Made by a program: the position numbers and the translations under genes. Positions 1 through 64,000 of a DNA stretch of 64,000 nt are shown here, in pieces. Each line of letters begins with the position of its first letter. The stretch's first letter is position 1. This DNA is from Geosiphon pyriformis (Eukaryota; Glomeromycota; Glomeromycetes; Archaeosporales; Geosiphonaceae), in the NCBI GenBank assembly GCA_016748015.1, contig JAAOMT010000302.1, positions 481,430-545,429 of the forward strand, given 5' to 3'. Under the pieces are notes generated by a model. That model saw only the letters and a list, made by a program, of their open reading frames with translations, was not told the DNA's origin and did not search any database.

Positions 1-808
1 CAGTTACTTTATGTAGTTATGTTGTAGTAAACGTCAACTCTTTCCCAGGAATTGCTCATCTGGAAGCTCACTAAAAATGTGTAGTTACTTTGCTGTAAAA
101 GTTAACTCTTCTACAGGAATCTTGTCTGTAGGCTACCCTAATGATTATAGTAAGAAAAATAAAAGAAAATAAAAGAAATGTAAAAGAAATAGAATTTTTG
201 CCAAGAGAAACATTTTCTATCTAAGCCTAGAGTCACTAACAGTTTACTGAAATTGGTAGCTAATCAATTTCGAAATGTTAGTTGGTTTTTGGAAATTTTC
301 CAAGGGCAATAATTAAAGAATTTGGTTTTTCAAATTATTTGGTATTTATTTCTTTTTGTGTGTGTAGAAATGGTTTTAAGTAATAAATCTAAAGTAAGAT
401 ATATTTTCCAGAAGAGAAAAGCTCTTCTTTTATACAACTTGTTGTAGTACTAGTTTATGAACTTGCACTTTTTTTCTCTTTTTCCAAATTCCAGCAAACT
501 AAAGATATATTTTGATGAACTACAAGTTATTTTGCTGAACTATTGATTAATTTGGGTGAACTATTCATAATTTTGGCGAATTTCTGTAAATTTCGGCAAA
601 TTTTTGAATGTTACAAAGTTCAGGGTATTGTGTAATTTGATCACCTTACTTTCTGTTATACTAATTAGATTATTTTAATTGAATCATGATATGTGATAAT
701 TGATTAAATAATAAATGATAATTTGAAATGATATTAATATACTAATGAATTATAGGAATTATAAGGGTAATTTCATGCTAATTAATAGCTAAAATTCTAC
801 TGGTAACA
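1..808 (-). mobile_element. LTR of a Ty3/gypsy-like retrotransposon, cut by the window start
   Basis: This 808-base stretch is collinear with the complete LTRs at 4165-5153, 13,018-13,990 and 16,113-17,088. About 165 bases of its left part lie outside the window. The right end has the family terminus CTACTGGTAACA, which is the inverted complement of the other end of the LTR (TGTTACCAG). It abuts LINE coding sequence at 809, so 808 is an outer boundary. It is either a solo LTR or the 5' LTR of a minus-strand element running off to the left. Confidence 0.85.
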
Positions 809-1540
809 GCACCATCAGCTTCCCATGGCTGTCTGAAAGCACATATACAATAAATGTTACCCTAGTGTTCTATGTCTATATTGTGATAAGGTAGAGATGC
901 CTGATTATGTGTTTTCTTGTGTGGTTGATGATTCAGCTTACCATCAGGTCTTGGAATCTTGTATGTCTTCTTGAAAAATGCTTTCTGGTCTCTTTCTTCC
1001 TTTTTTGGGTGTGTTGCAGATGCTGTCAACCTGTGCTTTGGATTTCCCGGTTTTATCAGCTCTTTACAAGGGTTTTGTTTTCAATGATTGGCTTCGGAAG
1101 GCTATTTCCGTCTTCCATAATCCCAAAATTGCTGGTGTTAAAATTGTTGATTTTGTGCATTCTATTTGTCTTGCTTTCAGGAATGATGTTTGGTTGGTCT
1201 GTGCTAAGCATTGCGTATTTATGAAAAAGAATGGCTTGATCTCAGTAGATGGCTTGATCTCCATCTCGGTTTCTGGTTTGGCTTCGGGGTTCTCAGCTGG
1301 TGTGATTAAATTGCTTGGTATTGCTGAAGCTTTTGGTGTCTGTTTTGGCTTTCACAAGTCTTGTTTATTTTTTTTAGGTATTAATGACCTGGTTTCTGTT
1401 AATATAAGTGCATAGTGTTGTCTTGACTGGTTTGAGTGGCTGGTCACATATAGAAAACACATAATTTATGCTTAGTTTAAATTATTTCTTTGATGTATAG
1501 TTCTAAGTAGTGTTTGGACCTCACTCATTAAATAAATAAA
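809..1540 (+). pseudogene. LINE 3' fragment: end of ORF2 plus 3' UTR (copy L1)
   Basis: Reading plus strand from 809 gives the C-terminal part of the LINE ORF2. It includes the zinc-binding segment C-L-Y-C followed by Y where the other copies have H, then C (about 855-925). An open stretch of about 145 codons then runs to TAG at 1413-1415. The same segment recurs at 22,340-22,930, 32,340-32,901 and 43,730-44,283. In-frame stops interrupt it in the first 170 bases (for example TGA where family members have Gln before K-H). The 3' UTR holds the conserved stem-loop and ends in an A-rich tail near 1540. The LTR insertion ending at 808 removed everything upstream in this window. Confidence 0.8.
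1425..1445 (+). other. LINE 3' UTR stem-loop (copy L1)
   Basis: Eight-pair hairpin with loop TGAGT. The 5' arm is GACTGGTT and the 3' arm is GGCTGGTC, with four G-U pairs. It lies ten bases past the ORF2 stop. The same element occurs in the other LINE copies. Confidence 0.6.
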
Positions 1541-2099
1541 ATAAAAAAAACTAAAATAATTAAAATTATAAAGTTTTTTTTTATAATAATAAATAGTTTT
1601 TTATATAAAGTCTTTATAAAATATTTATAAAAATTAACAATATTATAACTTGATAACCAGTTTTTAAATATTTATTAAAATATTATATAAAACAAATTTT
1701 ACCAAATTAAATTCTTTATAAAATAAATTTAACAGTATATTTAGTTTTTTAATTAACAAAACTTATTAAATTAAATAAGTTTTTTATAAAACAATAAATA
1801 TTTTTAAAAACTATTTTGTTATTTGTTAAAAATTTTTTTTTTAATATTAATAAACAGTAAAAATTTTAAGTTTATAATATTATTTACAAATATGTAAATT
1901 TGTTTATTGTTTATAATATTAGAATAATTTTACTTTGATTTATTTAACAAATAAACTTTTATTTTTAATAATATTATTAATATATAATTTTTTAATTTAA
2001 TAATAATTGTAAAAATTATATTTAATTATATATAATTCTAATATATATATTTTTTTAATAATATTTAACTTTTAAGTTAATAATAACTTTATTAAATAT
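1541..2099. other. AT-rich, CpG-free stretch without a gene
   Basis: Almost pure A/T with homopolymer runs and no convincing reading frame. Parts (about 1575-1900) resemble 25,560-25,870, which suggests very old repeat sequence. I see nothing functional in it. Confidence 0.6.
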
Positions 2100-2511
2100 T
2101 AATATATATTTAAATATTAAAGCTAAAAAAATATTCTTTGTCTTAATTTTATGATCATGATCAAAGCAAATAGTAAAAAAGCTGTACCTAATATTTTTTT
2201 AAGATATCTAATAAAATTTCAACCAGAAGAGCTCTCTATTGTAGAAACAATTAGACAAAACGTTTTAGAAGTCTTTCCTTTACCTCTTCTAAGAGCCCAA
2301 GAATTTTTAATAACAGACCAATTAACAAGCTAGTTTTTTCTTCTATAACTTTAACACTAAATGCTGCTAACATCTTTTCTTTAAAAAAAATGGTCAAAAA
2401 AACCAAAAGTTCAGAAAAATGGGAGCAGTTGCTTGTCTTTGCTATTGTTACACCAAATCTCTTTGTAATTTCAAATAAAATTTCTGTTGTATCATTTGGC
2501 ATGTCATTCAA
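2100..2511 (-). pseudogene. Left-arm reading frame of family B copy 1, unknown function
   Basis: Read leftwards from 2511 the frame gives a K-R-F-G-V-T-I-A-K-T-S-N-C motif. The copy at 50,840-50,880 gives K-K-F-G-I-T-I-A-N-T-N-N-C. The match then continues in another frame (K-N-x-L-V-N-x-x-I-K-N), so the frame is shifted in one copy. I do not recognise the protein. Shared amino-acid similarity across copies in spite of DNA decay suggests it was once coding. Confidence 0.45.
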
Positions 2512-2520
2512 GATAGGCTA

Positions 2521-4030
2521 AGATCAACTACTGGCTGTGTTGTCAAATGTGGTGTCTTTTGATAAATCATTATTGGTTTTAGAAGCAAATCAACTATCTT
2601 TTGTTGGGTTATCTGTTCATAAAAACTGGGCCAACCAAATAAAAATTGAATTATTTTCTCCTCTGGTTTTTGGTGCTGCTGCTAATAGTGTTTGAGAAAC
2701 TATTACTAGTTGTTAAAAATTTACTGAGTAAATAGTCTCTACTTTAGTGTCTGGTGCTACTTTCAAGATCAAATTGGCTCATATTAAGACTGTTTTTCAG
2801 TCTATACATGGTTTTTTGGGTGTGAAATCTGTTTTAAAAAACAATGTAAAGCTCTTCTGTATGGAGTTTGCTTCTTAAAGTTCTCTAAATGCTGCATTTC
2901 TGGTTGAGTTTACAAGCTCTATTCATCTTGCTACTCTTAAAGTTGCCAAGTCTTTGGTGGTTTTTGAGTCTGGCTCTTTTTCTGCTGCTGTTGTATTACA
3001 TAACATGCTTTTGAGTGTGTTTGCTACCAATATTAAGTCAGCTTTTGGTGTTTTTGGTGAAGTTTCTTATGTTGTGCTGAAGTCTGCTGTTGTTTGACAA
3101 TATGTGGTTGTTTATTTTAAAGAATTGGATGCTGCTGCTTCTGCTTTTACTTACTGGTCAATTTTGGTGGGCAAAGATAGTGTTTGGATTTTTTTTTTGT
3201 CAATCAAAATGAAACAATTTTGTCTTGTGATCAGTTCAAGACCAAGTTGGTTAACCTTCCTTCTGGCTGTACTGTTTTTGAGATTAATAATATGATTTTC
3301 CAGATTGATGGCTGGACTTGTTTTATTTCTTTTTTACCTGATTCTGGTCATTGTTCTCAGTTTGCTCTGGTTACATTTGATTTCCAAGTTGATTTAAACT
3401 CTATGGTTGTTAAGATTAGTATCTTAAGGAAGTATTGTATTTGGTAAAAAACCTCTGGTTGTTAATGTTGCTTTAAGTGTCAAGAAGTGGGCTATTTGGC
3501 TGTAAACTACAAAGTTTTTCTATCTTCCTCTCTCAAGACTTCCAAAATGTTTAAAACATATTTTGTAAGCAATGTTTTTTATGCAAAAACTTCTGTTTTT
3601 TTGAATTTTTTTGAGTTTCCTCTCTTAACAGCTTTTATTTTTTTTTTCATGGTTGTTGGTAATTCTTTGGTGTCTTTTTAGTTGGCTTTTTTGAAGTCTA
3701 ATTTGGTCAAGCTTTTTGCTTTGGTTAAGTCTATTATTAAACCAATTGGTTCTTTGGTCAAATTGTTCAAACAATTTATTAATGAGAATTTGGTTTTAAG
3801 TAGTAAATTGGTCTTAAAATTAATAAAATTTTGGTGCATATGGGTTCTTTTAGTAAGATTATTGGTAAGTTGAAAAGAAAGGTAATTTTTTTAAGAAAAA
3901 AGTACTGCATAGAAGATATTAATATATTTGGTAATTTAGAGCACTCAGTTAATATAGATGATAAGGTGTTTTCTAACTTGATGTTCCTTTGAGAACATGA
4001 ATCTATTAATGTTAAAGCTAATGTCTTGAA
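2521..4030 (+). pseudogene. ORF1-like (gag-like) frame of family B copy 1: RRM-like domain and broken zinc knuckle
   Basis: Plus-strand translation with several stops and frameshifts. Around 3020-3200 it carries an RRM-like segment ending in I-L-V-G-K-D-S-V, the counterpart of L-I-G-K-D-S-V in the LINE ORF1 at about 38,595. Near 3463-3507 lies C-F-K-C-Q-E-V-G-Y-L-A-V-N-Y, a CCHC knuckle in which H and the last C have become Y, as single transitions would produce. A Lys/Leu-rich segment follows (about 3685-3870) and matches the minus-strand frame at 49,583-49,918. The presumed role is an RNA-binding nucleocapsid-like protein; this is inferred from the domain order. Confidence 0.5.
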
Positions 4031-4145
4031 GACAGCTGAATAACTGGTTGTATTGATTTCTTGTAGTGTTATTTTGTTTTTTGTTATTTAAAAGATGTCA
4101 TTTTTGGGTAAGTTTTTTTCTAATGCATTAATGTAGTATAGCCTA

Positions 4146-4164
4146 AACTGGCTCAAGTAGCTGG
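4146..4164 (+). other. LINE-type 3' stem-loop of family B copy 1, interrupted by the LTR
   Basis: The core ACTGGCT, loop CAAGT and AGCTGG are the same stem-loop as in the LINE 3' UTRs. The LTR starting at 4165 replaces the last bases of the 3' arm. Confidence 0.5.
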
Positions 4165-5153
4165 TATTACTGGAGATTTTTGGTCTCTTTTTTTGAATGT
4201 TATTACTGTTTGTTTGCTGCTAATTTCACGTTTTCTGGAAGCAATTGAACCTCCAATAACTAAATTTATCTTTAAATTATCTCTTATAATTTGAACTACT
4301 GGACTTATAAGTAAAATAACCAATTCCGTGTTAGTTATTTTGTGTAGTTACATTATATTAAACATCAACTTTTTTTCAGAAATTGCTCATCTGAAAGCTT
4401 ACTAAAAATATGTAGTTATTTTGCTGTGAAAGTTAACTCTTCTAAAGGAATTTTATCTGTAGACTACCCTAATAATTATAATAAAAAAATAAAATAAAAA
4501 AATAAAAAAAATGTAAAAAAAATGGAATTTTAACAAAGGAAACGTTTTTTATCTAGGCCTGAAGTCACTAACAAATTACTAAAATTGATAGCTAATCAAT
4601 TTCAAAATGTTAGTTGTGTTGAGAAAATTTCAAGTGTAATAATCAAAGTATTTGGTTTTTCGAATATTTAATTTTTATTTGATATGTGTAAAAAGTAATT
4701 TGTTCTAATTAAGATATCTAAAGTAAGATACTATAATAAGATACTATAAGAAGATACTATGAAAAAATACATTTTCTTAAAGAAAAAAGCTCTTCTTTTA
4801 TACAATTTGTTATAGTACTAGTCTTTGAACTTACACTTTTCTCTTTGCTACAATTTTAGTAAACTAAAAATACATTTCAGCAAACTACAAGTTATTTCAC
4901 TAAACTATTAATTATTTCGGCCAATTTTTATTAATTTCGGCGAATTTTGATTATATTAAATGGTTTAGAGTATTGTGTAATTTGATTATCTTAATTTTTA
5001 TAATATAAATCAGATTATTAATTGAGTAATGATATTTGATAATTTGATTAAATAATAAGTGATAATCGAAATAATAATAATATATGTTAATTAATAATAG
5101 GAATTATAAGGGTAATTTTATGCTAATTAATAGCTAAAATTCTACTGGTAACA
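4165..5153 (-). repeat. 3' LTR of the LTR retrotransposon
   Basis: About 989 bases, starting TATTACTGGAG (family consensus TGTTAC) and ending CTACTGGTAACA, so the ends are inverted repeats as expected for an integrated LTR. It aligns throughout with 13,018-13,990 and 16,113-17,088, with scattered transitions. Confidence 0.85.
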
Positions 5154-5800
5154 TAATTTTCTCTTCAAGACTGAACTCTGTCAAAGTCCAAGTACTATTT
5201 GTGATATTAAGATAGTGGTCCAAAATAATTGAAGTGATTTGGTCTGAAAATTGTTGAAATTTCAGTTTTGTGAGCTTTCCAATGTATTGAATCTTTATTG
5301 GATAAAGTATTGGATTTTGTAGGATGTTTTTACAAATGTTAAATAAATCATAGAGTTTAAATGCTGTTCTAAGTTTGTAGTGAGTGTAAATTGGTCCAGC
5401 TGCTGTCTTGAATTCCTTGTGAATTTGTTTTTGTATAGCTTCAAGAGTAATATTTGTTGCTTCAAGTTTCAGTTTTCGTTTATAAAGTGTTTTTTCAATA
5501 TGAAAATATCTATAAATAAAGATATGTTGATTGTTCTGTTTATTAAAAAATAGTAGAAGTTTTTGTTAGCTTGTAACATTTAGTGGAATGTTCATAAGGG
5601 CAAATAAAAAGTTTTTTTTTAGTGCTTGTTTCAAAAGTTCTAATAATTGATTTTCAGAGTAATCTCTTGTTTTTTTTCTATAAGAATAATAATTCTGAGA
5701 ATTATTTACTACTGGTGTTGTGGTTTCTTTTTAAGTGTAATTAATTTGACTTTTATTAATTGTTATGAATAAGTCAAGAAGTGTTTTTAAAGCTAACATT
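5134..5800 (-). pseudogene. Extra 3' reading frame of the LTR retrotransposon, downstream of integrase, unknown function
   Basis: Read on the minus strand from about 5800 down, this gives more than 200 codons with a single in-frame stop in the lower part (TAG near 5568). The frame runs through the purine tract into the 3' LTR and ends at a TAG at 5134-5136, nine codons past the LTR boundary. The residues are Lys-, Leu- and Ile-rich. A segment I-Y-T-H-Y-K is shared with the start of gag (about 16,020), which may be chance. A decayed relative of the same region is at 63,440-63,900. I do not recognise the protein. It could be the C-terminal tail of the polyprotein or an accessory protein. Confidence 0.5.
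5154..5168 (-). other. Polypurine tract-like sequence
   Basis: On the minus strand GAAGAGAAAA lies immediately upstream of the 3' LTR. This is where plus-strand DNA synthesis of LTR elements is primed. It is also codons of the overlapping frame. Confidence 0.45.
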
Positions 5801-6029
5801 AATTTTTGGGATATTTGTTAAATATTTCGAGGAATAATTATGATAAAATGACTAATTAATAAGTAAAATTTTGAAAAAGAATAAAAAAAATTATTTTTTG
5901 AATATAGAGTTTTATTTGTTTTTGGGTTTGAATGTTTCTTGTAATTATTTACTATTTTTGTTTTATGTCTTCTGTATTTTAAAGAAGTGATTGTAAAATG
6001 TTAAATTAATTATTCAAGTTTAGTTGTTG

Positions 6030-7340
6030 TTTTATTATAACTATTGATTCTAAATTTTGGGGAATATCTTTAAAATTAACTAAAGAGGAATGTGTACCAA
6101 TTTGTGAAATTAATGGTTCAAGATTGTTTCTGGAATGATAGTGTTTCAATTGATCTCCATGTGCAACTTTTGCTAGTACTTTGTCATTAAGTCTTAACTT
6201 ATATAATCTATTGCCTAAAATTTTGTGAATATAAAATGATCCATTTCATTTATGTTTAAATTTTTCACTTTATTGTTTTTCAGCCTTAGTTTTGTATAAG
6301 AAAACTTTATTTTCAACTTTAAATTTATTGGTAATTGGTGGCAGTTTGTTGTCATGTCTTTTTTTTTGTAGGGCTTAGAAGTATTCAATATAAGTGGCTG
6401 CTATGTGTCTTTTTTCTTTCAATGTACTAAGGAGAGTGTAAGCTCTTTTTTGGAGCATTTTTTGAAAGTTTTCTTTATTGATTGGTTGCACTGAGTATGT
6501 TTTTACTGTAAAATTAATTGGTAATGTTGCTGTTTTTCCATAAGTAAAATTAAATGGTGTGTGTTTCATAGTATCTTGTTTTAGTGTTCTGTATGCTAGT
6601 AACATTGATGGAATAAAGATATCTTATTCCTGCTTAAAATCTGTTAAGACTTTGGCTAAAGATTTACACAATATTCTGTTGAAATGTTCTACAAATCCAT
6701 TTGTTTAAGAGTGATAAAGTAATAATAGAGGTCTTTTAACATTAGATTGTTCACAAATTTTTTGTATCAAGTTGTTCACAAAATGTGTTCCTTGATTAGA
6801 TAAAAGTTCAATTGGGCATCTATGTCTACAAATAATGTCTTTATAGATGAAATTTGCTACTGATTTTGCATTTGCTCTTTGGATAGCTCTAGCTTTAGGC
6901 CATTTGGTCAGATAATCTACTGCAACTGTCATATAATGATTTTCTTGGGTTGTAATAAATAATGATTCGACTAAATCAATTCCAAATCTGTCAAAAGATT
7001 GTTCAATTTTGATTGGATTTAAAGATTCTGTGGAACAAGTTCTTTCTCTTCTTTGACAATTGTCACAAAATTCTACATATTATCAAATGTCTTTTTGCAT
7101 ATAAGACCAAAAATAATGTTCAAAAGTTTTTTGAATTGTTCCATTTCTTTCCAAGTATGCTGAAGAAGAATCTGTGTATATGTTGTATAGAATTGTTTCT
7201 TTTTTATTTTCTTGTATTAATCTAAGTGATTGATTTGGGTTTCTGTAATTTTTATAATAAATTTTGTTGTGGTGTATGAAATATTGTTTTAATTGGTATT
7301 GTAATCAATGTTTTTTACTTAGAGACCAATTTTCTGACAT
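6030..7340 (-). pseudogene. Integrase region of the LTR retrotransposon
   Basis: The minus-strand translation shows the N-terminal zinc-binding region (F-E-H-Y-F-W then C-D-N-C-Q near 7060-7140), with the first His replaced by Tyr and two stops between them. The core follows. V-A-V-D-Y-L-T-K-W (about 6910-6935) holds the first Asp. L-S-N-Q-G-T-H (about 6785-6810) has Asn in place of the second Asp. N-G-F-V-E-H-F-N (about 6675-6700) retains the Glu. A chromodomain-free C-terminal part continues to about 6030. It would join the cDNA to host DNA, but loss of one DDE residue and several stops make this copy dead. Confidence 0.8.
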
Positions 7341-7399
7341 AGTAAGAGTCTCTAAATAGTTTTTGATGTTGTTGTAATTTTTGGGATCCATTGTTGTTT

Positions 7400-7960
7400 G
7401 GTTAGTTTTGTTAATAAGTTGGTAGTTGTGGTGGGGTTGTTGTTGGTATTAATCTTGTCTTATTCTTGACAGACTATTAATATTAATGTGTAGTTTTTTT
7501 GGTTTGTAATGTACAATATACTTGTAGTCTGCTAGAAAGTTGTTCTATTGAGACTGTTTGGCACTTTGTTCAGTTTTCTTTTTATTGAGTCATTTAAGGC
7601 TAATATTGTCAATTATAATGTCAAATTTTTTTCCATTCTTTAGGTATTGTTAAAAGTGTTTAAGAGTCCAAATGACTGCAGCAGCTTTTAATTCAGTTGA
7701 GCCATATTTGAGTTCTGTTGGTTTAAGTGTTTTATTAACATAGACAATAACTTGTTTCTGGCCATTTTTATTTAATTGTGATAAGATGGCACCAAATGCT
7801 ATGTGTAAAGCATCAGTGGTTAGTTGAAATTGTTTGTTAAAGTTTGAATAAGCAAGGACTGGAGCTGTAATTAGCTTTGTTTTGAGAGTTTTAAAAGCTT
7901 TCTGTTGTTCTTTAATCCATTAATATAACATGTTTTTGTTGATAAGATAATTGAGTGATT
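7400..7960 (-). pseudogene. RNase H region of the LTR retrotransposon
   Basis: The minus-strand frame directly following the reverse transcriptase contains T-T-D-A-L-H-I-A-F-G-A-I-L-S-Q (about 7785-7830), the first acidic site of Ty3-type RNase H. It continues with the conserved Y-G-S-T-E-L-K-A segment (about 7690). Stops interrupt it in the second half. The family role is removing the RNA strand of the RNA/DNA hybrid. Confidence 0.75.
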
Positions 7961-7999
7961 TGGCAATTTCTGAGAATCCTTTTATGAATTTCTGATAAT

Positions 8000-8900
8000 A
8001 AGAGGCTAATCTTACAAATTCTCATAGCTCTGTGGTATTTTTGGAAGTTTGAAAGTTTTTGACAGCACTAATTGTTCCAGAATTGGGTTTGACTCTACCT
8101 TTGCTAACAATATGTCCAAAAAAAATTAAACTTGTTTTTCCAAAGTGACACTTTTTAATGTTCAATTTTAATCTTGCTTTCTATAATCGTCAAAAAATTT
8201 TTTACAGGTGGATAAGATGAGCTTTAAAACTTAGTGAGTACATATTAGTGTTATCAAGATAGACAACTACTGATTGTCATAAAAATTCTTTATATACAAC
8301 ATCCATAAGTCACTGAAATGTTGTTGGTATATTGCAAAGTCCAAAAAGCATAACATTGAATTTATAGTTTTTTTTTGGATAGTAAATGTTGTTTTGGGTC
8401 GATCTTTTGGGTCTATTTCGACTTGTCAATATCCACTTTCTAAGTCTAAAGTTGAAAAAAACTTGGCTTTTCTTAAAGAATCTAGCATGTTATCAATTCT
8501 TGAAAGAGAGTAAACATTTCTAATTGTCATGCTATTGAGTTGACAATAATTTACACAGAATCTGATTTTTCTGTTTTTTTTTAACATGAACCACTGATGA
8601 GACCCAAGGACTTCTTGATGACTGAATCAATCTATTACTGAGCATTTTTTGGACTTTTTTCCTAATGAATTGGTGACTGACTGGTAGTACTTGATAAGCT
8701 TGTTGATGTTTTGGTGGAGCATCTCCTGTGTGAATCTGGTGTTAAACAATATCAGATTTTCCAAGGTTATTGTTGTTTTTTGCAAATATGTCAGCAAATT
8801 CAGTTATTAACTGTTTTAATTGTCTTTGTTGCTGATGTTCTAAAAAATCTATGTTGATTTAAAAGAGTTTTACTTCCATAAGGTGGTAGTTTTCAGTAAT
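8000..8900 (-). pseudogene. Reverse transcriptase region of the LTR retrotransposon
   Basis: Minus-strand translation gives the Ty3/gypsy order. H-x-I-H-T-G-D-A-P-P lies near 8735 and S-S-R-S-P-W-V-S-S-V-V near 8600-8640. F-C-V-N-Y-C-Q-L-N lies near 8545, and F-S-T-L-D-L-E-S-G-Y near 8450. The catalytic box at 8250-8261 reads Y-L-D-N instead of Y-L-D-D, a GAT to AAT transition on the coding strand. There are at least eight stops and a frame change around 8380. The copy is inactive. Confidence 0.85.
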
Positions 8901-9294
8901 AGGGATAATGTTTGGATTTGGAAGTAGAGTATGTCTTACAATTTTGATGAAATTAAAAACAATTTAAGGGTTTTCATTTTGGAAGATATTGCTGTATATG
9001 ATTCCAATCTCTAATTTATTTAATAAGACAATAAAGTAATTATTGAGGTTGTAGAATATAACTCAAAAATTTTTCATTTCTTTGGAAATATAAACGTTTG
9101 GAAGTAAGATTTCATGTTTTAAACAGATTTGTTTATTGAATTCAAAGATTTGTTGAATAGTAGTGGATTTTGAGCAAGTGTAATTTTCATAATGTTCTCT
9201 AAAAAATAAAATAGTAATTGGTTGAAGAAGTTAAAGAATCTGGTAAGATTTATTTTGTGTATTAAGAACTATGTTTACTGGAATTGTAAATCAT

Positions 9295-9815
9295 TCAGTT
9301 GAACCAAAATCTTGAGTTTTTTTTTTCACTTTTTTCCAATTGTTTTTTGTTGTTAACTGATTGTAAACTCGAAATGTTGATTAAGAGTAGGTAAATTGTT
9401 TGGGCAATTTTTTCAGCATGTTCAATCCTAAATGGTTTGTTTGTTTTATTCTGTAACATAATAGTAATGTCTCCAGTATATCTTGCATCTATGATTTCTT
9501 CTCTGACATTAATTTTTTTGCTTGCCAATGATAATTGAAAAGCAATTTATACCATTGCTTCTGGTGGTATTTTAAGAGCAATTCTGAGGTTGATTTTGGT
9601 TGAAGAACCAAAGTGTCTTTGTTAGAATATCTTAAGTCATATCCTGCATCAATTTCGTAGGCTTTTTCTGGTTTTATTCCTTTTTCATTGTTGTTAAAGT
9701 ATTTAAGCTGTATAGCAGACTGGTTTTCAGTAAGATAGATTAAGGTTGTTGCAATTTTTTTTTCTGGCTTATGTTCTCCAAACTCAATTTCCTCCTGGTC
9801 ATCTTTGCTAAACAA
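9295..9815 (-). pseudogene. dUTPase domain encoded by the LTR retrotransposon
   Basis: Two overlapping minus-strand frames (9815-9489 and 9528-9295) together cover a dUTPase fold. E-I-D-A-G-Y-D-L is motif 1 near 9650. S-L-A-S-K-K-I-N-V leads into I-I-D-A-R-Y-T-G-D-I and L-Q-N-K-T near 9450-9530, and A-E-K-I-A-Q lies near 9410. One frameshift near 9520 separates the halves. The family hydrolyses dUTP to dUMP and keeps uracil out of DNA. It lies between the protease/Cys-rich region and the reverse transcriptase, so it was probably a polyprotein domain. The aspartate usual before Tyr in the substrate motif is Arg here. Confidence 0.75.
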
Positions 9816-9905
9816 GAGAATGCTCAGGGCATAGTATTCTGGACACTATTTGTCATCACAAAGCATAATGTATTCTTTACACAATTGAATGTTTATCTGC
9901 TCTAA

Positions 9906-10694
9906 TCATTGAATTTGAGCTATTTGGGTCGGATATGTGTGACTTGTAATCTGGTGATATGTTTCTACTTTATCTTTATAGTTAAATTCAGCTAATTCTA
10001 TTGTGTATTCAATGTACTTAGCTTTTTTTATTTGGTGGACATTTTCTTGTATGATTTCATTAATTAAAGCTATTATTAAGTTAAAGATTATTTTAGCATC
10101 ATAAGAGTAGTGGTAAAGTTTGTTGAGAGCATTATTGTATGCTGTATTAAAAGGTGTTTCTCTTCTGACTTTTTCCAAGATTGATAGAACATATTAGCAG
10201 ATTTGATTACATATTCCTCCTTCTCTTATTGCAACATTAATTCAGTTGTATTTTTCTGATAGCATATCTCCACATATAAGACAAGGAGTATTGTTCTATT
10301 TTTCACTTTTTTTGGGGTATCCAAATCGTTTTCTATGGCATGTTTTGCAAAAGTAGCAGGTGCAAGTTTCATATTCCTCTTCTGAAAAAATACATGCTCT
10401 CATGGATAAAAGTTTTTTCTTGTAATCTTTACATTTAAGTGGGATGTAAGGTGGTTGTTTTCGTGATTCTGGTGTAGAATATCTAACTATATTCAATTTT
10501 CTGGTTTTTTCAAAAATTTTTTGTTCTGTTTCTTTAGCCCAATTAAATGGTAATTCAAGAGCCATAAAAGTTTTAGTAATTGATAGTTCTTTCTTTTCTT
10601 TAAATTCGAATACTGGGACTTTTTCAGATTTCTTATTAAAAGTACCACAGATGACAAGTACTCTGGTGTATTGTTCTTGGTATGAAATCTTCAA
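9906..10694 (-). pseudogene. Cys-rich region between protease and dUTPase
   Basis: The frame 10,694-10,296 (132 codons) ends with C-T-C-Y-F-C-K-T-C-H followed by a Lys/Arg patch. C-L-I-C-G-D-M lies about ten codons past its stop. The frame 10,178-9906 continues with a Lys/Glu-rich stretch without a domain I recognise. The clustered CxC and CxxC pairs suggest a zinc-binding module. The region is part of the same polyprotein by position. Function is not known to me. Confidence 0.5.
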
Positions 10695-10699
10695 TTTCT

Positions 10700-11000
10700 G
10701 GGTTTTCCAGTCTAAATTTGCATTGGCCTTAAGAAGCCAATTATTTCCAACAAGAGCTTAGTATTGTGGTGTATTCATGACTAAAACTTTGATTGAAATA
10801 GTGATTTCATTAATGGTGAATGGAAAATTGTTAATTTCTCCTACTGGTGTCTTTTTTATATTATCTGCTGTAACAATAACTGTCTGGACAGATCTGTCAA
10901 CAGTTTGTTAAAGTTGTTGCATTAATTGGTAGGTAATAATACTTCTAGCTAATCTACTGTCTAGAATTAACTGAATGGGTTTTCTTTCTACTTTGGCTTT
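10700..11000 (-). pseudogene. Aspartic protease region of the LTR retrotransposon
   Basis: The minus strand gives P-I-Q-L-I-L-D-S-R-L-A-R-S-I-I (10,938-10,981). Retropepsins have D-S/T-G at this place, so the glycine has become Arg. A second conserved stretch, A-L-V-G-N-N-W-L (about 10,735-10,760), matches the A-L-x-G-x-D-W-L hallmark with D to N. A stop precedes it. The protein would cut the Gag-Pol precursor. Both losses are single G-to-A type changes on the coding strand. Confidence 0.7.
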
Positions 11001-11189
11001 AGTATATATAGCTGTGATTGTTTTTTGTTCATTAACTGCTGTATTGCTAAGCAAAAATGGTGATTCATTGGCTTTAAATTCGAATAAGAGTATATCTGAA
11101 AGGTTGGCATTTTGGGCAATTTGAGCTGGTGGAATAGTATTATTGAAAGGATTTAATCTTGGTGCTGCAACTTTATCTTCAGAAAGTAC

Positions 11190-12990
11190 AGTTTGTTGAA
11201 AATCCGATTCTTTAGGTATTGTGAGATAACTGGATTGAGTGTGGTAGTAATTGGGTCTTTGTTAACCAGAATTTCGGAGAACTAACTGGTTGTTTGGGTT
11301 GATTCTGCTGTTGTTTGTTAAAAAACGGTTTTGTAATGTAAATTGGTTGTGTTGAACCAATTTTTAGACTGGTACTTGATATTGTTATGTAGGTGGTTGT
11401 TAATACTATTGGATTGGTAGAGATTGTTAATATTGTTGCTATGGAGTAGATTAATAGTAATTGGTTTGCTGTTGGAGTCTTGAAAAATAGTAGACTGGTG
11501 ATAAAGGCTGATAATGAGATTGCTATGTTGAAGAATAACGTTAATTACTCCTGTTTTGCTGGTTTCTTTGTAGCTTTCTGCAATTTCATTTCCAATGTCC
11601 TGAAATTTCACAATAATAACAACTTTGGTTTTGACTGTTTGATGAAATAGTTTTCAATTTTTCTTGTAAGTTGGTTAATTTTCTCTTCAGCTGCTAAGCT
11701 GGTTTCTCTAATAGCAAGATTTACAAGTTTAATATGATTTGCTTTTTCTATTGCCAATTCATAGTTCTTTGTATGTTTAATAGCTGTTGCTAAGTCTTCT
11801 GAAACATGTGGGTGAACTTTTTTGATTAATTTGTCTTTTAATCCTGTTATAAACTGATCCAAAATCTGGGCATTGGAATAGTATTCATTGGTTTCTAATT
11901 GTCAAATTTGTCAAAAAAGTTTGTTGAATCTCCCAAGATAAGTCATAACAGTTTTAGATGTTTCTTGTTTGATATTGTGAAAGCAATTTCAGAGAGTAAT
12001 AGAGGTGTTGTTGTCAGTAAATTGTTGCAAGAAAGCATCTTTGAATGCTTGCCAGTTTCCAAAGAATTCTTCTAAATTTTCAAACCATTCTCCTGTAGTT
12101 CCTTGAAGGAAGTATGAAATTGCTTTAAGTATTCTTGCTATATTCCATCCATTTGCATCTCCTGCTTTCTGAACTTTGTCAAGCCATTCTTGAGGGCTAA
12201 TATTATTATCTTTATTCATAAATTCTGAGATTTTTGCAATATAAGCAGTTGCTATTTCTTTTTTGTTTTCTGTGATTTTTTCTTGTTTTGATTCAATTTC
12301 TTCACTTTTCAAGTTCTCTGAATAATTACTTTTGTTTTCTTGTAAGTAATCAATAATATTGGTGCTGGTTGATATTAGTTCCTGCTGTTAAGTAGGACTT
12401 TTAAGTGACTAAAAATCTTCTGGTCTGGAGAAATGGATAAGTGGTGAATTTGGTGTTTGTGGTTGAGCAAGTGAAATTGAAAATGATGTGACTGAGAGTG
12501 GAAGTCTGGTGCTGGTTCCTTGTTCTGGAGTTTGCAAATGTTTGGCAGTTATTTTTGGTGTCTTTGGAGTGTTTGGGATGGTGCTTGAGTATTTTTTTAG
12601 TTTTTGTTTGTCTTTGTTGCTTGTTTCTGTTTCTGATTCAAAGTCAATAAAGTATTTAGACTGTACTAGATATTTTTTTTCACAATACTGGATAATGTTG
12701 AAATTAAGTTTTTGGAAGTAGGTACCAAGTGTTTTACTATTAAGGTCTTCAGTTCTCAATTGTGAATAATACACTAAATTATTGTAGAAGTTGCTTCTAA
12801 CTTCTAAAATGTTGTAATTTTCAAGAAGTTAATTGTTGATGTGGTTTTCAATATACTGGTAAAGTGTTTTCTTAACAATTTCAATTCAGTTTGAAATGTT
12901 GAATCTCTGCTTGCAATGAGTGTAAATTGACTGGTAATATTCTAGAGTTGCTGTATTTGGTGTGGTTGCTACTTTGAAGTTGTTATTATT
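11190..12990 (-). pseudogene. gag region of the LTR retrotransposon
   Basis: Three minus-strand frames (12,774-12,409; 12,312-11,989; 11,862-11,608) and further pieces down to 11,190 make up one Gag with stops between them. The core I-S-P-Q-E-W-L-D-K-V followed by F-L-Q-G-T-T-G-E-W-F and A-F-K-D-A-F-L-Q-Q-F (about 12,010-12,215) is the retrotransposon-gag (capsid) motif. M-D-Q-F-I-T-G-L-K-D-K-L follows in the next piece. I see no CCHC zinc knuckle in the Gln/Asn-rich tail. The second copy starts with ATG at 16,064; here that codon is changed, so the start is lost. Confidence 0.75.
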
Positions 12991-13000
12991 GTGTTATTTT

Positions 13001-13017
13001 TATAGAAGAGCACCAAA
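13001..13017 (-). other. Primer-binding site-like sequence next to the 5' LTR
   Basis: On the minus strand the LTR end GGTAACA is followed by TT and then TGGTGCTCTTCTATA. TGG complements the CCA end of a tRNA. The equivalent at 16,100-16,112 reads TGGTGCTCTCTC. The primer tRNA is not identified. Confidence 0.45.
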
Positions 13018-13990
13018 TGTTACCAGAGATTTTTGGTCTCTTTTCTTGAATGTTGTTAATGTTTGTCTGTTGCTAATTTCACGTTTTCTGAAAGCAGTTG
13101 AATCTCTAATAATTGAATTTATCTTCAAATTATCTTCTATAATTTGAACTTGTTGGGCTTATAAATAGAATAACCAATTCCATGCCAGTTATTTTGTGTA
13201 GTTATGTTGTAGTAAATGTTAACTCTTTCCCAAAAATTGCTCATCTGGAAGCTTACTAAAATTGCATAGTTACTTTGCTGTAAAAGTCAACTCTTTTACA
13301 AAAATTTTGTCTGTAAGCTACCTTAATAATTATGATAAGAAAGTAAAAAGAAAAATAAAAGAAATGTAAAAGAAATAGAATTTTGTCAAGGAAAACGTTT
13401 TCTATCTAGGTTTGAAGTCACTAACAAATTACTGAAATTAGTAGCTAATCAATTTCAAAATTTTAGTTGTGTTGAAAGAATTTCAAGTGTAATAATCAAA
13501 AAATTTGGGTTTTGAATATTTAATTTTTATTTGAAATGTGTAAAAGATGATTTGTTCCAATTAAGATATCTAAAGTAGGATACTATGATAAGATACTATA
13601 AGAAGATACATTTTCTTGAAAAAAAAAGCTTTTTTTTTATACAACTTGTTATAGTACTAGTCTTTGAACTTGCACTTTTTTCTTTGCTACAATTTTGGTG
13701 AACTAAAGATACATTTCAGCAAACTACAAGTTATTTCACTAAACTATTGATTATTTCGGCCAATTTTCATTAATTTCGGCGAATTTTGACTATATTAAAT
13801 GGTTTAAGATATTGTGTAATTTGATTATCTTAATTTTTATAGTACAAATCGGATTATTGATTGAGTAATAATATTTGATAATTTGATTAATTAATAAGTG
13901 ATAATCAAAATGATAATAATATGCTAATTAATAATAAGAATTATAAGGATAATTTCATGCTAATTAATAGCTAAAATTCTATTGGTAACA
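13018..13990 (-). repeat. 5' LTR of the LTR retrotransposon
   Basis: 973 bases from TGTTACCAGAG to TATTGGTAACA. It should carry the promoter for the minus-strand transcript, but I cannot point to a TATA box with confidence in such AT-rich sequence. It is bordered on the right by internal sequence of the second element copy. Confidence 0.85.
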
Positions 13991-16064
13991 TTGAATAGGT
14001 TTTTTTTCAACTTTAGCTTTTGTATACATTGCTGTAATTGCTTTTTGTTTATTGACTGCTATATTGCTAAGCAAAAAAGGTAATTTATTTGCTTCAAATT
14101 CAAATGGAAATATATTTGAGAGGTTGCCATTTTGAGCAATTTGGGCTGGAGGAATAGTATTGTTGGAAGAGTTTGATCTTGGTACTGTAATTTCATCTTT
14201 AAAAAGTGCAATTTGTTGAAAATTTGATTCTTTAGGCATTGTAAGATAACTGGGTTGAGTGTAGTAGTGATTAGGTCTTTGCTGACCAGAATTTATGAGA
14301 ACCAATTGGTTGTTTGGATCGATTCTGTTGTTATTATTCTGAAATTGATTTTGAGATGTGAATTAATTATGTTGAACCAATTTTTGGACTGGTACTTAAT
14401 ATTGTTGTATAAGTGGTTGATATTGTTAAATTGGTAGAGGTTGTTAATATTGTTGTTATAAAACAGATTGATAATAATTGGTTTGCTGTTAGAATCTTGA
14501 GGAATAGTAAACTGGTAGTGGAAGCTGATAATGAGATTGCTGTGTTGAAAAGTAATATTGATTACTCCTATTTTGTTGGTTTCTTTGTAGCTTTTTGCAA
14601 TCTCATTTCCAATGGTCTGGAATTCCACAATAGTGACAACTTTGGTTTTGGTTGTTTGTTGATGATGAGTAGTTGTTTTGGTTTTATTGCTGTGATAACT
14701 GATATCTTTGTGATTGTTGCTATTGTTGTTGGTTGGTAAAATAGTTTTCAACCTTTCTTATAAGTTGGTTAATTTTTTCTTCAGCTGCTGAGCTGGTTTC
14801 TTTAATAGCAAGATTTACAAGTTTGGTATAGTTTGCTTCTTTTATTGCTGTTTCATAGTTCTTTATATGTCTAATGGCTGTTGCTAAGTCTTCTGAGACA
14901 TGTGAGTAAACTTTCTTGATTAACTTGTCTTTTAATTTCTGCTATAAACTAATCCAAAATCTGGGCATTGAAATAGTATTCATTGGTTTCTAATTGTCAA
15001 ATTTGTCATAAAAGTTTGTTGAATCTCCCAAGATAGGTTATGATAGTTTTAAATGTTTCTTGTTTAATATTGTGAAAGCAATTGTGGAGAGTAATAGAGG
15101 TGTTGTTGTTGGTAAATTGTTATAAGAAAGCATTTTTAAATGCTTGTCAGTTTTTAAATAGTTCTTCTAAGTTTTCAAACTATTCTTCTGCAGTTCTTTG
15201 AAGAAAGTATGAGATTGCTTTGAACATTCTTGTTGTATTCTATCTATTTACATCTCCTGCTTTTTGAACTTTGTCAAGTTATTTTTAAGGACTGTTATTA
15301 TTATCTTTACCAGTAAATTCTGGAATTTTTGCAATATAAACAGTTGCCATTTTTTCTTTGTTTTTTGTAGTTTCTTCTTGTTCTGATTCAATTTCTTTAC
15401 TTTCTAAGTTCTTTGACTGATTTCTTTCGTTTTTTTGCAAGTAATTAATGATATTAGTACTGGTTGATATTAGTTCCTGCTATTAAGTAGAACTTTTAAA
15501 TGACTGAAAATCTTCTGGTCTGGAGAAACGAATAAGTAGTAAACTTAGTGTTTGTGGTTGAGCAAGTGAAATTGAAAATAGTATAATAGAAAGTGGTAAT
15601 TTAACATTGGTTCTTTGTTCAGGTGTTTGCAAGTATTTGGCAGTTGTCTTTGGTATTATTGGAGTGTTTGGAGTGGTTCTTGAGTATTGTTTCACTTTTT
15701 GTTTGTCTTTGTTGCTTGTTTTGGTTTCTAATTCAAAGTCAATAGAGTATTTAGAATGTACTGAGTATTTTTCTTCACAATACTAAATAATGCTAAAGTT
15801 AAGTTCTTGGAAGTAAGTGACAAGTGTTTCATTGTTAAGGTCTTCAGTTCTCAATTGTAAATAGTGCAATAAATTATTGTAGAGATTGTTTCTAACTTCT
15901 GAAATGTTGTAGTTTCCAAAAAGATAATTGTTAATGCAGTTTTCAATGTATTGGTATACTGATTTCTTGACAACTTCAATTCCGTCTGGGATATTGAATC
16001 TTTGTTTGTAGTGGGTGTAAATTAACTGATAATACTCTAGAGTTGTTGTGTCTAGTGTGGTCAT
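13991..16064 (-). pseudogene. Second gag copy of the same LTR family, truncated at its 3' end
   Basis: The stretch is collinear with 10,975-12,990 and starts with ATG at 16,064. The first 93 codons are open, followed by stops. The capsid-like W-x-x-x-L and Q-x-F segments around 15,100-15,300 are more damaged than in the first copy. The copy stops abruptly at 13,991, only a few codons before the place of the protease D-S-G. The rest of pol is missing from the window. Confidence 0.75.
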
Positions 16065-16112
16065 TACTTTAAAGTTGTTATTGCTGTGTTATTTCTGTGA
16101 GAGAGCACCAAA

Positions 16113-17088
16113 TGTTACTGGAGATTTTTGGTTTTTTTTCTTGAATGTTGTTAATGTTGATTTGCTGTGAATTCATATTTTCAAGAAGTAGTTGGACCTC
16201 CAATAACTGAATTTAGCTTCAAATTATCTTTTATAATTTGAACTACTGGGCTTATAAGTAAAATAGCCAATTTCATGTCAGTTATTTTGTATAGTTACAT
16301 TGTATTAAACATCAACTCTTTTCCAGAAATTGTTTGTCTAGAAGCTTACTAAAATTGTGTAGTTACTTTGCTGTGAAAATCAACTCTTCTATAGAAATCT
16401 TGTCTGTAGGCTACCCTAATGATTATAATAAGAAAAATAAAAATAAAAATAAAAAAAATGAAATTCTAACAAAAGAAACGTTTTCTATTTAGGCCTGGAG
16501 TTACTAACAAATTACTGAAATTAGTAGTTAATCAATTTCAAAATATTAGTTGTGTTGAGAGATTTCAAGTGTAATAATTAAAGAATTTGGTTTTTCGAAT
16601 ATTTAATTTTTATTTAATATATATAAAAGATAATTTGTTCTAATTAAAATATCTAAAATAAGATACAATGATAAGATACTATAAGAAGATACTATGAGAA
16701 AATACATTTTCTTGAAGAGAGAAGCTTTTCTTTTATACAACTTGTTATAATACTAGTTTTTGAATTTGCACTTTTCTCTTTGCTACAATTTTGGTAAACT
16801 AAAGATACATTTTAGCAAACTACAAGTTATTTTACTGAACTATTAATTATTTCAGCCAATTTTCATTGATTTCGACAAATTTTGATTATATTAAATGGTT
16901 TAGGGTATTGTGTAATTTGATTATCTTAATTTTTATAGTACAAATTGAATTATTGATTGAGTAATAATATTTGATAATTTGATTAAATAATAAGTGATAA
17001 TTAAAATAATAATAATATATGCTAATTAATAATAAGAATTATGAGAGTAATTTCATGCTAATTAATAGCTAAAATTCTACTGGTAACA
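16113..17088 (-). repeat. 5' LTR of the second, truncated LTR element
   Basis: 976 bases from TGTTACTGGAG to CTACTGGTAACA. A TGGTGCTC primer-site-like sequence lies just inside it at 16,100-16,110 (minus strand). The right end abuts LINE ORF1 sequence at 17,089, so the LTR sits inside LINE copy L2. Confidence 0.85.
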
Positions 17089-18282
17089 TTGGGTTGTGGT
17101 TATTAAAGAAATTTCTATGGACATGCCAAAAGAAATGATTGTTGCTACAGTATCCGAATTTGGTGAAATTAAGTCAATCAAAATTCAGTTAATTGGAATG
17201 TAATAGAAGACTGTAGTGGAATTCACCAAATTAGGTCAGGCTAAACAGTTGGCTGCTAAATAATTCTTCTTGATTGGTAAAAATTCAGTGCATGTGACTA
17301 TGACTGTAAAAGATCACAATACCTGGACATTAAGAAATCAGTTTAGAACTTTTTTATTTACTTTGTCTGTAAGAACAACTGCTTATAATTTGGGCACTTT
17401 TTTAAATGGAGTTGGTAATAAAACATGCATTATCAATTGCTCATTTAATACTGGCAACCAGATTTGCTGTGCTGTGATTAGTTTTAAATCTGATAAGAAT
17501 TTGGATTTTGCATATTGTATTAAGCCAATATTTGGTAACATTAAACTTTTTTGGGCTAAGTTGAATTTGATTTATTGTAAGAAGTGTGAGCATTTTGGTC
17601 ATTCTGCTTTGAAGTGTGATATGCCAACTACATCCATCTCTAAGTCTTCAAAAACCTTTAAAAGAATTATTTCAAAAGTACACTGTTTTCAGTTGACAAA
17701 ACTGTATACAAAGAAGAGTGTTCCTATCTCCTGTTTTGCTGTCTTTGGTAACAAGTCTTGGACACAAATAGTTTTTCTTGCTTCTTCTTCTGGTGGTTTC
17801 CATTTTAGTTTCAGTTCTGGGTCTGGTTTTTCTCTTCTTGGTGCTTCATATGACAAAAAAAGCACTCTGGTTACTTAAAATGGTTCTTCAATTGGTGATT
17901 GTCTGGCTTCACTAAAATGCTCTTTGGAATTGCTGGCTGATCAAATATTAGGTATTGTGCACAAATTAAATGGTATGGAGCTGGTGCCTCTGGTATCTGT
18001 CTTTCAAGTTAAACTTCTGGTTGTTTCTGCTCTTATGTTGTCAACGTCAGATACTAATATGGTTTTGGATGTTCTATGGCTATTTTTTCTTTTTTTATCT
18101 CTTCTGTAATAAAAGACAAGGTGGTGGATTTGGATCTAAATAGTTCAAAAGTTCTTATTTCTAAGATTGGCAGTTTGGAATTCAAGATGGTGGCTTTTGA
18201 AGTTTCTATTGGCTCAATTTTGGAGAAGTTAAATCTGTTGTATGTGAATTTGGATTTTTTAATACATTATTTTTCTCAATAA
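17089..18282 (+). pseudogene. LINE ORF1, 3' two thirds (copy L2)
   Basis: Starts within the RRM-like domain, at the codons equivalent to 38,405 in copy L4, because the LTR replaced the 5' part. It continues V-S-E-F-G-E-I-K-S-I-K-I, then TAA-TAG where copy L3 has W-Q. L-I-G-K-N-S-V follows, and then an intact CCHC knuckle C-K-K-C-E-H-F-G-H-S-A-L-K-C (about 17,577-17,618). It ends ...F-S-Q at TAA 18,280-18,282. ORF1 proteins of this kind bind the element RNA. Stops lie at 17,201, 17,204, 17,260 and 17,876. Confidence 0.75.
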
Positions 18283-21200
18283 ATAAGCTTATTTAGAAGA
18301 TAGCTACATGTAATATTAAGGGTATGACAAATTTGGCTAAGCAAAAAAACATTGTTTGTTGACATAAAAAATTGGGTAATATGGTTTCTATTGTTATTGA
18401 GACAAAATTAAGGTCTAATATTAAGCTCTGTATTATGAATAAGTTTGATGGAATCCAGGTTTTTACTGCTAATTTGGATATGAATTTTTGTGATGCTGGT
18501 ATTACTATAATCATGGATAATTTTTTGGCTTGACATGTATTAAAAGTTGAGAAAATTTCTGGTCATTTGATTTCTGTGTGCTTTCTGTTTAAAAACAAGC
18601 TTTTAATTATGATTTTAAGTCTCTACACTAGTGCTTTAATTGGTATACACTTTGGTCAAGCTGCTAATATCAACTTTATGGTTTCTAAAGCTGTCAATTC
18701 TAGTTTTTTCATGATTTTGGGTAGTAACTTTAATGAAAATGAATTTAAGAGGAATACAAGTTTCAAGTTCTGCTTGAGTTTGGGCCTAATTAACACTTTT
18801 GATGGACATTCATTGATCAAAGCTTCTACTTGGAGCAATTTTAGGGGTGTTGAAAGGGTGATCAATTTTATTTTTATAAATGAGAATTTGGTGTCTGCAA
18901 TTACATTGCATAAAGTCAATGATGTGTCAGAATTTTTCAATACAGATTACAAATCAGTTTTGGTTTTAATCAGTTTAAATGAACTCTTGGATGCTCATCT
19001 TATCAGCACTTGCAAACAAGCTAACCAAGACCAGTTGAAGTTCAAATTAAGAGATACAGATGACATTCAATGATTAGACTTTAAAGACCATTTTTCTGCT
19101 GAGTTGTTAATTAAGTCAGACATGTTTAAGAGTACAAAAAACAATAATAACTTAAATATGATGTGAAGAATGCTGAAAAAAGCTGTAATACAAGCTGCTA
19201 ATATGGTGTTCACTAAAATTTGGTATAGTAAGTATGATTGCTTAAGGAATAAACAGTCTTCGAAATTCTTCAAATTAGAGCTGTTTATCACTAAGATTGT
19301 AAAATATTAGAATTCTAGTGATTTTTTAAACTTTGACTGTCTTGTAAAAGTCTGGTCAGATATTGATAAAGTCGAAGCATCTGTAATTATTGACTTGGTG
19401 TTGGATGGTGCAAGCTCAATAGATCTAATTAAGCATTTGTTGGTAGTAAGAAAAAAGTACAGGAAATCTAAGTATTATAAGTCTAAGATTACTAAAAATA
19501 TGGCCATTAGAAAGATAATTGATTATCATATAGAAAATTTCTGTTTTAACAAAGGGCAGATGATAAAAAGCATCTTGAAATGTTCATTTTGTAAAGTGGT
19601 TTTAGATTACTTGATGGTAAATAATGTATTAATGATTGAGCTTAATAAAATTATAGAAGAGTGAACAAGAAAACATTCAGTACTTCCAAAAATACCTGAC
19701 TTTTAGTCTTAACAATATATGCCTCTAGATTATGTGGATGGTAATGCTTTCTTCAGTGTAATAAAAGAGATTGATATGGCAGAATTGTCTTTAATTATTA
19801 ATGGTTTGCCAAATAATAAAGCAGCTGGGTTATCTGAAATACCTAACAAACTTTGGAAACATTGTGGTGAAGAAATATTGACTTGTTTTTTGAAGCTGCT
19901 GAATTTGTGTTTAAGTTTGAACATGGTTTCAGCTGCTTAAAAAAGAGCATGAATTTCAATAATTCTAAAACCTTATGAATGGAATAGTGTCTTGATGAAT
20001 ACTAGACTTATTATATTAGTCGATACTACATATAAAATTTTATCTAAGATTCTTTCTGACCAAATATCTTTGGCTTATAGCAAGTTTGACATTCTTTATG
20101 ATAATAATTTTTTGGTGTTGAAAAGTACTTTTATCTAGTCTTCTATTTTTGCAATTGGATCTGTTGTTAAAAATGCCTTAGAAAAGAATAAAAAACTTTG
20201 GTTAATCTTACAAAATATGTGCAAAGCTTATAATTCAGTAGGCTGGTATTATTTGAGAACAAGCTTACATCATATCAAAATATGTAAGCAGTTTATTCAG
20301 TTTTTTGACAACATTCACAAAAATAAAATTAACAGAGTAATGATTAACTTTGGGTTCTTAAAAAGTTATAAGTTATATGATGGGTTGGATCAAGGGGAGA
20401 TCTTTTCTCCACTCCTTTAAAGGATTTTTTATGATCCATTTTTGTGTAAAATAAAAAGACATAAACACTTGTGCAGATACAGAATAAATATTAAGTTTGT
20501 GGCAAAGTCTAACAAGATTAAGACAGTTGGAGGAAAAACTTTTTTTTTGGCTGCTGGTGCCTTTGTAGATGACACAATTTGGATTATAAGCTGTCAGGCT
20601 TTTGTGCAGTATATTTTGAACATTGCTAGTGAGTTTTTTGAGATCAATGGCATCTCAATTAATAATGATAAAACAGTGGCTATTCTCATCAATTAAGGAG
20701 TTAAGAATGCTTCACTGTTAATCAATGGCTTGCCAATTTTGATTGCTAAAAGAGATAAGTCACACTAATATTTAGATATCTTCTTGTCAACTAAAGGTCT
20801 TTCCAAACCCAGTTTGGCTTAAGCTTATGTAGACATCAGGTTTTTTTTTAATGTGATGTTAAAGAAGACTATTACAGATAAACAATTCTGTTACTTGGTT
20901 TCAGCAGTTTTGTAACTAATTATTAGCTATTGTACACAGTTTAGTTTTGTTTTTTTGGGTGTGTGTCATAAGTAGAATGTGATGATTAAAAAGGATCTTA
21001 GAGCCAAGACTAGTTTACTATGTGACTTCCCCAATAAGATTTTGCATCATCCATTTTTGTATGGTTTGAAGCCCTTTGAGCAAGTGCAGTCTGAAGAAAA
21101 AATTGCTTTACTAATTTCATTTTCTAATGGCTGTGGTATTCTTGGACATTTGTTTAATCATAACTTTTTGGATTGGTCCTCTTTGAATCCCCTACAATTT

Positions 21201-22930
21201 TTTGTCAGGTTATATATTAGTTCTGTAAACAATTTTTTGGTGAGAGTAGTGAAAATTTTTTTGGTGAATAAGTTGTTATTGGTGAATAATCTGCTTTGTG
21301 CTTTCCATAAGTCTGGTGTTTTTTTAATGTCTAGTATTTTGGATCAGTTCTTGTATTACAAATCTGTTTTTTCATTGAGATGGTTTAGTGTTGCATTTGG
21401 TGACAGACTTTTTGACAAGAAGAGAAAGATGATAGACTGGAAAACATTTCAGTATTGGCAGTGGTTAGATCTAAGAGACCCTGTGCCTTACTGGTTTATG
21501 TTGGCATCTGATTTTATGAACAATTCTGTTTTTTTGGAAGTCAGAACTGCTGCTGTTCTTGGAAAAGATGAGCTAAATGTTTTGGATTCTGAAAAGTTTG
21601 CTGTTATTTGTGATAGCTTGTTGAAAATGCAGTCTAATTGCATTAAGATCTATATGGATAAGTTTTTAAAAGATACTAGTTCCAGTAAGGTGACAGGTGG
21701 AGCAGCTGTGTACTTTCCAGCTGCAAACATGAGTATTGGGATTAGGGTAGCTGGGCTTTTGTCCTTTACTTTGACTGAACTGCATGCTGTGGCTTTGGCT
21801 TTGGAGTATGTTCTATTTTTATGCTCTGTAGTTCTGCATTCAGATAACCAATCTGCAATAGATGCCTGTGTGTTCGAGATCTTTTTTACTGTGCTTGACT
21901 TCCATAACCAATGTTAAATCAAACAATTACAAATAGTTAATCTTCTTAAGAATAAAAACATTTCAATAAAATGAGTAAAAATTAAAGGCCATTCAAGTAT
22001 ATCTGGCAATATTAAGACTAATGCATTGGTTAATAAAACTACTTTTTCATCTTTATCTTTGCTGGTTAAAATTTGGAAGAGGTTTTTGATTGTTAAAAAA
22101 ACTGTTGTATCTGACAATACTTGTTATTTTGTTTGCAACACTGATCAATTTGCTATGTCTATTGGGAGACTGGTTCTGGTTTTAATATAATTTCAAGTGT
22201 TATAATTAAGAAGATAGATTGGAGGACTACTGCAATAATTTGGCACTCTAATTCATATATGCTTTTTGAATTTACTAACAGAAAGTCAACCAATTTACAT
22301 ACATATTTAATAAAGGCAGTTTATAGACAACTACTAGTTGCAGTTAGAAAAAAATTGTATAACAGAAATTATCCTGGGATGTTATGCTTGCTGTATAGTA
22401 AGATAGAATTATTTGATCATGTTTTTACTTGTTCTAGTAACTCTGATCTCTGTAAGAACATTTTGGTTGAGGCTATTAAGAAATAAATATCATTGTCTGG
22501 TTGTTCATGTTCATCTAATTCTGTCATTTTACATTTACTAGTGACATATTTTTTGAATATAAGTCTGTATACAGTTGTTTGCAAAGGTTTTGTGATAAGA
22601 AATTGGTATGCTGAAGCTGTTTTGGTTTTTGAGAAAAAGAATAAGACTGCTTTGGCCTTTGTAGAATACATTAGGTTAGTGGTGGAGTTGTATTGCACTA
22701 AAGTGTAGATTGTTAAGACCAAACATAAGATAGATATAGAGAAAATTAGTTTGATTGGGAATACTAGTGTAATTTTAGACTTGTTTCACTATGTAATATT
22801 TATGTTGTCAGTCAGAGTTGTTTGTATGCTTAGCATTATGGAATTTTTTGCTATTAGGTTTGGTAGATGCAATTTGTGTTATTTTTTTTCTGATTTAAGT
22901 AGTAATGCTTTTATTAGTATAAACATGTAG
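18283..22930 (+). pseudogene. LINE ORF2: endonuclease, reverse transcriptase, RNase H, zinc motif (copy L2)
   Basis: The start ATG has become ATA. The endonuclease part (about 18,290-18,990) keeps I-A-T-C-N-I-K-G but has G-S-N-F-N for the catalytic G-D-F-N and D-Y for the S-D-H motif. The reverse transcriptase (about 19,720-20,780) has A-A-G-L-S-E-I-P-N-K and an intact F-V-D-D box (about 20,568). The RNase H (about 21,640-21,930) keeps Y-M-D, T-E-L and S-D-N. The zinc motif near 22,380-22,430 has Tyr for its second Cys. Stops replace Trp (TGG to TAG/TGA) and Arg (CGA to TGA) at many places. It is the most decayed of the long copies. Confidence 0.8.
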
Positions 22931-22939
22931 TGTTGTCTT

Positions 22940-22960
22940 GTCCAGTTTAAGTGGTTGGTC
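22940..22960 (+). other. LINE 3' UTR stem-loop (copy L2)
   Basis: 5' arm GTCCAGTT, loop TAAGT, 3' arm GGTTGGTC. Seven of eight positions pair, with one T-T mismatch at the second pair. It sits ten bases past the ORF2 stop at 22,928-22,930. Confidence 0.55.
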
Positions 22961-23060
22961 ACATGTAGTCAGTGTATAAGCTGCATTTAGTTTAATCTAC
23001 TTAATTTGGTTTTATGTATTAGATAGTAGTTAAAGTTTACTCATAAAACTTGTAATAAAA

Positions 23061-23618
23061 AATTTTTTATTAGATTTAAGTCAAGATTATTAAATAATTT
23101 TCTTAATAATTTAGTTGTATTTTTAGCAATATATATTTTGGCAAACTTGCTAATATGCTTAAAATTATTATTTTATTAAAATTGTTAATTATCTTTTAGT
23201 ATTACTTAATTTTTTTTTGTAAAAACTTTTTTATGTAAAAATTTTTGTTTAATCTTTAAATATAAGACAAATTAATTAAATACTTTTATGTCAATATTTT
23301 ATTGTATTTTAAAAAAGTTAAAAAGATGTTTTATTAATAAAAATATTTTTTTTAATTATTATTTAGATGTTTTTGGTCTATTTTATATGTTTTTATTTAT
23401 ATTTTTTAGTTAATATTGAAGTTGTTTTAGAAAAACTTTTTTTATAATCAAAATTAAATAAATATTTTTAAATAATAATATAAGAAATATTTATTCTTTT
23501 TTTAGCTAACTTTATTGTTAAATATTTAAACAAAATTGAAAAATTTTACAAATAATCTGTTTTAATACTTTTAAAGTATTTTTTATAATTTTTTTTGGCT
23601 GATTATTATTATTTATAT
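23061..23618. other. AT-rich stretch without a gene
   Basis: Follows the 3' tail of LINE copy L2. It contains no CpG and no convincing reading frame. I see nothing else in it. Confidence 0.6.
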
Positions 23619-24546
23619 TGTTATTAAAGATTTTTTTACCTTTTTTTTTGATGTTGTTAATGTTATTTTGTTGTTAATTCTGCTGTTAATAAAAGTTGGT
23701 AAATTTTTAATAAGCTAATTTTTTTTCAAAGTATTTTTCTATATTTTAAACTATATATACTGTTAGATTTATAATAAAATAACCAATTTTATACCAAATA
23801 TTTTGTATAATTACTTTGTAGTAAAAGTTAATTCTTTTATAAAAAAATTTTATTTGTAAATTTTTTAAATAATATGTAGTTATTTTGTAATAAAAAGTAA
23901 TTTTTTTACAAAAAATTTCAACTATAAACTACTTAATAATATAAAAAAAATAAAAAATGTGTTTAAGAAAATTATTTTGAATTCAAATCTAAAAATCATT
24001 AACAGTTTACTGAAATTAATAGTTAATTAATTTTAAAATATTAGTATAAAATAATTAATTTTAAGATAATAATATTTAAAAAATTGATTTGTAAAATAAT
24101 TTTTTTTATATTAATTTATAGTAAAAAATAAATAAAATTTTTTTTTTAAAAAAAGTTCTTTTTATACAACTTATTAAAATTTTATTTTATAATTCAACAT
24201 TTTTTTTTTCTAATATTTTAATAGATTAAAAATATATTTTATTAAATTATAAGTTATTTCTACAAATCATAAATTATTTTAGTAAATTGTTGAATATTTT
24301 GTCAAATTTCTAAATATTTTAACAAAATTTTAAATATTATATAATTTAAGATATTATATGTTCTAATTATTGTAATTTAGTTATATTTGTGTTTTTTATA
24401 AACTAAGTTATTAATTAAATAATAATTCAGATAATTTAATAAGATAATAAGTAATAATTTAAAATAATAATATATACTATTAAATAATAAGAATTATAAA
24501 AATAATTTTATGTTAAATAATAACATAAATTTTTGCTAATAATAAT
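23619..24546 (-). repeat. Heavily decayed LTR of the same Ty3/gypsy family
   Basis: Can be followed from TGTTATTAAAG to GCTAATAATA against the LTR at 16,113-17,088. Landmarks include AAATAACCAATTTTAT (about 23,780) and TGTATAATTACTTTGTAGTA (about 23,800). Nearly every C and G of the younger copies is T or A here. No internal region adjoins it, so it is probably a solo LTR and much older. Confidence 0.6.
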
Positions 24547-26292
24547 AGTTTTAAATATATATATAAATCATTTTTTTATAAAACTATAAATACTACTAAA
24601 TTTTTATAATATTATTTAAAAAATTTTTATTAAACAATATATATTACAATAAAAAAATATTATAAGAAAAACAAAATAGTTAAAAAAATTATAGATTAAT
24701 TTAAAAATGTTTTAACAAATAAAATTGTTATTTTTTTATAATTTTTTGGCCAATTTAACTAAAAAACTGTATTTAAATTATTATTTTTATTAAAAATTTG
24801 ATATTTAGATACATTAAACACAATTTTTTTATTTTATATATATGATTTATAATTATTTAACAATTTAAAAATACTTTTATATATGTTTTTTTTGCAAATA
24901 AAAATATAATTGCAAATATAAAATTTTATTTAGTACTTAAAACTATAAAAGCAGCTTAGTATTTTTAATTATAAATACAAAAATTATTGGAAAAAAAATT
25001 AGTTAATAATATAACATAATTTTTAATAATTAAATCTAAATATGTTTATAAATTTTAAATCAAATATCAAACTTGTTGTTTAAGTTTAAATTTAAAATTT
25101 AGCCAAAATTTTTGTTGAAATTTAATTCAATTTTATGATTTTATCAAATTTAAATTAAATTAAACTAAATATTAAAATTTTAATTATAAAATTCATAAAA
25201 TTTTCTTAAATTAATATTTAAAAACCAAATATTTGATTTATAATAAACTATCATATTATACATAAAATTAACAACATTTATAATTGTTTCTAAATTTTTA
25301 TTAAATATTTAAAAATTTTTTAATAATAGCTATATATAAATAACTATTAAATTTTATATTATGTAATAATTAAATAATTAAAAAGTTTATAATTAATTAG
25401 CAAAATAAATCTTTTTATTTAATATGAATATTAATAATAACAATATTTTTAACAATAAAATTAAATATATATATAAAAATATAATTGAAATTTTTTAACA
25501 AATTATAACATATAATACTTAGATATAAAGTATTATATGTCTTTTTTTTAATATAATTAATAATTTTTTATATAAAGCTTTTATAAAATAAAAACATAAA
25601 ATAATAAAGATTAATTTAGTTAATTTAATATATATATGTTTATTTAAGTATTATACTATAATTGTATATAGCAGATTAAAATCACAAATCAAAAATTTAT
25701 TTACAAATTTTCAAGTATATTTATATTTTTAATCAATATAATTAACAGAATTAAATAATTTTTTTATAAAATACCAAGTATTTTTAGAAACAAATTGGTT
25801 ATTAGCAATTAAATATTACTTATTAATATTAAAAAACAAGACAAAATACAAGTTTACAAAAATATTTGCAATTATATTTGTGTAATTATTATTTATATTA
25901 CTAAAATAACTTTTAACTTTATTTTATTTTTTGTAATTATTAAAAACTTTTTACAAATAAATTAAATAAACTTTAAATACATGTTATTACAAATTAAAAA
26001 TAATAATTTTTAATACCAAAAATTACAATATATATTATAAAATTAGTATTAAAATTATATAAAAAAAAATTTTATTATCAAATTTTATTTAATAATATAA
26101 ATTAACAACAAAAAAATAAAAAACTAATAATTAGTTTAATTATATAATCTAATTAAAAATCTAAATTAAATATAAAAAATTTTATTAAATTAAAAAACAT
26201 TAATAATTATTCTATATAATTTAATAATAATAGATTTTATTATATTTTAATATTTTTATATATTTTAGTAAATAATAAACTAAAATTGTTAA
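24547..26292. other. AT-rich, CpG-free region with old repeats
   Basis: I find no CpG and no credible frame. About 24,635-25,190 is repeated in inverse orientation at 34,640-35,230 (listed separately). About 25,560-25,870 resembles 1575-1900. The rest is unassigned. Confidence 0.55.
24635..25190 (+). repeat. Interspersed repeat X, copy 1
   Basis: The reverse complement matches 34,640-35,230. Anchors are the shared AAATTTAGCCAAAATTT (about 25,095), the GGCCAATTTAA segment (about 24,750) and the TTGCAAATATAAAATTTTAT segment (about 24,912). It is non-coding as far as can be seen; the class is unknown. Confidence 0.5.
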
Positions 26293-26449
26293 AAAACTTC
26301 TTTTTTTTATTCATTTTAAATTCCCAAAAAAAAGCCAAATATTTTTCTGAAAAAAGTTTTTTATCATTTAGCATACTAAATTCAAACCATTTTTGCTTGA
26401 TTATGAGACTACTGTTGGTCTTAGTATTGCTGTTCTGAACAAGTCTATC

Positions 26450-28229
26450 ATGGAACCCAGTTTTAACATCAGTGTTAAGTCAGCTGAACCTAGGAAAAAG
26501 AGAAGAGATGGTGCTTTGGAGAATAATATTTAATTGGAAATTCACTACTGCTAAGGTGTCAAATGGTCATTCTTGGAGTTCTGAGACTGGAGATATCACT
26601 GAGCCTAATAGTGTAAACATAGAGAAGGAATGTTTGGTTGAAGAAACCAGCTTTGATTATGGAGATAGTAAAGCTTTCATTGGAGAGGATTTGGAACAAA
26701 CACCTAAAAGTTTAAAAACTATTACCAAAAGAGTGCTGGGCAAGCTGCTGGGAAAAATTAACTTCTTGGGTAATGGTAATGATGACATACTGTTAAACAA
26801 ACCTATGGTTTTCCCTCCACTTTTGAAAAACTTGGTCAATGTTTCTGTTAGGAAATTTTTTGCTTTGGACATCAGTTTAGACAATGTTATTGAGAAATCT
26901 GCTCAAAAAAAACTTGTGGTAATCAAAAAGTTATTTTCTAAGATCAATGGTTTTGGGGGGGCCTTTACCCCCTCAAAATTTGCTGAGATCATTAGAGCAA
27001 CATTCACTTCTGAATTGAGTTTGGCATAGGCTTCAAAAAAGGCTGAAGAAGCTAAGATCTTGGTAAACACCAATCTGAAAAAATCATCTGGACGTTCAAA
27101 TTAAGCTGTAATGTTGAAGAAAATTCCAATTGGAACATCAACAAAGGCTGTGTGCACTGCACTATCTAAGTTCAGATTAATTAAGTCAATTAAAATGCAG
27201 TTGGTAGGACTGTGGCAGAAAGCAGTGGTTGAATTTGAACAGATTGATTATGCTGATTTGGTTGCAGCAAAGTGGTTTATTCTGATTGGGAAAGATGCAG
27301 TGTGTGTTGTTAGATCCGACATGGACAAAGAATCATGAGATGCATAAGATGTTTACAAAGCCCTTTTGTACACTCTGCCAATAGGAACCAACACACATGA
27401 TATTTGAAATTATGTTGCTTCAGTAGGTGGGAAAACTTGTGTAATTGACCATTACCTGGTTTCTTATGCCCAGGCCAGATGTGCTACTGTTTGCTTTGAT
27501 ACTGCTAAGTCATTGGATACTGTTATAAATACCACACCTGTTCTAAAAGGGTTCAATCTACATTGGTCTCATCTTGTTTTGGCCAAGTGTATGGGGTGTG
27601 AGAAATTGGGCCATACATTTTTGGTCTGTTCTGTTGGTGAGAAAAAGATTGTCTTTTCTGGTGCTTCTTCATGGAAAACTCTTTCGGACTTGGATAAAAG
27701 TAGGCTGGCTGCCATATATGCCAAATGCTCAGTTCCTGTTGCTTGTTCTGTCTCTTTTGGTAGTGTCTTATGGGCTCAGATTGCTGGTGGGTCTTTTTTC
27801 CCCCCCCTTCCTGCTCAGAATAGTTTGTTCAAAGCTGGCTCTTCTTCAGAGATGAAACATATCCCACTGGTATCTTTGGAATTGAATGATAGGTTTGCCG
27901 CTCTTGAGCGCAGTCTCGCCAGCCTTGCAGAGCATGTTGATATACTGGCTAAGAGGTTGGAAACACCTGAGCCAATGGTTTCTCAGCTTAGCCCTGGACA
28001 TCAGTTGTTGGTGACTTCTTCATCACAGAATCAAGGGGTAGATATAGTGATGAGTAAGGGTTTGGGTGTGGTCACTGGTGGTGAGACTGTTGTGAGAGTG
28101 GTGGTCTTTAATCTTGCTGTTATCTCAAAAATGGAGGAAACATTGAACAATCTTTCAATTGCAGTTATGAGCCTTTTGGCTAAGATAGACAATGCTAATT
28201 CAGTTTCTACTTCTCTTTTTTCTCAATGA
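26450..28229 (+). pseudogene. LINE ORF1, RNA-binding protein with zinc knuckle (copy L3)
   Basis: The first ATG is at 26,450, followed by a basic patch R-K-K-R-R. The frame shifts near 26,520. The conserved G-F-G-G-A-F-T-P-S-K-F (about 26,950) precedes an RRM-like domain (about 27,115-27,300, with L-I-G-K-D-A-V). An intact CCHC knuckle C-M-G-C-E-K-L-G-H-T-F-L-V-C lies at about 27,588-27,629. Stops lie at 27,027 (TAG), 27,102 (TAA), 27,336 (TGA), 27,345 and 27,405. The last 239 codons are open and end at TGA 28,227-28,229, overlapping the ORF2 start. Confidence 0.8.
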
Positions 28230-31200
28230 ATGATATGATCTGGAAAGTTGCAACTTGTAATGTTAGAGAAATAAACAATCCTGCAAAACAGGATGATATC
28301 ATTTGTTGGCATAAGGAAATGGACAATATAGTTTTTATTTTTACGGAATCAAAGTTAAAAGGGAAGGTTCATCCCTGGATTGTCAACAAATTTGATGGTG
28401 TGTGGGTGTTTACCTCTGGTTTAGAATCTGATTATCTGGGTGCTGGTGTTGTGGTTGTTATGAACTCTTTATTGGTGAGACATGTGAGCAAAATTTCAAA
28501 AGTCCCTGGTTGGCTTCTATCTATCAAGCTGCTCTTCAAAAATAAACTTTTGGTATCAATTTTGGGGCTTTACACTGGTGCCTCTTTGGTAGCTTGGTTT
28601 TTTCAGGCTGGCGATATTAACTCTCTTATTGCAAAGACTGTCAATAAATTTTTTTTTATTATCCTTGGTGGTAACTTCAATAAGAATGGATCTTATAGGA
28701 GTGCAAGTTTCAAAAAATGTGTTGATTTGGGACTGGTTAATTTTTTGGTCAATAGCTCGGCTGTTAAGGAGCCTACTTGGGCAAACTCTAGGGATATTAT
28801 GAAAATGATTGACTTTGTGTTTGTTTCTCCAAGTCTGGTAAATGTGATTGTGCATTGGGAGGTTTTGGAGGTTGGTGGGCATTTTGACATGGATCACAAA
28901 GCTGTTTCCATGTCTGTGAGTCTGGGTGGTCTTTTGAATATGCAGTTGATATCTTTTCGCAAACAAGCAAATAAAAATCATTGGAAGTTCAATTTCAAGA
29001 ATGCTAGTAAGGATAAGTGGAATAATTTTAAGTATGTCACATTGGCCAATGCAGCAATATTCTCAGATGAGTTTATTGTGGCTTCAAGGTTCTCAAATTT
29101 AGATGCAATGTGGGATATTATTCGTAAGATTGTAATTCTCTTAGTTAATGAAATATTTAGAAAAAAATGGTTTAGGAACTTTAATCACAATTTTACTAAG
29201 AAATTTTCGAGGTTTTATAGATTAGAACTTTTGGTTTCTAAGATTGCTGGGACCTCTTATGAGGATGGTGTTGACAAATTTGTCTCTCTTATAAGGTGTT
29301 GGCATTCTTTGGACAATGCTAGGGCTTTAGTTGTTCAAGAGTTGTTGGACTCTAGTGCAGCCTTTGATCAAGTTCATTCTGCTTTTTTTGGTACTAGGAA
29401 ATCATATCATGCTTTGAAGCTTGCAGAATCTCTAAGGACTAAAGAAGTGAACATCAGGTCAGCTATTGATAAAAGGATGGATAATTTCAAAACAAATAAA
29501 GGTCATACTATAAGAAGTGTATTAGAGTACTCATTTCACAAAGTGGTGTTAGACCACTTGGTCATTGATGACGAGCTGGTTTTAGAGCCTGATTTGGTTA
29601 AATCTAAGGTTGATATAATTATGGAAAGTTGGACTCGGAAGCATTGGATGGTTCCTGATGTTTTTAGTGAGTGGTGTCATCAGTATTAGTCTTTGGAATA
29701 TGTTTTTGATAGAGCTTTTTCTGGTGTGATGTGTTCAATTGGTTTTGATGAATTTTTTGAGATGGTTTCTGATCTACTTGATAGCAAAGCTGCTGGTCTT
29801 TCGGGTATCTCAAATAAGCTTTGGAAACAATATAATAGATCTGTTCTAAATATGCTCTTGGTGCTGCTGAACTCTTGTTTGTCTGGTGAATTTGTGCCCA
29901 GTACTTGAAGAAAGGCTTAGGTCTTGATGATTCTCAAACCTTATGAATGAGAAGGTGTTCTAACAAATACTTGCCCTATTGCATTAATAGAAACAGTTCA
30001 CAAGATTCTCTCTAATAGGATCTTCTCAGCTTGCAGTACTTATAATGTTCTTCATGAAGACAATTTTTCAGTTCTAAAGGATACAACAACTCAATCTCCT
30101 ATTTTTGCAATTGGGTTGGTCATTGAAGATGCTTTGGAGAAAAACTGAGAGATTTGGCTGGTGTTACAGGACATGCAAAAAGCATATAATTTTGTCAGCT
30201 GGGAACATCTTGAGAAAAGCCTGGTTAGGATCAAAATATGTAACAGATTTATTTGTTTTTTCAGTAATATTCATAAAAATCATACCAACCAAGTTATGAC
30301 AAATTTTTGTTTGTTAGGTGGTTATTGTGTGCATAATGGTTTGGACCAAAAAAAGGTTTTCTTTTTCTTTCTGTGGCATATATTTTACAATCCTCTGTTG
30401 TGTGAAGTCAAGCATCAAAAGAGTACATATGGATACAGGATTAATTCTTACTTTATTTCCAGAAATGGTTGTGTAAAATCTCAGGCCAGAATTTTTTCCT
30501 TCTTTGCTGCTGGTGCTTTTGTCAACAATACAATTTGGGTTGGCCACAGTTAGAGTGCTACTTAACACATTTTTGATGTTGCTAGTGAGTTTTTCCGAAT
30601 TAATGACATTTTTATAAATAATAATAAAACAGTGACCATTCTCATTAACAGCAAAATCAGCAATCCTTCTCTTTTTATCAGTGGTGCACCCATCTCTATC
30701 ACCAAAAAGAGGGAGTCTTATTAATATTTGGGTATTTTTCTTTTATTTAAGGGTCTTTTGAAGCTTAGTTTAGCTAAGGCACATTCGGATGTTTATTTTT
30801 TTGCCAATCTGGTCCTGAAAAAAGCTGTATTAAATAAGAAATTCTTGTACTTGGTGTTAGCAGTTCTCCATTCTATTGTCAATTACAGAACTCAGTTCAG
30901 CTTTGTTTCTGTTGGTGTGTGTAATAAGTGGGATGCTCTAATTTGTAAAGGCTTAAAGTTTAAGTCTGGTCTGTTTCTCGACTTTCTTAGTAATACATTA
31001 CACCATTTCTTATTTTATGGTCTAAAATTCTTCTTGTAAATTCAATCTGAGAGTAAGATTGCTTTACTTGTTAGCTTTGTAAACTCTGGTGGGATTTTGG
31101 GTCACTTGTTTTCTCACTGGTCACATGACTTGCAGGTTTGATGTTGGCACCCTGTTTATCCATTGGTATTTTCTGTTCATATTCATATTAGTGCTTCTAA

Positions 31201-32901
31201 TAATTTTCTGGCAGGCTTGGTTTGTATTTTTCTTGATTGTAATTTATCTTTGAGTGGCCCTTTGGTCAATTCTTTTTGGTTGTGTGATGGAGTGGCCATG
31301 TCAGTTGTTTTGGATGAGTCTAAGTTTGTCAAGTTTCTCCCTTCTCTCCAGTGGTATGATATTGCTTTTGTGGATTAACTTCATGATCGTCATGGTGCTG
31401 TTTTTGATTGGTACACCTTTAAGCAGTGGAAGAGATTAGACCCCTGTGGATCTATTCCAGAGTGGTTTAAGCTGTTCACTGCATTTTTCAATGATGTGAC
31501 TTTGTCTCCACCTCATCCCTTGGCTGGGTATGGTGGTGTTTCTTCAGACATTTGTAGTTTTGGTAACTTTGTGTCTGTTTGTGATCGTCTTTTGCAGATT
31601 GATACTGGTGCTTTATCTGTGTACACAGATGGATCCTTAAAAAATCTGGACATGGCCAACTGTAGGGCTGGTGCTGCCGCCTTTTTTGAGAACATTGGTT
31701 TGGGTTTGGGTGTTGGTGTGTTAGGTTTAATGTCTTCTACTTTGGCTGAATTGCAAGCTATTGTACTGGCTCTGAAGTGTGCTTCTTTATCTAGTTCTAT
31801 TCATCTGTTTTCGGATAGTCAACCTGCTCTGGATGCTTGCAAGTCAGAACTGGGTCTGATGTGTCCTGATTTTTGTAATCAATGTTGGGTTGAACATTAA
31901 CATATTGCTGATATTATTTGTGGTAAAAATTTAAGGGTTTGTTGGCACAAAGTGAAAGGCCACTCTGGTGTTTTGGGGAATGAATGAATTGACATAATTG
32001 CTGATGCCACTTCTCTTTTGGGCTGGTGTTTTCCTCTTCACTTGGATGAGCATTTTATTGTGTCTAATTATGGTGTGGTTTCTGACAATTCTAGACATTT
32101 TGTTCATGATATCTATCATTCCATTTGTCATGCATATTAGAAGATTAGTTCTGGTTCAAGGTTCTTAGAAGGCAGTTTGCTTTCTGATATTGATTGGGTC
32201 CACTCTTTGTTGGTGTGGCATCCTGATTTGCATATGGCTACTGGTTTTACTAGCTGGTCCTTAGCTAATGCATGCACATACTTCATGAAAGCTTTATATT
32301 ATCACTTGTCCATTGCTGTTCAGAAGCATCTTTATAGTAGGCTTTATCCCAATGTGTTGTGCTTGTATTGTGGTGAAGTAAAAGTGTCAGATCATGCATT
32401 CTCTTGTAAGGTTGACAAAGCTGCCTGCCACCAGTTATTGGACTTCCATGTGAGTTCTTGGAAGGCACTTTTTGGCTTTGCTCATTTTTCTTTGTGTGTA
32501 TTGTAGCTGTTGTCATCTTGTTCTCCTGATGCTTCTGTGTGTACAGCTCTTTTCAAGTGTTTTGTTTTTGATGGTTGGTTCCACAAAGCTGTTTCCATTT
32601 TTTATGATCTCAAGATTGCTAGTATAGAGGTTATTAAATTTGTGTACTCTCTTAGTATGGCTTTTAGGAATAATATTTGGTTGATTCACGCCAAGCACTG
32701 TGTCTATATAAAAAAAATGGTTTGATTCTCCTTGATAGTTCAGCAATCATCCCAGTTTCTGGTTTGGCTTTAGGGTTTTTTGTTGGTGTATTAAAATTGC
32801 TTGGCATTGCTGATGCTTTCAGTGTGTGTTTTGGTTTTTGCAAATCTTGTTTGTTTTTTCCAGGTGTTAACGGCTCAGTATCAATTTATATAGCTACATA
32901 G
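28226..32901 (+). pseudogene. LINE ORF2 polyprotein (copy L3)
   Basis: ATG at 28,226 overlaps the ORF1 stop as ATGA. The first 487 codons are open to TAG at 29,687-29,689. The endonuclease (28,226-28,930) has V-A-T-C-N-V-R, G-G-N-F-N where G-D-F-N is expected, I-D-F-V-F-V-S, and D-M-D-H. The reverse transcriptase (about 29,690-30,720) has F-V-N-N in place of F-V-D-D. The RNase H (about 31,600-32,010) has intact Y-T-D-G-S, A-E-L-Q-A and F-S-D-S, and G-H-S-G-V-L-G-N-E. The terminal zinc motif C-L-Y-C...H...C (about 32,359-32,407) is intact. It nicks target DNA and primes reverse transcription there; this copy cannot work. Confidence 0.85.
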
Positions 32902-32910
32902 TATTGTTCT

Positions 32911-32931
32911 GATCAGCCCAAGTGGCTGGTC
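32911..32931 (+). other. LINE 3' UTR stem-loop (copy L3)
   Basis: 5' arm GATCAGCC, loop CAAGT, 3' arm GGCTGGTC. All eight positions pair, with a single G-U. It sits nine bases past the ORF2 stop. Confidence 0.65.
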
Positions 32932-33030
32932 GCGTATAGAAAATGTATAATTCATGCCTAATTTAGATCATTTCTTTGATGTATAACATTAGGTAGTGTT
33001 TGGATTTCACTCGTTAAGCAAATAAAAAAA

Positions 33031-34429
33031 ATATATATTTTTATTAATATAATTTAAAATTTAAAATTTACAATTATGTTTTAAAAATAGTAATCAAAAA
33101 ATATAAACAATTAATCTGTTTTAATTATATTAATTATATTTAAATTCAATTATTTAAATTATTAAGTCTTATTAAATAAGCTCAAATTAAATTAGTTAAT
33201 TTAAAAATAATTAATATATTTAAAATAATATTAATATAATATATAGATTGATATTAATTTAAATATATATACAGTTTTTTTATAAGTTGAAAAAAGTATT
33301 AATTTTATTAAATTATAATTTTATAATAATTAATAGATTATTTTTGTATTTTTGTAATTTTTTTTATATGTATACTTTTTTATTAAAAAAAATTGATTTA
33401 AAATAAATAAAATTATATAAAAAATTTATGTTTTATAAATATATTAAATATATTATAAATAAAATTATCTTTAATATTTTATAACTTTTTGATAATTTTA
33501 TCTTTATTTTTTAAAATTAATTATTTAAAAATTACAATTTTTTAATAGTTAATTAAAATTCTGATTTAAATTTGGTTTGTTAATTTATTTTGTTTTTTGT
33601 ATTTTATATAATATTTAATAATATTAATTTGGTTCTTGTTTAAAAATAAATAATAATAATATAATAATTATTTACTTTAAAAACATTTTTTAAAATCTTT
33701 TTTTTTGTATATTATAAAATAAATTTATATAATTATGTTTATTTTATAATTAAAAAAAATATAATATATAATATAAACATTATTAAATAAAAATAATATA
33801 ATAAATTTTGTTTAAATTTTTTTAGTATTAAAATAAATAATAATAAATTTTACTTTGTTATTTATAATAAAAACACAATTAATAATACAAATTTTTTTAT
33901 TTAATTTTTATTATTATATTTTAATATGTAATCTAATTATTTAATACAATATTTTACTTAAATTAAATATAATTTACATATTTTTTACATGTAATTAAAC
34001 ATAAATTCAGCTTAAACTAAACTATATTAAATTTAAAAAAAAAAAAATTATTTTATATAAAACTAAAACCAAAAAATTATTATTTATAATAATATTACTT
34101 AATTATTTTATAGTTTTATTTAAATTAAACTTAATATTATTAAGTTAATACTTTTAAAAAGTAATTAATCTAGTATAAACTTTATTATTTAAAAATTTAT
34201 TATTAAATTTTTTTATATAATTAGTATTAAATTACAATTAATTTTAATTATATTTATATTTAAAAAAAGCTTATTTATAATTTTATCAAGAATAAACATA
34301 TTATATTAAATAATACTAATAATATTTTTAAGCTCTATATACAAAATAGAAAAAATATTTAAAAAAATAATAATTAAAATAATTAACAAATTAATTGGCT
34401 TAATAACAGATTTAATAAAAATAACCAAA
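33031..34429. other. AT-rich stretch without a gene
   Basis: Homopolymer-rich A/T sequence. I see no CpG and no reading frame worth reporting. It is probably ancient element sequence beyond recognition. Confidence 0.55.
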
Positions 34430-36470
34430 ATCTAATATTTTAAAAACTTTAACTTAAATTTAATTACAAAATTATTATTAAAAATAGCCAAAAACAACAG
34501 CTTTAACATAAAATTTTTTATCAATAAAAAATAAAATAAAAACAATAAAGTTATTAATAAACTTAAAAACAAATTTTGGAAAAAAAATAAAACTACATTA
34601 CTATTTACAGTCAAATAATTTAAACTTTAATATTTAAAGTTTTAAAACTTGGTTTAATTTAATTTAATCTAATTAAATTATTAAATTAAACCAATTTAAA
34701 ACAAAAATTTTGGCTAAATTTTGAACTTAAATTTAAATCAAACTTAAAATTATTAAATCTAAACCAAACTTAAATCCAAACAATAAGTTTAGTTCAAATT
34801 TGGTTTAAAGTTTATAAATATATTCAGATTTAGTTATTAAAAATTATATTATATTATTAACTAATTTTTTTTAATAGTTTTTATATATATAATCAAAAAT
34901 ACTGTGCTGTTTTTATAGTTTTAAGCATTAAATAAAATTTTATATTTGCAATTATATTTTACTTGCAGAAAAAACATTTTTAAAAACAACAAATAATTTT
35001 TAAATTATTAAGTAATTATAAATCATATGTGTAAAATAAAAAATTATGTTTAATATATATAAATATTAAATTTTTAATAAAAATAATAATTTAAATACAG
35101 TTTTCTAATTAAATTGGCCAAAAAATTATAAAAAATAATGATCTTATTTGTTAATACATTTTTTAATTAATCAATAATTTTTTAAATATTTTGTTTTTTT
35201 TTTAATATTTTTTATTATAATTTTACAAAAAAATAGTTTATGTACATATTTTAAGACCAAATATTTAGCTGTTTTTTTTTTTTGTTTACTTAAACTTGTT
35301 AAAAAAATTTAATTTATAATTTAAATTAAACTTAAATAGTATTTAAAGTTCAGTTTAGTTTAGTTTATAAAATTTTTACTAGTATTTATAGTAATAATAA
35401 CATTTAAAAGCTTTTTATTAAATATAATACTTATATAAAATATTAGTTTTTAAAATAATAAAATTCAAAATATTTAAAAATTCAAAGATTATAATAGTAA
35501 AATATTAATAATAATAAAAAAATAAAAAATAAAACAAATATGATTACTAACTTAAAAAATCAAATTACTAATCTTGAAAAAAATACAATTAAAAAAAAAT
35601 TGGCCAATTTAATCTTAAAAGTATTTTTTAAAATAATTATTATTTTTGATTAAACAAAAATAAATTCTAATATTATTTTAATTAATTAATATAGACTAGT
35701 TATTAAAAACAATAGTTACAAAAAAAAATTTTAAAATAAACAATAGTATATTATTATAAGTTAGCAAACTTTAACTTAATTAAAATAACAACATTAAAAA
35801 CACCAAAAATATACTAAAAAAATATTATAAAGTACTATAAAAATCAAAAAAAAACAAAAGCCATTACAAAAAACTTTATAATTTTAAGTATGATTAAACA
35901 AAAAAACCATTAATAAAAATTTTAACAATAACCAAAAAAAGTTTTAAAAGCAAAATTTACACAAAACAATTTAAAGGTTATTAATCCAAAAAACTTTTGA
36001 CAACTAAAAATTATTTCTTAAACATTATTAAAAACAATACTAGAAAACAAAAAAGAAATAATTTTAATATAATAATAGTAAATACAAATAACTGTTATTG
36101 TTTTTTGAAGTCTTAAGTTTTTTTGGTTATTTACAAAGTAATAATAATAATAAAAATAGTAATAAAAATAGAAAAAATTAGCTTATTAATAAATTTATTA
36201 TTAAAAACAATACTAAAATTAATCTTAATATGTTTTTTTAAAAAAACTTTAACTAAAAAAAAACAATTAATCAAAGATAAAAAATGTTTTAAAAGCTATT
36301 AAAAATAGCTTTTTATTATTAATATTTAAATTAAAATATTTTATTTAGTTGTTTTAATAAAAAAAAAACTTTTTTAATTAAAATTTTATTAATTACAATA
36401 AAAAAAAATATTTAAAACTTTTTACTTTTTATTTTAATTGTAGTCATAAATTAAAAAAAATATTATTTTA
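34430..36470 (-). mobile_element. ORF2-less divergent element, copy 3 (heavily decayed)
   Basis: Collinear with 49,960-51,260. Shared landmarks include AATTGGCCAATTTAATCTTA (35,606; there AATTGGCTAATTTAATCTTA), the segment with ACACCAAAAA (about 35,800) and the right-arm series TTACAAAGTAATAATAATAA (36,130). Repeat X interrupts it at about 34,620-35,390. All coding sense is lost. Confidence 0.5.
34640..35230 (-). repeat. Interspersed repeat X, copy 2 (inverse)
   Basis: Reverse complement of 24,635-25,190. It lies inside family B copy 3. The undecayed alignment of that copy resumes near 35,390, so the inserted unit may extend to about 34,620-35,390. Confidence 0.5.
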
Positions 36471-37594
36471 TTTAATAAATTTTTAAAATTATAAGTAATA
36501 ATATTTATTAATAAAGTAAATAACAATATTTTAAATCTATTTTATTGTTTTAAATTTTATGATTTTTAATTATTTTAATAAAATAAACAAATTCTTATTA
36601 ATCGAAATTAATTAACTAAAAACCAAAAAATTAATTTGTTTTAATTTAACAAACTTTATTATAGTTTTTTATTATAGTTTAATTAATTATAATTTAATTA
36701 ATTAAATTCAAACAAAATTAAAAAAACAATTTTTTTACAAAAATACTCTTATTTTTATTTAATGTTATAGTTTTATTTAAACTAAATATTAATGTAAATA
36801 TTAATTTAATAATCTTAAGAAAACAAATATTTTTTTAAAACTATTTATTAATAAAACCATTTTTTTTAATTATTTATATTTTTTTTAGGTTTTTTTATTA
36901 ATAACTAATAAATTAATATTTAAAGCATAAAATTTTTTAATAGTTTTAATATTATAGTAAATTATGTTTAATAATAAAGTATTTAACTTAATATTTACTT
37001 TTTTATTTTAAAAATATTTGTTATAAAGTTTAAAAAAAGTTTACTTTTATTATTAATATTAAATTTAATAATAATTATTAAGATAATATATATTTAAAAT
37101 CTATTTTTATATAATTAAACAAATTAAAAATAGTTATTTTGTTATTCAAAAATAAAATTATTTTATTATTAAAGTTTTTTATATTTTTTTACTTTTATTG
37201 GCTTTTAAGTAAAATTTTCAATAAAGCTATATATAATATTTTTTATAAACTTTTTTTGATTATATTATTATTAGTAATAATCATTAATTTTTGTATAAAA
37301 AATTAATAAAACAGCAAAAAAAAACTTTTTTTTAGTTATATAACTATTAGTAATAATCATTAATTTTTGTATAAAAATTAATAAAACAGCGAAAAAAAAC
37401 TTTTTTTTTAATTTATTATATTTATATTAAATAATATAATTATATATTAATTTAAAACAAAAAAAATACCAAAAATAAAAAATTAAAATTGTTTTTTTGC
37501 CTGTTTTAAATTTTTAACTATTTAAATAATAATAAAAAAACTTAAGAAACAAAATCTGTTTAGTTGTTTTTATTATTAAAAAAACTAAAAAAAT
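36471..37594. other. AT-rich stretch upstream of LINE copy L4
   Basis: Apart from the short tandem duplication at 37,270-37,410, I see nothing here. It has two or three CpGs at most. Confidence 0.55.
37270..37410. repeat. Direct tandem duplication, period 76
   Basis: ATTAGTAATAATCATTAATT followed by TTTGTATAAAAA, AATAAAACAGC and a poly-A/poly-T step occurs at 37,270 and again at 37,346, nearly identical. The second copy has a CpG (CAGCGAAA) where the first has CAGCAAAA. Confidence 0.8.
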
Positions 37595-37740
37595 AAAACT
37601 TCTTTTTCTCTTACTTTCACAAATTCTTAAAAAGCACTTTTCTGAAAAAGAAGTTTTTTATTTTTTTTTGTTAGTATTTTACAATTTTTTTTTCTAATAA
37701 TCCATTTTTCGTGGACCTGAAGGCTGCTTTTAGTAGCAAC

Positions 37741-39603
37741 ATGTCTAAAAAAAAGGCACCAAAGGGTGCTTTTTATAGTCCTGCTGGTGGTTTTTTCTCA
37801 CAGAAAAAAAAAGTTGTGTTTGAGAATGTCAAACACTCAAGTAACAAAAAGGATATCTCTCTGTACAAGTCTAAGCTTGATAACAATGTGTTCTCTGATG
37901 TGAATAGTGTGTCTGGTAATGAAAAAAGTGCTAACATGATTGGCATTGATGTTGGGTCTCTTTTGGATTTAACTGCCAACACTCCTAAAGCCAAGCATAT
38001 CAATACTGGTGCCATTTTTGGTTCCTCTCTGGGTTCTCCTAATTTTGTCATGGATGATAATGAAGATATCTCTTTTTCTTTTTGTCTTTCAATCTCTCTG
38101 AAAAAGAAATGGATTGACCTTAAAATTATTAAGACTCAGGTTGAAATGTCTGCCAAAAAATTTTTCACTCTTGATATTAATCTTAGTGCTGTAGAAGGGA
38201 AATCAGTGACAGCAAAAACCCAGTTAATTAAAAATTTTTTTTCATTAGTCAATGATTTTGGAGGGGCCACTACCCCCTCAAAATTTAAGGGGATCATTAG
38301 ATTTATGTTTACTTTTGAGGAGAGCATGATTAAGGCCGCATCATTGGCCAGAGAAAAAAGGATTGTTATAAACAGCGATCTTAGGAGACAAGAAATGAGG
38401 TCAGATTGGGCTGTGATAATCAAGGAAATTCCCATGGATACACCTAAGGATATGATCATCACCACAGTATCCGAATTTGGGGAAATTAAGTCAATTAAAA
38501 TTCAACTAATTGGAATGTAGCAGAAGGCTGTAATGGAGTTTGCTGAATTAAGCCAAGCTGATTTGTTAGTCTTTAAGTGGTCATTCCTGATTGGTAAGGA
38601 CTCTGTGCACATGGCCAAAGCAGTGAAAAATTGTAAAACTTGGGCTTCAAGAGATTGGTTCAGAGTGCTTCTGTTTATCTTGCTAGTGAGAACAACAGCA
38701 CATAATCTTGGAACTCTTCTGGATAGGGCTAGTGAGAAAACTTGCATTATAAACAGATCTTTAGAAACCAGTAATAGGATTTGTTGTGCTGTAATCGGTT
38801 TTGAATTTGACAATGATCTGAAATCTGCTTTTTGCATGGAGCCAATTCTTGAGAGTGTTAAACTTTCTTGGACAAAGATGGATCTGGTTTGGTATGAAAA
38901 ATGTGGGAAGTTTGGTCATTCTGCTCTAGAATGTGATACACTTGTTGTATCTCCATCTAAGCCCTTAAGAACATTTAAAAGAGTTGCTTCTGATGGATAT
39001 TGTCTTCAATTGACAAAGTTGTATGAAAAGAAAGGTGTTCCAATATCTTGGCCGGCTGCCTTTGGTGACAAATCTTGGGCTCAAGTGGTCTCACTTGCTG
39101 GTCCTTCTGGTGGTTCTTGTTTCAGTAATAGTTCTGGTTCTAGTCTCCCCCTTTTTGGTGCCTTAGATTCAATCAATGATTCTTCTCTCATCTTAGCTAA
39201 CAACTCTTCTTTGAATAATTGTCTGAACATTTTGGAACACTCTTTGGAGCTCTTGATGGATCAGGTGTCCAGTATATTGAAAAAGTTAAGTGGTATAGAA
39301 CTGGTACCAATGGTGATTCCTTCTAGTGTTCTTCCTCCAGCCACTTCTGCCCCCTTGGTACCACATTTGGATGTGGATATGGCTTTAGATGATATGACAT
39401 TGGCTTCCACTTCCACTCCTCTTCTCTTAGCTATTAATGACGTTATCCATGATTCTAGTTCTAGTTTTTCCAAAGTTTTGACCTTCAAGATGGGTGAATT
39501 GAAATTAAAAATGGTAGCTTTTGAGGTTTCAATTGGTTTAGTTTTGGAAAGGTTAGATCATCTGTGTTCTGGTGCAGGTTCTTCAGCTCTCCTTCTGTCT
39601 TAA
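37741..39603 (+). pseudogene. LINE ORF1 with one internal stop (copy L4)
   Basis: I take the ATG at 37,741 as the start; it is followed by M-S-K-K-K-A-P-K-G. The frame is open for 259 codons to TAG at 38,518-38,520, where copy L3 has Trp (TGG). It then continues in the same frame to TAA at 39,601-39,603, about 620 residues in all. G-F-G-G-A-T-T-P-S-K-F lies at about 38,260 and the RRM-like domain at about 38,410-38,630. In the zinc knuckle (38,891-38,935, Y-E-K-C-G-K-F-G-H-S-A-L-E-C) the first Cys is Tyr. A Ser/Leu-rich tail follows. The protein would coat the element RNA. Confidence 0.8.
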
Positions 39604-42600
39604 TGACCAGTCTAGTTTGGAAGATTGCCACTTGCAATGTTAGAGGGATAAACAATCCTGCCAAGCAGGATAATATTATTCATTGGCACAAAAATATGAA
39701 CAATTTGATTTCAATTTTTACTGAGACAAAGTTAAAAGGCAGAGTTCATTCTTGGATCACTAATAAATTTGATGGTGTTTGTGTTTTTATTTCTGGTCTG
39801 GATTCTGGTCACTTGGATTCTGGTGTGGCAATTGTCATGAACAACTCTCTGGCAAGGCATGTTTGTAAGGTTTCTAAGATGCCTAGACAGCTCCTCTCTA
39901 TTAGATTACTTTTTAATAACAAACTTTTTATTATGATTTTGGGACTGTATGCTGGTGCTTTTTTGGATGTTTGGTTTTCTCAGGCTGGCAACATCAATTT
40001 GCTAATTGTCAGGACTGTAAACAAATCTTTTTTTGTTGTGCTGAGTGGTGATTTTAATAAGAATAGTTCACATAAGAGTGCCAGTTTTAAGAAATACTCA
40101 GACCTCAGCTTGGTTAATTCTTTGGGTGGGAATTTGTTTGCCAAAATGCCAATGTGGGCTAACTTCCAAGGTGTTTTTAAGACTATTGATTACATATTTG
40201 TTTCTTACAACTTGGTTAGTGTGGTAATTAATCATGGTGTAGTCGATGTTGGTGACCATTTTAACTCTGATCATAGAGCAGTTTCTGTGTGTATAGACTT
40301 GGGTGGACTATTAGATATGCATCTGAATTTCATTTGCAGACAAGCAAATAAGGATTATTGGAAGTATGATATCAAAAGTGCTGACAATGTTAAGTGGTGT
40401 AGGTTTAAAGTGTCAATGGCAGCAAATGCTATTATGTTTTCTGAGGAGTTTGCTTCCTCTGTGGTTTCCTCTGATCTGAATTCTATGTGGGATATTGTTC
40501 GTAAAGTGATGGTTTTTTCGGCTAATGATTTATTTAAGAAAAAATGATTCAAAGACTTTGATAACATTTTTATCAAGGGCTCTTCTAGGTTTCACAGATT
40601 GGAAATTTTGGTTTTGAGAATAGTCAAAGTGTTTCGTGGCCAGAACTTTGTAAGGTTTATATCTTTGATAAGTCATTGGGATTTCTTGGACTCTGACAAA
40701 GCCTTGGCAGTACAGATTCTTTTGGACTCTGGTGCAAATTTTAATTGTGTTAGAACTGCTCTTTTTGGTGTGTGAAAATTTTATCATGCCTCCAAACTCG
40801 CCAAATCTTTAAGGACTTGGGAGTTAAGTATTAAGTCTACTATTGATAGGCATATAGAGAGCTTTGCTTCTAATAAAGATTACACTATTAAGAGTGTTTT
40901 AGAATATCTATTCTATAAGATGGAATTAAACCATCTAGTTGTTGGTGACAAATTGATTTTAGAGCCTGAATTGGTCAAAGCTAAGGTGGATGTGATTATG
41001 GAAGGGTAGACTAGGAGATACAAGATGGTTTCTAATATCTCTAGTAAATGATCTTGTTAATACCAGTCTCTGGAGTATGTTTTTGATGGTGCTTTTTTAG
41101 GTGTGATGCAGCCGATTGTTTTTGATGAATTGTTTGGTGTGATTTCTGATCTGCTTGATAGCAAAGCTGCTGGTCTTTTTGGCATCTCCAACAAATTTTG
41201 GAAGCACTGTAACAACTCTGTCATATGTATGCTTTTAGAGCTTTTGAACACTTGTTTAATTATTGAATCTGTGCCTAGTTTTTGGAAGGAGGCTTGGATC
41301 TTGATGATTCCTAAACCATACAAATGAGAGAGAGTTCTCATGAACACCCATCTTATTGCCCTAATTAAAATGGCCCATAAGATTCTCTTCAAGATCCTGT
41401 CTGATAGGATTTTTCTGGCATGTAGCAGATTCAATGTTCTTTATGGTGACAACTTTTCTGTTTTAAAGAGTATTTCTACACAATTACCCATTTTCACAGT
41501 TGGCTCAGTAATAGAGGATGTTCTGGAGAAGAACTGCGAACTCTGGCTAGTTTTACAGAACATGCATAAGGCATATGATTCTGTTGGTTGGAAGCATCTT
41601 AGGAGGAGTTTGATTAAGATTAAAATATGTAGCAAGTTCATATATTTTTTTGGTAGTATTCATTGCAATCACATCAACAAGATTATAATTGACTTTAGCT
41701 TAACTGATAGATATCATGTTCATGATGGCTTGGATCAGAGGGAGGTTTTCTTGCCACTTCTCTAGCACATATTCTATGATCCTCTTTTTTGTAAGGTTAA
41801 GAGACAGGAAAGTGTGTGTGAGTACAGATTAAATTCTTATTTTATCTCAAAAAATGGTCGTCCAAAACCAATTACTGGGTTGTCTTTCTTTTTTGCTGCT
41901 AGAGCTTTCGTCAATGATACAATTTGGGTTGGTAGCAGTCAGAGTGCTATTCAGCATATTCTCAATGTTGCCAGTAAATTTTTTCAGGTCAATGACATTT
42001 TTATTAATACAGACAAGACTGTTGCCATCTCTATTAATTACAAAGTTGGTAGTCTTTTTTTGGTTATCAGTGGTTCACCTATTGCTATTGCAAAAAGAGG
42101 GGAATCTCATCGATATCTGAACATCTATCTTTTAACTGAGGGTCTTTCAAAGTCTAGCTTGGCCAAAGCACAGTCAGATGTTTAGTTTTTCTCTAACCTT
42201 GTGCTAAGAAAAGCCATTTCAGATAAACAATTTTTGTACTTAGTTTTGGCTGTTCTTTATCCTATTGTGAGCTATAGAACTCAATTCAGCTTTGTACCTT
42301 TTGATGTGTGCAACAAATGAGATACTTTGGTTCAAAAAGGCTTTAAATTGAAATCCAGTCTTTCTTTTGACTTCCCAAATGATTCGATCCACCACTCTTC
42401 TCTTTATGGTTTGAAGTCCTTTGAGCAGGTGCAATCTGAAGACAAAATAGCCTCACTTGTGAGTTTCGCGAACTCTGGTGGGACTTTGGGTTGTATGTTC
42501 TCTCATAGGTCTCATGACTTGCAAGTTTTGTGTTGGCATCCCATTCACTCCCTGAGTTCCCCAGTGCATGTTTGCATTAGTTCTTTAAATAATTTTTTAG

Positions 42601-44283
42601 CTGGTGTAGTCTGTATTTTGGCAAAAAATAATCTTTTTCTGAGTGGATCTTTGGACAATCCATTTTGTTATTGTGATAGAGTTTTTATGTCAGTGGTTTT
42701 TGGGAAAGTTAAGTTCTGTGCATGTCTCTCCTCTTTACATCAGTATAATGTTGTCTTTGTAGATCAGCTTTGTGATCATCATGGTGCCGTTTTTAATTGG
42801 AAAATTTTTAAGTGCTGGAAGAGGTTGGATCCTTGTGGTCCAATTCCTGAGTGGTTTGGTTTTTCTGTTACCTTTCTTAGTAATGTGGCTTCTTTTTCTC
42901 CTGGTTCATCTCTCCTTGAGGATGTTGGTAAGCTTTTGAATATTCTGAAGTCTCAAGAATTTAAGTTGGTATGTGATCAGTTGTCTTATATTAGTACTGA
43001 TAATCTGTTTGTCTATATGGATGGCTCTTTAAGAGATTTGGGCACCATATGGAGGAAGGCTGGGGCTGTTGTCTTTTTTAACAACATTGGTTTGGGTTTG
43101 GGCATAAGAGTCACTGGCTTGTTGTCTTCCACTTTGGTGGAGCTACAGGCCATAGCTCTGATATTGGAATGTGTTCCTTCTCTTAGCTCAGTCTGCTTAT
43201 ATTCTGATAGTTAGGCTGCTTTGGATGCATGCAAATTGGAGCTATGTCTTATTTGTCTGGATTTTTGTATTTAAGTGTCAGCATATTGTGAACATTATTC
43301 ATTGCAAAAATTTAAGGGTGAATTGGATTAAAGTGAAAGATCACTTAGGTATTATAGGGAATGATTATGCAAACACCCTTGTTGTTGTTGTCTCTAATTC
43401 TAATTGGCACTTTTCCCTCCGTTTGAAAGACCATTGTCTTTTAGCCAGTAATGAGCTTGTTTTTGATAATTCTAGGCATTTTGTTTAGGATGTTTTTAGA
43501 TCAGTTTATCATGTGCATTAAGAAGTTGGTTCTGGCTCAAAATTTCTGGTGAGTGATTTGGTATCGGACGTTGATTGGTTGAGATCCTTCTTGGTATGGC
43601 ATTCTGATTTGCATATGGCTATAGGCTTCATAAGCAAATCATCTGCTGGCTTGCGTACATATTTTATGAAGGTCTTACATCATTGACTGCCTGTTGCTGT
43701 GCAGAAGCAACTATACTCCAGACATTACCCTAGTGTATTATGTTTGTTCTATGGTGAAGTTGAATTTTCTGATCATGTTTTCTCTTGTGTAATTGACCTC
43801 TCTACTTACTGTTAGTTGTTAGAAACTTATGCAGCTTTCTAAGAGCTGATTTCTGGTCTTTTTCATTCCTCTTTTTGTGTGTTTCAGCTTCTGTTGTTTT
43901 GTGCTTTTGATGTCTCTGTGTTCACAGTCCTTTTTAAAAATTTTGTTTTTGATGATTGGTTTCAGGAAGCTGTGTCTGCCTTTCATGATCCCAAACTCGT
44001 GGGTCAAAAAATTGTGGAATTCATGTGCACTTTCAGTCTTAGCTTCAAGGATAGCATATGGTCAGTTCGTGCTAGACACTGAGCCCTTATGGAAAAAAAT
44101 GAATTGATTTTACCTGATGGTTTAATACCTGCTTCGATTTTTGGTCTGTCATTAGGGCTGTCTGCTGGTATTGTTAGGTTGCTTGAAATTGCTGATGCTT
44201 TTGGTGTTTGTTTTGGTTTCTGTAGGTCATGTTCATTCTTTTCTGGTATTGGCAATAATGTTTCAGTTCATATAGCTGTGTAG
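39603..44283 (+). pseudogene. LINE ORF2 polyprotein (copy L4)
   Basis: ATG at 39,603 shares its A with the ORF1 stop (TAATG). The first 314 codons are open to TGA 40,545-40,547. The endonuclease (39,603-40,310) is intact at G-D-F-N (about 40,047) and S-D-H-R (about 40,268). The reverse transcriptase (about 41,090-42,130) has F-V-N-D instead of F-V-D-D. The RNase H (about 43,010-43,390) keeps Y-M-D-G-S, V-E-L-Q-A and Y-S-D-S, then meets TAG at 43,213. In the terminal zinc motif the second Cys is Tyr (about 43,748). It ends with TAG 44,281-44,283. Further stops lie around 40,774, 41,007, 41,049, 41,325, 41,763 and 42,183. Confidence 0.85.
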
Positions 44284-44292
44284 TGGTGTCTT

Positions 44293-44313
44293 AATTAGTC
44301 TGAGTGGCTGGTC
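44293..44313 (+). other. LINE 3' UTR stem-loop (copy L4)
   Basis: 5' arm AATTAGTC, loop TGAGT, 3' arm GGCTGGTC. Seven of eight positions pair; the outermost is A-C. Confidence 0.55.
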
Positions 44314-44412
44314 ACATGTAGAAAAAGCATGATTCATACCTAGTTTAAGTTATTTGTATAATGTATTATATTAGGTGGTGTTTGGACTTTACTCATAAAA
44401 AAAAAAAAAAAA

Positions 44413-45048
44413 CTTTTTAAATAATAATAATATCATTAATTGCAAAAAATAGTAATTGTTTTTTTACTTTTTGTTTTAATTATATTCATAAAAAATAAAA
44501 AAACGTGATTTTCTATATTATGTTTAAATATAATTGATATTTTTATTTTACTTTAATTAATTTGTTTTTTAAATATACTTTATAAAATTAATAATATGAT
44601 ATACCAATTTAATAAAAAACATATTAGTTTTCAAATATTTATAAATGTTATTATAAAAACTTTCAAACAACAAAAGTTTTAAATAATTAAAACAGCTATA
44701 ACAACAGTAATAATCATTATTATTTTGAGAAAACTAATCAAGGTTTGATTATGTTAACTATAATAACCATAATAATCATAAATATTTTGTTTATATATTT
44801 TCTTTTAAATTACTGTGATTCGAAAATAATTTTGCTTTTTATTCTCATTTAGTTTAAAAGTCAACTTTTTCACATGATTTTCTATTGAATTATTCGCTTT
44901 GAAGCCGGCTTAAAATAATGAGCCGATCATCGGTTCATAACCAACAATTGTTTTTCGTCCAAGACTCCGACTAGATTTTACCTTTCACGCGGATCACGTT
45001 GCTATACAAGTTGTGACAATATAAGTTTACAAGATAGAGTAACATAAC
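44413..45048. other. Transition from AT-rich repeat to host sequence, upstream of GOLPH3
   Basis: The first part (about 44,440-44,540) resembles the right arm of family B (36,420-36,470 and 51,215-51,270). From about 44,870 CpG reappears (for example in GGATCACGTTG at 44,991-45,001). The 5' flank of the next gene must lie here; I cannot name a promoter element. Confidence 0.5.
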
Positions 45049-46282
45049 ATGGCTTCAGCGGGTGGTTTATCAAGACGGCGCAATGCGGGAGCACTTGCTA
45101 CTTCTGGTTCATCATCAAACGAAACCTCCTTTCCCCTCAGCTTAGATCGTAACCTAATTTCTGACAGTGGTGTAAAGATCGCCATTGATCCAAAGGACTT
45201 GATTGATGATGAAGATAGGCGCCAGCCAAAACTTACACTGATGGAGGAAGTCTTATTACTTGGACTGAAGGATAAACAAGTATGGCCTATATTATCACTT
45301 ACCTATATGCATACTTTGTCAGACTCAAGGAAAATCCCTGTTTATTCATTTCATTTTCCACTGCAATTTATCTCACAAGGGCTATCTCTCTTTCTGGAAT
45401 GATAATATCTCCTACACGCTTAGGGGTTGTATTCTTATTGAGCTTGCACTTCGTGGGCGGATAGCGATGAATAAAGATCCCAATCGTCGTAAATTCCCTC
45501 TATCTGATAGATATATTGAGGTTCTAGATGATAAGTTGACCGGCGAAGTTCTGCTAGATGAGGCATTAAAAATGATGAAGGCCAGTGAAAAAATGAGCGT
45601 TGGCAGTTGGATCGATCTCATGAGTGGTGAGTTTGATGCCCAAAAGGCAAGCGTCAAATATCAATTTGAGTTGAACAAAACCAAATAATATCTGAGGGAT
45701 ATAAATAGTCTTTTAACTTTGAAATTAACTACTATTCTCATTTATAAACATTCTCTATTCAATGGTGTAATTGATTCTTTGATCTCGCCAGGGGAAACAT
45801 GGAATGTTATGAAGATTGGGTATCAACTAAAGCAAGTTCGGGAACGTTTGGCTAAAGGATTGGTAGATAAAGGCATTTTACGAACGGAAAAACGGAATTT
45901 CCTTCTATTCGATATGGCCACGCATCCTGTCAGTGACTCATCTGCTAAAGAAGAAATTGTGAAACGGGTTATTACCACGCTCATTACTCATTCTTCTGCC
46001 ACTGCTTCGTCAGATCCTGATATACCTTTTAGTTCATTGCGCACAATTTCAATGGTCTGTGCAGCATATGCAGCCAATGTGCTGGAAAATGCTATAGCAC
46101 AACTTAATCATGAAAGTCGTGAACGGGCCTACGCAAAAGTTGATGAATTATTAAGCGAGTATTCCACTTTTCCGTTTACCTCCACAGTTTCTCGAATCGA
46201 TATTCCTGAAGGAAAAGACTTGCAGGTTGAGGTCGTGGCCGCTGTGTTAAATGTATTTACAAAGATGGACAGCATTTTGTAA
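45049..46282 (+). CDS. VPS74: GOLPH3/Vps74 family Golgi PI4P-binding protein, three exons
   Basis: Join 45,049-45,279, 45,380-45,626 and 45,792-46,282: 322 residues, in the range of yeast Vps74 and human GOLPH3. Introns are 100 and 165 bases (GTATGG...CACAAG, phase 0; GTGAGT...GCCAG, phase 1). Joining restores the continuous family sequence L-G-L-K-D-K-Q / G-Y-L-S-F-W-N-D and L-M-S-G / E-T-W-N. The Trp in F-W-N-D, the Arg in T-L-R-G and the two Arg in V-R-E-R-L-A-K match residues known to bind phosphatidylinositol 4-phosphate. The N-terminal S-R-R-R resembles the Arg cluster that contacts COPI. The family retains glycosyltransferases in the Golgi. The gene looks intact and normal in base use. 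Confidence 0.93.
45280..45379 (+). other. Intron 1 of the GOLPH3 gene
   Basis: 100 bases, GTATGG to ACAAG. It is partly open in frame, so a direct reading would miss the true second exon. Confidence 0.85.
45627..45791 (+). other. Intron 2 of the GOLPH3 gene
   Basis: 165 bases, GTGAGT to GCCAG. Reading through meets TAA at 45,686. Confidence 0.9.
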
Positions 46283-47139
46283 CATCGTATCACATAGCGT
46301 CACAGATTACAATAAGGAGATGAATAGCAACCCGAAAGGATGCTCATAGGAACCCGGATGAGAGGAAGCCTTGAAATCCCCACGATTTGTGTGCAAATAT
46401 TGGACTGGGTGGTGATGGGTAGGCAGGACGATGATTTGGTTTGTATGTTAGATCTTTTGGTGATCGATTATTTTAGTTTTATTTAATAAGCATTGCAAAG
46501 ACATGCATTCGATTTAATGTTAGACAGGTTCTATCATATTTTTGGATTTATTATTTTAGAGACACTTTAATTATCAAGAGAAACATTCGTTTTTTCTATG
46601 CTCTTACGGATTATACACTACACTAAACTTCCTACACTATAGCGGAAAATTAGTATTTATTTTAGCCTGATCGAAATTCTGTTCTCACTAATACTACATT
46701 CTCATCTTCAAAAGTCAGGTTGACAAATTATATATATTGATTTGAGTCAACAAGTAGCCCCCCTTCGCGTCCTTTGTGCTAAAAATCTCCAATTTCATCT
46801 CCATCGAGTTCTTAGGAGTATTTGGATTCCATTACAAGTAAATCGTTGGATTTTTTTGCAGAAGTTTCTGTTTAGATTACCAAAAACATGCAACTTTTGT
46901 ATGCTAGCCTTTTAAGGCTCGCTATTGGACTACGCGACTTCTATATTTCTTCCGAATATTCTTGAGTAGACCGATTTTTCGGTTTATGCGTATTACCGTA
47001 CATCATGCTACACCTTAACGAGATAAAAAAAACAGAAATATATATTTATAGAAACTATTTTTGATTTTCTCGTTTGTTCATTTATCAGGTTCAAAAATAG
47101 CGAGAATAAATACCCCTCTTTTCCGAGCTAATTTCTCAA
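46283..47139. other. 3' flank of GOLPH3 and intergenic sequence
   Basis: Normal base composition with CpG, but no long frame and no RNA gene I can see. It probably includes the GOLPH3 3' UTR. Confidence 0.55.
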
Positions 47140-47559
47140 AATGTTGATACCCACCACAACCTCTGCTACCAAGAAAGGTTACTTCTCGTCCATGTCTAGT
47201 GCAAAGCAAAAAGAGGATCTTGAGTGACAAAAACAACTTCGCCCCGAGTCTCGACATATGATTTCGCCCGCAATATCGGCTCTGGCGTCGACTTTAAGCT
47301 AAGGCTAAAGACCCTACTAGAACGAATAAGCCATGGTGCTGTCTCGGAGGTTGCCATTACCCATTGTGATTGACTGCCTGTTTGCCATTGACCTCTTCCT
47401 CTAATATATCTTTTCCCTCTATTCTGCAAAACTCGTGGTTTTCTTCGACGATGCGATATCTAACGGGCACAAACTCTTCGAACATATTCTTGCCGTCAAC
47501 ACAGTCTTCATCTGCAGCATGCAGGGAAGGAGAGCTGTTTGCTACTGAAGAGAACACTG
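47140..47559. other. Possible 5' region of the Fanzor relic
   Basis: An ATG at 47,141 opens about 28 codons (M-L-I-P-T-T-T-S-A-T-K-K), then TGA. Further short frames on both strands exist, without recognisable domains. Fanzor proteins often have long N-terminal extensions, so this may belong to the relic downstream; that is conjecture. Confidence 0.25.
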
Positions 47560-48880
47560 GGACAAAAAGCGCGACAGGAACCCGTGGCAAACGCCAGAAG
47601 ACGATGGTATCTCCAACCACAGGTTACTAGTCAAGGTGTATCTCAACCACTCTCAGAAGCAGCTATTGAAGCGGTGGATGACTTTTCTTTAATATTGTGG
47701 TAGGATGGAGCAAAAGGCGTCACAAAATTATGAAACAAGATGGTATCAGAGAAGAAGGATGGTTAAAACCTATGACGGTTCAATAAAAATGTCTTCTTTT
47801 TGATGATGTTTCGACTATCTGGGGAAAGAAAATTTTGCAGAGCCATTGTCCGTCTTGGGATGTTTTCAAGAGGTTGCTTAGGCTCAGTTCCTGCCAATAT
47901 TACAGACGAAGCGATTGGTCAAGCTTTGGTTGGGCGAAAGGAAGTTATTAAACGTATATCATCTTTCTTTTCAATCTCATAAAGCCATCACATAAAAATT
48001 CATGCTCAGGATTTTGCTGAGTTGCCTTGGAATCCCTTCTATGTATCTTACCTTCACACTCCAGCGATATTTCATTTGCACATCGACACAAGACAAAGGT
48101 AATAAATTTTTACGTTTTTGTTTTTTAAAATTGGTTTATGCTATTTTTTACTCTTTATTTTTAAGGATAAATATGTACTATGGGCTCTCCACTTCGAAGA
48201 TCATATGTGATGGCAAGCTCATTTACTATGGTAAAACTAATGATTGGAAGTTTGCCTGGGTATAAGATACGCAAAAGCAGCTCTGCGAAGCCTAAGGTGA
48301 TGGCTCTGTTCATGCAGTTTCCATAGATCCTGGCATTCGCACTCCATTTATATGGTATTACCCGACAAAAGGTGTAGGCAAAATAGGCTCTTGTGCCACC
48401 AGTTGTATTTTTCGCCTCTGCAAATTTATGGATGACCTTTGTTCAAAGAACGATAAATTAAATACCTCTTCAAAACATAAGAAAGCTAAAACCAGAAGAT
48501 TAGAAAAGGCGATTGGGTGGATGCATCAAAAGATCTTACACTTACAGACAGAAATACACAGAAAGGCTGTCACATTTTTTACTCACGAATTTGATTTCTC
48601 CCTTCGAGATTTCGGATATGGTGAATCGAAAACGAGAAAATCACACGAAAAACAGTTAGAAAGATGCTACGCTCGCACTATCGATTTCGTCAACGCCTGA
48701 TCACAAAGGCCGAGGAATTAGAGGTCCAAGACTAGTCAGTGTGGCAACATCCAAAAATGTACAACTGCCGGAATTGTGGGATTGTGATGGAGATCTTCCT
48801 TTGGTCCTACAGTGACCATGCAGGAAATAATAGAAATGTTTAGTTACAATCCATCCGAATACACTATGTACTAATTGAGC
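47560..48880 (+). pseudogene. Relic of a Fanzor/TnpB-type RNA-guided nuclease
   Basis: Pieces in several plus frames follow the family order. K-V-Y-L-N-H-S-Q-K-Q-L-L-K-R-W-M (47,633-47,680) resembles the N-terminal helix. V-P-A-N-I-T-D-E-A-I (about 47,889) comes next. S-I-D-P-G-I-R-T-P-F (48,320-48,349) contains the first RuvC Asp. T-R-K-T-V-R-K-M-L-R-S-H-Y-R-F-R-Q-R-L (about 48,643-48,699) is the helix before the zinc ribbon. S-K-T-S-Q-C-G-N-I-Q (48,728-48,757) and Y-N-C-R-N-C-G-I-V-M (about 48,761-48,790) are the ribbon halves in different frames. A TAA (48,289), a one-base loss near 48,640, a TAG (48,733) and a gap after G-I-V-M that removes the third RuvC Asp make it inactive. An intron may lie at 48,100-48,164. 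Confidence 0.72.
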
Positions 48881-49440
48881 TAGAACACCAGGTAAAAGGA
48901 TTTAGAGCGAACGATGTTATTTGAGTTTAATATTATTGATTAAAAGTAGGCTACGTACCTAGTGGCCGAAAAAATAACTTTCAAGGTATTCCTGTGTGAT
49001 AGGGCAAAATTGATTCGATGATCAATGATTGTATGCATTCTAGCCGGTTTCATCGTCTATCAGAGTTTTTTTAAAAAAAATACACAATGATAATGAGACA
49101 TAAAAAATATTTTTATATTTATAAAGGGTTGAAAAAAATAATTAAAGTTTCTATTTAATATAAAAACATAGCACCAAGTCTTAAACTAGATAATATTACC
49201 AAGTTTTCTGTATCAATTATTTATTATAATATTCAATTGAAGATAAAATGCAATGTAAAATAAAGAAAATGATCAAACAATACATTTACTGAAAACTAAC
49301 CATTTTACTTATTAAAAAAAGTGTATGCCATTTTTTAACTATTTTTATCATTAATTATGTCAATGCTTAGAAAAATATGTGCAAAAACATGATTAATTTA
49401 CGAGTACAGCCATTACAATACAATCATATAAGATTCTAAA
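48881..49440. other. Intergenic, becoming AT-rich at about 49,080
   Basis: I see no frame and no RNA gene. The 3' flank of the Fanzor relic would be the place for a guide RNA, but I can show none. Confidence 0.5.
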
Positions 49441-49471
49441 AATAAGTGTGGCTCATGCCTTTTCTACACGT

Positions 49472-49492
49472 GACCAGCTACTCGAGCCAGTC
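49472..49492 (-). other. LINE-type 3' stem-loop of family B copy 2
   Basis: Minus strand: 5' arm GACTGGCT, loop CGAGT, 3' arm AGCTGGTC. All eight positions pair, two of them G-U. Confidence 0.65.
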
Positions 49493-49582
49493 AAGACGAA
49501 ACTACAGAAGTAAACTTGTCCAAAAAAGCCATCTTTTGAACTATTTCAATCATTTTATGACTATCCGTAATCAAACTGGCCC

Positions 49583-49918
49583 TTAAAATATCATTAAATT
49601 ATTAAATATGTTTTTATATTCAAAATTATCTAAGTCTTTATCTATATTAGCATTAATGACAAAATCAATCATATTAAGTTTATCTTTTACACTATATTCT
49701 ATCTTTAATGTTACTATATTTCTGCTTACTTTATCAACAACTTTGTTAAAAACTTTTATATGTTCTATAATTACATTATTCTTATTTATAAACAAATTGT
49801 TAATACTATAATTATTCTTAAAAAATTGTTTAAATATAACAACCAAAGTATTAACAAGATCAACAATAAATTTGACTAGTATTTTCAATTTATTCAACTC
49901 AAATTCCAAAAAAACCAA
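49583..49918 (-). pseudogene. C-terminal part of the family B ORF1-like frame (copy 2)
   Basis: 111 open codons read as a Lys/Leu/Ile-rich, probably helical segment. V-I-F-K-Q-F-F-K-N-N matches V-K-L-F-K-Q-F-I-N-E-N in copy 1 (about 3755-3787). F-N-N-L-M-I-F matches F-S-N-L-M-F-L near 3970-3991. The upstream part is too decayed to read. Identity rests on the match to copy 1. Confidence 0.5.
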
Positions 49919-50785
49919 TTAAAAAAAGACCAAAGAATCAACAATAACAGTAATTAATACAATTAAAGATTTAATATTAAAAAAAACCAAAAAACAATAG
50001 TTTTACATAGAATTTTGTATTGACAAAAAATAAAATAAAAAATTTAAAGCTATTAACAGACTTAACAATATCTTATAATTTAAAAATATATAATTCATAT
50101 TTTGATATTTATAATAATAATAATATTCAAAATTTTTTTATCAAATATAATATTTATATAAAATATTAGATTTCAAAACAATAAAGCTAAAAAAAAATTG
50201 GCTAATTTAATCTTAAAAGTATTTTTTAAGTTAATAATTTTTTTTAATTAAACAAAAAAAATATTTTAATATTGTTTTTTTAATTAATACAGATTAATAA
50301 GTAAAAATAACAACAACAAAAAAAACTTTTTAAAGTAAATAATAACATATTATTACAAATTAACAGACTTTAATTTAATTAAAGTAATAATATCAAAAAC
50401 ACCAAAAACATTTTTAATATTATTACAAAACATATTAAAAAAAATATTATGAAATATAACAAAAATAAAAAAAAACAGAAACTAACAAAAAATTTTGCAA
50501 TTTTAAGTAAGTTTAAAAAAAAATTAAATTTTAGTAATAATAATCAAAAAGACATTAAAAACAAAATTTACACAAAACAACTTTATATTGTTTTTTGAAA
50601 CTAACTTAAACCCAATAATGCCAAACAATAAATAAAACAAAAAATTAATTAAGACTAATTTGATCTTAAAAATAGCATTAAATACTAGAATAAAAACTAT
50701 TTATTTAAAGAATTTTTAATTGATTTTCAGATATTATTAAAGACAACATTAGAAAACAAAGAAGAAAAAAATAATTGGTTTCTAT

Positions 50786-51079
50786 TTGGTTAGTTCAATC
50801 TTTAAAATATTATTTAAGATTTTATTTAAAACCACAAAAAAATTTGGTATAACAATAGCAAATACAAACAACTGTTTTGAAGTTTCTGGTCTTTTTAGTT
50901 ATTTGCAAAATAGTAATAATAATAGTAATAATAAATACAAAAAAAACCAGCTTGTTAATCAGCCTATTATTAAAAACTTTGAATCTTTTAGAGAAGATAA
51001 AAACAATATTGGAACTAATTTTAATGTGTTATTTAAAAAAAACCTTAATTGGAAAAAAATTACTAGCCAAAGATAAAAA
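50786..51079 (+). pseudogene. Divergent-arm reading frame of family B (copy 2), unknown function
   Basis: About 97 codons to TAA. It contains K-K-F-G-I-T-I-A-N-T-N-N-C, an Asn-rich stretch, then N-Q-L-V-N-Q-P-I-I-K-N-F-E-S-F-R-E-D. The same motifs occur in copy 1 on the opposite strand (2511-2260). No ATG start is evident. I do not recognise a domain. Confidence 0.45.
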
Positions 51080-51290
51080 AATACTTTACAAGTCATCAAA
51101 AACAGCTTTTTACTATTAATATTTATGAAAAATGTTGTCAAAATGTTTTTTTAGCTGTTTCTATAATGAAGAGACTCTCTTTTATTAAAATTTTATTAGC
51201 TACTAATAAGAAAAGTAATATTTACAACTTTTTACTCTTTGCTTTAGTCATGGTCATAAAATTAGAAAAGAGAAAAAGTTTTATGTAAGT

Positions 51291-53093
51291 ATACTATATT
51301 TTCAAATTTTTAAATTGTGTTTTTTAATAAAATAAAATAATTTTTAAAATAAATAATTAAAATGTATATAGTAAATATAATTTATTAAAAAAAATTGAAA
51401 AAGATTTTAGAATCAATAATTGCATTAATTTTTGAGATTTAATTATTTGTATCATAATTACATAGTGAAATAAATATTGAACCATTTAAATGATTATAAT
51501 AGCATTTGTTTAAAATAAATATCAAAAAAAATTTTTTTTCTTGGTTCAGTCGTCTTTTCAAATCAATTGTCTAAGTTTTTAAAAAAATTATCTTTAATCA
51601 CTAGTGTATGAGAAGTGATAATGCCGGGGAATTTGCTGAAGTACCCTTCCAAAATTAGCCGAACTACATATATTAGATGGCAGGACAATTCAATTTAAAA
51701 TATTTTTCGAATAAAATCACAGTTCTAAAGCAATGAACCGTTACAGATTATATATTCGTGATCTCGTTATAATCATGAAGAAAAGTGACTTTAATATCAG
51801 ATCGACTATTTGGCTTGGGGGAGGGTGATCGAAAATCTGGGATATTTACCTCATAAGGCCTCGAACCTTTTCTTCGCTTTGAATACTGAAGTGGCTGCAA
51901 TCTAAATTCAAACTATCAAATAGGTTTGGATGTTTTTTGGTAAATTGATTGCACTACAGATAATAAAGTTCTATTCAAAAAAGATACCTGATCTTAAGGG
52001 ACAACTAAAGCGAGTCATGGAATCTTCGAAAAAGTGCTGGTTTTACACTAAAATATCTGATTGATGGAGAGAGAACCTCAAAAATTTTAGAGCGTCATTG
52101 GTTATGGATCTCTGAATAATTACATCGATCCATTAAAGCCGAAATGAAATTATCCCAAGCTCGTAAAGTGATTGAATTATTGAGATTTATTACAGTCAAC
52201 CTTTGGTGACTTTAAATCAATACCGATTACAACTAAATAACTTAAGCACAGGAACTAGTATGAATAAAGGCATTCTAAACCCATCAAATGAAACCTTAAA
52301 ATACTTGATACAAAATTGAACCAAAATTATCGGTAATTGATCAAGCTGAGAACCTTCTCGATCGTAAAAAGTCGCCATTTTTCCACCAATATTTCTTAGA
52401 CTCTGGCAGTCTAGGTTCAAGACATTGAGATTACACCCAGTTTAAGATTCTCTTTCAAAAACCAAGTTATATTTGTGCAATATTCTAATTTGGTACTTTC
52501 GAGATTTTTGGTGTACCCGAAAATGGAAACCCGTGTGATTTCTCGTGGGGAAAATTCAAGGAATTATTTTTAGCTTAAGAAATAAGTTCATTTTAGGTGG
52601 ACACTGATACCAGGCGGTTGGGGTTCCTTTTTGCGACACATGTTACTTCTCTCTTCTCATTCCATTTCATTATACAATTTGGAGGTTAAAGACAAGAGCG
52701 TAAGATAGGTTATAATCCGAGCATGTTTCAATTCAATTAGCAAAAATTTTTTGCGAAATCTTTGACCCATTAGTGATTTTTGTCTTTGATTTCCCTTTCT
52801 CAAACCAGAATTATTTGCTGGAAATCAGTGATATTTGGTGGTAATACAGATAATATTGGGTAAGCTTAAAATGAAGGCGCCTTTTGAATCGATAAACGAG
52901 TAAAAGTTTTGCATGTCAGACCTAAGAAACAGTTTTATCTGGCAGATGCCAATAAACGCTCTCCGGTGGATCTGAGAAATTGGCATTCTTTTCCCACTCT
53001 TCAGTGTTGGGGGAAGAATTGACTACACATTAAAATTTAGAGTATGTAAATATTTTCTTTTACCAACTTGATGTAAACACTAGTTGGAAGGGG
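51291..53093. other. Host-like region without a clear gene
   Basis: AT-rich up to about 51,540, then ordinary composition. A partly open stretch near 51,990-52,110 (L-K-G-Q-L-K-R-V-M-E-S-S-K-K-C-W) has no family I recognise and soon meets stops. No RNA gene seen. Confidence 0.5.
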
Positions 53094-53129
53094 ATGACAT
53101 TCTTTTATAATGCTAAAAATAGTTCTTAC

Positions 53130-53310
53130 AAACTTTTAGCCTTTAAAAATGTTTTTTTTTTCAATTCTTCCCAAATATGTTCAACAGAGTCAAACAAATG
53201 GGCCAAGTTGGAATTGTCTTTGTTCCAATTAATGAAGGAAATTCTTTTATTAAGCATTTGGAATCCATATAGTTTACCGAAATTGCAAGATTTTATAGCA
53301 CCCCAATAAA
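53130..53310 (-). pseudogene. Possible C-terminal relic of a Tc1/mariner-like transposase
   Basis: The minus strand gives F-D-S-V-E-H-I-W-E-E-L-K-K-K (about 53,152-53,193). This is close to the D-L-N-P-I-E-x-I-W-x-x-L-K pattern near the third catalytic residue of Tc1-type transposases. A W-P appears just before it in the neighbouring frame. No further support. Confidence 0.35.
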
Positions 53311-53349
53311 TGCTGAGATCACAAGATCGATAAAGTAATAGAATTTTTT

Positions 53350-53735
53350 CGATTTAGAATGAATGTTCGCTCTTTTATTCCACGAAAGAAACCTTTAATT
53401 TCGATTGAAAACCACATTTAAAGGCTCGATTTGCTAAAAAAAATTCGGATATTGGACTGCAAATGACTGGAAAAAAGTTATTTAGTCAGATGAATCAACA
53501 TTTTCACAATTTAAAACTTCAGGATTGGCGAGGAATTTCATAATGATTGTTTTAAATGTAAAGCAAGAATGTTTTGGTTTGTTTTCATGGATTGTTTTAG
53601 AACCTATCGTTCCATTAAATGGGTTTAATTAATGGTATTACTCATTGTGAAAATTTTAGCTAATCATGCTATACCAACTCTTAAAAAGAAGTTTATCTTT
53701 CAAGACAACGGGTGTTGACTGATACGTATATTGCA
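53350..53735 (+). pseudogene. Tc1/mariner-like transposase relic (central DDE part)
   Basis: Plus-strand translation has I-P-R-K-K-P-L-I-S (about 53,380). After a frame change comes Y-W-T-A-N-D-W-K-K-V-I-stop-S-D-E-S-T-F (53,453-53,508). This is the W-x-x-x-D-W-x-x-V-I-W-S-D-E-S hallmark with its Trp turned into TAG. G-L-F-S-W-I follows. After another shift come I-L-A-N-H-A-I-P-T-L-K-K-K-F-I-F-Q-D-N-G (about 53,655-53,712), with the second Asp. The third acidic residue is not found on this strand. I see no terminal inverted repeats. Confidence 0.65.
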
Positions 53736-55060
53736 ATATAATATAAAATTTGTCATAAATTATATAGAATTAAAGAAAAGGAATTATGGGGGTTTCACTG
53801 AATATGAATGGTAATGAGAAAATTATGTTTATTTGAAAATATCAAAAAATTATTTAATCAATAAAGATAATGCCTCAGTAATTATCTTACTGGCTTGATT
53901 CAAATTATGTGCCAAAGAATAAATTTATATGAAATTCACCAATTTTTTCAAAATGACTTACATTACAATACTCATAAGAAGGATGTCAAAGACTTATTAA
54001 GAAAATATGAAACTCATTTGTTAAAAAAAAATTAATCAAAAAGCAAAGAAAATTACAAATTATAGCCTTGTAGTATTGTACATTACAGTCATTATTGAAT
54101 GCATATCATTTTTGAATCAACGGAGAAATAAGACCACAAAAAAAATTCAACAAATATTTATTTGTTACTAATAAGGAATGGTACAGCCTATAACGCCACA
54201 ATTCATATGGAGAATGTAGTCCTTCGAGATGGGAATCTAGCATTTGATGCAAATTAAAATAAAGGAAACACTAATCAAAATTATAAAAGAGAATAGTTTT
54301 AAGTAAGAGTTATTGGAAAAAAAACACGTTTTTCAAAGAGCACGCCTCTCTAAAATTCAATTATTCACTCAATGAGTGTTGTTAAGAAATAATTAAAATA
54401 TGGAGTATATTCAATTTCTTAAGACAGTAACCAAGAACAAAAATTTGGAATTGAAAAACAATATCATTAGTTTTTTAGAGACGGGATAAATGTGAAAAAT
54501 TTTCCTATGAAAAGCTTCGACTCATTTTCCTTTTTTTAAACCAAAAAACTAAGTCATTTACTTTTAAGGTCGAAAAAAATACTGACAAAACTGGTGTAAA
54601 ACTCCCAAAGCAATACATGCATAAGAATGGGCGAAGATCTTGCCGCTCATAATCGAATTCAAAATTTTGAGGCGTGGGTCATATCAATAAAAATTTTAAT
54701 CAAAGACTATAAAAAGTTCAATTCAAAAAATCTTAATCAAAGACTGTTGATGAAAATTCTAGAAGCCTAATTTTAGCATTCTAACGGCCCTGAAACCAAA
54801 AAAAAATCATTTGAATTGAGGAAACTTAATTTAACAATTTTATAATCAAAATTCAAGCCACCTCGAAAACTATTTAACCAAACGGTTTTGCCTTTAAGAT
54901 TTTTTGGCAACCAAAATTCAATTTCTTGTTTCAAATTAAGGCTCATTCTTAAGTAGGAGATAGTCTTGAAGGAAGATTAAGCAAAAGATTTTTCTTTGAA
55001 AAAAGTTTCTTGGAACTTGTATAACTTTTACCTTTTCGAGATCCACTTAATTTTCAAAAA
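53736..55060. other. Intergenic region upstream of the HMG gene
   Basis: Mixed AT-rich sequence with short frames only. The last few dozen bases before 55,061 would be the 5' UTR of the HMG gene. Confidence 0.5.
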
Positions 55061-55942
55061 ATGAGTTATTTGGAAAATTCTTTTCCTAATAAAAATTCAG
55101 CTCCTGATCAATATGAAGTTAATATTTCATTGCAAGAATATCCTAAGCCCCCTTTCCCGCCCAATATAATTCCAGAACAATTGATTACGAATGCCCTGGC
55201 GAAACTGGAAAAAACGGGAAAGGTATCCCAAATACCAAATGCCTTCTTGATTTACAGATTGGTTTTGAAAAATGAAATGGTAAAGAAAAATATTTTTCTT
55301 GGCATGCGTGAATTATCTGGTATTGCTTCGAAACTCTGGAATGAAGAGCCTGAAAATGTTAAAACATATTATCAAGAACTTTCTAATGAAGCAAAAACAT
55401 TATTTCAAAACTTCTGGCAATCAACCTACTCACAAGTCCAAATGATGGCTGATTCGCAAACATTATCCAAGGAATTTGTATGGAAAAATGACCCATACCA
55501 ACAAGAGGCGATTAATTTTAACCTGGGTCACGATGAAGTTGAGTCGTTAACAAAAATCAATTCCCAATCCGAACTTGGGCAAACTTCCACAAGTTCCGAG
55601 TTCCCCAACTTATTAAAAAATATACCTCATGTTGAAAATCATCCTGGCTTTTCATTATTTACCGGTTTAAGTCCTAAGGCAGAAAATGTTTCAATACCAG
55701 ATCAGGAATCGAAAAATCTAGAGTTTTTCCAAGATGTCCCTAATTTAATATTACAATCTGATACTTTCGGTGAAGAATTGAATCTTCATCATAGAACAAT
55801 GCTCCTCGAGCAACTAGTTTTGAGCACACTTTCTGGTAAAAAAGATCCTTTCCTTGTTGATTTCTCGGCGAATAGCATTGTAGATCGGGTTGCTAACCTT
55901 GAAAATTTGATTGCTCAACTAATTTGGAATGGTTTAGAATAA
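55061..55942 (+). CDS. MATA_HMG-type HMG-box transcription factor
   Basis: Single open exon of 293 residues from ATG 55,061 to TAA. Residues about 57-118 form one HMG box: I-P-N-A-F-L-I-Y-R at the start of helix 1, L-S-G-I-A-S-K-L-W in helix 2, and E-P-E-N-V-K-T-Y-Y-Q-E-L-S-N-E-A-K in helix 3. This agrees with the fungal mating-type (MATA_HMG) subclass, which binds the DNA minor groove. The remaining 170 residues are Ser/Asn/Glu-rich without a domain I know. Arbuscular mycorrhizal fungi carry many dispersed HMG genes of this class, so it need not be the mating-type locus. No intron is needed; codon use is ordinary and the frame undamaged. Confidence 0.88.
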   Translation: MSYLENSFPNKNSAPDQYEVNISLQEYPKPPFPPNIIPEQLITNALAKLEKTGKVSQIPNAFLIYRLVLKNEMVKKNIFLGMRELSGIASKLWNEEPENVKTYYQELSNEAKTLFQNFWQSTYSQVQMMADSQTLSKEFVWKNDPYQQEAINFNLGHDEVESLTKINSQSELGQTSTSSEFPNLLKNIPHVENHPGFSLFTGLSPKAENVSIPDQESKNLEFFQDVPNLILQSDTFGEELNLHHRTMLLEQLVLSTLSGKKDPFLVDFSANSIVDRVANLENLIAQLIWNGLE

Positions 55943-56268
55943 GCAATAGCTCGAATTAATTGCCTTATTAAAACCAATATGAAAAATTATATGTAATTAA
56001 AATAAGTTTAGTTTAAGCAGTTTAAATCTTTTATAAATTTTACACTACTCAAGCTCTATGAATAAAGAAAAATCTTTTCTAAAATGGATTACCTTGGAGT
56101 AATTTTTCTTTTTCTTTTTCTGATTGGAATTATTCTAAAAATAGATTTTCTTTAACTCTGAAAATTTCTCCACGTGTATATTGTACCGCTTTTTTGATGT
56201 ATTACCTACCCCAAAAGTAACACGCAGTGTATCAACAAAAGGTTTGTCAATAAAAACAATTCTTTTAG
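55943..56268. other. 3' flank of the HMG gene
   Basis: AT-rich sequence, likely the 3' UTR. No frame. Confidence 0.5.
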
Positions 56269-56340
56269 GCCCTCGCCTGGAATTGAACCAGGGCTTTAGC
56301 GATCAAGATTTGCTATGTGCGTCGACTACACTACGAGAGC
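56269..56340 (-). tRNA. tRNA-like gene, anticodon probably CUU (Lys)
   Basis: Minus strand, 72 bases. Acceptor arms GCTCTCG and CGAGGGC pair fully (one G-U). The D arm is GTGT/GCAC, and the T arm CCTGG/CCAGG has loop TTCAATT. The A box is TAGTGTAGTCG and the B box GGTTCAATTCC. The best anticodon arm is AGCAA/TCGCT with one A-C mismatch and loop ATCTTGA, giving CTT, with one extra base before the stem. T5 lies about 15 bases downstream. Oddities: discriminator C, the mismatch and the extra base. It may be a pseudogene or a tRNA-derived copy. Confidence 0.65.
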
Positions 56341-56751
56341 GATTTACATTATAAGAGTTTCTTATAAACTAATAAATATAAAGATAAAAATTATAAAAGC
56401 ATGTTTTACGAAACGGTCTCTATTCTTTGGGGCCACATTCACTAAATAAAATTAGATCTACATCAACGTCTTAATTAAATCACCGTCTAAAAATATAAAG
56501 TCGAAGACTTTTAAATAGAAAATAGGGGCTTTTTGAATTTGGTAAGCACGTTTTGGCTTTTTTATTTATGGTTGGGTAATCCACAAGGTCAATATATTAC
56601 GCAATATAAAAGATATGTCATCTTTCATATTACTTTTTATATACCTTCTTATTCGAAGTTGTGGAAGAACGAAAACTTTGACGAGAAGTAAAATTGAGCT
56701 GAAATGGAAAATTCTCAATTAAATAGTTTACATTGATTCCTCTTTTTGTCA

Positions 56752-56940
56752 GTTCCTAACTTTATCATACAAATAATTGAAAATTTTATGGATGTCATTT
56801 TTAGCTTTGAAAGAAACCATTCCTTGTGCATTTCGGAAATCGTCAAGCAAGCCACATTAGATTACTTGAAAAAAAAACTTAATTTAAAAGACGATTTAGC
56901 CACAACCGTTCATATTGAGTGTCTGGACCTATTATTATAA
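56752..56940 (+). CDS. Possible small exon or short frame, unknown
   Basis: An open frame of about 62 codons ends at TAA 56,938-56,940 and reads P-N-F-I-I-Q-I-I-E-N-F ... L-D-Y-L-K-K-K-L-N-L-K. It follows TCTTTTTGTCAG, a plausible 3' splice site. The only upstream ATG that could be spliced in frame (56,704) would need a 26-base intron, which is too short. An internal ATG lies at 56,789. No family recognised. Confidence 0.25.
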   Translation, partial: VPNFIIQIIENFMDVIFSFERNHSLCISEIVKQATLDYLKKKLNLKDDLATTVHIECLDLLL

Positions 56941-59092
56941 TTCCCTCAAACAACGTTATTCATATCTATTTATTTTTTGAGAATTTCATTTTTCAGCCCT
57001 TCTTGAAATATAATACAATTGAATATGAATATTTTTTAAGAAATCGTCTTTTGTTGACCTAAATAAATATATAGTTAACCTGTGATTTTCAAATAACTTT
57101 TTTGCATTTTAATTAATTTTCCAAGTAGAAAATTCCTTTCTGTGTTGTGAAATGGAATTTCATTAAAATTCACAAAGATTGATGCGCTTTGTTCAAAAAA
57201 AGATTTTTAGAATACTAAGCATCGGTTACAATTTGGTGGGAAAGACTGACACTAAACTAATTACTAACTCCGAGATCCCATTGTTTTTTCTCAATTTACA
57301 AAAAATAATTTTTTAGTTTCTGACTTTTCAATTATTTTTTTCGAAATCATTCTCCTTATTCAAAATGTTTTAAAATCGAGAGAACCTATTATTTTGATTT
57401 TCTTTAATTTTATTCCACATTTCAGCTCAGATTTTTTTAGGCATGCTATTGATTAGGCTCAGAATATTTTCAATAAGAATTGCCTTTTATTTATATGTGG
57501 TAATAAAAAGTTTTTTCATCCTCAACAGAAAATAATTTTACTGGTATTATATTTAATTAAAAACTGCAAGTTTTTTTCTTATTATAATATATATTATTAT
57601 ATGTTATCTTAAAATATGATTTATTATTTTAAACAAGTTTTTTAATGTTTAATTTAATAGATTTTAAATTATTTTAAATTAATTTTTCATTGTTTTTTAT
57701 TCATTAATAGTTTTATAACAATTATAAATAATATTGATAAAAAAAATATTTTAATAATTTAATCGAAGTTGTAAATAATTTTTGTATAAAATAAATATAT
57801 TATTAATATATATTAGTTATATTTTAATTGAAATTTTGTATTAATATAATTAAATTTTGTAATTATAAAAATATAATTAGAAAGAATTTTTAAATATTTA
57901 TTTTAAATTAATTTAATAAAATTAATTAAAAAAGTTTAAAATTTTATAAATGCTTTTTTTTTTTATAATTTGGTTTAAAATTAAATTTTTATATTAAATA
58001 ATTTTAAATATTAATCTTAAAATTTCATTTTAACTTTTTAATTCTTAATATAATAATTTAAAATAATAATATTTAATAATAATTAATAATAATAATATTT
58101 AATATAATAAAAATATTATGTTAATTATAAAACATATTTTAGAAATAGTTTGTTTAGATATGACTGTTTGTTAAATTTCTTTTTATTTTAAAATTATAAT
58201 TTGAAAACTTTATTTTACTATTTAATGTTTTATGAAAAACAATGACTATAATGATTTTTTGTTTTATGAATTTATCATTAGAAAAAAAACATAATAATAT
58301 TTTTTGTTAATCATAAACTAAAATTAATCTATCAAATTATATTAAAATATTATGTGAAATATTCAGTTACCTTATCTATAACATCTATCATGGAATTTTC
58401 ATTCGAATTCGCGCCGACATAACACAATATTGATCAATTAATATATTTCATAGTGTTTTAATAAACGCCAAAAGTCTTAATATTTATTTTTATGTGCTCA
58501 ATATTTTGAAAATGGAACAATTAAATTCTTAATTAAGTATTCGTTCAATTAAATTCATTTCACTAATATGATTAAGTTAATGCAGGTATTATTAAAATTT
58601 TCATATTTCGTTAAAGGCTAAGATTTCAAAAGCATCAATTTTTCATGGTCATCGAATTTCCTAATGTGGATTTTCTTCCAAATTAATTTCGAACCTCTTA
58701 TTAACTTAGATTTCATAATACAAGAACAGATGCATCATTGGAAAATTTTAAACTAACCCAATTATAGAATGCTTCAGTTGGTTAAAATTACTGTGAAAGC
58801 AGAGGCACATGTGATGATTTATTTTAATATACCCTCAATACAAATTTCAGGAATATTTTTACGAAAAAATAAGAGGTATCCTTTGTACAATGTTTATTTA
58901 CAAAAGGTAAAAGATTGACAACTAGAGTAGATTTTTAAGAAAGCGAAGATGCAGTTTTATATTATACGAAGGGTCATTTACAAGGATGGATGTTGGAAAT
59001 TGCAAAGATTTACAGTTGTACTCGGTTAACAGTGAATGCATTTTAGGGTTTATATGTCAATTAAAAATCTTTAATGGATTGGGGTCCAGTAT
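56941..59092. other. Intergenic region; 57,540-58,370 strongly AT-rich
   Basis: No frame above background, no RNA gene and no recognisable repeat. CpG reappears at 58,400 (GAATTCGCGCCGAC). The part next to 59,092 is probably the 3' UTR of the tetraspanin-like gene. Confidence 0.5.
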
Positions 59093-60361
59093 TCACATTA
59101 TGATTTCATCATCGAAGTCGGCAATAAGCCATAATTGTGGCAAATTTTCATCAATGTCGTCGTCATCATCTAAGTATTCTTCATCATCGCTGTGCAGAAC
59201 CTCGTAATGAGCCGTCGATTCCAAATTTGTTTTTACATTTGTACAGGAATAAACCTTATTTTGATCCTCCTCTAGGGAATATAAGAGTCTTTGAAAGACG
59301 TAAGTTAGGGAGAACACGCCGATTGACTGGTAAAATGATTTTGAAAATTTGTAAATAATATATCAACGAGCTCATTTGATCAGTGTATAAAGCAAAAAAT
59401 CTTGCTCACCTGAATGAGCCTGGATATAAACATTATCATGGCCACGTAATAAAGCTGCGGCCCAAATCGTTGAACCATCATTAGACCGCATGAAATATCA
59501 AATGATTCTGGTATTTCAACAGGTCGATCGATTATTGATGCAAATCCTTTACATGAAAACTGCCAAATAAGGATCATAAGTAAAGTGACTAATCGATGTA
59601 GCTACGCAAGGCAAAGTTGCGAATTAAAAGACAATTTTACCTCATACTGAATATCTTTGAGAAGATCTTGATTATTTTCGTATGCTATCTGCCAGGCGCC
59701 GTTGATGCTGCGTGCGATTGCCCGATTATTATAAAATACGGCATAAAAAGCCAGGAAATTTTGGAGTGCTGTTGATGCTATAAGAAAAGCCGAGATCTAT
59801 TGGACAATAGGAAGAGTTTTATTGTTCCGGTTATGGAAATATTGTGATACAGAACAATTGTAATGATGGGTAAAATAAAATTCGTAATTATAATAAGGAT
59901 ACAAATTGTCCGATAATTTTGTTTCGATGCGCTAATCCCGATATTCCTAGCATTGTTATGATCCAGATACAAGCCATAAAAATGTCATCACCACTGAAAG
60001 CAATAGAAGGCGCTACTACGATTCCAGTTGGAATTTTTGGACTCTTTTCCACCGACATTATTGGGGATATTGATGTATTTTTGCCAGGATTTCTGGCACT
60101 GGAAAGTATCGCAGACGGTATCTAATGAAAGTATTGTGAAAGAGCGAGCATGGGTTTTAGTTATTTATTTGTCAAAATATTGCCCCATATCAATTGGAGT
60201 AGTTAAAAGATTTCGATCAAAGTACTCACAAAAGTCAAGAAAATTGCGATAGGAAACAATAGCCACCGAAAAAGTGGCAGTTTTTTTTGCAAGCTGGCCT
60301 TGACATAGCAAAGTGAGGTGATTTTAGAATTTTCTGTTTTGACAAAGCTTGACATGATCAT
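59093..60361 (-). CDS. Tetraspanin-like four-pass membrane protein, five exons
   Basis: Minus-strand exons are 60,361-60,230, 60,121-59,903, 59,796-59,641, 59,559-59,410 and 59,326-59,093, giving 296 residues. The four introns (108, 106, 81 and 83 bases) all have GT...AG and are all phase 0, which supports the model. Hydrophobic segments lie at about residues 29-50, 93-108, 118-140 and 206-230. Between the third and fourth lies a loop with F-S-C-K-G-F and a later S-C-G, matching the cysteine pattern of the large tetraspanin loop (C-C-G reduced to S-C-K-G). The C-terminus is very acidic (D-D-D-D-D). Fungal tetraspanins organise membrane domains. The family call is from topology and cysteines only. 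An alternative start is 60,355. Confidence 0.65.
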
Positions 60362-60412
60362 TGTTTCTAAAATATTCTTTATTGAAATTGTGGTAAATGT
60401 ATATTGTCAAAA

Positions 60413-60589
60413 ATGAATATAAGTTTATCAAGAGAGAAATTAAATTTTTCTAGCGATATGACTTTATACGAGGAAAATGATTTTTTAATAAAAGTTCCAC
60501 AGATTGATCTGACTTCAAAGAGGACAGAAAGCGAATTGATGCTGGCTTTATGTAGGCACGGGATGAAAATTTACCAAGTAATCAACTAG
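60413..60589 (+). CDS. Possible first exon of a divergent gene, unknown
   Basis: ATG at 60,413, 52 bases from the start of the minus-strand tetraspanin-like gene, opens 58 codons (M-N-I-S-L-S-R-E-K-L ... L-C-R-H-G-M-K-I-Y-Q) to TAG. A GTAATC after Y-Q at 60,578 could be a splice donor. I cannot place the next exon. The divergent arrangement would mean a shared promoter. Confidence 0.3.
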   Translation: MNISLSREKLNFSSDMTLYEENDFLIKVPQIDLTSKRTESELMLALCRHGMKIYQVIN

Positions 60590-60888
60590 GAAAGGCATAA
60601 TATGAAAGCATGGGAAAAAACTTATTTTCATGAACGGTGTGGTCGATCTATAAAATGCCCCTAGGCGGTGAATGAGACAAACACTAAAGATAAGGTGATT
60701 GTCTAACTGGATCATTATCATCAATAATATATATCGTCATCGTCGCCGACTCGCCGTTAGAGGAATATATCACATCAGATGTTATATCAAAAATTATTAT
60801 GTAAGAATTCATATAAATATTTAGTCCAAAATTTGGTATAAATATTTTCGCAATTGTGATTTCTCAATTTTCCATGCGGACCAATCGC

Positions 60889-60912
60889 CTTTTTCTCGTT
60901 GAATCGAGAAAG
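60889..60912. other. Small perfect inverted repeat
   Basis: TTTCTCG and CGAGAAA separated by six bases, just before an open frame at 60,924. It could be a hairpin or an operator; no further evidence. Confidence 0.3.
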
Positions 60913-60923
60913 AAGGCTGATTA

Positions 60924-61109
60924 ATGCAGATAAAACGTCAGACTTTTTGGGATGAACCGTATGACGACGTTCCCCGCACCTGCAAATCCTCTAAATATTT
61001 AAGTTCACACTGCACAACATTTTGTAAATTGATGCAAGACGAGAGATCAAGAGACCAAACGTTTCAAGTTTCATTACCTGTTAGGTTGTCAGGAATGGAT
61101 ACGACATGA
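60924..61109 (+). CDS. Short open frame, possibly an exon of the same divergent gene
   Basis: 61 codons from ATG 60,924 (M-Q-I-K-R-Q-T-F-W-D-E-P-Y-D-D-V-P-R) to TGA. Polar, Cys-containing, ordinary base composition with CpG. No family recognised, and splice links to 60,413-60,577 are not evident. Confidence 0.25.
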   Translation: MQIKRQTFWDEPYDDVPRTCKSSKYLSSHCTTFCKLMQDERSRDQTFQVSLPVRLSGMDTT

Positions 61110-62531
61110 TTCACGCATTAACTGCTGATTGCTGTATTCGTCAAGTATTACAGGAGATCCCCTTCGGATTTTAAATCCTCTCTTGTTTACACAACCAACC
61201 AATAATGAAATCTGTATTAATTCGATTAGATATGGTGTTCGGGTGCGGAAATCATAAAATGAATTTTTGATGAAGCTGGCTCCCCAAAGATTGATTTATG
61301 ATTTTTATCAGGATATATTGAAAAGAATTGGTTGTATATTTAGAATTAGTCTTGGAGTCGAGCTTTCCCATTTGGAGTTTGCCAATCTTTCGATCCAAAC
61401 CGCTCAATGTGCATCCGGATTTTCCCGGCGTATTGTTATTTTTTCTCGAAGTTTTTGAACTTTTTGGACGAATATTTAAAGAACACGTAATAGGTATACA
61501 TCATAACAAATAGAAAATCATAAATCGATTGACTTGGAATTAATTTTTTGTTGAATCTGACTCATGTTTCTTTAGATTCTTTTTTTTAAATCCTGATCAC
61601 CAGGACTGTGAAGTTTTCTAGGCTAGCTGACATTATTTTTTAACAGAAGCAACAAACTTTATTTCCGAGTTGTACGAATGAACTTTTTGATGGCAGCAAG
61701 AGCTGGAAATAGAAAAGATTTCTGATTTTCATAGCCTTATAAATGTCCAACCACGAGAAAAAAAATATCCTATGAGTGAAGACTTTATCAATCCTGTGAG
61801 ACAGTATTGATCTAAACACATCGTACTGGCTTTGGAGATTTTGGTTGTGTTCCCCTTCAAATGTTGGGATTCTATCACATGCATTGGTGATCAATTAAAA
61901 TGCTGTTGTTACGAACGCCATCTTTTCATATCAGATAAGATATTCGATACAGGTTTTTCTATGATGATTCGGAAAAAAAATCAAGTAATCCCTTGACAAT
62001 TTGACGTCGGAAAATACAATTTTATCTTTACTGTCTGTTAGGGATCAAACAGCAAGAAAATTAAAAAAGTAAAAAGCAAGAATTTGATGCAATAATTTAG
62101 GTTTTTAGGAGTAGGCAACCGCTTTGCTAAAATTTTCACCTGCGATAATTGAAATGGGAATAAAAAAACCACTGCGCATTTTTTTTCACCTATTTGCTAG
62201 AGATTAATGATATAGAAATAAAAAAAGGTGAAACCAGTAAGTTTCAGGTTTGCGGCTGTAGCACTAACTGGAACTTCATCAGGCAAACCTAAAAAGTCAG
62301 GTTTAACTTAATTCAACAGGTTAAAAGGCTGAACTGCTAAACTTAAATTATGATAAAATATGAACGAGATGAAATGTATAATAATTTTTTAATATGTTAA
62401 ATTGTCTTTTTCAACAGATGCATATTTTGAATTCATGATATGATTCTTAAGGGCCAATAAAAAGGTAAACACCTGTGGGAATGAACTTTATTACTAAATT
62501 TTTTCATACGAGTGATTAAAGAAAAAAAGCT
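61110..62531. other. Host-like region without a clear gene
   Basis: Contains a 63-codon open stretch at 61,270-61,458 without recognised domain, and an inverted repeat near 62,243-62,302 (CAGGTTTGC against GCAAACCT, loop about 30). Otherwise only short frames. Confidence 0.4.
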
Positions 62532-62723
62532 TTGTTTAGAAAATATTGCGAAAATGCTTATTTTTTATCTTGTCTTGAATTCAGTACAGAGAAAGATAAA
62601 TTTTTCGAAGAGTTAGATCGTGAAAAGTGGATTGGCGAATCTTTTTCTTTGTATGGTTCTAAAAATGTATCTGATAAATTTCATGAAATGGTTAAAATTA
62701 AATGGAATGTCTATTTGATATGA
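62532..62723 (+). CDS. Short open frame, unknown
   Basis: 64 codons ending TGA, reading F-L-S-C-L-E-F-S-T-E-K-D-K-F-F-E-E-L-D-R-E-K-W-I-G-E-S-F. There is no ATG at its beginning; the first Met lies deep inside. The acidic/basic composition is protein-like, so it may be the last exon or a relic of a gene. No family recognised. Confidence 0.25.
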   Translation: MFRKYCENAYFLSCLEFSTEKDKFFEELDREKWIGESFSLYGSKNVSDKFHEMVKIKWNVYLI

Positions 62724-62759
62724 GTGAAATATAAAAAACTAAAATTTTAACTAATAATA

Positions 62760-63439
62760 TTACCGCCTTATATATATCAAGTTAAATAATGCCAATTTTG
62801 CTTTAATAATTTTTCACAAATTGAATTCTTTGATCAAACAATAATTCAATTAGGCAATTATATTTACAAATAAAATTGTTACAGAATTTGTATTTGTTTT
62901 TAAATTGGTTGAGTTTAAATTATTTAACAAAATGATTTATGTATTCTACTAATTTTAATTTATTAAAATGTTATCTTTAATTGTAACTGGTAAAAATTAA
63001 ACCAAGTTAATTCTAAATTGATCAAAAAATTGATCAGCTTTAATTGGTATTGCCATATTTATATTCAAAATCAAAAATAATATAAATTTGAATATATGTT
63101 ATAAAAAATTGTGTATTTTTGTGTTCTAAATAATTTTTGATATAAATTTGGTTTTTATTAAATATTTTAGAAAAAAAATTTTTTACTTTAAATAATTTCC
63201 AATAAATATAATATCAAGTTAGTATACATATTTATTTTGAAAAATTATCAATATATGTATATAGTTTTTTAATTGTAATATATTGTTTCAAATTGAAATA
63301 ACTTGTTAATAAATAACAAAAAAAAGCAATTAAGACCAATATAAAATAATCAAAAGAATTTTAACAAGAAAACAACTTGAATATACAAACAATTCAATTA
63401 ATATAGTCAATTCAAAATTACAGTTGTTAATTTTTTAAA
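62760..63439. other. AT-rich stretch without a gene
   Basis: No CpG seen and no reading frame. Probably older repeat sequence leading into the decayed LTR element. Confidence 0.5.
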
Positions 63440-64000
63440 AAAATCTGAAAATATTTTTACAAGTATTAAATATTTTATAGAGTTTAAAAGCTGTTATTAT
63501 TTTTTAATAAACATTTTTTAATTTAACTATTGTTTTAAATTCTTAGTAAATTTGTTTTTAATAAATTTTTAAAATAAGATTTGTTGCTTTAAGTTACATT
63601 TTTTTTTATTAGTTGTTTTTTTAATGTAAAAATATCTATAAATTAGGATGAAATTTTTATTTAATTTGTTAAAACTGTGTTAAAGTTTTTGTTAAAAGGT
63701 TGTATTTATAGAAATGTTAAATATAAATATTGAAAGCTTGTTTTAAAAGTTCTGCTAAGTATATCCAAAAAAACTATTTTTGTTTCTTTTATAGTAATAA
63801 TAATTTAAAAATTGTTCATTTTTGGAATTGTGTAAAGAGATTAGAAAATATTTTTAGGGCTATTATTAATTTTTAGAATATTTGTTAAATGTTTTTATGT
63901 TAAAATAGAAAATGATAATGTATGGTAATTGATAATAAAAATCAAAAAATAATTTCATGCTAATTTTTGGCTCAAATTTTAACTGGTAATACTGGATACG
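63440..64000 (-). mobile_element. Decayed fragment of the LTR retrotransposon (3' frame region plus LTR-like end)
   Basis: 63,470-63,900 follows 5350-5840 of the LTR element (for example AAAATATCTATAAAT at 63,630 against 5504, and TTTTAGAATATTTGTTAAAT near 63,870 against TTTTTGGGATATTTGTTAAAT near 5801). The last 55 bases (ATTTCATGCTAATTTTTGGCT..., AACTGGTAATAC) resemble the LTR end ATTTCATGCTAATTAATAGC...CTACTGGTAACA. Internal sequence therefore meets an LTR end out of the normal order, so the fragment is rearranged. Confidence 0.5.

Follow-up and report, generated by a model that had tools for sequence, protein, structure and literature searches.

The 64-kb window analyzed here (the whole stretch of DNA, C342:481430-545429 of the 124.7-Mb, 406-contig assembly that was also the genome searched) contains a broken TnpB/Fanzor-like gene at 47,624-48,800. 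Upstream of it on the same strand, in the left half of the same element, is a broken IS607-type serine recombinase gene (TnpA) at 47,171-47,545, which went unnoticed in the initial annotation. The interval assigned there to the nuclease relic, 47,560-48,880, was too short, as the element runs from about 47,081 to 48,857 (Table 1). Comparison of the copies found in the genome revealed that the left leader of the window copy is common to its relatives.

Table 1. Features of the element relic and two genes near it in the 64-kb window.
Feature	Position in window	Strand	Remarks
GPP34 gene	45,689-46,282		Pfam match
Element relic, very probably of IS607 type	47,081-48,857	+	First ~64 nt of the family's left end gone; right end retained, with deletions inside it
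TnpA relic, start of recombinase domain (KKGYFSSMSSAKQKEDLE*QK)	47,171-47,233	+	Frame-tolerant score 56, control maximum 39
TnpA relic, middle (GSGVDFKLRLKTLLERISHGAVSEVAITHCD)	47,224-47,373	+	NF033518 (IS607 transposase) positions 91-128, E 0.022
TnpA relic, C-terminal part (AKLVVFFDDAISNGHKLFEHILAVNTVFICSMQGRRAVCY)	47,381-47,545	+	Score 145, control maximum 40
Fanzor N-terminal piece, HTH_OrfB_IS605-like in relatives	47,624-47,747	+	Score 143, composite query typed by hand, without control
Putative GT-AG intron in Fanzor gene	48,099-48,165	+	Read from the sequence, compared with relatives by eye
Fanzor RuvC-I (SIDPGIRTP) and helical region after it	48,296-48,598	+	Open frame, genome matches
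Helix ENEKITRKTVRKMLRSHYRFRQRLITKAEELEVQD	48,634-48,732	+	Frame differs from that of RuvC-I
Deletion site, ~36 nt	48,732-48,733	+	Alternative RuvC-II Glu and first zinc-ribbon Cys lost
Zinc ribbon, second half (CRNCGIVM)	48,766-48,789	+	Frame other than that of RuvC-I
Deletion site, ~24 nt	48,789-48,792	+	Last RuvC Asp lost, after GIVM
Element right end	48,801-48,857	+	3' arm of the relatives' stem-loop deleted in this copy
Right-end motif TTACAATCCATCCG	48,844-48,857	+	Shared with relatives
HMG-box gene	55,025-55,942		Pfam match

Elsewhere in the window, two long blocks at 28,241-33,054 and 39,618-44,437 share 68% identity; an RNase H match over the cut-off lies at 31,379-31,900, and an endonuclease match just below the cut-off at 39,525-40,547. 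Both blocks are probably decayed non-LTR retrotransposons, and more partial copies of them are found at 0.9-1.6, 17-18 and 20-21 kb. A direct duplication of ~2.4 kb (11,636-13,993 and 14,730-17,091, 85% identity) has related pieces at 1-808, 4.2-5.2 kb and 23.6-24.5 kb. Spacers with ~7-15% GC at 23-26, 33-37 and 50-51 kb adjoin segments with 35-40% GC, and the HMG-box has at least 118 matches in the genome. Taken with the low GC and the size of the assembly, this would suit a host among fungi of the arbuscular-mycorrhizal type.

The damage to the Fanzor gene was mapped by aligning the DNA of the window copy with that of seven relatives. The RuvC-I motif recognized in the initial annotation, SIDPGIRTP, lies inside a 134-aa open frame at 48,296-48,700, and the helix read there as R-K-M-L... 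was recovered as KMLRSHYRFRQRL from ~48,661, in a frame other than that of RuvC-I. The N-terminal pattern also proved to be a Fanzor/TnpB-like piece, by a score without control. Of the two zinc-ribbon halves that had been described, the second is present, but the first is without its first Cys; the segment gone at ~48,732 reads VIIQNExYTSKTC in the relatives. Where the window copy has the second deletion, the relatives read DRDENGAR, which bears out the proposal that the gap after GIVM removed the last RuvC Asp. In the window copy, DPG is kept and the alternative Glu, the first Cys and the last Asp are deleted; only about half of the zinc ribbon is left, and it is absent among the PF07282 matches in the genome. 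The frames do differ, as in the initial annotation, but some of the apparent shift ahead of RuvC-I may be due to a small GT-AG intron. With both proteins broken and catalytic residues lost, the window copy is dead, in agreement with the initial reading of broken frames and a deleted last RuvC Asp.

When seven pieces of the window copy, each from a single frame, were compared with Pfam, the matches were at chance level only, the best match of any window Fanzor or TnpA piece being to an unrelated family (E 0.04), and a PDB search with the window RuvC piece returned nothing relevant. Given that the window pieces score poorly alone, their membership in the Fanzor and TnpA families rests on their relatives. 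Among these, L014 matched PF07282 with an E-value of 9.4e-14, over the cut-off, and guided_TnpB (NCBIfam) with 3e-11; L021 also matched guided_TnpB (6.1e-10), and the N-terminal piece of L033 matched PF12323 (HTH_OrfB_IS605) with 4.7e-7, over the cut-off. Both guided_TnpB matches, like all other NCBIfam matches in this study, were below the curated full-length cut-offs, which is to be expected of fragments. The best PDB match of L014 was the TnpB-like L79 (9b0l; 3.9e-11 with a single sequence), and a profile of six pieces matched the same entry with 2.8e-16.

The published Fanzor pattern consists of DPG, a Glu six residues before the first Cys and CxxC-x(12-18)-CxxC-x(4-8)-D, with 120-160 residues between DPG and Glu (PMC10711439, accessible text). 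The E-x6-C, CxxC-x13-CxxC and x6-D spacings read from the coordinates of L014 all fit this pattern, and in L017 the distance from DPG to Glu is ~135-145 residues, a hand estimate across two frameshifts. In 35 copies (34 loci and the window copy, taken mainly from among the top matches in a larger set), the RuvC-I D was kept in 21 and the full DPG in 11, uncovered copies being counted as misses, while the alternative E was kept in 23, all four Cys in 9 and the last D in 18. The predicted proteins of the family thus have the features of Fanzor, namely a C4 zinc ribbon, DPG and the alternative Glu with its Cys spacings, and the initial identification of a Fanzor/TnpB relic holds through the relatives' PF07282 and PF12323 matches over the cut-offs, guided_TnpB and the signature of DPG and alternative Glu. 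Our use of the name Fanzor2 is based on the presence of an IS607 partner and on L79 being the best match, rather than on a tree.

The expectation that intact relatives are likely was not supported. None of the same 35 copies had an open, nearly complete reading from RuvC to the zinc ribbon, and no open frame was longer than 273 aa among the matches listed, although the gene may hold introns. D, E and D were all kept in six of the 35, and together with all four Cys only in L015, which has four frameshifts. L009 came closest to being in frame, but its DNA shows a stop.

The window TnpA pieces are colinear with NF033518 but match it weakly: in addition to the middle piece (Table 1), 47,405-47,548 matches positions 141-183 with an E-value of 0.11. 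Stronger NF033518 matches were found in the relatives L062 (1.8e-13; 50 bits, the full-length cut-off being 110), L064 (1.1e-8), L061 (1.2e-7) and L018 (2.7e-7), and the relatives of the first window piece in L061 and L063 match positions 47-74. Three real TnpA pieces were then used as frame-tolerant queries, with reversed sequences as the control, against the window copy and 63 loci that had been picked for matching the Fanzor gene, the ends or PF00239. The window copy scored above the control with all three, its middle stretch at 47,257-47,413 reaching 118 versus a control maximum of 45. The three pieces exceeded the highest reversed-sequence control in 29, 40 and 42 of the 64, which are not genome-wide rates, since the loci were preselected and include the query sources as well as L061/L065, a duplicated pair. 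Among the scores that pass, a few of the lowest (that of L004 for the second piece, for example) come from the Fanzor part and probably reflect chance.

Resolvase (PF00239) had five matches in the genome, three of them over the cut-off (C200, C310 and C397). Those at C397, C348 and C354, the latter two below the cut-off, each precede a Fanzor match on the same strand by ~0.2-0.9 kb; no Fanzor match was near the one at C200 among the matches listed. The C310 and C397 matches are identical in sequence. It should be noted that L061 (C397:2000-4700) and L065 (at the end of C310) contain the same reading frames near a contig start and at a contig end, respectively, and are possibly duplicated contig ends or haplotigs.

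The helix-turn-helix of bacterial IS607 TnpA lies within the first 46 model positions. The TnpA pieces of this family match only positions 47-184 of NF033518, the first 46 being without counterpart, and no helix-turn-helix was found in the upstream residues of L061 and L063; as all copies are broken, the ancestor may nevertheless have had one. Since an IS607-type serine recombinase lies upstream of the nuclease in the same element, the element is assigned to the IS607-Fanzor2 type.

Different copies terminate on the right at ACAATCCATCCG and begin on the left at C(C)GATGAAAAG, in both cases next to unrelated sequence. In 58 loci and the window copy, the left end was mapped in 19, the right end in 31 and both ends in 11. 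No target-site duplication of constant length was found in these 11 copies, the ends of which are decayed. Decayed CCG-like triplets at both ends are compatible with a short recombination core, and the inverted match between the ends is ~6 bp long and imperfect, as judged by eye. A circle-junction pattern gave 90 matches versus 114 for the control and was thus not above it. Published IS607-Fanzor2 elements are described as having neither terminal inverted repeats (TIR) nor target-site duplications (TSD) (PMC3627910, accessible text), and IS607 recombinases as inserting at dinucleotides (PMC10711439, likewise).

These ends and the recombinase also bear on the proposal that the relic is of the Fanzor1 type and belonged to an ordinary cut-and-paste transposon (MuDR, Mariner etc.), as in other early-diverging fungi. 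MuDR-like ends and 9-bp duplications accompany Fanzor1 in Rhizopus, Phycomyces and Mucor (PMC3627910), Fz1 is widespread in fungi (PMC10432273), both as given in the accessible text, and in L040, one of the 11 copies with both ends, the flanks are loosely similar. We nevertheless regard this origin as quite improbable, given the IS607 TnpA within the same element, the lack of a constant duplication, the short and imperfect inverted match between the ends and a best PDB match to the mimivirus-type L79; furthermore, the accessible text of PMC10711439 reports no Fanzor1 in IS607 elements, and that of PMC10432273 describes Fz2 as likewise broadly present in fungi. The MuDR-like 9-bp duplication that L040 suggested was ruled out by the other 10 copies.

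Searched against the genome, the 134-aa RuvC piece of the window copy gave at least 149 matches at E ≤ 0.01, its own place included (best 150 of 194 candidates scored, some places being matched more than once). The best of the 148 further matches had an E-value of 3.7e-50, and their number shows that the sequence is not due to chance. The PF07282 zinc ribbon had at least 117 matches, at least 68 of them over the curated cut-off (one only together with its neighbors), and the best, 2.8e-18, is a copy of the second subfamily described below. An 81-aa zinc-ribbon query, which was typed, gave at least 150 matches at E ≤ 0.001 (best 150 of 278 candidates). Given these many matches of the RuvC piece and the zinc ribbon, the window copy is a member of a large repeat family, for which ~196 places were estimated, weak matches included, from 199 start positions chosen by hand among the matches of the three queries.

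Of the 40 left-end matches scored, 18 had no Fanzor match within 3.5 kb. Eight of these 18 loci (L037-L044) and three of six corresponding right-end loci (L045-L047) were fetched, and more of the same element was found past the end in five of the former (L037-L040 and L042) and in all three of the latter. No transposase was recognized, by reading, in the open frames of at least 150 aa in L037-L047. L041 and L044 have further stretches in common (66-77% identity) beyond the left end of the element, some of them inverted and repeated. In viral contigs, a single-protein query found no match, and with an alignment as the query, 20 loci were found whose local identity is 33-67%.

The position of the window copy near host genes, such as that for GPP34, would be consistent with a domesticated, non-mobile Fanzor-derived host gene instead of a transposon relic. 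The abundance of RuvC-piece matches, the common termini followed by unrelated flanks and the broken frames in the copies examined make domestication extremely improbable for the family, and its own broken frames refute it for the window copy.

A second Fanzor subfamily was seen at four loci, in three of which (L009, L011 and L035) an intron-like stretch interrupts RuvC-I; the fourth, L012, is without the region. In L009, this stretch is bounded by GTAAGT and AG and interrupts the Trp codon of DPGVCTFQTW-YSPT, so that its flanks read as in the first subfamily. The GT is lost in L011 and the AG in L035. The three loci had at first seemed to be without the RuvC-I Asp, from which the idea of a "dead-master Fanzor" arose; this idea was dropped, because the DNA shows that the apparent absence is caused by the intron-like stretch.

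TnpA and TnpB are bacterial families, which could point to bacterial contamination or a recent bacterial insertion. The chance of either is negligible in our judgment, as the matches are spread over many contigs of the assembly and one subfamily has an intron-like stretch inside RuvC-I. The window copy is also old, sharing only 66-77% identity with the 15 copies that it matches over the greatest length. In comparison with 36 other copies (matches of at least 300 nt), its identity averaged 70.9%, the best being 77.5%.

The initial annotation had also suggested looking for a conserved guide-RNA scaffold in the 3' flanks of the copies. The right end is conserved and foldable; in the window copy, some of the sequence that its relatives conserve there is missing. 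When seven right ends were folded singly, their z-scores ranged from -0.10 to -2.97; a hairpin with AATAATAG/CTATTATT-like arms formed in six of the seven folds (not in L017), and a closing stem, GAUGGA/UCCAUC, with the last bases in two (L048 and L046). RNAalifold gave no consensus structure on 26 of 33 right ends, the remaining seven having been left out as incomplete or divergent. A structure named by hand had 86.7% standard pairs versus 86.6% in shuffles, so that covariation gives no support, and it surpassed slid versions of itself (34.8-55.3% standard pairs), a weak gain, as the structure was derived from the same sequences. From the single folds, a guide RNA in the right end is plausible.

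Taken together, the locus is very probably a dead IS607-type transposon, with TnpA, a Fanzor2-type nuclease downstream on the same strand and a right end that would have been the 3' part of the guide RNA. In its ancestor, excision and insertion of the element would have been carried out by TnpA, the target being a short C/G-rich core that is not duplicated. Fanzor2, carrying the RNA of the right end, may have cut emptied or allelic donor sites, whose repair would have restored the element. A more specific version, in which an IS607 element whose recombinase is shortened and has lost the usual N-terminal DNA-binding domain reached ~150-200 copies chiefly through homing-like, Fanzor2-driven repair copying and gained introns along the way, the recombinase being secondary, seems unlikely to us.

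As an IS607-type Fanzor2 element, the family can be set beside known systems, for which PMC3627910 and PMC10711439 are cited here from their accessible portions. The IS607-like Fanzor2 elements ACa-1/-2 of Acanthamoeba, CRv-1 and ISvMimi likewise combine a TnpA_IS607-like serine recombinase with Fanzor2 and have neither TIR nor TSD (PMC3627910); the 11 copies studied here, with their decayed ends, show no constant duplication. In contrast to them, the present family belongs to a probably fungal genome and is of high copy number, all examined copies are broken, RuvC-I contains an intron-like stretch in one subfamily, and the recombinase pieces match nothing in the initial 46 positions of the bacterial IS607 model. 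Fanzor2 is likewise found in the yeasts Ashbya, Eremothecium, Saccharomyces and Torulaspora, for which the accessible text lists one family per species and names no serine recombinase (PMC3627910). The bacterial IS607 pro-Fanzor TnpBs share DPG in RuvC-I, the IS607 TnpA partner and the alternative Glu six residues before the first Cys (PMC10711439), whereas the present family resides in a eukaryotic host, has putative introns and is decayed. The fungal Fanzor1 elements SPu-1 of Spizellomyces, MCi of Mucor and ROr of Rhizopus have a TnpB-like C-terminal half as well, but are carried by eukaryotic transposons of other kinds, several of which have TIRs and TSDs (PMC3627910), unlike the present family with its IS607 recombinase. 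For Rhizophagus, no report of Fanzor elements was found in the accessible parts of the open PMC literature, and none of IS607 in the open PMC literature.

An element of this kind is already known; it is ordinary as a kind and mildly interesting as a large decayed family. The single copy in the window has no functional importance. As a whole, the family records heavy past multiplication of an IS607-Fanzor2 element in this genome, followed by decay. The fossil series left behind, with common ends, many copies and subfamilies with and without the intron-like stretch, lends itself to studying the adaptation of a bacterial RNA-guided nuclease system to a eukaryote and its loss from that host.
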